Shown in pieces: positions 1 through 64,000 of a stretch of DNA of 64,000 bases. The stretch's first letter is position 1. Each line of letters begins with the position of its first letter. The stretch lies in assembly GCA_004764695.1 (NCBI GenBank), contig SMSO01000032.1:6468668-6532667 (forward strand), given 5' to 3'. Origin of the DNA: Schizochytrium sp. TIO01 (Eukaryota; Sar; Bigyra; Thraustochytrida; Thraustochytriidae). Made by a program: the position numbers and the translations under genes. Below the pieces are notes generated by a model that made no database searches, was not told where the DNA came from, and was given only the letters and a program-made list of their open reading frames with translations.

Positions 1-255
1 AACGAACAAACAATGTCACTAAAATAGGAATTAGCTTTATTCAAAAGGAAAACAAGAAACAGAACAAAAAAGATCAGAAGTACTTTAGTAATAGGAAAGA
101 AATTCCAATTGTTTTTTATGGTCTTTAATAAGGAGAAGTAGAGTCTCTGACACATTTTTATATGTTTTTGGGATTTTGAATCAAAAAATACGCTATTAAT
201 CGTACAACTAACTTAACCGTACCTCCAATTAAGTACTTGTGGTGTAGTGTTATGG
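1..255. other. 3' flank of the TNPO3-like gene
   Basis: AT-rich, no gene seen. On the minus strand an AATAAA hexamer (complement of positions 36-41) lies about 215 bases beyond the stop codon of the neighbouring importin gene and could be its polyadenylation signal. This is a motif match only. Confidence 0.4.
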
Positions 256-3219
256 TTATTGTGCCACGGTCCGTTTCAAACGCATACGGGCAGAACGACT
301 AAACTCATCCAAAATCCCGCGAAATTCTAAAAAGTCTCGCGTTGATTCCTTCAGATCCCTCACACATTGGGTAGCCAAGTCACTGGAGACATGCGGGCAG
401 TTTTCGCGCAATGCATGCGAGATACTGTTAGCAAATGCATCTGAATCTGCATCAGGAAGATACTTCAAAAACTGTGCAACAGTATACAGTGTCGAGGCGA
501 GAGAACCTTCAGAGCTTGAATCGATCATTGAGACAGGAGACGCTCCAGCAATACCAGCGACCAAGTGATTGACCAAGGTTTGACCGTGCTCCGCAAAACA
601 TGAACGGATCACGGGTAATACATGTTCACATAGGTCAGGGTACTTTGGGTTTGGGACAGCATGATCGATTGCCACATCCAAAAAAAGTAGCAATGACCGA
701 GCAGCTTCACGGTGCGGTGTCAATACACCGGCAGCACCACAAGCAAACACGGACGGAAAGAAAGATGATTGAATTACTTCCTCAGGCATCGCTCCCACGT
801 TTCGATCCATTGTGATGAAAAAATCCTCTACGATATCAGGATTTGCATCCAGAGCCTCTTGGTTAGTGAGAATCTGGAACACAATCCTTGTGAGCTCCGC
901 CAAGACAGCCAAATAATCATTGATGTGAGAACGGTCCTTTGACCCAAAACGCGCGGTTGCAATGCCCGCAGCGTAGATAAAGGGACTTAATGCAGACTCT
1001 TGAAAACAGCGAACCATCAGCGTCATGAAGTCGGCCAAGTATGGCTTGAAATCGTCTTCGAATTCTCTAATGCACCATTTGTAAAGTCCAGAGAGACACT
1101 CCACCACCTTGTTCGATTTGCACATTCCCTCGGTTATGACGCGGAGGCTAGGCCAAGCCTCTGCAAATATCACCGCACCTGGATGCTGGATGCGATTAGA
1201 GTTATCTCCTCTCCAACCAAACCGAATAAAAAGTTCAATAGTGTTCACCGCGAGAGCGATATCAGATTCATTCAGCTGCGCTGTGCCAGCCTGCTGATTG
1301 CGCTGTGCCTCGATAATTGCTGCATTATGTCGTAGCAACTGAATTGCAGGGCCAGTGACATGTTTCATTGCCTCAAGAGTCTCCTCATAGGGCTTGTGTT
1401 GAATAATCAGAGCGACCGCTTCAAGAAGATCGAGGCGATATACATTAGGAATATCCACATCCGACGTAAACGCAACATTGAACAATTTTAAAGCAGCAAA
1501 CATGAGCTCCCCACAGCACACGTCAGCAATGTGCCGAACTGCCTCAGCAACGGTCTTACTGAGATTTGGCATATTCATTATCGTCTCAAGCTCAAAATTA
1601 ATCACGGCTTCAATCTTTTGAGGGTTGTACTGTAAGAAATGAGCATACCGGCCAAAAAAGCAGCATATTGTCTCTCTCAGTAAGACAGACTCCGTCGGAA
1701 CATTGAGACAAACTTGTACGATGTAATCCAGCACAACTGGAGCAGCTGAATCGGACGATGCCATTGTAAACCTATGGGCGATTGGCACGGCCGCGTTGAT
1801 CAGCGCCTCAATGCGCTGCCAAGATCGCCCTTGTTGATTGCGTAATGCGTCGAGGGCTTGATCAAGTTGACTTTTTATGAGCGTTAAAACCACTGAGTGA
1901 CCTAGAAGAGAGTCACAGTGGTCAATCAGCGCTTCGATGTCTTCACGATTGGCAATAATTTCGTCATTAAAATCTCGACTGGTAGCTTGTGTAGCGTTTG
2001 GGAAATCGTCTGGGAGTTCTAGGTGACGAAAACCACATTGGACCAATTCATGAATGTATGGTGTGAGAAGAGTACGCCGGACTTCGAACTCTGTGCCCTC
2101 ATTCCCATGGCGCCTGTTCATGCATCTGATCACTTTCTCCCAGGAGTACCACGAGTCCATAGCGACCTCCATTGAAGAGTGGCGTGGCCCTGCTAGTGCA
2201 AGCTGCAATAGCTTTTCAATTTCTTGGTCCTCAGCCCCACCTGGAGGGCGCTTTAAGATCTCGGGCAGGTATGCACGTGCTGTGTGCGAGAAGATTTTCA
2301 CAAGATTCGTGCACATCTCATCATCATCCTCCTGCGCTGCTCGGGAGTAAAGTTGTGCCAAAGCAAAGATTTTCGGGGCAATGGTGCTCATAACTGCTAC
2401 AGCACCATCGCTACGAAAATCAGTATACATGTACAACATCTCTACAATGACCCGAGCGGCACTGTCTAATAGCTCAGTACCTTCTTCAATGATCTGAAAT
2501 GCTCGATTCACCAAATTGCTAGAGGCAAGAACTTCTCCAGGGATCTCAACCTTGCTAATCCATACCTGAAGACAGTCTAGGATCTTCATTTCTACAAATG
2601 GATCATTCATGGCTGATGCTGCGCAAGAAGTAAGAAATTGCAGCACAGCGGTGCTGCAGCCGTACATTTCCATGTTAAGTCCTGATGACCGCTCCGGTGA
2701 AATGAGAAAGACCCGGGCTTGAAGCTCTTCAGGAATCACTTGTAATATTTCAATTAGACACAAAGAGGATTCAGGTACTGCTGTACCATCTGTACCTCCT
2801 TGGCTGCCTAGACGTGACGCCAAATCCATGATCGGGTTTTCCCATTCCTCCATCTGGATGGCTAGTGCAGCAAGTGCAAGTGCAAGCTGCGTTGTTACTA
2901 CACGCTTGCGTTTACGATCTCCAAAATGCCTTGTGAGGTGCTGCAAGAGCTTTTCACGGAGTTCTGCACGAGAGGACCGGGCTACTTGATCCATGAAATC
3001 ATACTTGAGTTTGGAGTGAAAGGTTTTGGCTGCTAGAAACTGCACCTCGACGCTGACGACTTCGTCAGGCTGCGATAGAATAGTGTCCACTACAGCCCAT
3101 GCTTCCGGTTTCTTTTGAAACTCGATAATCCACTTGTCTGCTTCACGCTGTCGCTCAGGGTCCTTGGAGCTCAGCATTGCTTCGCAAGCGCTCGTGAAAG
3201 TAGTGACGAGCTGCTCCAT
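256..3219 (-). CDS. TNPO3: Transportin-3 / Mtr10-type nuclear import receptor
   Basis: An intronless 987-residue protein starting at an ATG at 3219. It resembles transportin-3/Mtr10 along its length: an N-terminal importin-beta-like segment, then helical HEAT-type repeats to the end. Recognisable stretches include QLALALAALAIQMEEW near residue 110-125 and the LIEILQVIPEEL segment near 155-165, which parallel the TNPO3 N-terminal half. The length is close to the family's usual size of about 920-970 residues. The family carries SR-rich splicing factors and other cargo into the nucleus, releasing them on RanGTP binding. The cargo here is inferred from the family, not seen. The gene is followed on the same strand by AT-rich 3' flank and lies downstream of the TTLL12-like gene. 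Importin-13 is the nearest alternative, but the N-terminal similarity favours TNPO3. Confidence 0.88.
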   Translation of the reverse strand: MEQLVTTFTSACEAMLSSKDPERQREADKWIIEFQKKPEAWAVVDTILSQPDEVVSVEVQFLAAKTFHSKLKYDFMDQVARSSRAELREKLLQHLTRHFGDRKRKRVVTTQLALALAALAIQMEEWENPIMDLASRLGSQGGTDGTAVPESSLCLIEILQVIPEELQARVFLISPERSSGLNMEMYGCSTAVLQFLTSCAASAMNDPFVEMKILDCLQVWISKVEIPGEVLASSNLVNRAFQIIEEGTELLDSAARVIVEMLYMYTDFRSDGAVAVMSTIAPKIFALAQLYSRAAQEDDDEMCTNLVKIFSHTARAYLPEILKRPPGGAEDQEIEKLLQLALAGPRHSSMEVAMDSWYSWEKVIRCMNRRHGNEGTEFEVRRTLLTPYIHELVQCGFRHLELPDDFPNATQATSRDFNDEIIANREDIEALIDHCDSLLGHSVVLTLIKSQLDQALDALRNQQGRSWQRIEALINAAVPIAHRFTMASSDSAAPVVLDYIVQVCLNVPTESVLLRETICCFFGRYAHFLQYNPQKIEAVINFELETIMNMPNLSKTVAEAVRHIADVCCGELMFAALKLFNVAFTSDVDIPNVYRLDLLEAVALIIQHKPYEETLEAMKHVTGPAIQLLRHNAAIIEAQRNQQAGTAQLNESDIALAVNTIELFIRFGWRGDNSNRIQHPGAVIFAEAWPSLRVITEGMCKSNKVVECLSGLYKWCIREFEDDFKPYLADFMTLMVRCFQESALSPFIYAAGIATARFGSKDRSHINDYLAVLAELTRIVFQILTNQEALDANPDIVEDFFITMDRNVGAMPEEVIQSSFFPSVFACGAAGVLTPHREAARSLLLFLDVAIDHAVPNPKYPDLCEHVLPVIRSCFAEHGQTLVNHLVAGIAGASPVSMIDSSSEGSLASTLYTVAQFLKYLPDADSDAFANSISHALRENCPHVSSDLATQCVRDLKESTRDFLEFRGILDEFSRSARMRLKRTVAQ

Positions 3220-4205
3220 GGTGCCGATTGGATTACTTCAAGAAGCAACCACGAAAGCAGTTAAATATTTGCAAAGTAGTTGCACAAACTACTACTACAG
3301 GGTATTCTTGCACTCCAGCCAAGTCAGCCCAACAACCTGGCGCTGCCTTGCTTACTCCACTAGAGAAGTATGCTTCACAGCATCCGTGCTCCCGCCGTTT
3401 TCGCATGCCCTTCTTTGCTTATAATAATATTACATACTTCAGCATAGTACCTAGTAGGAAATATTAGGCCTTACATTGCACTAGGGTGAGATTAATTGGG
3501 ATTATGACCACAGAAACCTCCGTTTTATAATCACATGCGTCGTTACACTGGATAAATTCGGAACGCATCGTTGCATGCTAAATCGAGGACATAGAATGAT
3601 ATAGAAGATCTTATGATACACGATATAATACCGGGGGCGCATTAATTTGCAAATTAATCTAGAAGCTTGGGACCAGTGTATGATGGGGAGAGACACATGT
3701 GCGCTTTAGGTGGCAAGCATCATATATGAAAAAGGAGAATAATTTATTTTAGTAACCATAACGCATCGCTTCTGAACACGGGGGGACTCCAAAGTAAGCA
3801 TGCATGCAGAACGAACAAAGAAACAAGTATATGTTATTCAATCAACAATGATCTTTGCAATATTCCTGTTTTTTAAGGACTCCGAAAACCATCCACCTAG
3901 TTGCCCTGAAGATGTCTAGATGAACATTAACATCGTTGATGACCGCATATCTATGATTTAAAGAAGTATCTATAAGGAAGATTTTCGAATCAACGCACTT
4001 TTCTAATGCATCGATGACCTCTTCTAGTGGCAGAACTTGTTTCTACGTTCTGTAAGAGCAAGCTAAAACGCCGGTTAGAGCATGAGGTTGGACCAACATT
4101 AATGGATTCTTCAAGAATGTGCTGAGAAATATGTAGGTCCTAATCTCCGTATGCTGCCCTTGTCATTATAGACTAGAAAACCAAGTAATGCCATGAATGC
4201 GGCTC
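3220..4205. other. Intergenic spacer, promoter of the importin gene and 3' flank of the TTLL12-like gene
   Basis: About 1 kb, moderately AT-rich. It should hold the promoter and 5' UTR of the importin gene (right after 3219) and the 3' UTR of the TTLL12-like gene (before 4206). Short open frames are present but have no coding character. I see no RNA gene or repeat of note. Confidence 0.5.
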
Positions 4206-5585
4206 CTATTGTAGGCGGATAAACCCACCTGTAGAAGACGGTTGACGCGAGGTCTCAGCTCCCTCAAGCTCCCGCCAGTATCTGCCACTTGCGTCTGGGG
4301 GAAAATGAAGATTAAACGTATGGTCAAGAAATTGTGGTCGCTGCTCAAGAAGCCGTCGATTGTCTGGCTTGTAGTTACACTCAAGCAAAAGTGGCTGTAC
4401 GACCCCGTTACCCCGTTCTTCAAGTAAAATATCGATGCCATACACTGCTCGAACTTTATCATGTGGTATAATTCCCATCCGTTCGCCTGCCTCTCCAAGA
4501 TATCCTCCACAAGCTGTATGGAAAAGCTCGAGAATGAGATTATGGCAATCAGCAATGATGGTTTCTACGTTGAGATCGGGACGATTTTCCTCAAGCCAAC
4601 GAATGGCATCCTCTGTTCTAGGGAAGTCGTCTCCAGGCATTTCCAAGGGGCCTGCAAATCTCGGGTCACGAAAAAGATACTGTACAACGGTAAGATGCTG
4701 CAATTGATCCTCGAAATCAAGTTTGTACTCTTTCAATGCACGACGAACAACAAAGTAGTCATAGACGAAGAGCTCGAGTGGCTCTGAGCTACGAACAGCT
4801 ATGACAAATCGCAAGTCAAATTTGTGCTGCTTAAGAAGCACTGGACGGGAGACATACCGGCATGCCACACAGACATTGCCACCAGAGTTAAGAATGTTGT
4901 ATATTGCAGCCAAAAGAACATTGAGCTCTGCAGAGACAACAATGCCTCGACTGCGAGCTTCAGAAGCAGGCTTAATAATCCAAGGAGCACCTCTATCTCG
5001 AAGAAAAGCGCCAAGAAACGGGAGAAAATTGTTGCGTAGACTGCCACTTTCTCCTGACTCTTTACAAATTCGATATGACTCTGGAAACCATGGAACACGA
5101 CCATGAGTATCGTCAATCATTGTAGCCAAGGCATCCTTGCAGGTGAGCCAGTTCTCACAGGAACCATAGGAATGGCCCAACAAAACCCTTCCAAAGGGAT
5201 CTTTGTCCAGCCGAGTAAACCTATGTTCTGAGTCCCAAAGCACTACCGCAACATCTTTGCGAGCACGAGGTAGACTTGATACAACTCGAAATCGCTCACT
5301 CTGAAAGCAGCGTGCGAACCAGTCCAACCTGTCCGTGTCTATAACAATGTCCGCATCTTGCAAAAAGATAGGATCTCGCTCTTTTGCAGTTTCTGTCGTC
5401 ACTGACTCTGTTGCTTTCCCAATGAGCTTGCGCTCCTCTAGAAACTCCTCGTACGAGCTCAACGCGCTTTGCGCCACAAGATGTACTCCTAACACTTGAG
5501 CACAAGGCGCACAGTCTGGTAGAAGCTTTAGGAAGTCATCCAGCGTCAGCTCATCAACGTTCACGTGGACCTGCTTGGAAGCCAT
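4206..5585 (-). CDS. TTLL12: Tubulin-tyrosine ligase-like protein 12 (TTLL12-type)
   Basis: A 459-residue protein from the ATG at 5585; the open frame reaches 5594 but without an earlier ATG. The C-terminal two thirds are an ATP-grasp TTL domain: a lysine in WIIKPASEARSRGI, then the RYVSRPVLL and KFDLRFVIAVRS segments, and near the end LLLECNYKPDN with the Glu and Asn that usually bind magnesium-ATP. The CENWLTCKDALA and PWFPESYRI stretches and the FVYDYFVVR motif match TTLL12 better than other TTLL families. Animal TTLL12 is about 640 residues with an N-terminal SET-like region; here only about 100 residues precede the TTL part, so that region is missing or reduced. Human TTLL12 has no clear tyrosine-ligase activity, so enzymatic function is uncertain. 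The product should act on or near microtubules or chromatin. Confidence 0.82.
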   Translation of the reverse strand: MASKQVHVNVDELTLDDFLKLLPDCAPCAQVLGVHLVAQSALSSYEEFLEERKLIGKATESVTTETAKERDPIFLQDADIVIDTDRLDWFARCFQSERFRVVSSLPRARKDVAVVLWDSEHRFTRLDKDPFGRVLLGHSYGSCENWLTCKDALATMIDDTHGRVPWFPESYRICKESGESGSLRNNFLPFLGAFLRDRGAPWIIKPASEARSRGIVVSAELNVLLAAIYNILNSGGNVCVACRYVSRPVLLKQHKFDLRFVIAVRSSEPLELFVYDYFVVRRALKEYKLDFEDQLQHLTVVQYLFRDPRFAGPLEMPGDDFPRTEDAIRWLEENRPDLNVETIIADCHNLILELFHTACGGYLGEAGERMGIIPHDKVRAVYGIDILLEERGNGVVQPLLLECNYKPDNRRLLEQRPQFLDHTFNLHFPPDASGRYWRELEGAETSRQPSSTGGFIRLQ

Positions 5586-7285
5586 TGTGAACAATCACGA
5601 ATCCCCAAGCGCAAACTTTAAGAGAATGTTACAGCCTTCGAGCACACACAGTACCACGACCATCAGCAGCTAGTGCTGCTACACCTGCAGCAGCATTTAT
5701 GATATACAATCTAATTATAAGCTTGCTTAGGACAGTTGTAGCTGTCCCTTACAAGGGGTCATGCCCCCACTGACATCGTTTCCATTATTTTGGGAAACTT
5801 GATCCATCCATTGGGACTCTTCAACGAAGTTCAAGGAACTGTAATAGAGTCGAACTTATAAAGCTCCACGAAGACGCGTTAGTTAGTTATGACTATGGAC
5901 GGAGTGCCTTCAATACAGTGTTTGCCATGACTGTTTCGCTCAATATAACGATGGTTCGGAAGTTACGTGAAACTGAACGTTTTGATACTTCTATGAAATC
6001 ACTTGAGTTTTTGTCCAAGTGAGAGTCTTCTAAGTTTTACAGAAATAGTCTCTAACTGGTGAGAGTGCTACGAAACCAAACGATTTTCAGGCAACCCAGT
6101 GCAAGAACTACAGTTTCAAGGAAGGACTTCTCCCACCCCTGACAGCGAATGGAGGGAACTTAGTAGTAGGCCTTATTTTACCAGGAAGGCACTATGTAGG
6201 CCAGAAGGCTTTGCAATAACCTCAGGTCTCTAAGACGATAATAGGAATTCACAAGATCCCCCAACGTAATCGCTCGAGTAATCTTAGCGAATACCGATGT
6301 GGCACGCTTTGTTAGTGCCTCACTATTACCACACAGCGCATCAGATTTCTCTTGGATCCAGCATTTGGAAAGCAGTATTCTGGCGGTCCAGTTCGCTATG
6401 TACTACACTCATCGAATGTACTTTACCCTACCGAGCCCTTAATGGCTGCTAATGATAAGCTTGGTTTTAAGCCAAGCATCGCACTTAACACTGTATTCCA
6501 GCTCAATCCCGGCCCAGCTCATATCAACTGCAGCTGGCAGTTGGCTTGAGCCCACGGTTCTTTCTCGAGCACTCACTCACTCACTCACTGCCTGCTATGA
6601 CGACAGCCGGCCTGGGAGGCTTGACAGCACCGCGGTTCACGGTATGTCTGTCTGAGTTTGTTTCCAAAGCAAAGCAAAAGCGCAAGATCCCAAGTACGTT
6701 ACGATAAGGGGCGTTACGCTTGCTTGCGCGAACCCGTCGTATTTTATACTAACAAAATCGCATCCTCCATAACTTTTCATGGGACCCTTACATGCGTCCA
6801 GACTGACATCATGGTACGACACACCTTGCACGGCCCCACGTCGGGTTTCTACGCCAGCTTCGCGGCAGGCCTCGGCGTGCGTGCAGCCCGCTGCTTTTGT
6901 GGGCAGGACCTGTGCTTAGCTTGGCAGCCGCTGCCATGGGCGAGTTAGTTGTCCGGAGCGGAATGACTTTTGTCTCTCGAGTTGTGATCATTCATGTTCT
7001 GTGGGCCTTTCCGCGCCAGTAGGCGGCGCCTAACAAGTCCTACTGCTCCCTTCTACCTGCTTGGGAGGTAGGTATGACCTTTGGCAAGAGAGATAAGGCG
7101 CGAGACTTAGGGGTCTTGGCATGCATCATACGAGAGCATCAAAAGCGAAAGTCGGCTGCGGCAATTCCGTGACAATTGTCCGGCAGGGGAACTCTGTGTG
7201 CGGCAGCAAAACCTTAACTCTGAGGAGTTGTTGTCTTTGAACCTGTTGACGTGTGGGATCAGCAAAGCGGGCGCTTGCTTACACG
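5586..7285. other. Divergent intergenic region between the TTLL12-like and SDR genes
   Basis: About 1.7 kb between two genes transcribed away from each other, so both promoters should lie here. It contains a short CACT microsatellite at 6570-6590. Open frames such as 6352-6549 lack the purine-first codon bias expected of coding sequence. No RNA gene seen. Confidence 0.5.
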
Positions 7286-8259
7286 ATGGACGTGGATCTT
7301 TCGCTTAAGGCGCTCTTTGGCGTGGAAGGAAAGAATGTGGTGGTCACTGGTACGTAAAAGCTGTCTGAGAACATAGCATAGTGGGCGGGGGACAGGACAA
7401 TATGATTATTCTGGTCATGTGAGAGAGCATACAATGCGTTTATCTTTTTATTGTCGAGTGGTGTAGAAGCAAGAAAACTGACTTGCTGCATTGACGCGAT
7501 GTCAATGAAATAACAAATACAGGTGGATCTCGCGGAGTGGGCTACATGATGGCCTCTGGATTTGTCCAGCAAGGCTGCAATGTCTTCATTTTCAGTCGCA
7601 AACCTGATCACGAAGCTGCAGAGGCTCTTACAAAGAAAGGCCCCGGCAAGTGCTACTCAATGGTATGCGATGTTGCAGACATGAATGCTATTGCCAAGGT
7701 TGTCAAGGAAGTCGAGGCTGTAGTAGGTGATCAGGGCATCCACTGCCTTATTAACAACAGTGGTGCAACTTGGGGCGAGGCTTTCGATACAACCTCTCGT
7801 GCCTCTTTTGACAAGCTTGTCAATGTCAACCTCACTGGTCTCTTCTTTACGACACAGGCCTTTGGTCCCCTCCTTGAAAAGACTGGTACCAAGGACGACC
7901 CTGCGCGTGTCATTAACATTGCAAGCATCGATGGCATTAATACTCCTGCCTTCGAGGAGTACGCTTACAGCGCTACCAAAGCTGGTGTCATCCACATGAC
8001 GCGTGTCATGGCTGGCTATTTGGCTTACAAGAACATTACCTTTAACAGCATTAGTCCTGGCCTGTTCCCGAGTAAGATGGGCGACCAGGTCCTGAAGGGT
8101 GCTGGCGACAAGGCTGTGAACAATATCCCTTTCAAGCGCTTCGGTCGCCCTACTGACATCGCTGCTGCTGCCCTCTTTTTGGCTGGCCCCGGAGGCGCCT
8201 ATACAACTGGTGCTAACATCATCGTCGACGGCGGCCTCACTGCGGCTCCCAGAATGTAG
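7286..8259 (+). CDS. Short-chain dehydrogenase/reductase, RhlG-like, two exons
   Basis: Exons 7286-7349 and 7523-8259 join to encode 266 residues. The 173-base intron starts GTACGT and ends ACAG, and splicing restores the cofactor motif TGGSRGVG (residues 21-28), half of which is in each exon. Downstream are the NNSG motif (99-102), the catalytic Ser156 (INIAS), and Tyr170/Lys174 in YSATK. SDR proteins are NAD(P)H-dependent oxidoreductases with a Rossmann fold, usually cytosolic. The stretch RVINIASIDGI and the segment ISPGLFPSKM resemble the RhlG-type 3-oxoacyl reductase branch, best known from bacteria, so a ketoacyl or polyol substrate is possible; the substrate cannot be read from sequence. 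Transferred bacterial ancestry with a later intron is possible but untested. The first ATG is favoured because it gives a typical SDR N-terminus. Confidence 0.88.
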
Positions 8260-11200
8260 TTTACATGCAACATTTTTAATTAAATAACTTTTTGCGCAAG
8301 GCCACAGATCCCTGTGGCAATATCTGTCTGAAATCTTAGCTTATTATTTGCATCATGCAATCCTCGTAGTAAAATGTTGTACTGCCCCGTTATTAATATT
8401 TCAGCTATCTTTTTGCCGTTGCCCAACGACTATATTGTTGCAGTGTCGAGCACGATGACCTCCGTTTCGTCAACTTAAGCGCTCTAGACTTGTAGATGAT
8501 ATCAGAATTCAGACCTATCTTTCTGCTTGCATCATCCAGAAGAATACCAGCAAGCCCAATCTGAGGAGTCAAACTAAGGAGTGCACTACGCTCATTAGAT
8601 TTGTTTGTCGCTCTCAAATAGTAGTAATAATGAATTAATGGCCATATTCCGAAGCGAGGCGTATTCAGCACATACTTTCCTTCCCATTGGAATGGTCAAC
8701 AGCCAAAAACAGTAGCATGGATCCGCATCCAAGCCACGCCTTTATTTTACGGACGCTTCCTCCCATTGCAATTTCCCCCAACGTTTCTTCTCCTTCCAAT
8801 TCCGCCGTTTCTAGGTTTGAACTTTAGTATAGGTCAGAGCTACAGCCGACCTTCTACTATCTACTTGCACAAGCAAAACAACTGAAAAGAGCGAAAGGTT
8901 GCTGAGCAAAACTCACGCTGGCTAGCCCTTCTCTCGAGTGCCCTCTACATTATACGCTATGTCCCTAACTCATCATTACTTTTTAGAGTAGTCCTGCTTC
9001 AAGTTCAACAGCTTAGGCACAGCTCTTATGTGCGTGCATACCATACATAGTGCGAGCGCTGATCGTAAGAGTGACCGGGGCTCCATCTTTGCTTTAGAAT
9101 CTGGCGGTCTAGAGCTATTTAACCTATCACTACTCACGACGCCACGCTTACGACCCACCTCGCGGCTGCTAGTGGGCACCTATGTGCAATTATTCCCGCC
9201 ATTTATGATTGAATCTCTAGTTGTATCATAAGGCCCCAACTAGGTTGAAGGTTTTACGAATATCTGCTCTGGAATCTGCACGTTTCACTTTCTCAAAGTT
9301 CTGTCTTTCGTTTCGCTCTTTTACTTTTGGGGTAACGAGCGATGGTTATTTGTTGTTATTATTCTATTTTATTTTTCGGGTAAATAGCGCAAAAACCTCG
9401 TTTTCAACTTGAAGTGACCAACTTGGCTTGTGATTTGAGGGGGTGGAGTATAATTTGTGGAAAATGTAGCGCACAGGCTGTTTGGCTGGCTGCTTGCTGC
9501 ATTGTTGTCTTTTCTCTGTCTGACCTGGGTCATACACTAATTCTCTCTTGAATTTACTAAATTGCCAGAGCACTACACAACTCCTTCGATCAGTCAATGA
9601 ATCAGCCTGGACAGTTGCACGCCGGTGAGTCATTCGGTCCTAGCAATTGAGTTGGTGCTACAAGGCGCATTCATCTATCGCCAGGCTTTGAGCTTCATAC
9701 AAAGTTCAAGTAGTTTCAAGGAAGAGGCCGTGTAGAAGTGGTTTCGGATTAGTTCTCTCGTGGTCAATTGAGATGTCTAAATGTGGCTTCTTTCGTGTAG
9801 CGAGCAAAAGTAACCATATCAAATCACGCCCTGTACTCGGCACTCTTGGCACGAACTCGTCGACGTTCCACCGCCTACTTTGGTCTCGTCAGGGGTTTGA
9901 GTTTTCCAAATACATTGTAGACAACTCGAAGAAGAAAACAACCACCACCTAGGAGCAACTAATACTTCCTGAGTTCCATTCTTCGATTTTCCAACTTCCA
10001 AAACCTAAACCAAAGAGCATATCTGCGCGTTACTACCTCTGCTGCATATCCGGTTTTCGATGGACCGTGCAGCTTCGTCTTCTCCGATCGGCCATTTTGT
10101 TCAGGTTCAAGATAGTTGATTCATTTGTTCAAGTGAAACCCCCTTAGCGAACACGCACCTTTTCGTTTAAATGCCGCATCGTTTTTCTTTATTTATTTAT
10201 GTTTATATAAAATAAAAATAATGAAAGTGCTCGTACGCAGACATCAGCGTCACTTCCGATGTTGCATATGTCGTAGCTCTCACTATGGAACAGCACCTCC
10301 ACGGCAGGTCATTGGAGTAACCTACGCTTTTATCTTGTCGCGGCCCTCGAGATCAAAGTGGCGCTTTCTAGGCACGGAGGGATCGCCACTTAAGCATCGC
10401 GCGCCACAGTTACGTGGTACACACCGGGTCCCCGGTACACACTTCCGAAACAGTCGCCTGGGGCATGAAACGGCGGCGCTGTTACCAAGAAAGGACTTGA
10501 GCGATTCCTTGAAGGCTCTGCTTGGCCTTTCTGACTCGCTGGCTGGCTGGCTAGCTGATCAGTCGCTCTGCAGCCGGCCTGCTGATCGGATGTCATCTCG
10601 ATCCCTCCCTCGCCCGCTTGCCTGCTCAGCTTCGCAGAATCGCGACCTCACTATTCTTGCACAAAACCCTGCTCGCCTGGGACTGGGCCTCTGGCAGTCC
10701 TACAAGTAACTGATAGGTAACCATAAGAAAGTAACAGCGAAGCAGTAACCGAGATGGAGCACCTTGAAGACTCTGGATTGAACAATGAAAGGTGCTTGAA
10801 GCGAGCTGGCTAGTAGCCTAAGGGAGTGATAGACAGGCAGCAGGCAAAACTAAAAAGTAACCACCCACCCACCCCATTCACTCTGAAGCAACCTCAGCAG
10901 CGGACCCCCAGCAGCCGAGGTTGAGAGTGAGCTAGAAAACGAGAACCACGGTCAGCCCGTCTTAAAAAGCTGCCTCGCTAGAGGCATTCGTCCGCTTGCA
11001 CGAAGTCTTCATTCATATCGTTTACTTGTTCTGCGCGATTTAGAGCTGGCAGAAACGCAAGGCTGATAGACATTGCACGATCAAAGTTCGCTCTCCCTGA
11101 AGATTTTGAATTAAAAGCTCAGAGTGGGTGTCACAGAAAAGTAAAACCGCGACAACTTCGACGTGCGCTTCCATCTAGTCGCGTGGTCGGCCGGCTGTGC

Positions 11201-11459
11201 TTCTGGTTACTTGCTTGTAAACAAGACTTGAACTCAACAAATCACTCAGAGCCTGGAGCTACCAAAACAGCTGTGAAGGCGGGAAGCGATCGCATTCTCG
11301 CAACTATTTGCTGCTGCTGTAGTTACAGCAGCCGGACCGTGTAGACGGTCATCGTTCTTAAGAATCACGACAAGAACTAGAACTCGAATTACAACAACCC
11401 CAAAACCTCTCCCGCTTAAGGGAGCTAGGTGCAGGGAGCATTGAGCAAGCAAATCCATA
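8260..11459. other. Intergenic spacer upstream of the kinesin gene
   Basis: About 3.2 kb. An 89-codon frame on the minus strand (9364-9633) and a 162-codon frame on the plus strand (10221-10709) both start with ATG. Neither shows coding bias (about 52% and 41% purine-first codons) or a recognisable domain. The right end should hold the kinesin promoter and 5' UTR. No RNA gene recognised. Confidence 0.45.
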
Positions 11460-14400
11460 ATGGACGAGCGTGAGAACTCCGTCAAGGTCGCGGTGCGATG
11501 TCGCCCTTTGAGCGAACGCGAGAAGGAGCGCGGTGCCGTTCAATGTGTGGAGATCGAAGATAATCAGATTGCAATTGAGGGCGGCTTACAGAGTACCGTC
11601 AGTGACACCGCCTCGACTAATGGCGAAAACTCGAACTCTCGTTGCAACACCCCGACTCAGTTCTCAACGCCCACCCAAAGAGGAAGTGGACGCAAGCGTG
11701 GCAAGCGGGTTTTCAACTTTGACTTTGCTTACGGCGAAGACAGTCATCAGGAAACCGTCTTCGATGACATCGGCAAGGGCGTCCTAGAAAATGCTTTTGC
11801 GGGATACAATGCCAGTGTTTTCGCCTACGGTCAGACCGGCTCTGGAAAAACGCACACCATGCTTGGTTCTAACGAGTGCGGTGATCGTCAGGCTGGTCTT
11901 ATCCCGCGAATCTGTTCTTCTCTTGTGGAGAAGCTTGGCAACCCTGATGACCGCGCCGATGACACTGCGCTTGCACGTGCTGCCTCTACGAGATATACTT
12001 TGGAGGCTTCCTATCTCGAAATTTACAACGAGAAGTGTATTGATTTACTCACTCCCATGGATCGCCGCCCAAAGGCGTCCCAGCCGGATGAACCAACAAA
12101 TTTGCGCGTTCGTGAGCACCCAAAGCGTGGACCATATGTTGAAGATCTTACAATCTTGCCGGTGCGCTCCATGGACGACATTAAGCGTATGATGCATATT
12201 GGTGCCAAAGCTCGCACAACTGCTGCTACGAACATGAATAATACCTCAAGTCGTAGTCACGCCATCTTCACGCTTGTATTTACCCAGACAAATATTGCTA
12301 GTGATTTATGCAGTGCAACTGACACCAGTTCAAAGATTAACCTTGTAGATCTCGCTGGTTCTGAACGAGTTGGAGCAAGTGGCGTACAAGGCAAACACCT
12401 CAAGGAAGCCGCGAATATCAATCGTTCTCTGCATACCTTGGGCCGTGTCATCAGCGCCCTTTCCCGTGCAAAAGAATCCTCAAACGGGGGGCGTCTCTCT
12501 ATATTTAGTACTCCGGGCAGTAATCCTGGAACACCGCAATCTGCTGGAGGGCGTGCTTCTACTGGGGGAAGTCGCGAAGTAATTCCGTACCGCGATTCAA
12601 CTCTGACTTGGCTTCTAAAACCTTCTCTTGGTGGTAACTCTCGTACAACCATGTTGGCTACCATCAGTCCTGCTAATTACAACTATGAAGAATCCCTTAC
12701 GACACTTCGTTACGCACAAGACTGCTCCCGAGTTATTAATCGCGCCATTATTAATCGTGATTCCAACAATGAGGTCATCGCTGAGCTTCGAATTGAAATT
12801 GATCTCTTGCGTCAGCGTCTTGCAGTGCAGACTGAAACAAGTGCGCAAATGGCCAACCTTAACGAGGAGCTTCAGCAGCACAAACGGGCTGTAGAGATCG
12901 AAAACATTGAGTCCAAAAAGCTTATTGAGAAAGTTGGCCAACGATACCTGAATGAACTAAAGGAGAAAGAAACAATATGGGAGCGTGATCGCAAGACATT
13001 TGAGGTCCAGTGTCGAGAGAAAGCAGCCCATATTACCACACTAGAAGAGCAGCTCAAGTCCCTGGAAGATGACTTGGATACAACTCGTAGAGTTAAAGAG
13101 GACCTTGAAGATGCTCGAGATGCACTTGATGCAAAGGTACGCGAGCAAGCTGAACAAGCTACGAAGCATATCGAGGCTATTAAGTGGGGAGAACAGCAGC
13201 TCGAGAAACGTGGAGAGTCATTAAAGGCTCGTGAACAGGAACTTCAAGAGACCAAACAAGAACTTGACCAAACACGTCAGAATGCAGCCGCTGAGAAGGC
13301 AGAACTTGAACACAAGCTTCGTGATAATGAGAACGCAAGAGAAAGCCTCATGATCGATCTCGACCAGCTCCGCGACGCAACTGCAAAAGAGAAGAACCGG
13401 CTTACCAAGAACCTTGAAAGCATTAGTAGTGCAAAGGCTCAGCTAGAGGATGAGCTGAGCTTAAGTCGTCAGGATAATGCAAACCTTAATGAGAAGGTTG
13501 AGCATCTCGATGCTGCTCTTCAAGATGCAAAGGCACGGATCGAGTCTCTCGAGGATGAGCGCTCTTCACTTTTGTCTACCCTCGATGAGGAAAAGGCTTC
13601 TTTGAAACGGTCTGAATGTCAACTTGCTGACTTGACTGAGAAGTTTAATCAAATGCAATCCGAAATGCAGGAAAAGATGAAGAACTTGTGCGCTCAAATC
13701 AGTGACCTCGAGCACACGCTCAAAGAGACCACAGAAGCTAAGGCAGAACTCGATAGAAACCTTCAAGAAGAGAAAAAGCATCACCAGGAGGCAATCTCGT
13801 CGGCAGAAGAAGAACAAGCAGCCAAAGAAGCCAAAGCACAAGAACTTGCAGACCTCCAGGCAACAACAAATGCCAGAATTTCCGAACTTGACGACAACGT
13901 GTCTCAACTTACCAGCACAAAGGCAAAACTAGAGAGTGATTTGTCTGAGGCATCGCAAAATATTTTAGACGTCGAAGAGAAAGTTGCCCAGCTTTCAATC
14001 AATCTTGAAAACCTAAAGCAAGAGCTAGCTGAAGTACAAACCTCGGGTAAGGAAGAGCGTAGTATGCTTCAGGCCAATGTAGATGAACTTGCCCAGCAGA
14101 AATCGACTCTCGAAGACCAAGTCGATCAACTTCGTCAGTCTCTTAAGCAAGAGACCACGCGCTATCACGAAGCGACTGACGAATCCAGTTCTCGTGCAGA
14201 GGCAATCGCCGAGCTTGAGTCAGAGCTTGCTTCATGCAAAGATCACATTCAAACACTAGAGCAGAAACGTGAGGAATTGACAAATAACATTGCCAACTTG
14301 GAGCAGGAACTTACAGGGGAAAAAACTGTTTTAGCCCATGCAAACGAGACAATCTCACAGAGAGACTTAACAATCAGCTCTTTGGAAGATCAATTGCAGG

Positions 14401-17400
14401 CAACAAAGGATGAGCTTCGGGCTACTCAAGAGTCGAAGTCCGAGCTTGAAGCAACTGCAGCGCAGCTTCAAAGCAACCTGGACCAAGCGAACGAGAATCT
14501 TGCCGAAGCCAACGCCACGGTTGCTGAAAAGGCATCTACAATTGCGACACTTGAAAGTCAAATTAGTACTCTTGAAGAGTCCCAAAACCAGCTTGAGATC
14601 GAACTTTCAGAAGCAAAGGAGACCATTGTAGTGAAGAATAATGAGATCGAGGGCCTTGAAGCCCAGGTTGCGTCTCTTGAGGACAAATCCAACTCTCTGG
14701 AAAACCAGTTGTCTGAAGCTAACGAGTCCATTACTAATAAACAGTCAAATGTAATCTCTTTAGAGGATCAAGTGGGAGCTTTGGAAGAGCAAGCATCGTC
14801 TCTTGAAGACAAGGTAGCAGCTCTCGAAAGTGAGGGCTCCGCATTGGAAGAGAAGGTTAGTCTTCTGGAGAAAGAGCGTGACGGTTTGCAAGACAGTTTG
14901 GAATCTCAGCGGCAGGCAATTAGCAACCTAGAGATCATGCGTGACGAGCTCAATACCAAACTCAACAACGTAAGTGAAGAACTCACGCGTACTCAAGAAG
15001 AGCTTACGACTCTCCAAGCTACCTCTGCGAAACTGGAAGCCGACCTTCAGGCCAAAACTGAGGAATGCGTTGCTCTGGAGGAGATGCTTACTGAACTAGA
15101 GAACTCAAGCGCGGAGCGGATTGAAAACCTTCGAACAGAGTCTGCAGCCAAGACAGAGCGCATCAATGAGCTGGAAACAGCCAAGTCCGAGCTTGAGAGT
15201 GCGAGGGATGCTCTTCAAGGAACTGTTGATAAGCAGGTGGCTCAACTTGCTGCCAATCTTGACACAATTCAATCTCACGAGACAACCATATCAGAGCTGG
15301 AAACTTGCAAAGCCACATTGGAGGCCGAATCTAGCAATAAGCAGAACACGATCTCGATGAGAGATGTTACGATTGTGGAGCTTGAGAAAAACCTTGCTGA
15401 GACTAAATCAAGCCTCGAAACTGAACTCGCGACCACACGACAAGAAGCCAGCGAGAAGCAAGAGGCTCTCAGCAAGGACAAAGTAAATCTCCAAGCAAAG
15501 ATCGAGGCATGTCAGCTGGAGATCGACGAGCTTGAAAAAGCCAAGGCAGAAGAGAGTTCTAAATTGTACGACCTAAATGCAAAGCATGAGGAGCTTTCCA
15601 TCAAGCATACTCAACTTGAAGATGAACTAGCAAACTTAAAGAGTCACCACGAGGACTCTCTTGAGGAAAACAAGGACATGGCTCACAGAATCTCTGAGCT
15701 TGAAGCAACCAAGTCAAGTCTAGAAGATGAGAAGCTTGCCTTAGAAACAGATAAGGCTCAGTTAGAGGAATCTAAGAAGGGTTTAGAGGAGCGTGTTGCA
15801 AGTCTCGAAGCTACCAAGGAGGAGCTCGAAGCCACTAACTTAGCGCTTGAGCAAGCCCGTGCGGATGCCGATGCAAGCCGAGATGAGGCACAGGCTGAAA
15901 TGTCTCAACTTCAGGAGGAGATTTCAACTGAACGCGAGGCAATGCAGACACGTGCCGAGGAACTCACCAAGGCAGAGGCCGCTGCTGAGGAGCTTTCAAA
16001 GACTTCCCAGGAGCGTATGGACACAGCCGAAACTCTGGATGCTGAAGCAAAGAAGCTGAAGGAAGAGGTTGACTCACTCAAGCAAGTTTGTGATGAGGAA
16101 GGCGAGCGCCAGCGTGCCAAGGAAGAAGAACTGCGGCAGCTTGCGGCTGATACACAGCGCCGTGAAGATGCCATAAAAGCTCGCATTGAAGCCAATCAGC
16201 GTAATGCAAGACGGAAGTGTCACGAAGAGATGATTTTCCGCAAGGAAACCAAAGAGACCATGGAAAGGATGACCGAAGACCATGCGACCGCCATTGAAAC
16301 GCTTAAGCAGGAGCACGGTTCTACACTCGAAGAAACAACAAATGCACATACTGAAGAAGTCGAGCGTATTCGCTTTGAACATCAAGATTCCATCCAGTCT
16401 ATCCATCAAGAGCACGCTGAAGAGGTAGGACGCATCAACGAAGAACATGCCACCGTTGTTCATCAAACTAGGCAAGAACATGCATTCGAAATTGAGCGCC
16501 TTGAAATTGAGCACAACGAAGCGATGGAGTCCGTCATGCAGCAACACAAGGGGGAAATGAATCGTCTTCGAAACGAGCACGCAGAATCTCTTCGAAAAGC
16601 ACAGGAAGAGTATGAAGATGAGCTCGCACAGCTTCAGCGTGAACATCAGGACGCACTGGAGGCACAGCGCATGGACTTTGCCTTGAGAAAGCAAACTCTA
16701 ATTGAAACTAATTTGGACTTGAGACGTCAGCTGGTGGAAGAAAAGGAATGCCGACAGCGAGAAGCCGAGAGGTACTCATCATTGTTTCACAAGGAGGAGT
16801 CCGAGATTGAACGCCAGATCGCTCAAGCTCAGGCCGAAGTGCAGCGTTTGCATTCGAAGCTTCACAGTGCACGTACTGAGCGCCAGATTAGTCAGGATAC
16901 TATGAAGAGCGCGGAGGAGAAGCTTCAGGAGCGTGAACACCGCTTGCGTTGCGAAGAGCTCGCGGCGTTTAAACAGTGGCTTGTAAGCACCGGCGTGACC
17001 CTTCTCAAGTTTCCTAGCACTGGAAGAAAACCCCATGCTCGCATTCTTTGTCTTCATCAAACAAAGCGCGGAAATGGCTCCTACGAGCTGATCATGTCCA
17101 AGGTTCCATCTTCTAAGCGCGCCACCTCGGGCGCCCCGGTTGCTGAGAAGCACATTAGACTTGGTGAGATCGATGGTGTATTTTCAGGATGTACTACAGA
17201 AATTTTTGCACAGTCTCTCGCGGAACCCATTGCTGACCAGTGCTTTTCGATTTCCACCAAGGCTCGTACATATGATCTCCAGTGCAGTACCCGCAGCCAG
17301 CGCGACAAACTTGTCAGCGGTCTTCAAATGATGCTCGAAGAACTTGAGGTACCGGAGAAGTTTCACACATCTGATATGCTTCTTGCGCATGCTGTGGATG

Positions 17401-18236
17401 AGAGCAACCCCATCTTGCAGCATGGGCAGGCTCAGCAAGAGTTTGCTCAGATGCACCACAAGTATGCTGGTGGAGAGGAAGAAGAAGAGGAAGAGGAAGA
17501 AGAGGAAGAGTCCAAGGATGTTATGGAGGCAAAAGAAGACGAAGATTTTTCGAACAGCATCAGCAATGTAGATACGACTAGCACGAAGGAGGACAATACT
17601 GAGATAGTTTATAATGATACTATTGTCCAAAACATGAATGAAGAGATTAACCCTGCCATGGAAGATCTTACTGCCTCTGACGAAGAGCGCTTATCATCCG
17701 AGATGTCACACGCGAGCCAAGCTACTGCACGAACCATCGAACAAGAGATTGAAGAAGCAGAGCCACAGCTCCCAGAGAGACCTGTCAAGAGTGATGGCGA
17801 AATAATTGCAGTTGGGACAGCATCCGAACAACAGCCAAACGAAGAAGAGCAAACGGAGGAGCAGCCTGGGACTTCTACTCAGGAAATCGCATGTGAACAC
17901 ATTGAGAACAAGGCACAAGACAATGAGGACGAAGACCTTAATGTTCGCCCCCCCATCCCCCCCAAGCCTACTGTACTTGAGGAGTGTAAAGAGATCGAGG
18001 ATGAAGCTGCTCAGTTCTCAAGCTCCAGTCCGGAGATAAACAAATCGTCATCGTCCACAAGCGTTTCCTCTTCAAGCTCGAAGAAGAAGAAGCGCAACAA
18101 GCACAAACGCAAGCCGTCGGGAAACCAATCTATGCCCAACAACATTGCTGCCACGACTTCAGTGGCACCTGAACACCACGCTGCTGGTGGAGGATCCTCT
18201 AGCTGGTCCATTTTCTCCCCATTCTCTAGGAAGTAA
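11460..18236 (+). CDS. Kinesin-3-type motor with very long coiled coil and C-terminal PH-like domain
   Basis: One uninterrupted frame of 2258 residues. The N-terminal motor (about 1-430) has the P-loop GQTGSGKT (124-131), switch I NNTSSRSH (260-267) and switch II DLAGSE (297-302). The TLTWLLKPSLGGNSRT and TLRYAQDCSRVINRAIIN segments point to the kinesin-3 (KIF1/Unc104) branch. The loop before IPYRDS, lysine-rich in animal kinesin-3, is instead a Ser/Gly/Thr insertion of about 30 residues (341-372). No FHA domain follows; residues about 435-1830 are almost continuous heptad-type coiled coil. Residues about 1835-1963 look like a PH domain (GRKPHARILCL, LGEIDGVFSG, CFSISTKARTYDL). The tail has a glutamate run (about 2005-2017), a PPIPPKP motif near 2163 and a lysine-rich end. 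Role inferred: plus-end transport of membrane cargo, with the PH-like domain contacting lipid. Its stop overlaps the convergent UPF3 gene. Confidence 0.9.
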   Translation: MDERENSVKVAVRCRPLSEREKERGAVQCVEIEDNQIAIEGGLQSTVSDTASTNGENSNSRCNTPTQFSTPTQRGSGRKRGKRVFNFDFAYGEDSHQETVFDDIGKGVLENAFAGYNASVFAYGQTGSGKTHTMLGSNECGDRQAGLIPRICSSLVEKLGNPDDRADDTALARAASTRYTLEASYLEIYNEKCIDLLTPMDRRPKASQPDEPTNLRVREHPKRGPYVEDLTILPVRSMDDIKRMMHIGAKARTTAATNMNNTSSRSHAIFTLVFTQTNIASDLCSATDTSSKINLVDLAGSERVGASGVQGKHLKEAANINRSLHTLGRVISALSRAKESSNGGRLSIFSTPGSNPGTPQSAGGRASTGGSREVIPYRDSTLTWLLKPSLGGNSRTTMLATISPANYNYEESLTTLRYAQDCSRVINRAIINRDSNNEVIAELRIEIDLLRQRLAVQTETSAQMANLNEELQQHKRAVEIENIESKKLIEKVGQRYLNELKEKETIWERDRKTFEVQCREKAAHITTLEEQLKSLEDDLDTTRRVKEDLEDARDALDAKVREQAEQATKHIEAIKWGEQQLEKRGESLKAREQELQETKQELDQTRQNAAAEKAELEHKLRDNENARESLMIDLDQLRDATAKEKNRLTKNLESISSAKAQLEDELSLSRQDNANLNEKVEHLDAALQDAKARIESLEDERSSLLSTLDEEKASLKRSECQLADLTEKFNQMQSEMQEKMKNLCAQISDLEHTLKETTEAKAELDRNLQEEKKHHQEAISSAEEEQAAKEAKAQELADLQATTNARISELDDNVSQLTSTKAKLESDLSEASQNILDVEEKVAQLSINLENLKQELAEVQTSGKEERSMLQANVDELAQQKSTLEDQVDQLRQSLKQETTRYHEATDESSSRAEAIAELESELASCKDHIQTLEQKREELTNNIANLEQELTGEKTVLAHANETISQRDLTISSLEDQLQATKDELRATQESKSELEATAAQLQSNLDQANENLAEANATVAEKASTIATLESQISTLEESQNQLEIELSEAKETIVVKNNEIEGLEAQVASLEDKSNSLENQLSEANESITNKQSNVISLEDQVGALEEQASSLEDKVAALESEGSALEEKVSLLEKERDGLQDSLESQRQAISNLEIMRDELNTKLNNVSEELTRTQEELTTLQATSAKLEADLQAKTEECVALEEMLTELENSSAERIENLRTESAAKTERINELETAKSELESARDALQGTVDKQVAQLAANLDTIQSHETTISELETCKATLEAESSNKQNTISMRDVTIVELEKNLAETKSSLETELATTRQEASEKQEALSKDKVNLQAKIEACQLEIDELEKAKAEESSKLYDLNAKHEELSIKHTQLEDELANLKSHHEDSLEENKDMAHRISELEATKSSLEDEKLALETDKAQLEESKKGLEERVASLEATKEELEATNLALEQARADADASRDEAQAEMSQLQEEISTEREAMQTRAEELTKAEAAAEELSKTSQERMDTAETLDAEAKKLKEEVDSLKQVCDEEGERQRAKEEELRQLAADTQRREDAIKARIEANQRNARRKCHEEMIFRKETKETMERMTEDHATAIETLKQEHGSTLEETTNAHTEEVERIRFEHQDSIQSIHQEHAEEVGRINEEHATVVHQTRQEHAFEIERLEIEHNEAMESVMQQHKGEMNRLRNEHAESLRKAQEEYEDELAQLQREHQDALEAQRMDFALRKQTLIETNLDLRRQLVEEKECRQREAERYSSLFHKEESEIERQIAQAQAEVQRLHSKLHSARTERQISQDTMKSAEEKLQEREHRLRCEELAAFKQWLVSTGVTLLKFPSTGRKPHARILCLHQTKRGNGSYELIMSKVPSSKRATSGAPVAEKHIRLGEIDGVFSGCTTEIFAQSLAEPIADQCFSISTKARTYDLQCSTRSQRDKLVSGLQMMLEELEVPEKFHTSDMLLAHAVDESNPILQHGQAQQEFAQMHHKYAGGEEEEEEEEEEEESKDVMEAKEDEDFSNSISNVDTTSTKEDNTEIVYNDTIVQNMNEEINPAMEDLTASDEERLSSEMSHASQATARTIEQEIEEAEPQLPERPVKSDGEIIAVGTASEQQPNEEEQTEEQPGTSTQEIACEHIENKAQDNEDEDLNVRPPIPPKPTVLEECKEIEDEAAQFSSSSPEINKSSSSTSVSSSSSKKKKRNKHKRKPSGNQSMPNNIAATTSVAPEHHAAGGGSSSWSIFSPFSRK

Positions 18237-20472
18237 CTGATTTTTGATTTTTTTGTGAAGCTCCCTCACCACCCTTGACGCTGCTGGCCTTGACGCCCTG
18301 AGTACCAAGACTCGCTGCCTTCTTCGCTCCGCGCTTTCTATTTCGAGAGCTCTTGCTTACCTTTGACGAAGAAGCTGTTGATGCTGCGTCTGTGTTCTTC
18401 TTGGGCACAACTCCAGGAGGAGGGTTTCCAGCTTCCGCACCTCCTGCTGGTTTTCCTTTCTTCTCGATGACTGCAGTTGAAGTAACAGCAGGCTTCTTCT
18501 TTTTGGGTACTCCTCGCTTTCTGGTCTTTGAGGCACCTCCGACACTTTTGGAGTCTTTACCCGAGATTGAAGCAGGTTTGCTAGTGCTAGTGCTACTAAC
18601 AGTAACACCAGCAGCAGCTGCTGCAGCTGCAGCTGCTGCCGCTTTTGCTTTCTTCTGTTTCTTCTTCTCAAGACGTGCCAATTTACGTTTAGAGATCGGT
18701 GGTTTGGTTGTAGATGCAGTTGCCACTGAAGCAGCTTTAGAAGTGTTCCCTGAAGACAGTGCAGAACCTAACATGGATTTCTTCTGCTTCTTTTGCTTTT
18801 TCAGGAGCCTCTTCTTGGTCTTTTTGGCTTGCTCTGCGAGTAAAAAGCGCAAAAGTGCAGATTCCTCCTGAACAGGTGCTTCTTTGTTGATGTTATCCCC
18901 TTCTGAGGCCAATCCGCCAGAAATAGGTGCTGACGACTGCAAACCTGAAGATGTCTTAGTAGGTGCCGTTGGCGGTTGAGCTGGGCTAGTGATTGCCTCC
19001 CCTGTAGTAGTCTCAGTCAGCGGAAGTGGCCGTCTACCCCCAAGTGCAATAAATGCCTTAAACTCAGGATCGGCCTCTAGCGTGCCACTCACAGGAGTAG
19101 GAAACTTGCGTTGCTTGCTTGTAAGACCACGCCGATTGAGTGCTAGCTGACAAGTGCAAGATACCTTAGCATACCCTTCATCACCCTCCGATAATTTAGC
19201 CTTGGCAAATAACCCAGCCAGCTCTTCAGTGCGCTTCTTTGCGCTGTCTATGTCGTCCTGCGCAGGTTCACCCTCCTGTCTAGCGCCGCTAGCAGCTGCA
19301 GAAGCATCGTTATTGTTGTCGTCCAAGGCGGAGTCTTCTTGATTTTGTGCAGACACGGCTTCATCGTCCTTGTCGTTGCTTTCTCCATGAGCCGCTAGAG
19401 GCTTGGCAAGGAAATTGTGGCCATCCAATATGCGGCAGAACGAAGTTGCCTTTTGTTCGTCCTCAAAACTTAAGAAAGCAGCTGCAGGTCGCTCTACAGA
19501 GGCCTTACCAGGCACGAACATGACCAGGTCATATTCTAGGCGATCACCCTCTTTGACATTTTGCAGACGTTGGTCCAGCTGCTGTAAAAATTGCGATGCA
19601 TCCTGAAAGCACGCCGGTAATCTCCGCACTGCAACTTTAACACGAGGGAAGATTCCGGTGAGACCTCCGAGACGACGAGAGCCTTTTGTAGAGTCTTTTC
19701 CATTTGCCATGCGCTCCTTTATCTTCTTTAAGAGCTTCTTCTTCTTCTTGAGCTTCTTGAGCTTGTTTTTCTTTTTCTTCTTTGCTGCTGCCGTGAGGTC
19801 CGCAGCACTGCTTCCACCAGTGGTTGCTTCTCCTGCACTTGCTTTGCCACGCCTTCTGCGTCTTCTAGACTCTTTACGAGCCAACTTTGCCTTCATTTTA
19901 GCGCTCAGTGTTGCTCCTGAAGCTACAGATCCTGTTGCAGCTTGCGATGCTCCTCCTTCGCTGGCCTTAGTTTTAGCTGTTTTCCTCCGTTGTCTTCGGT
20001 TCGGCTTGGAGCTTTCGGTAGCATTCTTAGCGGGCTCCATGTTGGGACTTTTCGCTGTAGCTTTAGAAGTTGTGGGTTTTCTGATTTCTTCATTTCCTAC
20101 GTCCGTTTTGGAATTATCACCGCCATTTTTGGCCTTGTTTGCGGAACTATTATGGACGTTGCCGCTGTTCTTGGCGACGTTCTTGGCGCCGTTCTTGGCG
20201 CCGCTGCCACTGCTCTTAGCGCCATTCGTGGCCTGTGACGATGCTTGCTGAGCTTGTGCTGAGGTATCCTTCGCACCCCGTCTTCCCCTCGAGCGATGTC
20301 TCCCTCCGCCCTTGCTCGTGCCTACGTCGCCTCCGTTTGCCGCCGCAGAGGATGCCTTTGGTGCGCCTTGGGGCTGAGGTTTGCCATTTCCGCGCGCGTC
20401 GGACCCGCCAGAGGGCTTGCTTCCGGAACTTGCGCCACCTCCAGACGAGGTCTGCGCATCTCCCCCGCCCAT
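18226..20472 (-). CDS. UPF3: UPF3/Smg4 nonsense-mediated decay factor
   Basis: An intronless 748-residue protein from the ATG at 20472. Residues 1-265 are low-complexity Gly/Ser/Ala/Lys sequence with a poly-lysine stretch (about 231-250). The UPF3 RRM-like domain starts at about 277 (VKVAVRRLPA) and includes AAAFLSFEDEQKATSFCRILDG. An acidic insertion (about 362-432) interrupts it before YAKVSCTCQLALNRR, and the diagnostic GTLEADPEFKAFI follows at 463-475, equivalent to the TIDDDPEY segment of known UPF3 proteins. ESALLRFLLAEQ near 530-545 matches the helix after that motif. The tail is again basic low complexity. UPF3 bridges UPF2 and the exon-junction complex in NMD; the EJC-binding C-terminal motif is not recognisable. 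The CDS overlaps the kinesin CDS by 11 bases tail to tail. Confidence 0.8.
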   Translation of the reverse strand: MGGGDAQTSSGGGASSGSKPSGGSDARGNGKPQPQGAPKASSAAANGGDVGTSKGGGRHRSRGRRGAKDTSAQAQQASSQATNGAKSSGSGAKNGAKNVAKNSGNVHNSSANKAKNGGDNSKTDVGNEEIRKPTTSKATAKSPNMEPAKNATESSKPNRRQRRKTAKTKASEGGASQAATGSVASGATLSAKMKAKLARKESRRRRRRGKASAGEATTGGSSAADLTAAAKKKKKNKLKKLKKKKKLLKKIKERMANGKDSTKGSRRLGGLTGIFPRVKVAVRRLPACFQDASQFLQQLDQRLQNVKEGDRLEYDLVMFVPGKASVERPAAAFLSFEDEQKATSFCRILDGHNFLAKPLAAHGESNDKDDEAVSAQNQEDSALDDNNNDASAAASGARQEGEPAQDDIDSAKKRTEELAGLFAKAKLSEGDEGYAKVSCTCQLALNRRGLTSKQRKFPTPVSGTLEADPEFKAFIALGGRRPLPLTETTTGEAITSPAQPPTAPTKTSSGLQSSAPISGGLASEGDNINKEAPVQEESALLRFLLAEQAKKTKKRLLKKQKKQKKSMLGSALSSGNTSKAASVATASTTKPPISKRKLARLEKKKQKKAKAAAAAAAAAAAGVTVSSTSTSKPASISGKDSKSVGGASKTRKRGVPKKKKPAVTSTAVIEKKGKPAGGAEAGNPPPGVVPKKNTDAASTASSSKVSKSSRNRKRGAKKAASLGTQGVKASSVKGGEGASQKNQKSVTS

Positions 20473-21874
20473 CTACGCCTCGGAAACGTGGCAAACGCGG
20501 ATTCAGGCTCTGGAAACCTCCTTGGTTTCGTCCAACTCCAAGTTTTCGAGGAGCATCTTCGCAGTGACAAAGACAGCAATTTGTCACACCAAGATACTCT
20601 TTGCTCTTTGTGTGACAAAGAAAGAGTTTATTATGGTCGATTGAGCAGTTCCCATTTGAGGTCCTGAGAACAGGCTTTAGACCATACTACAGCAAAAGGG
20701 AGTTGAAGGACTCCGTGGGGATCAGGCTGCTATGAGAGGAACGGGCTAATTTCTATAGTTTCTCAAAATAGGAATACTGTTGAAAAGGAGGTTGGCATTG
20801 ACAAACTGGTCTGGTTCTGGAGTGGTGGCTAAAGTGGACGATTTGAAGACTTGACACCAAGAAGCTAAAGAGGGCATGCTACTCACCAGAGAAGCAAAAT
20901 ATGTACGCTTCCTTGGTATAGAGCAATACCATCTTATTGTGCGCCATATGGGTGATCATTGGCTCAGAAAATAGAAATGACCCTGATTCCAAACCAATTT
21001 TACAGGACAGATAGCACCATCATTTTGGAGTGCTGGGTGACAAATGAGGAACGAGACCAATTTCTTCCCAAGTAATCTTTGCACTATACATGCTATACTT
21101 AGTAGTTTCGGAAGGCCAACGATATCCCCGTTGATTTCCGTGTCAATCCTCAGTTGGCATGAAACTCATAGAACCTTGTAGGTTGGGATGTAAGTAAGGT
21201 AGGTAGGTAGGTACTGTTCCAGTCATGAAGATATCACCGACATACCATACTCGATTTTGAGTAGCTCGATATTACACACATTTTGTCCTGGTGAAGCCAA
21301 TTTTCGTTTGACTTTTGTCGCAAGAAGTAATATTCTTGCACCAGGAGTTTATCAACAACAACCGAAAACTAAACTTATTAAGCCATATGATCTGCTTCAC
21401 CCTATGGTGAGTAACCTCTTGGTTTTCCACGAGCTAATCTTTGCTCGTATTCATCCGTACGTACCGCCATTTTTGCACACATTTCAGCCCCATCACATTA
21501 CCCTTCGGTAACGCGATCTCTACCCACCCTTAGTGTGTGGCCTCCTCCTGATTCCATTTCTCTTTCCGTGCACCTTCGTTTCACCTCCCATTGAAAGCCC
21601 CGTACTAAGGACACACGACTCCGCAGTACTAGGCGTACAATCTCTACCTCCAATAGTCCCATCCTCGCGAGAAGCAAATCCCAAACTCCAAGTCATTACA
21701 CTGCACCACATCACATTGCATTACATTGCATTACATTGCATTATACCCAGTTGTTCCGTGCCAATCAATCTACACGGCCCAAACTAGCCTGGAGAGTCTA
21801 AACTTTCACAATCAGGTCATTCTCTGCAGAGTCCACGACCCCAACCAAAGCCACCCCAAAAGATAGATCTTCAT
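20473..21874. other. Spacer upstream of UPF3 with a possible short spliced frame
   Basis: About 1.4 kb that should include the UPF3 promoter. A plus-strand open stretch ending at about 21410 is followed by GTGAGT and, after about 77 bases, by a pyrimidine-rich TTTCAG, after which the frame closes within eight codons. This could be the end of a small spliced gene, but the 5' part is not found. A GGTA microsatellite lies at 21197-21213 and a TTACATTGCA tandem repeat at 21712-21744. Confidence 0.3.
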
Positions 21875-22186
21875 CTACATCTTGATAAACCGTCTCTCCA
21901 AACTACTAACTCTAAAGCTCTCGAGAACGGCTGAAAGACACACCTGCCCCCAAATAGCACTACATAGGCAAGTACTAGCTACGGCAAACCTCCTGCTTCT
22001 CCGCATTACACCTGTGGCAATCGAAACGGCCCATTTCATCTGGGGCATTCGTTCCATCGCCGCGGTTATGCATGCTATCCACTTACTAGGCTTATCACTA
22101 GCAGTCGTTGAAAAGGCGGGAGAAGAAAGACGGACGTAGGCGTAGCTATTAAATACTATAGGCGTGGTTAGGAAGGGGCGATTCAT
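21875..22186 (-). CDS. Possible 103-residue hypothetical protein
   Basis: This frame starts with ATG, has 103 codons and shows about 63% purine-first codons, which suggests coding sequence. I recognise no domain. The N-terminus is basic and hydroxylated (MNRPFLTTP), as in some mitochondrial presequences, but that is weak. The opposite strand is also open for 85 codons with similar bias, so either could be a shadow of the other or both could be non-coding. It lies between the UPF3 and TRIC-like promoters, where a small gene would fit. Confidence 0.22.
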   Translation of the reverse strand: MNRPFLTTPIVFNSYAYVRLSSPAFSTTASDKPSKWIACITAAMERMPQMKWAVSIATGVMRRSRRFAVASTCLCSAIWGQVCLSAVLESFRVSSLERRFIKM

Positions 22187-22521
22187 TTATTTGAATTTTT
22201 TTTTGCTGTTTTGTTTTTGATTGACAAAGAAGGAGTCGAAGAGAAGAAGGGAAAGAATACAGTTCTCGATAACCTTTTCGCGATCAAAGCCGCCGCGGAG
22301 GGCCCGGTAGGGACGCAAGGCGCAAACGTTGGTCTAGTGGGGCTCGGCCAGCTGGTGTGGAATTCCTGGGTCGATTTGAGGCCTTCGAGTGCCTCGGGAG
22401 GAGAGATAACAAGGTTGGTTCGGGGCAGTTTGATTCGTTTCATGTGGTGGAGTTCTCTCGGAACCACTACCACGTGGCAATCAATCTAGTGTTGGGCGTT
22501 ATTCAGTCTCGCCAAGGGTGC

Positions 22522-23844
22522 ATGCAAATGATGAGTACGCGCGATATACCGGCTGCAAAAGATCTTAAAGCAGCCACTCTCAATGCTGTTGGCACACGAT
22601 ACGTTTGCGAGGAGAAAGTGTCGGGTATCGTCAGCTCTCCAAATTCGTCCCCGTTATTCGCTAGGAGGAGAAGAGCATCAACCCCTTCACCACTGTCATC
22701 ATCGCCGCTCCCGTCACCCTCCACTCCAAGAATCAGGTCTTCACGACTTATCGAGTCTGCTTCCCCGTTGAAAACTCCGCTATCCCCTGCGTCATATTGT
22801 AGTGAGAAGGAAGAGAAGAACAAGAACACCTTGTCATGCTCAGATTGCAAGACGAGACGCCCCTTGGAGCGGGTGTATTCAGAAAGATTCTACAATCCAG
22901 CTTGGCCTGAGGAGTGGCCACGATGGGTTCAAGATCACCATGAACAACTCCAAATTGCATGTTTTGTGCTGTTTGCGTTGCTTTTTGTCTACGACGCTGA
23001 GTCCAATGCCCTTGGCTCCTCTAACGGACGGTTTACATCCCTCATAGATTCAGTAAACAGTGTCACATGTTTCCGACGGGGCTTGCCGCGCCGTCGTCGA
23101 CCGGGTGTTCTCCGCTTCATGTGGGTCCTCTTTGTTTCTTTTTTTATAAAATTTGCAGCGGGCACACTTATTTCGTACCTTCTTGGAACAACACCTGTTA
23201 TTCTCAAGGGCCCGCGCCACTTGATGTCCTTCTTCATGGGTTTTCTTCTTGTGTGGCACTCTCCTGGAGACATTGTATATCGTATTGTCACGCAGTCTGA
23301 TGCTGTTAAGTTGATGATGGCCATGAACTCCGGCCTCTACAAGTTGCGCAAAGCACTTTTCGCAGTAGAATGTAGCAAAGAGAACGGAGGTAGTTTCGCT
23401 TTTGCATTGACGATGGTACTTTTAGCCTTAGATGGAAATGCTGTGATTCGAAAGGGGTTTCTTTGGATTGAAAAAATGCTCGGCCACCGTGAAGCTGGAT
23501 ACCCACTTTATGTAGACTTTGTTGCCGAAGAATTCGCCAATTCTGTCGTCAAGGGTGTCTATCAGACTGTTTTGGAATATATTTTGCCTGACTTTTTCGT
23601 GACATTCCTTATCTTTTCTTTTACTGGCGTCCTTGGAGAGGAGTTTGTAGAACTTCGTATAGGTCTGCTCGTTTACTTTGTTTGGCGTCAAAAATCGTTT
23701 CATATTCTAACTCATATTCATCGCGCGTCGCTACTTGATGAAGCAAAATGCCCTAGCCCCAAACATCACCCTGTTGAGGAGTTACTTGAAAATTATGTTG
23801 CTCATGCTAAGCAGCACCAGATAGAGGAGAAAAAGCGAAAGTGA
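22522..23844 (+). CDS. Multi-pass membrane protein resembling TRIC (TMEM38) cation channels
   Basis: From the first ATG in frame (22522) the protein has 440 residues; the frame is open from 22273 but has no earlier ATG. The first 150 residues are Ser/Pro-rich and probably disordered. Hydrophobic segments then follow: IACFVLFALLFVYDA, FMWVLFVSFFIKFAAGTLISYLL, LMSFFMGFLLVW, FAFALTMVLLAL and FFVTFLIFSFTGVLG. The order GTLISYLLGTTPV, then HSPGDIVYRI, then AVKLMMAMNSG parallels the centre of TRIC channels (a GxxLxxxLLG helix, then a [S/C]PxDxxYK motif, then VKLxxxAxKE). TRIC channels carry counter-ions across ER/SR membranes during calcium release. The call rests on this motif order. Another multi-pass protein is possible. 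The C-terminus is basic (EEKKRK), compatible with ER retention. An open stretch at 22230-22413, ending before GTTGGT, could be an additional 5' exon. Confidence 0.5.
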   Translation: MQMMSTRDIPAAKDLKAATLNAVGTRYVCEEKVSGIVSSPNSSPLFARRRRASTPSPLSSSPLPSPSTPRIRSSRLIESASPLKTPLSPASYCSEKEEKNKNTLSCSDCKTRRPLERVYSERFYNPAWPEEWPRWVQDHHEQLQIACFVLFALLFVYDAESNALGSSNGRFTSLIDSVNSVTCFRRGLPRRRRPGVLRFMWVLFVSFFIKFAAGTLISYLLGTTPVILKGPRHLMSFFMGFLLVWHSPGDIVYRIVTQSDAVKLMMAMNSGLYKLRKALFAVECSKENGGSFAFALTMVLLALDGNAVIRKGFLWIEKMLGHREAGYPLYVDFVAEEFANSVVKGVYQTVLEYILPDFFVTFLIFSFTGVLGEEFVELRIGLLVYFVWRQKSFHILTHIHRASLLDEAKCPSPKHHPVEELLENYVAHAKQHQIEEKKRK

Positions 23845-26800
23845 CTTTTGACAAACCATGGAAAAGTCACATGAAAATACTAGTGCCGGATTTTTTTACA
23901 AGCTGCTCGAGATCCATAAAGCAACTGCGGGCATATGTTAGCAAAATGTTGAACCCAATATATCCCATACGCTAGTTTTAAAGGCGTGACAGCATCTGTG
24001 AATTCACTATGGCATAAAAGAAGGTCTCTTTCAAGATTGTTATGTGGTCGAATCTTGGTTACCTCGCAACTAAATGAAAAAACATAAGCACCTGTCTGTT
24101 GTTAGCTCATCGCCTGGCTCTACTTATGGAAATGAAAAAATTCAATGCACGCAATTATTTGGGTGAAGTGACAGTTACTCCAGATACAGAAGCACGTAGA
24201 TAATGATCTCAACAGTAAGTAGCACTACCACCAGCAGCAGCAATTCTCATGAAACTTCAGTGTATAAGTGACTGCAGGGACAACATGCTAAACTCGTGTA
24301 CTGTCTATATATATGTGAATTCGAATTCTGAGCTTAAGATGATTTTATAGAGGTCAACGGGGTGATCCTATCGCGGGGACGTGGAATGTATTGCTTTTAT
24401 TGAACTTAATTGCTGCCAACTTTAAATAAAGAATGCATCTTGGCTTCGTACGGATTTCCTTAACGCTTGCTCAAAGCTCAAAGCTGTGGTGGGAACGCTT
24501 GGCGAAGTGTACCTTTCACGAGACAATCTAGACGCATGCTGGTTTATTGAACGTTATTTTTCTAGTTTCATTAACGTAATGTTTTGGTTGAAAACGTGAC
24601 AGCGAGTCAGCTGCATGGCAGTGAAGCACACTTGACATGATAATACCTCAAATGCATTAAAAACGAGCTTGGTTTTCAATGTAATGCTATGGCAACTAGA
24701 ATAATAATAACATTACCTATATGAAACCATCTAGAAACATGATAAAAATAATGTAGTATCCTAGTAAATCGCTTTGCAATGACTTTGAGTATGTGAACAA
24801 TAAGTCTTAAGGGTCAACACTGAGCTGTTTATATGGTGAGTTGATGACAAACTTTTTGAATGTTGGGACTAATCTTTTAAGCGATTCTCAAATTTCCGCT
24901 ATAGTCGTATGGTCTATATTCAAACCAAGCAGCAAATGGAATGAAGAGATTTATGGCTACCATAGATCAAATCTCGATAAATTCCCACAAGCGCTAGCCT
25001 ACAATTACTGCACAGCAAACTGAAATGGTGTATATTCAGAGAAGAAAAATAATGGGGGAAATACAGATGGCCAAAGGATCTTGGGGAGAAGTATACTAAG
25101 TTATAAAGCATAGCAAGTATGAACCTCTTCAATACTAATTTCTCAGTTTTGGTAAATAAGGCTTGTATTAATCACCAGTGTAGGAGTCCAAACTCCTCAG
25201 AGACAAAAACAATAGCGAGATTCTCTATGCCAGGAGCACAGGGAATGTGTTATAAAAAGTTATCATAGTTTCGAAAGAGTAAACCAAAGTTGATTTATTC
25301 AAGAAAAAGCTTTTGATGAAAAGCTTAACAAAATGTAAAAACACTGAAATGATTTCAAAAGTAATTGTGATATAGAGGAAATCAACTCGTCACTGGTACA
25401 GAAGTCCGAAGGACTTTAATATTCACCAGCTCATTAGTTTTAACAGTATAAGCTTGTAGATAATCACAATGGATACACAGTTTATACTACTATGAGACGT
25501 ATTACCTAAAGGAAACAAATAGATCTCAGAAGTGGAACATGTTCAAAATGAGCTTTGAAGGCGGGTTTTCTTACAACAAAACGAATGATGACCCTATATA
25601 AGGGAACAAGATTATTTTAAAGCGACATGTAGTTTTTGAAACCTGGATAATTATAAAACAATCTATAGGAGGTAGGTGTGAATTTGATGGAAAAGGGTGG
25701 TAATCTGTATTTTGCGTATTTTGAGAACGCCGATATGAACTGTGCCTTTTGGCACCATACTTTTATCAGAAACAGTAGCTTTATTCATAGCAAATGCATG
25801 ACTTTCATTGATGGATTACAATGTTTTTACTCTTCATAGGCGTGCCCTCAGGTCCACTAGCTATACAAAGTTCTCAATATTGAGTGACAAATATCTGCAA
25901 AAAGAAACAGTAAAAAGAAACAATTTACTATCATAGTTTTTAAAAAATTGAGTTATATTCCTTTCTGTTGTGTGACTTATATGGTCATGAATTGCAATTC
26001 TGTTTTCTGCCTTGGTTTTAGAAAAGCGCAGAAATATCGTACAATTAAAACCATTTTACGAAATGTATTTATGCTACATATCCCCCAAAGGCCAAATGTA
26101 CGAACACCATCGTTCTTTCCCCAGAAGGAAGTTCATCCCTATACCATGTAAGGAGCTTGTTTTCCTTATAACTCATCGAATGCGTAGTGCGTACGAATGA
26201 TTTGTATTATATAATATATTCTGCAAGCCTCTAGATTACAATTTTTGTGCAGAAGTGAGAAAATCTCCCGTCTTTGATCCGTAGCCTTAAAATATATCAA
26301 CTTAGCCCTCGCAAACCTTTCACGTCAAGTCCAATTGATCCTTGGGCATTGACAAACCTCAGGTTGGCCCAGGTCTCCGCATTAGCTACACGTACCTACT
26401 ACTAGATAGTAGTACTACGCCTCTATTTTATTCCCCAGCATCGTCGTCACATTTGACAAAAGTCTTGACCACGCTGGCGCGATCCATTTAGTCCTCAAAT
26501 CTGGTACTAGGACCTCTGCCAGACTAGCGCAGATGAAAATGAGTGCAGCACAACCATATCCGCTTTGGCTACTGCTCGCTGGTGGCACTCTTGAGGAGTG
26601 CTGCACGGCGACCAGTCCGTGTCACAAACCCGCTGCACCCGCGGCGGCCAAGGCCTACACGGCCCTAGCACCTCCCAAGCGGTGGGTGTCCCTTTGTTCA
26701 TACGTTGATCCGCATTTTCCCATTTCTCGTTGTGCTTGTTTTCTCACAGGATTTAGTTGTTCAAGTCCTTTGGAGCATATCAAATTCATTACGCTCTCGC

Positions 26801-26910
26801 TGTACCAAACCTTCTGCTGATAAACGTGCTACGTTTTCTGAGCCTGCGCTAACTTGTGTATTACTCCTTCGCTTTGATAAAGTTTGTGAAAATCTGCAAG
26901 TTTCGAGACC
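23845..26910. other. AT-rich intergenic spacer upstream of the P5A ATPase gene
   Basis: About 3 kb, strongly AT-rich between 23.9 and 26.3 kb and richer in GC just upstream of the ATPase gene, where the promoter and 5' UTR should lie. Only short frames occur, none with a recognisable domain. No RNA gene or mobile element recognised. Confidence 0.5.
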
Positions 26911-29900
26911 ATGGTGAGCATTTCAGAGGTGGCTGTGACCCGCTCGTGCAAGAACATTGAGCATGCCACCGTGTACAAGTCTGCGCCTTGGAAGCGCACT
27001 TCAATCATTGCCTTTGCTGTGGTGCTCTATGCCATCGTTTTGCCGTACGCATGGAATACAATGGGCGAACCACGCCGACGTGCTGTGATGGAGGTAGAGG
27101 CGCTTGAGCAAAAGAAAATGCACGAAGAAGAGCTCGAGCTCGAGGCCAGCGACGGTGAGGTGACGCTCTCATTTGGGGATGATGAGGATGAGGGTGGTGT
27201 CATCTCGTTTGGTGAAGATGAAGGCGAGGACGAGGATGAGGTCGTCGCTGTGAACTCTGCTATTATTGCTGACGAGAATGCCAAGGAGAAGAACTCTTCG
27301 TCTGAAGTCGATGACGATGAGGAGGAAGAGGAAGAGCGGCCCTTGCCATCTCCCTACTTGCCAGATGCTGGTGCAGTGGCAGCGTTGTTTAGTCTGTTGA
27401 CCGTGACAGTTCTTTTCCACCTGATGTGCCATTGGTTGGTGAAGTTCCACGCCCTCATGTACTTTGTTCCCTCAGATAAGATTTCGGAGGGAAGCGTAAT
27501 CTTTGTACTGCCTTACGCATATCGTGGAAAGCCTGAATTAGTTTATGTAAAGCGCGATAAGGTTTCGCAAAACCTTACCATCGAGTTTCAACGTCAGCGC
27601 TTTGAGCTTATGAAGGAAGGCGTGGAACTTGGCCAGGTGAAGTTGATGGGCTTGTCTGAAACTTCGGAGCGTGTCGACAGCGATGACGAGGAGATTCTGT
27701 TGCAAAAGCTTAGCGCCGAAGAGCGAGAGGCGTGTGAGCGCCAGACCAAGGATGCAATTGCTCGCCACGGCGTCTTCTGCCCAGTTATGGCACCTGTTGA
27801 TGGCCCTCTATCCATGTATGTTGAGTCGCGGGGACTACACAATGATTCAAAGGTAACTCATCAGCGTGAGCGCTATGGTATGAACCGCCTTGAGATGGAG
27901 CCCAAGACGTTGCCTGATTTGGTCAAGGAGCAGCTTATTTCGCCCTTGGCAATTTTCCAGTTTTTCTCGGCTGGTCTGTGGCTCATGGACGAGTACTGGC
28001 AATACACGGTATTCAACATTATGACAATCATTATGATGGAAGGTATGACCGCATTTCAGCGCTTTCGTACGCTCAAAACCCTCAAAGGCTTGGCACCGAA
28101 ACCCTATGAGCTTCCTGTCTATCGTGGCGGCCGCTGGATTGAGGTGAAGACTACAGAGTTGCTCCCAGGAGACTTGATTTCTCTTAGTTCCTCCTCGCAC
28201 TCTGTCGCCGTCGATGCAGTCGCCAAGAAAGGGCCTACAAACAAAGATGCTGAGGATGCAGCCAAGAAGTCAGCGGAGGAAGCAGCAAAAGCTCGTCGCC
28301 GTGGTACGGATGCTGTTCCTTGTGATTGTGTGATTCTCCACGGTAGCGCTGTTGTGAACGAAGCTACATTGACAGGTGAATCTGTACCGCAGATGAAGGA
28401 TGCTCTTAAATCTACAAGTAACGCAAATCTGTCAGCCAAGCTTGACCTGCAGGGCCGTGACCGTGTGCACGTGCTCTTCTCTGGAACTACCATTATCTCC
28501 TCGACACCGGGCGACAACGATGATAAGAGTTTCCCCACTGCACCTGATGGCGGGTGCCTTTGCTACGTTCTGCGCACTGGTTTCGGTTCTTCTCAAGGAG
28601 AGCTGATGCAGATGATTGAGTTTTCTACGGAGTCCGTGTCCGCTGATTCCAAGGAAACTGGCATTGCCTTGCTTATTCTTCTCTGCTTTGCTTTGGTCAG
28701 TGCTGGCTATGTTTTCAAGAGGGGCATGGAGAAAGGTGACCGCACGACTCACGAGCTTTTGCTTAAGTGTGTGATCATTCTTACCAGCGTTGTTCCACGT
28801 CAGCTTCCTGTACAGATGGCTATGGCTGTAAACCATGCTCTTATTACCTTGATGCGCGAGGGAGTATTTTGCACAGAGCCATACCGTGTTCCTTACTCTG
28901 GAAAGATCACCCACTGCCTCTTTGACAAGACCGGAACTCTCACCACTGATGAGCTAGTGCCAGTGGGTGTTGTGAATGGCAATGACACGCGGGTTGGTAA
29001 CTACAAGCCCAGTGACGACGTGAAGACGATTCTCGTTCCTGTTCGTGAAGCGAGTAAAGATGCTACTATGGTTCTTGCTGCCTGCCATTCCCTGGTTGCC
29101 ATGCCTGAGACTGCAGCTGACAAGAATGCCAAGAAGGCTGGTATTCCTGAACTTTTGGGCGATCCGATCGAGTTGGCTGGAATGAAAGGCGTGGAATGGG
29201 GCTTTGACCCCAAGACTCAGCGGGCTACCCCGGGTGGCTACCAAGTGATGGAGCTTGGTCTGGCGAAGCTGCAAGAAACTCTTCGCAACCAAGAAACTTC
29301 TCTTACTACTCCAGCACAAGGTCAGACCGCACCCCCAGCTGGTGCCGCCAAGGATGCAATTGCCGATGAGATCAAATCTACTCGCCAGAAGATTGAAAAG
29401 CTTAAGGAGAACATTCAAGCTGCTAAGACTCGGGCAGCCCAGAGCTCTCTACAGTGCATTAAGATTCTTGAGCGCTTTCACTTTTCTTCGAAGTTGCAGC
29501 GCATGAGCGTCATTTGTAAACTCCAGTCGAAGGGTTCAAGTGAGTTGAGCCGCGCCCCATACTGCTTGGTGAAGGGATCTCCTGAAGCTATCTCTAAGCT
29601 TCTTCGCGAGGGTGGCAAGCCGGAGTGGTACCGTGCAACCTACCGCCGCCTTGCGGAGGCCGGCATGCGTGTCTTGGCTCTTGCGTACAAGAAGTGTGAC
29701 GAAGATGTTGATGTGTCTAGCTTATCGCGTGACGAGGCTGAGAAGGACCTCGAGTTTGCAGGATTTATTGCGTTCGAGTGCAAGACCCGCGGAGACTCAG
29801 CAATTGTTATTCGCTCTCTCCGTGAAGCTGACCACCGCGTGGCAATGCTGACCGGCGATGCACCTCTTACGGCTCTTCATGTTGCACGTATCACTAACAT

Positions 29901-31824
29901 TTGTGGTGACCCGCAGCGTCGTGACAACCCACCTCTCCTTCTCACTGAGCACCCCGACCATAGTATTGAGTGGGTCGGCGCCGTTGGTGACGAGGATGAG
30001 GCAGTGCACATTGCATTCGACGCGGCCAAGGTACCGGAGTTGAGTGAGAAACACGATCTTTTGACCACAGAAGATGCCATGCTGGCTGCTGTGCATCAGA
30101 GCCAGGGCTTGCTCTGGAAGTATGTGGATCGCATTCAAGTTTTCGCGCGTATGTCTCCTCAAGGTAAGGCCAAGGTGATTCGCATGATTCAGCAATTCCA
30201 GGAAACGGACAAGAACCTGGAGACTACAAGTTTCGTACCGTCTAACCAGACCAAGTTCGTTTTGATGTGTGGTGATGGCGGTAACGATGTGGGTGCTCTT
30301 AAGCAAGCTGACGCAGGTCTTGCGCTGCTTTCGGGCTATGGAAATGCCAATACAGCTGACGGTGATATTGAAGAAGGCGATGGCACTACGAGTTCTGAGG
30401 AGCAGCTGAATGAGCGTGCTAACGAGTTGAAGGTTCGCTCTAAACAACTGGCAAAGGAGCGCAAGGTTGAGCTTGACCGTAAGAAGAAGGAGATCCAGTC
30501 GAAACAGCGCGAATGGATGGAAGAGGAAGTCCGTAAGGCTGAAGCTCGTGGTGAGACCGGCCTGTCTGTTCAGTGGAATGCTGTCAAGAACACTACTGCC
30601 CGTCTTCGCGACGAGTTGAGGAAAGAAACCGAGATCATCAACCGCAAGTACAATGTTCACATGCAAAACTCTAATAGCGAAGATAAGGATCCTACAGAGC
30701 TTGCTTTGGAAGCTCTTGATGACCCGAATGCTCTGCCCGTCGTGCGTCCTGGTGATGCTTCCGTTGCTGCACCCTTCACATCCCGTGTCCCGTCCATCAG
30801 TAGTGCGATCCAACTAATCCGCCAGGGTCGCTGTACACTTCTTAGCGCATTGCAGCAACAGCAGATCATGTGCTTGGAAAGCGTGATCAATGCCTACTGC
30901 TTAGCTGCTCTATCTTTGGAGGGCGCCCGCTCCTCAGAGCGGCAAATGATGGCCTCAAGCTGGCTTCTGATGTCTGCCTCCATTGCCTTTTCTTACTCCA
31001 CTCCAATCGAGAAGATGCACCCTGTTCGCCCGATTCGGTCGCTGTTCCATCCTGCAATTGCAATTAGTATTTTGGGTCAAGCTGCGATCCACTTGTTCTG
31101 TATGAACATGGCTGTCACGCTGGCAAAGGATGCCATGGGCGAAGAAAAACTGCAAGAGGTTATCCGTTTCAACCGTCGTGTTTCCCGTGGTCTTGAGAAA
31201 CAGCTTGAGGATTCCGATAACACTCTTGATGCTATGGCTGATTTTATGCTGATGTGGCAGACCCCTTTTATGCCCAACCTGATGAATACTGTCATCTTCC
31301 TTGTGGAGACCTCTCAGATCATGGCTGTGTTGTTTGTTGGCTATAAGGGCCGTCCTTGGATGCTTGGTCTTTTGGAAAACACCGCGCTTTCTTTGTCTCT
31401 GTTTCTGAGCATTGGCTGCCTCATTTTTGCTGCTTGGGAAGTAAGCCCAACGATCAACCGTCTTATCCACCTTCATCCATTCCCTGACGATGAGTTCCGC
31501 TACAAAATTGTTGGTCTTGTGATGACAACTTTGTTTGGAACCTTTGCATGGGATCGTTTGGTGACAGCAATTTTTGCTCCCAAGGTGTTCGGTGCAATGG
31601 TGCAGCAAGCCCGTGAAACTACCCCCGCAGACTTTGCACCCATGGTAAAGACGCTTATCAAGGTTGCTGGTGGCTTCGTTCTTGTAGGAACTGGTAATCC
31701 GATTGTGTGGGCAGGAGCCTACTGGGCGTACAGGAAGTACCAAGGTGCCATGGAGGCTCGCGAGGTTGCTGATGTTGAGGCAAAGGCTGCTGAGCGAAAG
31801 AAGCTCAAGGCTGCAGCTAAGTAA
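26911..31824 (+). CDS. ATP13A1: P5A-type P-type ATPase (Spf1/ATP13A1 family)
   Basis: An intronless 1637-residue membrane ATPase, longer than the usual 1200 or so. Two N-terminal hydrophobic segments flank a very acidic insertion (about 75-148) carrying a partly repeated LSFGDDEDE / ISFGEDEGE motif. The actuator has TGES (488-491). The phosphorylation site DKTGT has its aspartate at 672. GDGGND (1121-1126) is the hinge motif, followed by VGALKQADAGLALLSG, which is P5A-like. After a charged helical insertion (about 1155-1215), RPGDASVAAPFTS and IRQGRCTLLSALQ match the P5A C-terminal region, and the last membrane segments follow. The M4 motif reads VVPRQLP where P5A enzymes usually have PPELP. 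The family sits in the ER membrane and removes mislocalised tail-anchored or signal-bearing helices. This is almost certainly the single P5A gene of the organism. Confidence 0.93.
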   Translation: MVSISEVAVTRSCKNIEHATVYKSAPWKRTSIIAFAVVLYAIVLPYAWNTMGEPRRRAVMEVEALEQKKMHEEELELEASDGEVTLSFGDDEDEGGVISFGEDEGEDEDEVVAVNSAIIADENAKEKNSSSEVDDDEEEEEERPLPSPYLPDAGAVAALFSLLTVTVLFHLMCHWLVKFHALMYFVPSDKISEGSVIFVLPYAYRGKPELVYVKRDKVSQNLTIEFQRQRFELMKEGVELGQVKLMGLSETSERVDSDDEEILLQKLSAEEREACERQTKDAIARHGVFCPVMAPVDGPLSMYVESRGLHNDSKVTHQRERYGMNRLEMEPKTLPDLVKEQLISPLAIFQFFSAGLWLMDEYWQYTVFNIMTIIMMEGMTAFQRFRTLKTLKGLAPKPYELPVYRGGRWIEVKTTELLPGDLISLSSSSHSVAVDAVAKKGPTNKDAEDAAKKSAEEAAKARRRGTDAVPCDCVILHGSAVVNEATLTGESVPQMKDALKSTSNANLSAKLDLQGRDRVHVLFSGTTIISSTPGDNDDKSFPTAPDGGCLCYVLRTGFGSSQGELMQMIEFSTESVSADSKETGIALLILLCFALVSAGYVFKRGMEKGDRTTHELLLKCVIILTSVVPRQLPVQMAMAVNHALITLMREGVFCTEPYRVPYSGKITHCLFDKTGTLTTDELVPVGVVNGNDTRVGNYKPSDDVKTILVPVREASKDATMVLAACHSLVAMPETAADKNAKKAGIPELLGDPIELAGMKGVEWGFDPKTQRATPGGYQVMELGLAKLQETLRNQETSLTTPAQGQTAPPAGAAKDAIADEIKSTRQKIEKLKENIQAAKTRAAQSSLQCIKILERFHFSSKLQRMSVICKLQSKGSSELSRAPYCLVKGSPEAISKLLREGGKPEWYRATYRRLAEAGMRVLALAYKKCDEDVDVSSLSRDEAEKDLEFAGFIAFECKTRGDSAIVIRSLREADHRVAMLTGDAPLTALHVARITNICGDPQRRDNPPLLLTEHPDHSIEWVGAVGDEDEAVHIAFDAAKVPELSEKHDLLTTEDAMLAAVHQSQGLLWKYVDRIQVFARMSPQGKAKVIRMIQQFQETDKNLETTSFVPSNQTKFVLMCGDGGNDVGALKQADAGLALLSGYGNANTADGDIEEGDGTTSSEEQLNERANELKVRSKQLAKERKVELDRKKKEIQSKQREWMEEEVRKAEARGETGLSVQWNAVKNTTARLRDELRKETEIINRKYNVHMQNSNSEDKDPTELALEALDDPNALPVVRPGDASVAAPFTSRVPSISSAIQLIRQGRCTLLSALQQQQIMCLESVINAYCLAALSLEGARSSERQMMASSWLLMSASIAFSYSTPIEKMHPVRPIRSLFHPAIAISILGQAAIHLFCMNMAVTLAKDAMGEEKLQEVIRFNRRVSRGLEKQLEDSDNTLDAMADFMLMWQTPFMPNLMNTVIFLVETSQIMAVLFVGYKGRPWMLGLLENTALSLSLFLSIGCLIFAAWEVSPTINRLIHLHPFPDDEFRYKIVGLVMTTLFGTFAWDRLVTAIFAPKVFGAMVQQARETTPADFAPMVKTLIKVAGGFVLVGTGNPIVWAGAYWAYRKYQGAMEAREVADVEAKAAERKKLKAAAK

Positions 31825-32844
31825 GTCTTCGTCTTCTTAATTCCACAGTTGGCTTGTTTCAGCTGCGTAGCAAGTGCTTGATTCTTAGTTGCAGAAGCTT
31901 TCTTTTGCTGCATTGTCGCCTTTAATGACCCATTTGTTGGCACTCGCTCATAAATGTATGCGTCTCAAATTGATGAGCTTGGTTTTCTTAGATACACGCA
32001 ATTAATGAATGAATGAATTGTCAGACTTTTGATCAAACATCTTGAACACAGACTAGCTATAATAACAAGAAGGAGTTTGTTAGAGCACCTATTTTATATG
32101 AGACTCAAGGTGTGATCTGTCCTAGCTCTTCTTTTAATTGGTTTTTAAACACTTCTTCCTTTGAACATTTTCAGTTCAGTTTAAGATCTTGTCTTGAGCT
32201 AATACCTCATCCAACTTGAGTAACTACTTGAGCTCAAAAACCCAAGGAGCAACAACTAAGATTGTGAATATTAATTGTCTCAAAAAAATGAGAGATTTGT
32301 CTGAAACTTCTCAGTGAATAAAGAGTTCTATCTTTAGAAACGGTCGTATTTCCAGGAATAAAAGATAAAAAAAATAAAAATTAATCCTGGACTGGTTTAT
32401 ATCATGAGTTGATATCTCAAAAGCGCATAAAACAAAAACTCAGGAGGTTGTAGCAAAAAGCTATCAGATTGTTTGGACCATCTGGGAGAGAAGATTTGTC
32501 GTAACTAATTTAAAGGAGTCATAGGTAAAAAAAATAAAATAGAAATGCTCGGTCGGCGAGAGAAGGGGATGGCTTTTACCTCAAGGAGTGCCTTTGGTTT
32601 ACAAATAGGATTGCAGAGTCTGCTTAACGAGTAACAATCCTATACTTGGTATCTAAATCTAAACTCATTGAAAGGTATGAAGGGCAAGTTGAATCCAAAA
32701 AAAAAAAAACATTGCAATTCCTGTTCCATTGGTTGATTTGTGTTCCGCTACTATAGTAAACATACACTTGACGGTTGGTTGTTTCCGATGTAAAGATTGG
32801 GTTGGTTGTTCTTGTAGAGTATTGTCGATTAGTTAAGAATTGGT
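31825..32844. other. Convergent intergenic spacer
   Basis: About 1 kb between the 3' ends of the P5A ATPase gene (+) and the RING protein gene (-). It is AT-rich with A-runs near 32345-32380 and 32697-32709. It should hold the two 3' UTRs. No gene seen. Confidence 0.5.
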
Positions 32845-35800
32845 TCAGGCCAAGTATACATGGCATTTACGCTCAATATGAGTGCGACAGATGGGGCATT
32901 GATTCAGATCGTTAGCACAGGTTTCGCAGCAAGAAATGTGATTACACGGCTGAAAGAGCATCTTGCGATCATTATCCTGGCACACAACGCAAAGGAGGGA
33001 GCCCCCGCTCTCCCCTTGCTGATGGTAGGCCGCTGGAATAGGCTCCCCAGAGCGAGCATTAGGAGGCATGCTGCCATTGCGTACTGCCCCAGTTCCGGCT
33101 GGAGGCATACCCGACCGTGATACTGGTGGCATAGATTGATTGGGGCCTAAGTGGCCACCACCTCCGACCGTTGCTACGCCAGCAGGGCCACGAACACCTT
33201 CGGTAGCAAAAGAGACGTTCACTTTTGCATCTGGAGAATGATTTCCTTCGTAGACGACTTTAGTTGAGCTAAGCAACGGCGATTTATTAGATTGCAGAGG
33301 TTTGTGAGGCGAGTTGTTCGACATGCCAAGCTTATCTTGTGGCCCACCTTGGCCCTTGAGAGGGCTGGGCGGCATGTTTCCCGGAGGCCCCGACATGGGT
33401 CCGTCATCCAAGCCCTCCATAGTCTTGCGACGCTTCATTTCTACAACCGATGGTTGTTGATCCATGGCAGGGCGTTTGCCTCCTGAACATACGCTCGCAG
33501 GTGTTTTGCGACCGCTCATGTCGTGCATACCATCGTCCATAGTGAGGTCAACAGCGCTGGCACGGGAGCTGGAAGCAGCCCCGCTGGAATGCCGCCGCAT
33601 ACTAGCAGGTGGCAATGATGGGTCTCCATGGCCATGGGACGAGTATGATCCAGGGGGTGGTGTCGGTCTACCTGAGTTATCATAAGGTCCTCCACGGTGC
33701 ATAGCATAACCAGATGGATGGCTACTGTATCCATTTGGTGGAGGGCGAGCTTGGGGTTCTCCAGACCACGAGGACGACGGATGCTCGCCGTAGCGCGGGT
33801 TGCCAGAGTTCCCTGGCCGCGTGCTACCCGAGGCGTTTGAGTATCCAGAGTGACTAGGTCCACCGTAATCCCCGCCACTTCCACTTCCACCACTACCACT
33901 GCTTGGTCCACGATAGCTATTGTAAGGTACTGGAGCGTAAGGATCATGCGACGACTCCTGAGACCCACCGTGGCTGGCATAACCTGAGTGGGAAGGAGGT
34001 CCTCTGCTGCCGCCTTGAGAAATTCCAGCACCACCAGAACCAGGACCAGGACCTGGGTGGGAGGAGTATGAAGGATGAGGGCGTCCATCGCTACCACCGG
34101 GAGGGCCGCTGCTTCCTCCAGGGTGTGAGGATGAAGGGTATCCTCCGCCTGAAGGGTGGGGCTGACCAGGACCACCAGGTGCGCTCGACTTGCGTCGCTG
34201 GCGGCTGTAGCTCGTAAGCTTCATGTAAATGAGACAGTGTTTGCAATCGGGAGCGCACGGGATCTTGAAGCCTTCTGTACTTTGGAGTTGGCGTTGATGT
34301 ACAACAGATGGTTTAACTGTGCGGCACATGGGTTCTACACAGTTCGGGTCCTTGCATTTGCATGCATGGTTCCAAATTTCAATAGACTGAGCAAGCTTTT
34401 GTCTATCTGTAGCACTGCGCTGTTGCTGTTGTTGTTGTTGATGATGCTGCATCTGGTGCTGCTGTTGTGGCTGGTGGGGCGGTTGCTGATGAGGCGGTTG
34501 CTGGCGGTGGTGGGGATGCTGCTGTTGCTGCTGCTGGTGAGGTTGTCCTGACCCCCCTTGAGAATGCGGTTGCGAAGGTACACGCTGAGCTTGGGGGCGC
34601 ATCGCCGAAGGATGCTGAGGTTGAGCCCCGGGATGACCACGTGGCATTCCGCGAGGTCCAGGCGGGCCACCATTGCTGCCCATACCACTGCTACTGTAAT
34701 GGCTTGGGTGCTGTGATCCCCCAGCACCCGGTCCTCCCATAGGCCTGCCTCCTGCAGGGGGCTGTTGGTGTTGTTGCGGGTGATGTTGAGAATGGTGCTG
34801 CGGATGTTGTTGCTGTGGGTGTTGCGATTGCTGATGAGGCGTTCCGTAGCCCGAAGGAGGCCCTCCATGCTGCGACGAAGAAGGGCCGGATCCATAAGAC
34901 TGCGAATGGTCAGCACCGTCACGGTACGACGAAGAGCTCGTACGTGCCATGGGATTTGGGGTTCCACCACTACCAACCGAGCCGGGACCGCCAGAAGGCA
35001 TTCCAGGTCCAGGACGAGGCCCCGGCTGCGCAACTCTTGATGGCTGCAAAGGCGGGGATGAGGTAGGCGGTCCTCCGTTTGGGCCAGGACCAGAAGCATT
35101 AGGGCCTCCGCCATAGGGGACACGTCTGTCGCGCAGCTTATTGAGAGCAAACTTGACATGTTCAACTCCACAAATGGACTGAAGCTCATGTATAAGTTGG
35201 CGTGATTGGTTGCGAGATATCTTTTGACGCTCCTCCACAGACACATCAAGCTTCTGTAGCTGTTGCTGTCTCCGCTCATGGTCCTGAGTGATGTTGTTGA
35301 TTTCTGCATGACGGTCATGGGGGGTGACCTCAAGGAGGTTTCGTCTCAAGAAGTCAATATTATCTCTGCGGCCATCAGGATGCGCTTCTGGAGGGTGGTG
35401 TCCACCAGGGGGGGCATTCGAAGGAGGTCCTCCTCCACCGTTGCCAGCTGGAGCACCCGGGTGACCAGAGCTGACACCTGGAGCAGCTGAATTGCCGCCG
35501 TATGCAGAAGACGAAGTAGGTGCAGGACCTGTAGGGTATCCACCTCCGTAGCCTTGTTGTTGTTGTTGTGATTGATGGGGTGGAGGTGGTTGGTGTTGCA
35601 TACGCGGGTGGTGGCCATAAGAAGGATGGTGGGGTGGTTGTGATTGCTGCTGCTGCGGTCTATGATGTTGTGGTTGCTGTTGATGGTGATGTTGAGCCTG
35701 TTGAGAGCTTGGGGGCGGTTGCTGAGGATGCCCTCCGTGGGAGGAAGACTGTGATGGGGGACCACGCATATGCTGCGGCTGTTGTGCAGACGAGGGTGGG

Positions 35801-38800
35801 TGGCCATGTGGAGGATATCCACTGCTTGAGCTAGGTCCAGGGCGACCATGGTACTGTCCAGGAGGAGGAGGACCACTTGGACTTGCATTGGAGGGAGGGC
35901 CCGACGGATGCCGTGCAGGATGACCTTGTTGAGAAGGCGGACGTGATCCCATGTGTTGTTGTTGTTGCTGCTGCTGCTGCTGTGCATGTGGATGAGCTCG
36001 AGGCGGGCGCCCGTGATGCTGCTGTTGATAATGATACGAATCCGGGTAACCGCTTGAGGATGACGGGGGAGGGCCATTAGGCCCCCCTGCTCCTCCAGCG
36101 GTTGATCCAGCATCTGACATATTACTGCTGCTGGGTCCAGGTCCTGATGAAGACCCGTGTGAAGCATATGGTCCTGAGGATGATGAATAAGGATCATTGT
36201 AATACTGTTGTTGCTGCTGCTGCTGCTGCTGCGAAGAAGGATTGCCACTGCTACCACCAGGCCCACCAGGTCCAGAGCTGCTGCTTCCATTGCCTACGCT
36301 TGGGTTACTATTGTTGCTGCTTCCATTGCCATTACCGTTGTCTATACTTGGGTTATTGTTGTTGCTATTGCTGTTATACTGCGAGGCAGGCGGATATTGT
36401 GATGATGAAGACGGGTACTGCGAGGAAGGTGGCGCTCCATACGCACCTCCGTTGCTTCCTCCTGGCGGCGGCCCTGAAGTCGATGACGAGGGGGGAGGCG
36501 GGCGATTATATTTGCTGTAGTTGGGCGAAGGAGAGTATCCACTGCTGCTACCACTGGGGCCCGGGGGTCCGCCAGGAGGAGGGGCTCCAGAGCGCATAGC
36601 CGCAGGGTTGCCTTGTGCATGTGAAGGGGGTGGGTATGCTCCTCCCGGTGGTCCCGAGGGCGGTCTCGCTCCAGGATAAGGTCCAGGTCGAGACTGTTGT
36701 CCGGGAGCAGAATGGGATCTACTGTTAGGAGGTCCAGAGCTCGCGTCAGGTGGGCGTGTGTATGAGGGTTGGGGTCCTCCTGCTGAAGAGCCGGGTCCAG
36801 TGTTGCTGTTACTGCCATTGTTGTTGTTACCAACGCTGTTGGGTCCTGCAGAAGTCGAGGAAGACGATGGTTCTGATGCAGCAGACTGTGGCGGTTTTGT
36901 TGCCGGCATAGACGGCGTCCTCTGCTGCTGCTGCTGAGGCGGGGTCGAGGACGCTGGTCCTGAGGATTGCCGCTGTTGTTGCTGTGAGTTAGGTACAGAT
37001 GAAGATGGGTACGCCGAAGACGCCGATCCACTTGATGAAGACGGAGGCTGCGAAGAAACTTGTGGCGGAGCAGGTGGCTGCTGCGAGGCTGACGAGGGGG
37101 GTGTAGACTGTTGCTTTGCTTGCTGAGCTCTTGCTGCAGCGGCCGTTGTGGCCGAAGTCAAGCTTGACGGTCCCGATGAGGCACTGGGACCCGTTGAAGT
37201 CGAGGGCGGTGGTTGTCCCATCATAGATGGTGGTACCGTCGTTCTACCCACGTACGAAGCGTACGTTGAGGGTCCAGTTTGGTCCTTGCTGGCCGGATAA
37301 GCACGGCTGTGAATAGGGATTGGCTGTGGGTGTTGCACTGCTGCTGCCGCCGCTCTTGCCTGTTGCTGTTGTATCATGCGTGCGGTGGGTTGCTGCGGTT
37401 GTGCGCCGGCCTTGTGCTGCGCAAGTAACTGGTGCCTTGGCGAAGATTCTTTGTGTGGGGGAATGCGGTGTTGCTGCTGCGGTTGTGTTCCTGATCCCTG
37501 GGACTCTGCCTTGACGCCTGCCTCTGCTTTCATCTGCGCTGCCGTTGGCCTTCCTGCCATGCTTCTCGGCATGACGACGGATGCTGGTTGCGGCACCGCT
37601 TGCTGTTTGGCATTAGTCTCTGCTTTGACCTTGGACTTTTTCTGTTTCTTCGCGGTGGGTGCTGTGCCAATGGGGTCTGTTGCCTCCTGTTTGGTTTGCG
37701 TCTTGTTGCCCTTGGCCTTCTTTTTCTTCGTCGATCCTGCCGCTGCTGACGTTCCTGCTGCTGCTGCTGCTGCCACCGCCGCTCCGCCGATGTTTTCTGT
37801 CTTGACGGGCGAGGTTTGTCTCGAGTCGCTAAGATCAGCGGGGTCCAAAGATGAAAAGGACGAAAAGGACGAGAAGGTATTCTTTGAGTACGAGACTGCG
37901 GACTTGTTTGATGCTCCGCTACGCTGACTGGGGGTGCGTTCAAATGCACGATTTGTATTTGCTTTCCTCGAGTTCTTGGTTGTTTTTGTCGTCGGCGGCG
38001 CTGTCGTTGACGGTGCTGTTGTCGTTGGACCGGCAGAGGAGCTAGGTGGCATGCCCATTGAGGGTCCTCCTTGAGGCGGAACTGCAGGTCCCGAGGAGGA
38101 GGATGAGTTGAGCCCAGCGTTTCCTAGTCCTGTTCCAGTAGTATGATTGTTGCTGCTGTTGGTGTTATTTGCCGCGGATGGAGGCGCCGAAGAAGATGAT
38201 GGAGGCTGCCCACCGGAAGAGAGTGAAGGCGTGGGGTCTATGGCGCCTCCGGGTGGATCATCGAGAGGTATGTTGAAAATCTCGTCATCCTCGGGTATGT
38301 CTGCGAAGAAGTCGTCGTCAAGAAAGTTTGAGGAGTCGCTGGAGTTACCAAATGAGCGCAAGCCCGAGTCCTGCGCGGGGTCTTTGAGCGACAAGCTCGC
38401 AGCACCCGTGCCTGAATTTGCCGAGTTCGGTGCGGCACCCGAGGAGTTTGGCGCAGCTCCTGTTGCTCCAGAGCCTTGTTGCTGCTTGATGGCCTGGATG
38501 AACTTTTGCACCTTTTTCCTGTGGCCCCAGCGCGCAGGATTGCTCGTCCTCCGCTTGACCCAGCTGGAGAAGGAAGACTTGGGCACATCCATCCGCTCTG
38601 CTGCAGCTGCAAGCGAGAGGGAATGATCGAGGATGTACCTGAGGACATCTCGGATGAGAAGGTCGCTCTCGCTTTTGTACTGCTCCTCGAGGTTATTCAT
38701 CGAGTCGCTTGACTTGGCCCTTCGCAGAGGTGCTGCTGCTCCTGCTGCTCCTCCTCCTCCTCCTGTTGCTGCCCTTCCGCTGCTGCTGTTGTTGTCACCT

Positions 38801-38892
38801 ACACCGGACGTCGTTGAGCTCGAGCTTGATGCTGGTGGTGGCAGGAAAATTTCCTCGTCGTCCGTGAAAAGGCTGTCTGTGAAACTGTCCAT
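32845..38892 (-). CDS. Giant low-complexity protein with HTH-like, TAZ-like and C-terminal RING domains
   Basis: An intronless 2015-residue protein from the ATG at 38892. Most is Ser/Gly/Pro/Gln-rich and probably disordered, with two poly-Gln runs. Four ordered parts stand out. (1) Residues about 75-136 form a helix-turn-helix-like segment (LAAAAERMDVPKSSFSSWVKRR), similar in style to Pipsqueak/CENP-B DNA-binding motifs. (2) Residues about 1174-1256 are a charged helical segment (NIDFLRRNLLEV to FALNKLRDRR). (3) Residues about 1496-1566 resemble a short TAZ zinc finger: HACKC, CVEPMCRTVK, then CAPDCKHCLIYMK. (4) Residues 1966-2015 are a C3HC4 RING with Cys1968, 1971, 1983, His1985, Cys1989, 1992, 1999 and 2002, ending CHVYLA as in dimeric C-terminal RINGs. 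Two acidic-aromatic motifs (DDEEIF near 11-16 and EDDEIF near 204-209) look like activation segments. Inferred role: a nuclear regulator that binds DNA and directs ubiquitination. No named family covers the whole. Confidence 0.8.
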   Translation of the reverse strand: MDSFTDSLFTDDEEIFLPPPASSSSSTTSGVGDNNSSSGRAATGGGGGAAGAAAPLRRAKSSDSMNNLEEQYKSESDLLIRDVLRYILDHSLSLAAAAERMDVPKSSFSSWVKRRTSNPARWGHRKKVQKFIQAIKQQQGSGATGAAPNSSGAAPNSANSGTGAASLSLKDPAQDSGLRSFGNSSDSSNFLDDDFFADIPEDDEIFNIPLDDPPGGAIDPTPSLSSGGQPPSSSSAPPSAANNTNSSNNHTTGTGLGNAGLNSSSSSGPAVPPQGGPSMGMPPSSSAGPTTTAPSTTAPPTTKTTKNSRKANTNRAFERTPSQRSGASNKSAVSYSKNTFSSFSSFSSLDPADLSDSRQTSPVKTENIGGAAVAAAAAAGTSAAAGSTKKKKAKGNKTQTKQEATDPIGTAPTAKKQKKSKVKAETNAKQQAVPQPASVVMPRSMAGRPTAAQMKAEAGVKAESQGSGTQPQQQHRIPPHKESSPRHQLLAQHKAGAQPQQPTARMIQQQQARAAAAAVQHPQPIPIHSRAYPASKDQTGPSTYASYVGRTTVPPSMMGQPPPSTSTGPSASSGPSSLTSATTAAAARAQQAKQQSTPPSSASQQPPAPPQVSSQPPSSSSGSASSAYPSSSVPNSQQQQRQSSGPASSTPPQQQQQRTPSMPATKPPQSAASEPSSSSTSAGPNSVGNNNNGSNSNTGPGSSAGGPQPSYTRPPDASSGPPNSRSHSAPGQQSRPGPYPGARPPSGPPGGAYPPPSHAQGNPAAMRSGAPPPGGPPGPSGSSSGYSPSPNYSKYNRPPPPSSSTSGPPPGGSNGGAYGAPPSSQYPSSSSQYPPASQYNSNSNNNNPSIDNGNGNGSSNNSNPSVGNGSSSSGPGGPGGSSGNPSSQQQQQQQQQYYNDPYSSSSGPYASHGSSSGPGPSSSNMSDAGSTAGGAGGPNGPPPSSSSGYPDSYHYQQQHHGRPPRAHPHAQQQQQQQQQHMGSRPPSQQGHPARHPSGPPSNASPSGPPPPGQYHGRPGPSSSSGYPPHGHPPSSAQQPQHMRGPPSQSSSHGGHPQQPPPSSQQAQHHHQQQPQHHRPQQQQSQPPHHPSYGHHPRMQHQPPPPHQSQQQQQGYGGGYPTGPAPTSSSAYGGNSAAPGVSSGHPGAPAGNGGGGPPSNAPPGGHHPPEAHPDGRRDNIDFLRRNLLEVTPHDRHAEINNITQDHERRQQQLQKLDVSVEERQKISRNQSRQLIHELQSICGVEHVKFALNKLRDRRVPYGGGPNASGPGPNGGPPTSSPPLQPSRVAQPGPRPGPGMPSGGPGSVGSGGTPNPMARTSSSSYRDGADHSQSYGSGPSSSQHGGPPSGYGTPHQQSQHPQQQHPQHHSQHHPQQHQQPPAGGRPMGGPGAGGSQHPSHYSSSGMGSNGGPPGPRGMPRGHPGAQPQHPSAMRPQAQRVPSQPHSQGGSGQPHQQQQQQHPHHRQQPPHQQPPHQPQQQHQMQHHQQQQQQQRSATDRQKLAQSIEIWNHACKCKDPNCVEPMCRTVKPSVVHQRQLQSTEGFKIPCAPDCKHCLIYMKLTSYSRQRRKSSAPGGPGQPHPSGGGYPSSSHPGGSSGPPGGSDGRPHPSYSSHPGPGPGSGGAGISQGGSRGPPSHSGYASHGGSQESSHDPYAPVPYNSYRGPSSGSGGSGSGGDYGGPSHSGYSNASGSTRPGNSGNPRYGEHPSSSWSGEPQARPPPNGYSSHPSGYAMHRGGPYDNSGRPTPPPGSYSSHGHGDPSLPPASMRRHSSGAASSSRASAVDLTMDDGMHDMSGRKTPASVCSGGKRPAMDQQPSVVEMKRRKTMEGLDDGPMSGPPGNMPPSPLKGQGGPQDKLGMSNNSPHKPLQSNKSPLLSSTKVVYEGNHSPDAKVNVSFATEGVRGPAGVATVGGGGHLGPNQSMPPVSRSGMPPAGTGAVRNGSMPPNARSGEPIPAAYHQQGESGGSLLCVVCQDNDRKMLFQPCNHISCCETCANDLNQCPICRTHIERKCHVYLA

Positions 38893-39260
38893 TCTCGACA
38901 GCCTCTTCTGCTCCAGACCCGCCTTCGTCTTCCTCGCCTGAGAGTCCGTCTTCGCCTGCTGCCGCGGACTCCTCTGAGCCCGCCCTTTCTTCTCCTGTTG
39001 CTTGCTTGCTTGTTATCTATCACTTAGTCGCGCAGGCAAAAGAAATACAAAGAGGAGAATTAAATGGGGAATAAAAGGGGAAAGAAAAGTACAGTGGCAA
39101 CTTCTCCCCGTGGTCGAGCAGCTAGCTCTGCGTTGACGTCCTCGCACAACAGATGGACAACGTCGGAGAGCAACAATCAATCTCAGAGAGCACAGAAGAA
39201 ATAAAACAGCGAAGAAGAAGACCTAGAAGACCTAGAAGACCTAGATGAGGGTGAGGGAGA
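38893..39260. promoter_or_regulatory. Probable 5' UTR and proximal promoter of the RING protein gene
   Basis: GC-poor A-rich stretches and a three-copy 9-base tandem (GAAGACCTA) at about 39218-39245 lie directly upstream of the ATG at 38892. Placement as 5' UTR/promoter is by position only; no core element is convincing. Confidence 0.3.
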
Positions 39261-39524
39261 GCAAGGATTTGCTTCAAGCCGCCGAGAACGAAGGCCTCTG
39301 CGCTCTAACAAGGTGGCGCTCGGTCGCTCGGTCGCTCGCTCGCTCGCCAAGGCTGGCTGCGGCCCTACGGGCGCGTGGGCACCGGGGAGGCCGCACGAGG
39401 CGGTCCACGCCGCCTAGCTTTCTCTCTTCGCCTTCCTACCTTGCTAGCTGTCTCTCCGCCAGCCTCTCTACCCGTTTGTCCACGCCGAGTCTCGCCGCTG
39501 GACGAGGATGGATGGACTTGGCCT

Positions 39525-39668
39525 TGCCTGCCTGCCTGCCTGCCTGCTTGCTGACCTGCCTGCCTGCCTCCGTGCTTCACGGGGGACGGGCGGGCGGCGG
39601 AGGGCGGGCGGCTGTCTGGGAAGGCGGGCGGCTGCGGCCTCGCTTGCCTGCCTGCCTGCCTCCTGCCT
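39525..39668. repeat. CCTG-type microsatellites, two tracts
   Basis: GCCT/CCTG units repeat at about 39525-39569 and again at about 39643-39668, with GC-rich sequence between. They lie some 650 bases upstream of the RING protein start. Confidence 0.85.
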
Positions 39669-39772
39669 CGCTGCCGGCGGCGGAGAGGCGGGATGCGGCT
39701 GTGGATGGCGGGATGGACCAGATCGGGAGCGAAGGAGAAGAAGAAGAAAGTAAACAACAGAGCAATGAAGAA

Positions 39773-39808
39773 AACAAACAACAACAAACAACAACAACAA
39801 CAAACAAT
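39773..39808. repeat. CAA trinucleotide repeat
   Basis: AACAACAAACAACAACAAC-type sequence, slightly imperfect, about 36 bases. Confidence 0.85.
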
Positions 39809-40046
39809 CAGAGAGCACGGGAAGGAAGACCCGGGCCAGGCGGCGCCGCGGGCAGGGAGGACGGGCCGGCGGCCTGAGGAGCGGGCGGGCGGCGGGCTGG
39901 CTGGCTGGCCTGCCTTCGCTCGCTTACCTGCTTGCTTCCTTGCTGAGTATGCCGCCGCCTCTGCGGAGGATGCTGCTGACTGAGCCTGGGCGCGAGATCG
40001 TGCTCGTCGCGCGAGCCCTCCTCCCGCGCGCCTTCTTTAGCTTATT

Positions 40047-40088
40047 GAGCTCCTTTCTTTTCCTTCTTTTCTTCCCCTTCTTTTCAAG

Positions 40089-40120
<32 letters not shown>

Positions 40121-40260
40121 TTCCTTCTTTCTTTCTTTCTTTCTTTCTTTTCCTTCTTTCCTTCTTTTCCTTTCTTTTCCTTTCTTTTATTTCTTCTCAA
40201 GTCTTTCTTTTCCTTTCTTTTATTTCCTTTCAAGTCTTTCTTTTATTTATTCTCCTCCTT
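40047..40260. repeat. Long pyrimidine tract (TTTC/TTTTC)
   Basis: More than 200 bases of almost pure pyrimidine on the plus strand, built on TTTC units. A CAAGTCTTTCTTT phrase recurs three times inside it, suggesting internal duplication. Mirror-symmetric homopyrimidine of this kind can form triplex DNA. Confidence 0.9.
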
Positions 40261-41419
40261 TTTCAACTAGGCGCTGCTATGGCAACACGTATGTGTTTGT
40301 TGATTATGTTCGAGCGTATATCTGCAAATATGTACGTATGTTTGCACGTATCTTTCAATGCAAATGTATGTGTACGTAGTAAGTTAGCGAGTGTTCTTAC
40401 GTTTATGTTTGTATACACGTATGCATACAAGCACGGATGTAGTTTATGCGACGCATGCATGTGAATGAATGAAATAATAATATATATACACACATACACA
40501 GAAGACTTCTTCAACTGTACAATCAATTGTTAAGTATCAGTTCCCTTTCTTCGATGCTTTTTCTCTTTCAGCTCTCCTCTCTCTCTCCTAATGACAATCA
40601 ATGAGCAATCCTATGCGATGCTTAGTTCATTTAGTTTATTACCTAAAGTCCTTCTTCCTACTAAGACATACAAATGAATTATTTCTTGACTACAAAGTTT
40701 GCCATTCTTTATATACATCTGTTCTGTCCTTTTCATGTTTACCTATAAATATAAACAAGATAGCTTTCTTTTTTTTTTCTTCCTTCGATCACCAACAATA
40801 AAATCAGGAGAAAAAAAAAGAGAGAGAGAGAGAGAAGGGAAAATCAAACAGAACAAAGATTAAGCCAACTCATCAAAGTCCACCGTCTGTCTCTCTGTCT
40901 ATATTTTAATCAATGAGTCGCGCTTTCGCTATTTCGGCCTTTCGAATTTACTGCCCACCCAAGCCACTCCATGAAAAAGCTGCAAATACGCGTGCGCTAC
41001 AGCTCTTGAGATGGACAATCCGCACCTTTCCGTACCACTATCGCAATCGATTCCTCTTTTTCGTTTAGTTTCCTTCTTCTGGGAATACTTTTCCATATAC
41101 ATTTGTCTATTTTTTTTTCTCCTAAAAGTATATAAAGTAAAAAATCAATCAAATCAAGTAAGACTCCTATGCAGAATCTATTATTTTCTTCTTTCTTTAT
41201 TAGACATGCAGAAAGAGACGGATAAGCGAAACTATATCATATCTTTCTTTCTCCCTCTTCATCCAAACAAACTTGCAGAGAGGAAGGAATATTAAAAAAA
41301 AAACGTTTTACAAGCTGCCTCAGAATGCCGCAAATTGAACTGCGCGGTTACCCTAAACCGCTGCATAACCCCCTCTACTCCCTCCCCTTTCAATGAATGC
41401 TCACAGCTTGCAAAGCCTG

Positions 41420-41421
41420 AA

Positions 41422-41477
<56 letters not shown>

Positions 41478-41478
41478 A
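41420..41478. repeat. AAAG microsatellite
   Basis: Uninterrupted AAAG units for about 59 bases, that is, purine on the plus strand, opposite in orientation to the tract at 40.1 kb. A short CACT run follows at about 41485-41500. Confidence 0.92.
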
Positions 41479-41844
41479 CTCACCTACTCACTCACTCAGT
41501 CAACAACAATGACAACTTTAATTTGACTTAATTATGAAATTAGACTTATCTTGTTTTATTTTTATTTAATCTTATATTATTAAAAAAAAGGGGAAAAACG
41601 AAGCAAAGAAAGCAACACATCTTTGGCTTTCTCCGCCCTTTCTCTCTTCGCAGAGGTTCAAAACGCGGCAAAGAGGCCTCAAGAGCGGCGTTCGCGCTCT
41701 CTTTCTGCGCCTGCTTATCGCCCGTCCTTCTGCATTCGCGCGGCTTCGCTCTGCTTTCCGTGCCATTTCTCCGCGTCGCTTCGATTCATTTCGTCTCTTG
41801 CTCTCGCGTGCCTCTGGCTTCTGCGGCTCCCGCTCTTTGTTCCT

Positions 41845-41864
41845 CCTCTCTCTCTCTCTCTCTT
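41845..41864. repeat. CT dinucleotide repeat
   Basis: About ten CT units in a pyrimidine-rich stretch. Confidence 0.85.
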
Positions 41865-42153
41865 TTCAGAACACAGAAATAAATAAATAAGTAAATAAAT
41901 AAAGACTTTGCACAGATTCTTTCTTTTCTCTCTTTCCCTCCACTGCCATTACTTCCAGCAGTTCACCGCGCGTAACTAACTTCTTTCGAATTAGCAAACC
42001 CCTACCGTTTAGCGTGGTCACGCCTACCGATCCTTTCCTCTTTTCTCCTCATTTTAAACTAAACAACCATAAAATAAAGAAAAGAATAAAATATCATCTC
42101 ATAGTAATCATAGAGCAAACTTGTTCAAAAATGCTGACACGCTGCTCACTGTG

Positions 42154-42361
42154 GTGCCCTTTTCTTTTCTTTCCTGCTCTCTTTCTTTCTCTGCCGCTTC
42201 TTTCACTGCCTCTTCTTTCTTCTTTCTTCTTTCTTCTTTCTTCCTTTCTTCTTTTCTTCTTTTCTTTCTTCTTTCTTCTTTCTTCTTTCTTCTCTCTTCT
42301 TTCTTCTTTCTTCTTTCTACTTTCTTCTTTTCTTCTTTTCTAGACTGACAGACTGACAGAC
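42154..42361. repeat. Pyrimidine tract (TTCTTTC) with a short GACTGACA tail
   Basis: Nearly 190 bases of TTC/TTTC pyrimidine sequence, ending at about 42341 in two copies of GACTGACA. Confidence 0.9.
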
Positions 42362-43565
42362 TCAGCGCCTCCGTGGACGATCGTTCGATGGCGCAGGCCT
42401 CTTCTCGCACGCTTATTGCAGGCAGAGGACGTCCTTTCCTGCGTCCGCCTGCGCTGCTCTCGCCTCCTGCCTTTTCCTCTCTATCCAATTTCCTCCTTAT
42501 TCCTTCTTCCGAAGAGATGACTTCGAAAGAAATCAGGAAAAACTTTCACATATTATGAAGAGCTGTGCATACCAAATTGAAAACACTAACCAAAAAAACA
42601 TTGCATCATGCTCTCACTACTGTGTAGGACACCGCTAGGCCCTTCTAACCTCCCCTTCAAATAAATTTTCTTGTTTCCCCCCCTAAGACCTACGTATCGA
42701 TCTCTAGCTACAGTTGGAGAGTGGGTACTTCTACTGCAAAACATATTTGCGACAGGTAGCAGAGCGGGATGTTCCAGAGCCACCACCACTGGAGTCCACT
42801 AGTCGTAGTGGTGTTGGTCGAAGATAAATCTATTTTTACGTAAATTAATTCTGATAAGAGGGGTTGGGAGGAGTGATCGCAGAGGTAGTGAATGCGGTTG
42901 TGTTCGACGTTATTAGCGGGGTGAGGACTTGACTCTTGCAGAGGAGATAAGAGGGGTGTTGTAAGAACGCTGTAGGTATTTGTTCTGTTTGTTTATCTGA
43001 GGGGAAGAAGAGAAGGGATGGGAAAAGAAAATGAATGATCCCTCGAGCTAATCAGCAATTTAACCGTGTGCTGGTGCTCATGACATTACATTTGCATGAC
43101 ATGCCATGCATGTCCGTGAGTTCACTCGGCTGCTCTTTGAGAGCTGCGACTAGGCGGGAATTGCGAAATTATGAGGCTTCTCTCGCGGAAGAGGCTGTCG
43201 TTCGTAAATTACGCAACGGTATCGGTCGCATCTCAGCATGTGCTGTCCGCTTTCAGGAGAAATCCTCATTTCACTATTTTTGGAATTTTATTCTTTGAAG
43301 CCAAAAGAGCTTTGAAAACTGATCCTCAAAAAAAATAAAAATATAGAGAGATGAGATAAACATGGAGATGTTCTTCTTTCAAGGTACTAAGTGCTCTATA
43401 TTTGGGACTAGGCTATCGAAGAGAACGTCGCAAAGAACGCGAGTTTCTTTGTTTCTTTCTTTTCACTAGTGACAAAAATAGTATATAATGAAAAGAAATT
43501 GCTGATCATTAGGTTTCTTTTAAACTTTCTTTACGATTAATTTTCCTTTAATTTAATTTGAAATA

Positions 43566-43618
43566 AAAAGAAAAAAGAAAAAGAAAAAAGAAAAAAGAAA
43601 AAAGAAAAAAGAAAAAAG
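43566..43618. repeat. AAAAAAG purine repeat
   Basis: Seven-base A6G units and near variants, purine on the plus strand, about 53 bases. Confidence 0.9.
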
Positions 43619-46600
43619 AGAGGTCCATGTATCGAAAGCAATAGAACGAGACTTAGATATTTCTGCCACGGTTACCTATATCAAAACAGAAGAACAGCGA
43701 AATAGAAAATAGCATGTTTTTTTAAATTAGGGGTGTTCTTCTTTTTTTATCTTCTTGCACTGTTATGAATACCAGTAGGTGCAATGATAGCTCAGGTGCA
43801 GAAAACTTACTTACTCTAGCATAAGTTATTACCCACACAGGCCTAAATCAGCGCATGCAACAGAGGACAGCGCAACTCTATCGTGACCTTCGCTCCAGTG
43901 TTGTATCAGATTGAACTTTGTGATAACTCGGTGAGCAAAGACCAGAGATCTGCAAAGCTTCATAAAATTAAGGCTGCGATAATACCGAGGTCACCTTGCC
44001 CAATGGCTTTCTTGATGATTTCTACAGCTCGAGTGTTGCACGAAGAGCCTGACTTCTTCTCAGATTTCCTGCTTCAGAAGTACAATAGATATACTGTGGC
44101 CTCCTGGTTTCTTCTCGTTTTTGCACTGTGAAGATCTGTCTCCACTATTATCTGATGAGAACTTCTGCTGTAACTCGCAGTGCCTCTTTCGTAGATTACT
44201 CTGAAGCCAAGATTTTTAGTCTTAGAGCTGTATTCCTTTCTTAAAACTAGATGAAATCGGGTGATGCCTTATAAAGGCGGTTTCTTCTCCTCATACCACA
44301 CTGGTGAGGATGGTGGCAGTGGTGATCGTCTGTGATGAAACCAGTGGCAGTGAGGAGATAAAGGCGGAAGGAAAAAAACTTAGTTAGGGAAAGAGGTTTA
44401 AAAACAAGGCATTTAAAAGAGATTTTTTTTTTTAATAAATAAAGAATGTTTCATCTTGGAATGAACACACTCCTTCTCCAATAAAAAATAAAATAAAAAT
44501 TGATAGTATTTTTAAAACTAAAACCGACGTACCTCGTGTATTCTTTTCATTGGTAATTTTCTTTTGCTTCTTAAAACTAAAGAGTGGAAACTTGTAAAAG
44601 AGAAGAACATCCTTAGATTTTCTGTCTGTCCGCACAGCTAATCTGCGATGGATGTTCCACGCAATTGAAGCATTCTTCTGCGAATACCTGTCCATACCTG
44701 CAGCGCCATGACTTCAAAGCAGCGTTACTGCCATCGAAAGACCCATTCTGCCACGCGAGGTGCTCTAAGCCCTCTCCAGAATTACACGCGGCGATGTGGC
44801 AAAGATTGATCTGTTTCCACAATGCCTTTCCTTAAGGAGAGCAGCGTCTACCCATTTCCCTAATCCCTCCTAGCTGCTCTGCTTGCTTCCTTCAAAGCTC
44901 GTCTCTGCTATGTAGCGGCGTACATACTCCTACTCAAGCAGGCACCCCTGCTTTTTCCCTTCTGTTCTACTTTTCAGCTGTTCTCTTTTCCGCCGAAGGT
45001 GTTTGTTCTGAGTTCGAGTAATCGCGCACACTCGACCCTCTCAAGGACCACGTACGTACTGCTTTTATATCTACAGATTGGGCCAGAAAGTCTTTCAAAA
45101 CAGCCATCTTCTGTGAAGCAGCCATAGTAAGTACGCTTCAATAGTGCCTCTTCTGCTTCGCTCGCCTCGGTTTCAGCCTCAGAGATTCCTCATCATCAGT
45201 TACACGGAGAAGCACGGGCTGGACTACCAGTTATCCCTATCTGCGCCTACGCGCGGTGGCCTTCTTTTTTTCCCTTCGCAGCCGCACGCTTCATTGCCCT
45301 TGGCATATCTAAGATAGATAGAGAGGTTCATGATTCGTGAAAGACTATTCAAGGTTTTTGGTCTTGAGAGAAGCCGGGGGTCGTAAACGTGGCTGAGGCT
45401 GGATACAGCAACCAAGGCCGCAGCTGCTTTGCTTTGAAGACAGCTATTCTTTCTGCGAAACCATGCTTGTCTTGCACCTTGTATCAATCCACCTGTCGAT
45501 CTATCCGAGCTGCAGTCTTCAGGTTATTCGATCATCTACGAGAGGAGCAGGTGTGCTATATACAGTTAGTTAGTGGCTAAGTAGGCCTGCTCAGTGTTTT
45601 CTGCTCTTTCTGCAACAGTCTGCTTCGAATTGAATTTGGTGAATTAATTGATCAATTTATTGGCCTCAGCTCCAATTAGGCCTTCCATACGAAAGCAGGA
45701 TCGAAGCGACTTTGATCGTGGCATACAGTAGGTCTGTTTCATGTCGTCACCGATGATGATGACGATTAGGCCTGATTCTTAGTTTTTCAATACTACTGCT
45801 TTTCATTGAAGATTTAATAAAAACCTTTGGAGAATAGCGGAGAGGAAACGAAAGAAAGATAGAAAAAGCGCTAAAGGCCTCAGCTAGAAGCCTCATCAGG
45901 ATCGACCCACCTTCGTTCGATCGATCGAAGCAAGTGCTCTAAAGCTTGTCGCCTCTTCTTCTTCTTCTTCTTGTTCTTTTCCTTTCAAGGTGCCTGAGGT
46001 TGTTGACGTGCGTCCAACCGACTCTGAGTCTGTCTCCGGCGCTGTTTCTGAGCCTTTGTCGGCGGGTCTTCGCTTCTTCGTTTCTGCGCGCTCGATCATT
46101 CATTCTTCTTCCGCGCGGATTTTCCTTTTCTTCTTTCCGCTTCGTTTCAACAAACGAATTGTGCGCACAGACGAAAGCCATTAATTACTGCTATTGATGA
46201 AAGAAAAGAAAGAGGACGGGAAAAAAGAGGACGGGGAGAAAGGAAGACGGATGGAAGGACTATTAAATTAAAATAGAATGTGTTTTAATTTAAAGAAAAG
46301 AGAAAGTGGGAAAAGCGGCGCTCTTTTGCTTTCGGGTCCGCACCAAAGCTGCATCGCGCCTCTGATGAAGTGACTTTACTGGCTTGGTTGGATGCGTTCA
46401 TGAACCGAGAGGGCCTTAAAAAGGCGCTCTTCTCTACTCAGAGGCTGACAGGTCGATTTGAGGTCTTTTTCTAGTATATCAATTAGAAAAAGGTTCTGTT
46501 CATCATATCAACGAACATGTTTCATGCTATTGCTTTTATAATTAAACTAGATATTTTTTGTTTAATTAAAAATAATTAAAATCTTTACCTCCGTAGAGAT

Positions 46601-47897
46601 AACAGCACCTACCTACCCGGTAAGGTATATGAAAGATAATCTCCGTTTGTATGTTCTATTTTGGGTGCTCTTCTTTATTCATGGTTATATATTCCTCTAT
46701 GATAAATAAGCAAGTGAGGGGGGGGTTAAGATACTCTTTAGCTAGCTTGCTCTCTCTAGAGTGTTTTGAGGTGATTCTCATAAAATCAAAATTGAAAGGT
46801 TCTAGTAGTAATGCTAAAAAAATAAAGAAGAGATTAAAGATTACTTTTTTAATTTGAAAAAGCCATTTTGAATATTGAAATAATAAGTAGGTGCTTATGG
46901 GTTTCTGGTAAACAGTAAAATAGAACACCCCTTTTGATTTATATTGAGAGTCCTGCAGAGAACAGAACGGTCTGTATGAACTATTAGAACTTATACAACC
47001 TCCATTTGAGTGATATACTATTTTACTTTACTTATTCAGGTCTTCGTCAAGGAGCGGAGGCGAGGTAAGAAAATGGCATGGCGAAGGATCCACCGAGCTC
47101 CAAACAGCACATCCAAGTGAATCAAGCCTACAATTCACGTCATCATCAAAGTACTTCAGCCGGAAGCTTTGCGTCTCAGCATGTGCCTTTGGGCACTTTC
47201 CGGGAGGCAATCTCATAGACACGCGCGACGACGTCGAGGGCATCCATCCAAGTCTGCGGCGCCGGCGAGCGGCGTCACTGGCCATACTGCGCCGTAGTGA
47301 GTGTGTGCTCCGCCAGGAATTTCAATGCCAGATTGGTGACTGACATTCCAGCAAGCCGAGGCTCTCGGGTGCCCGCAAAGAACGCACACAGGTGCATTGC
47401 CGATGGTGACGTTCACTCACGCCGCCAGGGGCGTACCTATCGAAGGACACGCTGCAAGAGCTGTCTTTGATCGCACTCCGTCACCATAATTGCGAAGCAC
47501 CTTTTATGGGATGGTCCGATTGAAGCAAGAAACTGAAAGAAGGAAGGAAAGAAAGAAAGACCGCGATTATCGCAGAAAGCACAGCGATGACGACGATGAT
47601 GCGGCAGCGAGTCCTTTCAGACAGTCTGCAGCGGGCGGTACGATAGGCGCGCTGCTATCATGTCGGCGAGCGAAACCCAGCAGACGAGCACAGCTCGGGG
47701 CCGCCACAGGCCTTGGCAGCTAGCTAGTTAGCTGTCGCTCCCACGCACGCCTCAACGCAAGAACGCGGAGACCAACTCATAAGCTGTCTCGCGGGCTGGC
47801 TGAGCACGCACCTGTCCTACTGATTGCTTGTGGCTGGTGGGGGACGAACCAGTACGTCTCTCGTGGTTTCATCATCTCAGCTGTTGCACACTTACGC

Positions 47898-47920
47898 TGA
47901 AGAAGAAGAAGAAGAAGAAG
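47898..47920. repeat. GAA trinucleotide repeat followed by GATGAC repeats
   Basis: Seven GAA units, then irregular GATGAC/GATGGC units to about 47955. Confidence 0.85.
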
Positions 47921-49498
47921 ATGACGATGCTGACGATGACGATGGCGATGACCTCTGACCTGGATTACTTGGAATGGACCTCGCGAGATGCGCCAAGAAA
48001 GCTTGGAACAAGCGGCTCCTGCTCGAGCTATGTAGCTGTCTGCCTGTCTAACTGTCTGTCCATATATTTGTTTATCTAAATATCTGCCTTGGATTTCCCA
48101 CGAAAGAGCTCAAAACATACCCAGACGAGCTCAGGGAAGGGCCAGAAGGAAGAAGTCCGCGCTGTCCCGAGTCTGTCCTCGAAGAGGTTTTTGTTGTCAG
48201 TTAGTCAGTCAGTCGTTGGTTTCATCAATGATTGATTGTAAATTTGAGAGTTGCCCTTTCTTCCTGTCTAATACTTCTTCCTTTCCTCCACTCCGTGTCC
48301 TCTTGATTGTATAAATCTTGTATCTATCTATGTATTCTAAATATAAATATATGTGCCTCTGTGTGTGTCTATCTCATCATCTCTGTATAGTAGGGCTTTG
48401 GATTTATGGGCACCACAACGAGAGCGGCAATTTCCTCCTCCGCACTCTCGTCTTCCGCATTCGCATTGCTTTGGTAGCTCCGGTTCTTCTGCACTCGCTC
48501 GCCACTTTCGCCGACTGCCTGCTACGTTGCGCGCTGTCAGGGCCGTTGTAGCTCGTTTGGGAGCAGCGCCGCGAGCGGAGCGGGCATCGGTTGCCACAGA
48601 CATGTGCTCGTGCTGCTTCGCAAGCAGCAAATCCAGAGCATGACTGACAGCAGACCTTGGTTGAAGAAGTGAAGTGCTGAGGGCCGTAGCTGCGGAGCTG
48701 CGTGCCCTGTTGGTACCTTTGGAGCTGCCGTTCAGTTGTAGATTTCTTGTCTCTGGGTCTTCGGCTCGCTCGTCCTTGTGCGAATTTCGAGGCTCCAAAT
48801 TTGGGTGCATTCAATAGCGCGAAATTTGAAGGGTATATTCAATGAAGCAGGCTTTGTGAAGACAGCTTTCTTCGCGAGAATAAGCCAAGACGGTCGATCA
48901 ATGCACTGCTCGCGGCTTGAAAGCGTGTACATATATACATTCGTTTCTCCGTGATTGGCTACCTTCGTAGCAGAAGCTGTTCGAGGCTTGTTTAATAAAA
49001 CAAACATGCGTCGAAGGCTTGGAATTTGGTCTTCCACCGATAGAATCTGCTTGGTCTGCGTCGCAAAGATGTCGATGATCTGATGTGCCGCCCAATTCGA
49101 AAGCCATCACCGCGAGTTCTCAAGCCATGTCTTGGACGAGAGGCTAACTTGAGCTCAGGTTTCATTGGCAAGTTTTGTAGTTCTGGGGAGCACACCAGCA
49201 GCTGTCAACCGACTCAAGCCACAATTACGAGATAGGTAAGTAGGTAGGTCCTGTCCGTCGTAGCATCCGCATGCACTTCAGGATCACATTGCACACGTGC
49301 CCCAGTGTTTCCTTCAACCAGCTGCTCCTCCATCCACGCGATCAACCAATCGATCGATCATCCACTTTGGCCGTGTTTGAGTTCGATTCCGTGTGCATGG
49401 ATAGGTATGTGTATTCAACTTTGAATTCGAAACTTGAATTCGAACCCTCTGTTCTCTCTGTTCTCTCTGTTCTTTCTCAGCCTCTTTTGAACAAATAG

Positions 49499-49541
49499 AC
49501 AGTCAGTCAGTCAGTCAGTCAGTCAGTCGGTCGGTCAGTCA
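49499..49541. repeat. GTCA/GTCG microsatellite
   Basis: About ten tetranucleotide units (AGTC phase), the last ones changed to GGTC. Confidence 0.88.
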
Positions 49542-49626
49542 ATAGGAACGTCGAAAGTTCTGCTCTCTCTTCCTACCAAATCTGCCTCTAATTTTAAAGA
49601 TAAAGCGCTCAATCGATCCCTCCTTC

Positions 49627-49725
49627 GATCAATCAATCAATCAATCAATCAATCGATCGATCGATCAATCAATCAAATGATCAGTCAATCGATCAATCAA
49701 TCGATCAATCGATCAAGCGCTCAAT
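49627..49725. repeat. ATCA/ATCG microsatellite
   Basis: About 100 bases of ATCA and ATCG units. The GATC-rich part is self-complementary and can form hairpins. Confidence 0.88.
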
Positions 49726-50040
49726 CTCACCCACCCAAGAAATTAGACAAATAAACAAATAAATAGTAGATAAATAAGTAAATAAGTAAACATATAAATA
49801 ACGGCGAAGCAAGCTAGCTGACTCGAGCGGAGTCAGGGGCGGCTTCGGGCCATTCTGCAGAGGCCTCGGATCAATCCGCGTTGCCGCGGCTGCTTGCACG
49901 AGGAGGAGCCTGGCCGGCCACGCTCCCTTCGACTTTGGATGATTGATTGATGCTTGCTTTGGCAAACGTATGCAGAGAGCGCTTCTTTCCTTCTTTCCCT
50001 TTTCATTTATTTGTTCCTCTCAGATAATAGGCCTTACCTA

Positions 50041-50106
50041 AGCTAGCTAGCTATCTTACTAACTAACTCACTATAACTAACTAACTAACTGACTGACTAA
50101 CTAACA
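50041..50106. repeat. CTAG/CTAA/CTGA tetranucleotide repeats
   Basis: AGCTAGCTAGCTA followed by imperfect ACTA and ACTG units for about 65 bases. Confidence 0.8.
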
Positions 50107-52429
50107 GCTCACCTAGAGAATTGTGGCTTTCTGCTCATCTCGAAATCGCTCCACCGTCATCTCGCGGCAGAAAGGGGCCGAGGCTTCGAGACGGGAGGTG
50201 AACACGAGGCGAAGCTGGCCAGAGGCTCTGCCGCCCCAATCGAATGGAGGCCTTCCTTCGTCTGCGACTGAGCGCCGGTCGCCCTTTTCGTGATCTCCAG
50301 TTCCACCATCGTGTTTTCGCCTCTGTCTGCGAGTAACATATGTTTTATTACAGTTATTCCTATAGTCCTTGTTATTAAAAGTTCTGAATAGAATAAGTTG
50401 TCAAAAACAATCGATACATACATACTTCAAAACCCTTTTTGTGAATTGAACCATTAATAGCGCTCCTTACGAATACTAATAATACTAACACAAGGAAAGA
50501 AGAGAAGGGAAGAGAAGAGAAGAGCGATGATGAATGAAGATCGGGCGGAGTTTGCTTTCTTTTCTGTCGGAAATTTTAGGCCCTGCGAAAGCGGCCAAGC
50601 AAAGCAAGAAGGCGGAGGCTTCTTTGCCCGAATGTTGAGGTTCTGGTAATTTATTGTTGTATTCTTTGTATTTTAATAATTTAAATTTTTATAAGTTTAT
50701 TTTGGTTGATGAATTTTATTTTTTATGGTTTTTGATTTTTTTTGTAATAATTGATGTTTCAACTTTCTGTGTTGATTCTGCAGCAGAGCAAAGAACTGGA
50801 GAAGCTTGAGACGACCGCGTGTTTTAACGGCCTCTTCGAAGTGCGGCAGAGCCTTTGATCTTCGGCATCAGCGGTGACGACTTTTGAATGGATTCGGAGC
50901 GTTAGAACCTGTGCAGTTACACAGTTCGATACGTATCAATTCCATCGTCTCGATGGCCTCTTTTTTCCCTCTCCGTTCGTACCTTTGAGATAGATAGATA
51001 GACAGATAGGTACTTTACTTAACTTCCCCTATTTCCAATGCTCATTCAAATGCCCTCCGTCTTCTAAGGCTTTGTTTGGGGCTCCTTTATTCGGGAGCGG
51101 TTTCAAGAAGCCTTCGAAGGTCTATTCGAAGATGCCCTTTTCCCTCTTCACGTGAATGCACGTTTGTCTGCGGTTTCGCAGCCTCGCGAAACCGCCCTTC
51201 AACTGCAGAAATTGAAGCAAAGGCCTCCGACAGACTACTCTAAAAGAGCAACATAGTTGAGTAGCTAGCCAATAAGCCTAATGAGCCTGCCGCCGCTCTT
51301 GGCTGCTGGCAACTGACTTTAAAAAAAATTGAGTGATAGCAGTTAAAGCTCTGAGAAGAGGACGTACTTGTTGCTCCGTGGGCACGTGCTTACGCGCGAA
51401 GGCACAGATATGTGGAGCCATTCTCGTGTTTGTATCTGTGTGAGTTCTTCGTCATGGTATCCCAAGCACTCGTGGTCGTGAAACCTCGTTTAGTTTCGAA
51501 GCTGGGCTTGCTTGAAAACTAAAACCTAAACCAAAACATTATCGACAGCCTGAATTACTTTTATTCATTCTTCAGTGAAAGTTCTTTGGAATATGCATAA
51601 TATATCGCCACGACCTGAAAAGGGGGAAATAAAAGACTGCCAGAATTCTAAACTCTCGCGAGGGTACTGTTTTTTTTTCAAGTGGGAAAACGATGTGAAC
51701 GAAGCAAGCACTTGATCCTTCTCTATGCAGGTCTGAAGCCTGGCGTCGTCCTAATTCAAGGCAGCGCTGGCACGATATGGAGCTAATTCATAGGGCTGAG
51801 TGCCGGAATTCCGTGCGAATCTTTCCTTTTCGTTCGTTTCTTCGATTACAAGAAAACGCTTTCGATCGTTCCAAAACAAAGTATTTTCGTCATCGTACCT
51901 CAGAAAAAGTCAAAACAGAAAGAAATGAAGAAAGAACGCACCTGCGGAAACAAAAACACTAAACGCGTTCTATTCATTAACCAGAAAGTGGTAGTTTGAA
52001 GCCGCCTAGCTACCTAATTCAATGGTGGAGAACAGCTGTTGGTCGGTGCCTGGTCGTCCCACAGCTCAGCTTTGTAATCCTCTCCAGTGGAAGACTGCGA
52101 GGAAAAGCGCGCGCACTCTGTCTGTGATTACTCCCTTTTCACATTTTTACCCCGCAGCTTGGGCCTCGGCGCGGTGGTCTAAATTTGACAAGGATTGAAA
52201 GAGAAAAATGTGCAGGTGCCCCTGGTCTCCGCTTTTCTACTCCTCAATCCATCCATTTGGACCTGCCTGCCACGTGCGTCATAGATGCCCACGTCGCTTG
52301 AATCGCAGCCCTCCTTCGCCTCGAAGTCCTAGACTCCGTCATGATTACCAACCGGCTGCAGCTTCGCACCACCAAGATTATCTATCGCCTCCACGGTAGT
52401 CTACTTTTCTTGATATATTTGTTTATTTA

Positions 52430-52460
52430 TTTATTTATTATTTATTTATTTATTTATTTG
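52430..52460. repeat. TTTA microsatellite
   Basis: About eight TTTA units with one deletion. Confidence 0.88.
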
Positions 52461-52920
52461 CTTGGCTTGCTTTCTCTGCCTTTCTTGCTTCCTTCCTGCA
52501 CGCAGAAGCAACCTAACGAGCTGTTTGTTCTAGTTTCGCCGCACCCACAGCTTGCAGCTATCCGCCCCGCACTCCCGCGCGACCCTCCCAGTGATTCGGC
52601 TATGTGGGGTGTGCTAACTGCTGCTGTGGGCTTCTCAAGTGCCAGCGGTTGCTCTGCTGAGCATGCTGTTGCTCGTGCTGTTTATTTGTTTGTTGTCCGC
52701 AAAGCTAGCTCTGCAGACTCCGGCTGCCTTCTTTGCCTTCTTCGCTTCTTCGAGACGCCCCCAAAAGCGTGCCCAGGCCGAGCGCGGGAGGCTTACTCCG
52801 CGGGTGTTCCTCCCGTCTCCGGAGGCAGAGAAGGCGGGTGGTGGAGGAGCGACTGATTGATTCTGAGGAGTCCGTGCACAGAATTCTCCCGTGGATTCCT
52901 CACTTGTGTCGAGATGTCTT

Positions 52921-53048
52921 TTTGTTTGTTTGTTTGTTTGTTTGTTTGTTTGTTTGTTTGTTTGTTTGTTTGTTTGTTTGTTTGTTTGTTTGTTTGTTTG
53001 TTTGTTTGTTTGTTTGTTTGTTTGTTTGTTTGTTTGTTTGTTTGTTTG
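52921..53048. repeat. Perfect TTTG microsatellite, 32 units
   Basis: Exactly 128 bases of uninterrupted TTTG, the longest perfect microsatellite in the window. It lies in the gene-poor region and is open in all plus-strand frames, which explains the Phe/Val/Cys/Leu-repeat frames across it. Confidence 0.97.
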
Positions 53049-53189
53049 TCGCTGACGAGAAGGAAGCAGCGCCCAGCTAGCAGCCCAGTAGGCGTAAGAC
53101 TAGGCCCGCCTGCTGCCTGGCTGGTTGACTTGCAGCAATAGGAGTGCCGGTAGTGCCAGTTAGTATTAGTATTTGAAAAGAGTGTTTGT

Positions 53190-53250
53190 CTTTCTTTTTT
53201 TTTTTTTTTTTTTTTTTTTTTCTTTTTTTTTCTTTTTTTCTTTCTTTCTT
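53190..53250. repeat. Poly-T / T-rich tract
   Basis: About 30 consecutive T followed by T8-C units. A three-copy 12-base tandem (AAGAAGCTGCAA) lies nearby at 53331-53364. Confidence 0.9.
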
Positions 53251-54738
53251 GCTATTTGTTGTTTTTGCGCTTCCTTTTCTTGGCCTTTGACTCCGTCTGC
53301 GTAGGAGGGGAAAAGCCCTGAGACCCTGAGCAGAAGCTGCAAAGAAGCTGCAAAGAAGCTGCATAGGAAGACTTTTCGATTGCGCTCTCTACGCGAACAC
53401 TTGAAAGGTCGGCGGCCAAGTGGAACTGAAGTCCAAGCAAGACCGAAGAATTTTAGAGACAAAAGCAAACTCATTACAATTTTTAATTTTGTTTTGGCTA
53501 CCGAAATCAATCAATCTATAAAAACCAACACAAACAAACCAACCAACTATATAAAAATAAACAAGTAACTAAACGAAACTAGCCTAATCAAACAGCTATC
53601 GGAAATCTAAAAGGAAACAATAGCAAAAGCTGGAAAACACACAAAAAGAAAGGGAATGATCGAAATCCTGTCCTGCCTGCCATACGTCCCTGTCTTCGCC
53701 GCATGGCAGGCCGCCACAACGCACGTTATCTGATGGATCCTTCGACGATCAGGGCTGTTTAATTAAGGTCGCCAGCCCGCTTGAATTGAATTCTGTGTGC
53801 TGCTTTGAAACTACGCTTGGACGTGACATTAGAGCGCAACGCGAGAATCGCACGGGTCCTCCCCTATGGATGGATGAATGAGCAGTTTCCCTCTGAACCT
53901 CACGGAAGACATTCGATTTTTAAAAGGGCCTGCCTGTACAAAGTAATTTAAGATCAGTTCAATCTATTAGTGAAGAATTTGATCGAAACAGTGAGTTCAA
54001 ACTGTATCTCGAATCGTGTAGCAGGGTCTGCTTTCTCGCCGTCTCTAGCCTTGAGCGACTATCGATCTATCTTTCCATCGTCATGTAGTCATTTGACTTT
54101 TATTGGCAAATTATTCAAACGCACAGGTATAATTCACTCTTTTCACGACTTTTTTTGTTTGTTTTTGCTTTTATTAATTGTTTGCCGATTGGTACTTTGT
54201 TTCCTTCTTTTTCTATTTTGTTTTAATTGAAACTAAGCCTTGCAGGTTGGTTAATGACTAAATCCATTAAAAGCATTAGTCAGATTAGGCTACTTCGAAA
54301 GCTTTTATCTGTCTCCTGCCTCTAGAGTAAAAATACCAGAGTCAAAATCATCGATTGAGAGTGACAGGAAAAGAGAACAGAAATAGGAATGGAGTAGAAT
54401 GAAATAAAAACTTTCAAACGATGAACACCTGCTGCTGCAAGAGAACAGCAAGGCTAGCTAGGCCTTCAAGAGAGTGCTAGCTTTCGTGCTATCAGCCTCG
54501 GTTACCTCTGATTGTTTGGATTTAAGGTCTTCGCCGCATGCGTTTGTTTTGAAAAAGTTTGCCTGTTATCGCCAATCTGCGCTTGGAGCTGATTGAGATC
54601 TTCCCAATGCTTCTAAACAAACTCAATCAATGTCTTTGCCTCACAGACGCTTTCTCGTCGTTACTGTCTCGCGATGCCTCTCTTTTTCATCTCCCTGTTT
54701 ATTTATTGATCGATAGATCGATTGATTGATTTAGTCAT

Positions 54739-55300
54739 TCATTCATCTGTTCTATTTGCACTACTATGTGTTAGCATAGCGGCATGATAAGGTGTGTTCT
54801 TTGCGGCGTTGGCGTGTTCTTCGCTCAGGCGTTCTGCGAATCCCCACCTTTTGCCTCTCCGCAGAACGCGCTGTTTTTTATCGGGCATGTCTGTTTCTTT
54901 GTTTATTTGTTTGTTTGTTTGTTTGTTGATACATGCGCGTATCTATTTACCTGGCCACAGATACTGCGTTTGGCCAAAGCGCGGATAGCTTCGGAAGGGT
55001 TCATCGCGTACGATGGCACTTCCGAGGAAGATTTCAGCCAATCCAAAGCAATTCTCGCGTCGGAGTCGCTTCTTGCCGTAGACCGGATCATACAAATTTT
55101 CCCATCCTTCATATGCTAATTTCCATCATGGCAACGGCCAGGTCGTTAGTATTTGGAGCATAGCGGTTCGAATCCTATCCTGCTAAGAACGTTCATAAAC
55201 CCGCAGCAGGCGCTTGGAACGGCCTGCGGAGCTAAGGTGGCGATGATGATGATGACGAGGGTACATACTTACTTCTATCAGTTTGGGTTAGAAGGGGCAT
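54739..55300 (-). CDS. Small hypothetical protein, three exons (114 residues)
   Basis: Exons on the minus strand at 55273-55300, 54951-55115 and 54739-54890 join in phase to encode 114 residues. The introns (55116-55272 and 54891-54950) begin GTAAGT and GTAAAT and end TTAG and ACAG. The first contains TACTAAC, a perfect branch-point sequence, some 35 bases before its acceptor. The middle exon reads YEGWENLYDPVYGKKRLRR and ends FGQTQYLWP; the last exon is highly charged (MPDKKQRVLRRGKRWGFAER) with about 69% purine-first codons. I recognise no family. It is basic and soluble, so a small subunit of an organellar or RNA-binding complex is possible, but that is a guess. The ATG at 55300 is chosen because it precedes a consistent donor; the frame is also open further upstream. 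It would share a promoter of about 105 bases with the next gene. Confidence 0.42.
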
Positions 55301-55405
55301 AGAAGTGGGCTCGTCAGCGGATGAAGTGTGTACCTCCTGCTGGAGTAAGCGATATCTACCCACTGGACTAGGCGTTCTTTTCGTGTGGAACGGAGAACAA
55401 ATAAA

Positions 55406-56063
55406 ATGTGGGGCGGTTGTGGAGTTTTGGTTAGCGACTTGGTTGCTCATTCAGGCTGGAAATTCGAGGCAAAAGCTCTCGATCAGCTCGCGTTTCTGCA
55501 TGCTTGCAAGCGTGCGAACCCGCGCATGATCACATATTTGAACATTACTTTGAGAGGCCTCAACACGAAATGCATAGTTCAGGTTGGTTTGATACTATAC
55601 AAAGCTGCCATTGACTGAGTGACGACGATGGCGGCGATCCTCATCGTTCTTGTTATTAGGTTCGAAGGAAATGGAGCGCCGTGAAAACCAGGGCTAGAAA
55701 AGACAAAGAGGCGAACCTGAACGAAGCAATTGAAGACTTCGTTTCCACCAACGTGAGCAGCGGTCTTTCAAGACTCGGCTTCAAGCAGAGATGCCTAGTG
55801 AGCAAACCTAACCTAACCTAACCTAACCTAACCTAAACTAGACTAACCTAACCTAACCTAACCTAACCTGTCGTCGTCGCCTGAAGGCATTGCTGCTGAC
55901 CTGTGGCTCTCATCCTGATAAAGAAACAGCGTTCATGATCTCTGATGCTCTGCGCTCGAAAATGGTGCACGATATTACCGTCGTTGAAGCTCGGTTTCGT
56001 CATCATATTCTTCAGGCTTGCACAAATTCGGAGTATAAAACCAGCCTGGAGCGCGCTCGATAG
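55406..56063 (+). CDS. Small hypothetical protein, three exons (163 residues)
   Basis: Exons 55406-55582, 55660-55797 and 55887-56063 are all in phase 0 and encode 163 residues. Donors are CAG/GTTGGT and CTA/GTGAGC, acceptors TTATTAG and CTGAAG. Overall about 62% of codons start with a purine, 74% in the middle exon, which supports real coding sequence. The protein is basic and helical-looking (AVKTRARKDKEANLNEAIED, then AFMISDALRSKMVHD). No family recognised. The second intron (55798-55886) consists almost wholly of CCTAA repeats. The start is the first ATG of the frame and lies 105 bases from the start of the divergent gene on the minus strand. A longer 5' end with another exon cannot be excluded. 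Confidence 0.45.
55808..55868. repeat. CCTAA (TTAGG-type) telomere-like array inside an intron
   Basis: About eleven CCTAA pentamers in two blocks split by an AACTAGACTAA variant. The array fills most of an 89-base predicted intron. Each unit contains CTAAC, the usual branch-point core. Confidence 0.93.
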
Positions 56064-56355
56064 GAACTTACATACTCTCCAGGAGTTTACTTTTGCTAGT
56101 ACCTACATACTTCACTGGTAAGCAGCGAAGGTGCTATATATCTCGCGGAGGCAAAAGCTTGAAAGCGGAAAACCAAATCAGCTTGCTTGAGGGATGATCG
56201 ATCAGATATCTATGTCACCCAGGCATGGTAGGCATGCAGGATTGTTTGCACGATTTTAGAAACAGCTAACCATCGCACATGCGGCTGCTTTGAAAACCTG
56301 CAGGTAAAAATGAACTGCGTTATGAATACAATACGGAACCTCTTTTTCTGGTGGT
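56064..56355. other. Short spacer
   Basis: No gene seen; moderately AT-rich. Confidence 0.4.
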
Positions 56356-56556
56356 ATGCAACAAATTGTTGACAGGACTCGTCCTACTAGGCACTTGGAA
56401 AAAGTAAGAATGAAAAAGATATTTGCGCTTCTAGATCAGCATCGCGATGCTAGAAAACCTTATGCAAGTGCGACAACTATAGTTGTAGAGCTTCAACTCA
56501 ACGTGTATGTACTTTGGGACAGAGTCATCAAAACGAAACTTGGCAATGTGCAATGA
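56356..56556 (+). CDS. Possible 66-residue hypothetical protein
   Basis: The frame starts with ATG and encodes 66 residues with about 67% purine-first codons, a fair sign of coding sequence. It is basic (RHLEKVRMKKIFALL) with no recognised domain. A donor-like GTAAGA inside the frame at 56404 means it could be the first exon of a longer gene. It could equally be a chance frame. Confidence 0.28.
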   Translation: MQQIVDRTRPTRHLEKVRMKKIFALLDQHRDARKPYASATTIVVELQLNVYVLWDRVIKTKLGNVQ

Positions 56557-56607
56557 TGATACTAATAGATGGGCCATCCATCAATAATCAACAAACGCCA
56601 TAGTGAT

Positions 56608-56629
56608 CCCCCCCCCCCCCCGCCCCCCT
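56608..56629. repeat. Poly-C run
   Basis: About twenty C residues broken by one G and one T, between the 66-residue frame and the next minus-strand gene. Confidence 0.9.
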
Positions 56630-56791
56630 CCCACAGCCCAGGTAAAAACTCGCCAACTGGGGGCCCGCAGCTCTTAGGTGTAGTAGTGCGTTCTTTCCAT
56701 ACTACAGAAGAGCAGTCCCTAGGAGCCTACTAGCTAACGAGCTAGTAACTATAGAACGTACAGGAATGCCAGATAATAGAACACATACGGT

Positions 56792-57051
56792 TTATCTCAA
56801 ATTAAATATTTGGGCGACACCAAATTCTTTTCGATATGCACCTGGTTGTGCAATTTCCACACGTTTTCCTTCAATGATCGTAATGCCACGAAGGCACCTT
56901 GCGACGATTGCTTCAATGTCATCGTTTTCAATTTTTTCCGTGTAACTTCTGGCGTGGGAATCATCTAAAGATTTCGAAGATGTAACGGTTTTTCTTAAGA
57001 AAATTATCGATGACCTGTGCTTATCAATCGTTTCTTACTTGCGGATTGCAT
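56792..57051 (-). CDS. Small hypothetical protein, two exons (61 residues)
   Basis: Exons on the minus strand at 57039-57051 and 56792-56964 encode 61 residues; the 74-base intron begins GTAAGA and ends TTTAG. The second exon has strong coding character (about 72% purine-first codons for the whole frame) and reads IENDDIEAIVARCLRG, then an EGKRVEIAQPGAYRKEFGVA segment. I do not recognise the family; the compact charged sequence would suit a small subunit of a nuclear or ribosomal complex. The 5' end is uncertain: the frame continues upstream of the ATG at 57051 as VKDVLLEYR with a possible further acceptor, so one or more short exons may precede it. The 3' exon is the best supported part. Confidence 0.45.
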
Positions 57052-57408
57052 TCTATATTCTAATAATACATCCTTGACCTCTCAAAGGTAATGCCGAACA
57101 CCAGTGAATAACCGACACTTGGGTGGAGTTGTCCTGCCCACGCACTTCAATTATTCTCAGTTCGCACTCTATTTTCTTGAACGCAACAAGTTACCATTTT
57201 ATTTTGATATAGGCCGTGCTGAGAAACGGATCATCTGTCACGAACCCTGCGTCAGCCGTGGTTTACGACCTACTTCCATGCCTTTATTAAAAAAACTTTA
57301 AAAAACTAGTATGTTGGGTTTCTACAGAAGGATGAGGAGAACACTGAAAAAGTTTTTGAATACGCTAAGCATTCTCTTTATAGGATGGTGATTTCTTTTT
57401 TCTGGCAG

Positions 57409-57711
57409 GGCTAATTTTAGACGCCAAGCGCTCAGATTACTCTCTAGTTTTAAGAAAACTATGTATTGAGTTTGTTCAAATTTCAGACCCAGGTATTGCT
57501 ATTGACCCAAACAAAGGGATGCTTTGTGTAAAACGTAAGTGTCGTGTCAAAAAATAAGTGTTGATCTAGCACTAGTCGACAAATTTTGTGTATGATGCTA
57601 TCTTGATATGGTATAGATCTCATACTGCTCGCTTTGAATCAATTAATTACAGCTCCAGAATATGGGACAATCATAGGATTCGTAGCATTGGATATCAATA
57701 AATTATCATAA
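57409..57711 (+). CDS. 3' exons of a small spliced gene, 5' end unresolved
   Basis: Exon 57409-57534 and exon 57653-57711 join in phase across an intron with GTAAGT and a TTACAG acceptor, giving LILDAKRSDYSLVLRKL to CVKPPEYGTIIGFVALDINK and a stop. The first exon is preceded by a good pyrimidine-tract acceptor (TTTTTTCTGGCAG at 57396-57408); an alternative acceptor (TTTATAG) would start it 24 bases earlier. About 61% of codons start with a purine. An open frame at 57104-57260 ending at a GT in the right phase could be the preceding exon, but its bias is neutral and it would overlap possible exons of the minus-strand neighbour. No family recognised. Confidence 0.38.
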
Positions 57712-58001
57712 ACACATCAAGAAAGCAAACGCAAATCTGAGATATGGAAACCTATTGCACATGTAAGATTGCAGAATGAAAAGCAGGGTTAACAGGGGAC
57801 TCAAATTCCATAACTTCATAGAAGAAAACATATTGATTACGAACAAAATAGAAAGAAAAAAGTAGAGAAAAAGAATGAAAACAGTTTTCTAAAACTGTTA
57901 TTAAGCGTGCCAATACCGCTCTCGCTCCTTTTTACGTTATGAAATGGTGTTGTAGTGGTCATGTGAGGGAAAGAATCTTTGTTCTTGTGACCCAAATGTA
58001 C
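57712..58001. other. Convergent spacer
   Basis: AT-rich, between two genes ending toward each other; nothing further seen. Confidence 0.45.
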
Positions 58002-59852
58002 TTATGAATATGAGCCCGAGTCGACACCGTGTCGCCTCCATTGGCGGTACAGCGTTTCGCCGGCACCACGCGTCTCAGCATTTTCCTTACGGAACATGTG
58101 ATCAGCGCGCTGTTGACCACAGTTCTTGCAAGTACCAAATTCTGCACTCAAATCAAGTTCAAACTGGCGGCATGCTCTGGGCTTGGTTTTATTTGTCCTA
58201 ATCAGTGCAGAAAGCTTGCGCTCTCGTTTTTTAGGCGCAGGCTTCGCTGGTGCAGGCTCACTTGAAAAGGGGCTTTTCGCTGGAGTACCATTTGTTTTCG
58301 ATTTGTTACGCCGCACAGTAAAGCCGCGACGAGGTAGAAAGCTTGGTTTCGGCATTGGAGCACTAGATTTTACTTTGAGCTCATCAAATCGGGGATCAAC
58401 TTCACTTGATGATGTTGACCCAGAACCCCTGACATCCTCCCTGGACATTTGCTTTTGTTGGGCCATTGGAGCTTTGGGGGGGGACTGAGATTGATTCAGG
58501 CGAGTGCGGTTTTTCATGAGACTGTCAGCAACATAGTCTCCGTTAAATTTGCCTTTCGGAGTCGAAGAGCCGCCTTGACCCATAAGGACAGAAGAACTCT
58601 GCTCTTGCTGTGCGAGTCGACTCTTTCGATCACTGCCACTAGACTTGCTGCTGCTGCTGCTGTCAGGCTTTACAAGCCGGCGATCACGCTTCTTGGAACG
58701 GTGCTTGGAGCGGAAGTTCATCGTATTCAGGTTGCAGCCGTACCGTTTGTACAAGGCAATATTGACAGCCAACATACCATCCTCTTTAAACACCAGCATC
58801 ATGTCAGAGGCGTCGGCTTCGGGGTATTCGGATTCGACCTGCTTGAAAAAGGCCTGCAATTGCTCCTCCATCTCGCTCAGTTCATCAGCTACAGGACCTG
58901 ATACAGGTTCGTTGCTTTCAGGGCTATTGTCTGCCTTACGCGAGCGAGCGTTCTTATGCATGTCGGCATCATCGTCATCACTCCACATCACTTTCTCATC
59001 CTCTTCTTCGTCCTCACTGTCCTCTATGTCACTTACTGGGTACATGGACTGACCGATGCTACTGCTCTTTCCAGCGCTAGATTTGGTGGCTTGCTGCACA
59101 GCTCCACGAAAGGAACGCTTACGGGGAGGTGCCTTGGGCGGAGTACGGGCTGGTAGTGAAGGCGGACCAGAGCGTTTCTTGCGCCCCTTGAGGTCCACGC
59201 TGAACCGCTCGAGAAGCTTGTCATTCAACAAATCCATAGAACCTTCGTCTTCATCCAAAGTCCATCGTACCATACCATCAATATCTACTTTGGAGGGAGT
59301 ATCTGCTCCAAATTGAACAAAAAAGTCGTATAGTTCTCCATACAACTTAAAGTATTCAGGAATATCGTCTTCTGAGGTCATCGCTGTATCATGACCATCG
59401 CTACTCAGGGTTGAGGTTTCAGCGGATGCATCGTTGTCAAATGCTACGCGACGGCCCCACTGAGTCATTGCGGGTGGTTTATCTTGAGTAAGCGACGATT
59501 TTCCTGAGCGATGTTGAAGCATTACATGGCCATTTTGCTGACGCTCAAAAAACTCCCTAGCCATCTCGTGCGCCATGCTCTGGTTGGCATCCGGGGGAGG
59601 CAGATCGGCAAAGCCATCTGGATCGGGAGGGAGACCGAAAAAGTCGTCAGGTAAAGTTGAGCCAACCTCAGAAGGAGGAGGTGGAATTGATTTGGTCCAG
59701 AAGGAACTTTCAGATGAGTGAGAGCTCTGAGGTCTTTGCGTTGGAGGTGGTGCCTGCTTTAAAGGCTCCTTTCGCGTATGCAGCGGCGGCGATGTCGATG
59801 ATGCCGCAGACGACTTTGGCAGCGACCTTCGGCGGCTTTGACGTGCGCCCAT
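58002..59852 (-). CDS. Predicted N-myristoylated protein with two helical modules and a Cys/His motif
   Basis: An intronless 616-residue protein from the ATG at 59852. It begins MGARQSRRRS, a good N-myristoylation signal with following basic residues, so membrane attachment is likely. Two related segments occur, one with YDFFVQFGADTPSKVDIDGM and ending LLNDKLLERFSVDL, the other with LQAFFKQVESEYPEADASDM and ending IALYKRYGCNL. Both resemble the FY-x(n)-NP-x-K-x(n)-KYG helical module that recurs in many stramenopile and other protist proteins; this is from memory of such sequences. Near the C-terminus, Cys561, Cys575, Cys578 and His585 lie in a CRQFELDLSAEFGTC-type motif that looks like a small metal site and also recurs in protist proteins. 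The rest is Ser/Pro/Lys-rich and disordered, with proline motifs and acidic stretches. Function unknown; a membrane-associated scaffold is a reasonable guess. Confidence 0.72.
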   Translation of the reverse strand: MGARQSRRRSLPKSSAASSTSPPLHTRKEPLKQAPPPTQRPQSSHSSESSFWTKSIPPPPSEVGSTLPDDFFGLPPDPDGFADLPPPDANQSMAHEMAREFFERQQNGHVMLQHRSGKSSLTQDKPPAMTQWGRRVAFDNDASAETSTLSSDGHDTAMTSEDDIPEYFKLYGELYDFFVQFGADTPSKVDIDGMVRWTLDEDEGSMDLLNDKLLERFSVDLKGRKKRSGPPSLPARTPPKAPPRKRSFRGAVQQATKSSAGKSSSIGQSMYPVSDIEDSEDEEEDEKVMWSDDDDADMHKNARSRKADNSPESNEPVSGPVADELSEMEEQLQAFFKQVESEYPEADASDMMLVFKEDGMLAVNIALYKRYGCNLNTMNFRSKHRSKKRDRRLVKPDSSSSSKSSGSDRKSRLAQQEQSSSVLMGQGGSSTPKGKFNGDYVADSLMKNRTRLNQSQSPPKAPMAQQKQMSREDVRGSGSTSSSEVDPRFDELKVKSSAPMPKPSFLPRRGFTVRRNKSKTNGTPAKSPFSSEPAPAKPAPKKRERKLSALIRTNKTKPRACRQFELDLSAEFGTCKNCGQQRADHMFRKENAETRGAGETLYRQWRRHGVDSGSYS

Positions 59853-62200
59853 CGTCTAGCACGTTTCTGTTTTCGGAGTTGCTGTTTCTTTTGCTTCTCT
59901 CGCTCCTGTTGCTTCTGGAGAGTGTACCAAATTGATGATGTGAAGACCCGTGAGCGATGCAAATTGATTTGCTTGAGTTGGTTTGTAGCCCTCCGCTGAG
60001 TACCAACACCTCAGGCTTGTTGGCTACCTAGCCAATGCAGCTATACACGTCTGTAATCCCAACTTGTTAGCCCTCTCCAAAGATGGCCAACCAGACAAGC
60101 TGCACGTGCTGCACTGCACGTGCTGCAATTAAAGGGATCTGCTGTCTCTTACTTGCCCTATAGCAACTTTCCACTCGTGTCTGCTTCTTTCAAGTTGCGA
60201 GCAGACTTCGCGCGCGGCAATATGAATCTGGATGTACGGGCGTCGAGCAGGCTCGTACCAGTTCTTGCTTACCTAGTAAAGAATTCCTAATAGATACTAA
60301 GAAAACTCAGACCATAGGAGTCGCACTTCTTGAATGTGATTATGGGCCTGCAAACCAACTGAAACTGGAGATGTATCGAATTGTAAAGTGCGCTTGCGTC
60401 ACTAATTATCAACTCACTTCATGATGACCATAGTCAACTAGCAGTTCCTTAGTGCCAATTCCATGTCATAAAGTAAATAATGGCACTAGGTAGTTCTCAG
60501 CGTCCGTCGCCCGCACTCATACTCCAGGCCCGCAGGAAGGCAACCAAGACTGTGAAGCAACATCTTGAATAAGAAGGCAGCTTTGCCAGTTCCGCGCCTT
60601 GTGGCTTAAAGGACGGTCTGGGAAGCAAGCAGCCTGCTGCGGTCGGAGCTCCCGTGTTTCTAGGGGCCGCTTGCAATGTGCCGGCCCCAGCTTCTCAAGC
60701 CTTTCTTTGGCGCAGTCCAAGCAGGCGATCCGCATCCAAGCCCACCACCCACCCACGCCGTTACAGCTACCTCAGCACGGGCCCGGCTTTCTCAACTTGG
60801 GCACCGTCGCACCTTCTTGCACATCATGGACTCCGCTTGACACCTCAAGCAGACAATCAACAGCCAGCAAACCTTGACAGCGTGCAATGGCATCAATAGC
60901 TCACCGCGCCCATATCTAGCCTTTTCCATAGAACTCCACTACCATTCCGTCCACCTTTTCTCCTGTGCTCTCGGCGTTTCTTTCTCCCTGGAGCCTTTAA
61001 ATAAATGGAACAGAACAAAGCACACATTAAGAGTTGGCTATATGAGGTTAGTGCGGGTGCCCTGCAAGTGCGCACGTGAAGGTGTGGGGCATGTCTATGA
61101 ACACCTTCGCTCACCTTCGCCCTGCACGCGCGCGAGATTTTGCTCATGGATTTAGAAAGAGATGATGTTCAAGGAGATGATAGGTTGACTTGGCTAATGT
61201 ATTGGGTGGGTTTAGGTTTGGAGGACGAGGGAAATGAGGCTTGTAACGACATGCATGTAGCATGGGGGAGAACAGAATATAGGGCTTGTGGAAAAGACAT
61301 CGTGCAGGAAAGAAGGCAATTGCGAGGTTCTAATATTAGAGCACGCGGCAAAGGTTGAAACGACAGACGCTCATGCACTTTTGGGCCTTCAGCTAAGAAT
61401 GAGATGGAAGAAAAGAGTATCTGTCGGGAAACGACGCACAAATTGAGGAAGGGGAGAGCTGCCATCTTCCTTCCCTTCAAGTTGGGGGAATGTTTGCTGG
61501 TGGTAATCAGATACCTAGGTAGTCATCATCTCAAACACGTGATAAGTATTTGAGAACAGAAAAAGATGCTGGTACGGCGGGCAAATAGATGAGCAGAAAA
61601 ATAAGCTATGCTATCCTAAAACCAATCGACACCTAGTAATGAATATTACGATCAATAACTGCAGGAGAAGTCCGATTAGTTTCGCCGCTTCCATCACGTC
61701 TACAGAACTCGGTCCTGACGAATCAAGTTGTTAGTACACACTCAACAAACTATTTACAGAATCAGTGGACTCAACGAACATCATACGTACTACTTGCAGT
61801 TCTCTTCTTCAGTCGTGTGCTTAAGGAACTGCTTCTTCTCTATCGCCAGCCAGTCCTTTAGTAGGCACTTCCACACGACCAGGTAAACGAAGGCGTCACG
61901 TCTGGCTTGCACTCGACTCGCTTGCTGCGGCCGGCCGCTTGGAAAGAGGGAGCTGCAGATAAACAAGCACCACCGGAGATCTTTCTCTACCAATGAAAAC
62001 TTGCGCGAAGGTCTCTTCTTGAAGTGGGCGGGAACAAAATGTGGGAATTTTCATTTGTAATGCGAAGCATCGGGGCAATGCCTCGGCGTGAAGAAGGTAG
62101 GACCCTTCTATTAGCACCTTTGAATTCATTCATTTTCTCCTTTCTTGCGAGAGCTTTTCCAGTCAAGAAATACATATTGGATAGACGGAGCCTGGATAAC
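59853..62200. other. Intergenic spacer
   Basis: About 2.3 kb, including the promoter of the myristoylated-protein gene at its left end. Apart from one weak frame at 61146-61358, no coding segment is convincing. No RNA gene or notable repeat. Confidence 0.45.
61146..61358 (+). CDS. Possible 70-residue hypothetical protein
   Basis: An ATG-started frame, acidic at the start (MDLERDDVQGDD) and basic at the end, with about 72% purine-first codons. The plus strand here is G-rich as a whole, which inflates that figure, and the opposite strand is also open for 103 codons. No domain recognised. Confidence 0.2.
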   Translation: MDLERDDVQGDDRLTWLMYWVGLGLEDEGNEACNDMHVAWGRTEYRACGKDIVQERRQLRGSNIRARGKG

Positions 62201-62487
62201 ATGGCCAACAAAAGACATTCTTTCGAGTTCATGAGTACCTTGCACGTTGTGTGAGTAGTGGAAGATTTAAAAAACCAATGATTGGTTGTCTACATTCCCA
62301 ACATCCGTTTTTGGTCCTTGGAAGAAAGCACAGCAAAAAAATTGAGTTCATTTTAGCCAGCGCACACCTCGTCTTGATAAGGTCTTTGAAAGGAAGGTTA
62401 GTAGTAATCACTCCTGGCAATTTCACGTTTATTAAAAAGATGCGAACAAATAATTTGTCAGATGCGCTACCTAGGATCACATTTTGA
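62201..62487 (+). CDS. Small hypothetical protein, two exons (70 residues)
   Basis: Exons 62201-62250 and 62325-62487 join in phase 2 and encode 70 residues. The 74-base intron starts GTGAGT and ends GGAAG after a T-rich stretch. The protein starts MANKRHSFEFMS and continues KKIEFILASAHLVLIRSLKG and VVITPGNFTFIKK. The second exon has about 66% purine-first codons. No family recognised; the alternation of hydrophobic and basic residues suggests a small beta-rich or membrane-peripheral subunit. The reading frame is open upstream of the chosen ATG to about 62024 and includes other ATGs, so the start is uncertain. It converges with the kinase gene on the minus strand. Confidence 0.42.
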
Positions 62488-62838
62488 AAGGAATTAATAC
62501 TTATCAATCATAGTAGTAGCATCTATATTATATTATATTATATTATAAGGATTTGTATACAAAGTAGCAAAAAATGAGTCCAGCTACAGAAAAGAAATAG
62601 TGGGCGAGTCAATAATTCACACTACAGTGAGTGGAAGTGAGAAGAAAATGCAAAGACCATAAATACGACCCTTCACCATGCAGGGGTGTACCCAATTCAC
62701 ATCAACCACACGCACTCCTGAGCAGGTAGGATCTGGCTCCTCAAGAGGGATGAAAGAGTGCATGCACATGGTAAAAGGAATTGATATCCTTACCAGGAGC
62801 AAACACGGGGTTGACGTTGAAGAATACCAACACTATCT
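62488..62838. other. Convergent spacer with a TATTA-type repeat
   Basis: About 350 bases between two 3' ends. It contains an imperfect TATTA/TATAT repeat at 62526-62548. No gene seen. Confidence 0.5.
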
Positions 62839-64000
62839 TTAAACCTCAACATCAAAAGTGTTGAACATTTGCTCCCAAAGTTTAGAAAGACGCTTACGTG
62901 CAGATTCTGATGACATGCGAAGACCAAGTTGCTCAGCAAGACTTCCCAGAGCTTCAACACTTTTAATGTTGACCCCTGCTGCAACTGCTTTACGAACAAT
63001 TTTTTTCAATTCTGCCCATTGTCCTTCGCGGCCTCCCGATTTATTTTCTTCGGTGAAAGAGGTGCCTACAACCTTATCAAATGGGTAGCATTCTGTAAGA
63101 AATGGGTGAAGAAGAGCCTCACTCGCTGTAATTCGATGCTGCGGATCCTTTTGTAGGCACTTGGACACTAAATCACATAGACCTTCGCTAAATTTGCCTT
63201 TTGACAAGCAGGGTGGGTCTTGCTCGCTAATGGCCTGAACAAGGCCCCAATAACCTTGCTCATCATACTCTGTTTGAAATGGGTAGCTACCGACAGCACA
63301 GACTAAAGCTGACAACCCCACTGACCATAAATCAGCAGGATAAGAATAACCCTCGTCATCACCTGTAATACGTTCTGGAGCCATATAAGAAAGAGATCCA
63401 ACAAAGGTGTTTGCCGCAGATAAAGAGCCAAAGGAGTGTGCAATTCCAAAATCACTCAGCTTTACCATCCCTGAACGGTGAGAAATAAGCATGTTTGCAG
63501 GTTTAATGTCTCGATGGAGCTGGCGCAGTCCGTGAAGGTGGCGCAGTCCACGAAGAACACAATGAAGCATGCATGCAATTTCACGTTCCTCCAAAGGTCC
63601 ATGGGCACTGAGGCGATCCTCAACAGAGCCACCACCCATCCACTCTAGTACCAAATTAATCGTTGATTCATCTCGATCAACAAAGGCATTGTGCATTCCC
63701 AGAATATAAGGACACGTTCGGGGAAATGTAGCATCTGAAGAAGCCAAAGGAACAAGATGGTTCCTATAGAGAGCTTTAATCTCAGACACAGTTTGGGCAC
63801 GTTTATTATCGTCAAACACAGGAACCACCTTGACTGCAACAAGTCGCAAAGTATACCGATGCAGAGCCTTGTAGACTACTCCGCTGGCGCCTTTACCTAC
63901 CCGATTAAGAAGAACAAGCGCATCACCCTGGATCGGATCACCTTCAACGGCATCCAAACCATGTTTGTTGGCCGTATTTGACGCTGCTAGCACGCGTAGG
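62839..64000 (-). CDS. MAP kinase kinase-like protein kinase, 5' end beyond the window
   Basis: The frame is open from the right edge to the stop at 62839, at least 384 codons, and has no ATG before the kinase domain, so the start lies outside the window or behind an intron. The kinase domain has the glycine loop GKGASGVVYKA, the lysine in VAVKVV, catalytic HRDIKPANML, the DFG triplet and the YMAPERI motif typical of STE7/MAP2K enzymes. The activation loop SLSAANTFVG aligns with the SMANS phosphorylation site of MEK1, giving Ser and Thr as likely targets of an upstream MAP3K. About 70 helical residues follow the domain, ending in MFNTFDVEV. It should act in a cytosolic MAPK cascade; the partner kinases are not in this window. 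A STE20-like kinase is the alternative. Confidence 0.85.
   Translation of the reverse strand, partial: LRVLAASNTANKHGLDAVEGDPIQGDALVLLNRVGKGASGVVYKALHRYTLRLVAVKVVPVFDDNKRAQTVSEIKALYRNHLVPLASSDATFPRTCPYILGMHNAFVDRDESTINLVLEWMGGGSVEDRLSAHGPLEEREIACMLHCVLRGLRHLHGLRQLHRDIKPANMLISHRSGMVKLSDFGIAHSFGSLSAANTFVGSLSYMAPERITGDDEGYSYPADLWSVGLSALVCAVGSYPFQTEYDEQGYWGLVQAISEQDPPCLSKGKFSEGLCDLVSKCLQKDPQHRITASEALLHPFLTECYPFDKVVGTSFTEENKSGGREGQWAELKKIVRKAVAAGVNIKSVEALGSLAEQLGLRMSSESARKRLSKLWEQMFNTFDVEV

Follow-up and report, generated by a model that had tools for sequence, protein, structure and literature searches.

An uninterrupted reading frame of 2015 codons

The window analysed here, a stretch of 64,000 nucleotides from Schizochytrium sp. 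TIO01, contains on its reverse strand an open reading frame that runs without interruption from ATG to TGA and encodes 2015 amino acids (Table 1). Stops are present in the same frame upstream of the ATG, and the 5' splice patterns GTRAGT and GTATGT together match only once within the ORF. The other five frames over this DNA have 20 and 77 stops on the same strand, and 72, 80 and 60 on the opposite strand. Four longer stretches are distinct in composition when examined by eye (approximately residues 64-142, 1174-1257, 1492-1572 and 1960-2015), and these are joined by low-complexity linkers of 1033, 233 and 392 residues in which Gln, Ser, Gly, Pro, Asn and His account for 64-82%. The protein has 18 Cys residues: the TAZ-like module accounts for seven and the RING with its tail for nine, leaving C1241 and C1802. 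A preliminary description of the locus had listed a helix-turn-helix (HTH)-like segment, two acidic-aromatic motifs, a TAZ-like module and a C-terminal C3HC4 RING, and we recovered each of them; its linker total of about 1300 residues is too short, and it overlooked the stretch at about 1174-1257, which composition brings out.

Table 1. Features of the 2015-residue ORF, with positions in the window
Feature	Residues	Position	Strand	Basis
Whole ORF, uninterrupted frame	2015 aa	32845..38892	-	ATG to TGA
Acidic-aromatic motif 1, DDEEIF	11-16	38845..38862	-	Pattern
HTH segment (predicted)	64-142	38467..38703	-	Sub-cut-off Pfam/NCBIfam, PHROG matches, AlphaFold2 model, structural neighbours
Acidic-aromatic motif 2, DDDFFADIPEDDEIF; EDDEIF at 201	192-206	38275..38319	-	Pattern
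Four SUMO-acceptor-type psi-K-x-E motifs	363, 422, 454, 460	37504..37806	-	Pattern
Ordered-looking, possibly helical module	1174-1257	35122..35373	-	Composition; without Pfam family
Two-zinc TAZ-like module	1492-1570	34183..34419	-	Pfam, PDB, paralogue, structure model
VDLTMD, SUMO-interaction-like	1781-1786	33535..33552	-	Fails two stricter patterns
Bipartite NLS-like stretch, KRPAMDQQPSVVEMKRRK	1806-1823	33424..33477	-	Pattern match only
C3HC4 RING and short hydrophobic tail, chain end VYLA	1964-2015	32848..33003	-	Pfam, PDB sequence matches, Cys/His pattern

A two-zinc relative of TAZ and its paralogue

Members of the zf-TAZ family (PF02135) have three HCCC zinc sites. Only two such sets are present in the module described here, with inferred ligands H1509-C1513-C1518-C1523 and H1532-C1546-C1550-C1553, and the next Cys after the module is C1802; the kinship to TAZ that was proposed previously is upheld by sequence and model, with the zinc sites corrected from three to two. 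Searched alone, the piece scores 22.8 bits against PF02135 (E 1.3e-4), slightly below the gathering cut-off of 25, while TAZ is absent at E <= 5 from a Pfam scan of the full-length protein and the ORF is absent from a six-frame PF02135 search of the genome at E <= 0.001. None of five shuffles of the piece with every Cys and His fixed in place matches TAZ; among ten shuffles of the HTH and TAZ pieces together, three give unrelated matches at E 0.05-0.13.

In the PDB the best sequence match of the piece is p300 TAZ2 (E 0.001), and p300 and CBP account for all 15 sequences found at E <= 10. A template-free model of the module has three helices, and among its structural neighbours TAZ2 fills the best 11 Foldseek rows and CBP/p300 TAZ domains the best 15 VIA rows, with PDB titles that include complexes with STAT1, p53, HIF-1alpha and C/EBPepsilon. 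The segment therefore has a structural match, led by CBP/p300 TAZ, and as modelled it has the TAZ fold. The CBP/p300 TAZ1 and TAZ2 domains are its best matches both by sequence and by structure, the likeness lying in helices which, in the predicted model, are connected through HCCC zinc loops; it differs from them in having two zinc sites rather than three, and in the displaced first Cys of site 2, which lies 14 residues past the His.

A 556-residue paralogue is encoded in the same genome (G000 C13:1579688-1581358; L021:2189-3859, minus strand). The two TAZ-like modules are 34% identical and retrieve each other at E 1.0e-5 and 8.5e-6, and their Smith-Waterman score of 99 (shuffled mean 27.5) is equalled by none of 2000 shuffles. 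The paralogue retains each of the eight inferred zinc ligands (six Cys and two His), which at so low an identity argues for selection. Profile-profile comparison of the pair with the genome's own TAZ domains gave a probability of 63.8 over 41 columns for the TAZ2-type set and of 82.8 over 37 columns for the TAZ1-type set, the latter with one zinc module out of register; these alignments lend support to kinship with TAZ, but not to the register. Against the PDB the two-sequence profile performs more poorly (best E 0.085) than the window piece alone. The paralogue also has a second TAZ-like module, whose alignment with that of the window protein is not significant (364 of 2000 shuffles are as good), and as a whole protein it scores 25.5 bits against PF02135 over two stretches; searches of it for RING and HTH matched neither.

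We searched the genome in six frames (64.06 Mb, 37 contigs) and found nine PF02135 matches above the cut-off, none of them the window ORF; they comprise three CBP/p300-like genes with two TAZ domains each, one two-TAZ protein and one single-TAZ protein. Each of the three CBP/p300-like genes has KAT11, bromodomain and PHD matches, with ZZ above its cut-off in two, and Q-rich linkers occur in these genes too. The window protein, in contrast to CBP/p300, lacks KAT11, bromodomain, PHD and ZZ in the full-length Pfam scan (E <= 5), the same library detecting the first three in the CBP-like genes.

The ordered-looking module at 1174-1257 has a sub-threshold match only in Pfam and unrelated sub-threshold matches only in NCBIfam. 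Its resemblance to the paralogue's N-terminus is weak (as good a score arises in 17 of 2000 shuffles), and a full-length MAFFT alignment misaligned it with that protein. We considered a KIX relationship, since a KIX-like stretch can be recognised by eye in this genome's CBP-like proteins, one of which scores 23.4 bits against KIX_2 (cut-off 25.6); Pfam gives no backing for the window piece, and the assignment was dropped.

The RING, the HTH segment and the short motifs

The C-terminal RING is recognised by PF13920 (zf-C3HC4_3) in the full protein at 49.7 bits (E 3.2e-13; cut-off 27) and in the piece alone at E 1.8e-15, and it retains a full set of zinc ligands (C1968, C1971, C1983, H1985, C1988 or C1989, C1992, C1999 and C2002). 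It matches 34 distinct PDB sequences at E <= 0.001, headed by MYLIP (3e-11), BIRC3/cIAP2 (1.3e-9), BIRC2/cIAP1 (1.8e-9) and XIAP (1e-8). The alignments with MYLIP (IDOL) and cIAP/XIAP, at E 3e-11 to 3e-8, span both the RING and the C-terminal tail; that with MYLIP extends to the final residues, where HVYL is common to both. RINGs of the MYLIP/IAP sort act as dimers through this tail, and the dimer-type RING of the preliminary description is borne out by the sequence comparison, tail included. By these alignments the RING and its short hydrophobic tail are of the MYLIP/IAP dimer type, with ligase activity and dimerisation predicted.

The genome has 42 PF13920 matches including that of the ORF itself, 37 of them above the cut-off, and two further proteins with a C-terminal RING were identified, so that the RING by itself is ordinary. 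Of its association with a TAZ relative no second instance of this kind was found in this genome: none of the other 41 PF13920 RINGs lies within 180 kb of the nine TAZ matches or the paralogue (coordinates compared by eye), the nearest being about 187 kb away on contig C35. The preliminary description knew of no family that joins HTH, TAZ and RING, and within this genome a second case is absent as far as RINGs of the PF13920 type are concerned; since CBP/p300 carry an internal RING-like domain and PF13920 alone was used, the statement on TAZ and RING applies to the C-terminal type. We found no protein with the three-part combination in the open-access full-text literature searched, and the main text of PMC4222949 contains neither TAZ, nor RING as the start of a word, nor labyrinthulids. 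Scans of viral contigs with three of the parts (HTH segment, TAZ pair, helical module), and of bacterial and archaeal contigs with the HTH segment and the full-length protein, gave pattern matches and no confirmed relative; as these collections cover viruses, bacteria and archaea, this result says nothing on protists.

The HTH segment is predicted to form helices at residues 67-89, 94-100, 105-115 and 125-139. Alone, it matches nine Pfam models at E 0.0025-0.15, led by HTH_23 (0.0025), HTH_28 (0.0045) and HTH_psq (0.012), and two NCBIfam models far below their cut-offs; no HTH family of either library reaches its curated cut-off. The matches from Pfam, NCBIfam and PHROG nevertheless cover overlapping residues, and none of five shuffles of the piece matches an HTH model. 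In an AlphaFold2 model (mean pLDDT 66, about 80 at model residues 21-50) helices and a turn are seen, and the 50 Foldseek neighbours listed are mostly DNA-binding HTH regulators, none of them significant; the resemblance expected from the preliminary description is therefore present in kind, although not at significance, and an HTH fold is predicted here. The two structure models in this study were built from one and two sequences.

The acidic-aromatic motifs flank the HTH segment, and their core, [DE]4-I-F, occurs in none of 5000 whole-protein shuffles. Motifs of the form psi-K-x-E mark SUMO acceptors in nuclear regulators; four are present between residues 363 and 463, adjoining Lys-rich stretches. 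Over 5000 shuffles the average is 0.11 when the entire chain is counted and 0.08 within residues 341-480, and four is never reached over either range. The stretch at 1806-1823, of the form KR-x12-KRRK-like, looks like a bipartite nuclear-localisation signal. As all of these motifs were picked after the sequence had been read, the shuffles make them look somewhat more surprising than they are. RNF4-like SUMO-targeted ubiquitin ligases have several SUMO-interaction motifs before the RING. The single VDLT here, about 185 residues upstream of the RING, was discarded as evidence of such a motif, since it does not satisfy two stricter patterns; one of these matches LLEVT at 1186 only, distant from the RING, and the other matches nothing.

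Proposed working and alternative readings

Our best reading, held tentatively and at somewhat less than even chances, is of a nuclear, DNA-associated adaptor with its own RING-type ubiquitin ligase. The HTH would contact DNA, and the two-zinc TAZ relative, on its long flexible linkers, would hold acidic-aromatic activation segments, either those of other factors or those of its own N-terminus, by analogy with the activation segments that CBP/p300 TAZ domains bind. Tethering to the RING would bring these segments beside a ubiquitin-loaded E2, recruited by the dimer-type RING, which might then ubiquitinate the held partner or its own chain and so shorten the time for which a promoter is on; SUMO on the four acceptor motifs could add further control. 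With the TAZ-RING tether, the HTH and the nuclear signals all in one chain, the simplest reading would be a regulator sited on DNA that collects activators and shortens either their lifetime or its own. The preliminary description's view of a transcription factor that has a ubiquitin ligase of its own and forms condensates is still an inference in every part.

The weakness of the HTH evidence leaves some room for an adaptor ubiquitin ligase that does not bind DNA, in which the HTH serves for protein-protein contact, the substrate is selected by the TAZ-like and helical modules and ubiquitination falls to the RING, as in other substrate-binding C-terminal RING ligases. The RING is the sole unquestionable module of catalytic type, and other C-terminal RING proteins are present in the genome; however, the acidic-aromatic motifs, the SUMO-motif cluster and the NLS-like stretch indicate the nucleus and transcription, and the overlap of HTH matches from three libraries also speaks against this alternative, which we consider possible but unlikely.

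A SUMO-targeted ubiquitin ligase, recruited by sumoylated partners or by the SUMO cluster of a second copy and ubiquitinating them, would make use of the four psi-K-x-E motifs, the C-terminal RING and the VDLT, and it has a precedent in the herpesvirus transcription activator K-Rta, reported to have such activity (PMC3749962). We think it improbable, as the one SUMO-interaction-like motif is imperfect, stricter patterns find none near the RING, and acceptor motifs would imply a SUMO substrate and not a reader. Equally slim is the chance that lineage-specific domain shuffling, in a genome rich in Q/S/G/P linkers, has assembled a protein with one or more degenerate modules, such as a TAZ weakened by the loss of zinc site 3 or an inactive RING: the missing site, the single copy, the long linkers and the Q-rich linkers of the CBP-like genes would fit, but the divergent paralogue keeps all ligands of the two zinc sites, and those of the RING are all retained. 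That two genes are read as a single frame, as its length and composition might suggest, is very improbable given 2015 codons without a stop against 20-80 stops in the other frames, and a paralogue in which, on weak similarity, a helical module may likewise precede the TAZ-like one.

Beyond the DNA-associated adaptor lies a bolder reading, decidedly unlikely as a whole, in which DNA binding, a two-zinc TAZ relative that grips activation domains and a dimer-type RING would act in one eukaryotic chain, activators being captured at the promoter and ubiquitinated there, with linker SUMO as a switch, a 'use and destroy' control. The coupling of activator potency to destruction is usually split among several proteins, and one chain that unites a TAZ relative and a RING with a fold of the DNA-binding type would make it testable in a single molecule. 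The modules themselves are known, and their combination has so far come from one genome. A stable two-zinc TAZ, if true, would show how small a part of the TAZ fold suffices.

Partial counterparts exist in other systems. MYLIP carries a FERM domain and the IAPs BIR domains, with no TAZ or HTH. In plant BTB-TAZ proteins TAZ is placed in a ubiquitin-ligase context through cullin 3, whereas the window protein has no BTB (Pfam, E <= 5) and has its ligase module, a RING, within the one polypeptide. The RING-like domain of p300/CBP is internal, unlike the C-terminal dimer-type RING described here. These TAZ-bearing transcription adaptors are credited with E4 ubiquitin-ligase activity towards p53 (PMC4381250). 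The KSHV activator K-Rta (RTA) has intrinsic ubiquitin-ligase activity according to PMC10055789; it is viral, and its likeness to the window protein, drawn from the papers, is that of a regulator with a ligase activity of its own.

TAZ modules elsewhere in the genome

A 556 aa paralogue of the main ORF carries two short TAZ-like modules, each of which, judged by eye, retains only two HCCC zinc sites; an acidic Asp/Glu run comes after the modules. By its sequence, the paralogue is, beside the main ORF, another representative of the two-zinc type of TAZ. In the ORFs of loci L003 and L005, TAZ is the sole Pfam domain above the cut-off (two stretches in one ORF and one in the other), and the Pfam scan found no CBP-type partner domains in frame with it; TAZ domains thus seem to have been dispersed into further proteins of this genome. 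Three CBP/p300-like genes are also present, of which L022 and L023 lie about 10 kb apart on contig C13 and the third, L024, on C35. The L022 gene is divided over two overlapping frames (621-4721 and 4513-7266) and therefore contains an intron or a frameshift.

Coordinates of the features
Feature	Position	Strand	Basis
Main ORF	window 32845-38892	-	
GC-rich, repeat-bearing stretch	window 39216-40244		
Transportin-3/importin-13	window 256-3219	-	family match
Tubulin-tyrosine ligase	window 4206-5594	-	family match
Kinesin, 2258 aa	window 11460-18236	+	family match
UPF3-like	window 18226-20472	-	family match
E1-E2 (P-type) ATPase	window 26911-31824	+	family match
Protein kinase	window 62839-63993	-	family match
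Small TAZ ORFs	L003:496-1905 and L005:1462-2442 (minus)		Pfam
Paralogue	L021:2189-3859 (C13:1579688-1581358)	-	
CBP/p300-like genes L022 and L023	C13:635000-660400		

Surroundings of the main ORF

Judged by their family matches, the transportin-3/importin-13, tubulin-tyrosine ligase, P-type ATPase and protein kinase neighbours are ordinary eukaryotic genes, and no functional cluster around the main ORF was seen among the window neighbours matched to families. The kinesin and UPF3-like ORFs overlap tail-to-tail by 11 bases. The stretch directly upstream of the main ORF (GC 0.615 across window 39001-40000) contains several short tandem repeats and, beyond them, a pyrimidine-rich array at 40053-40244.
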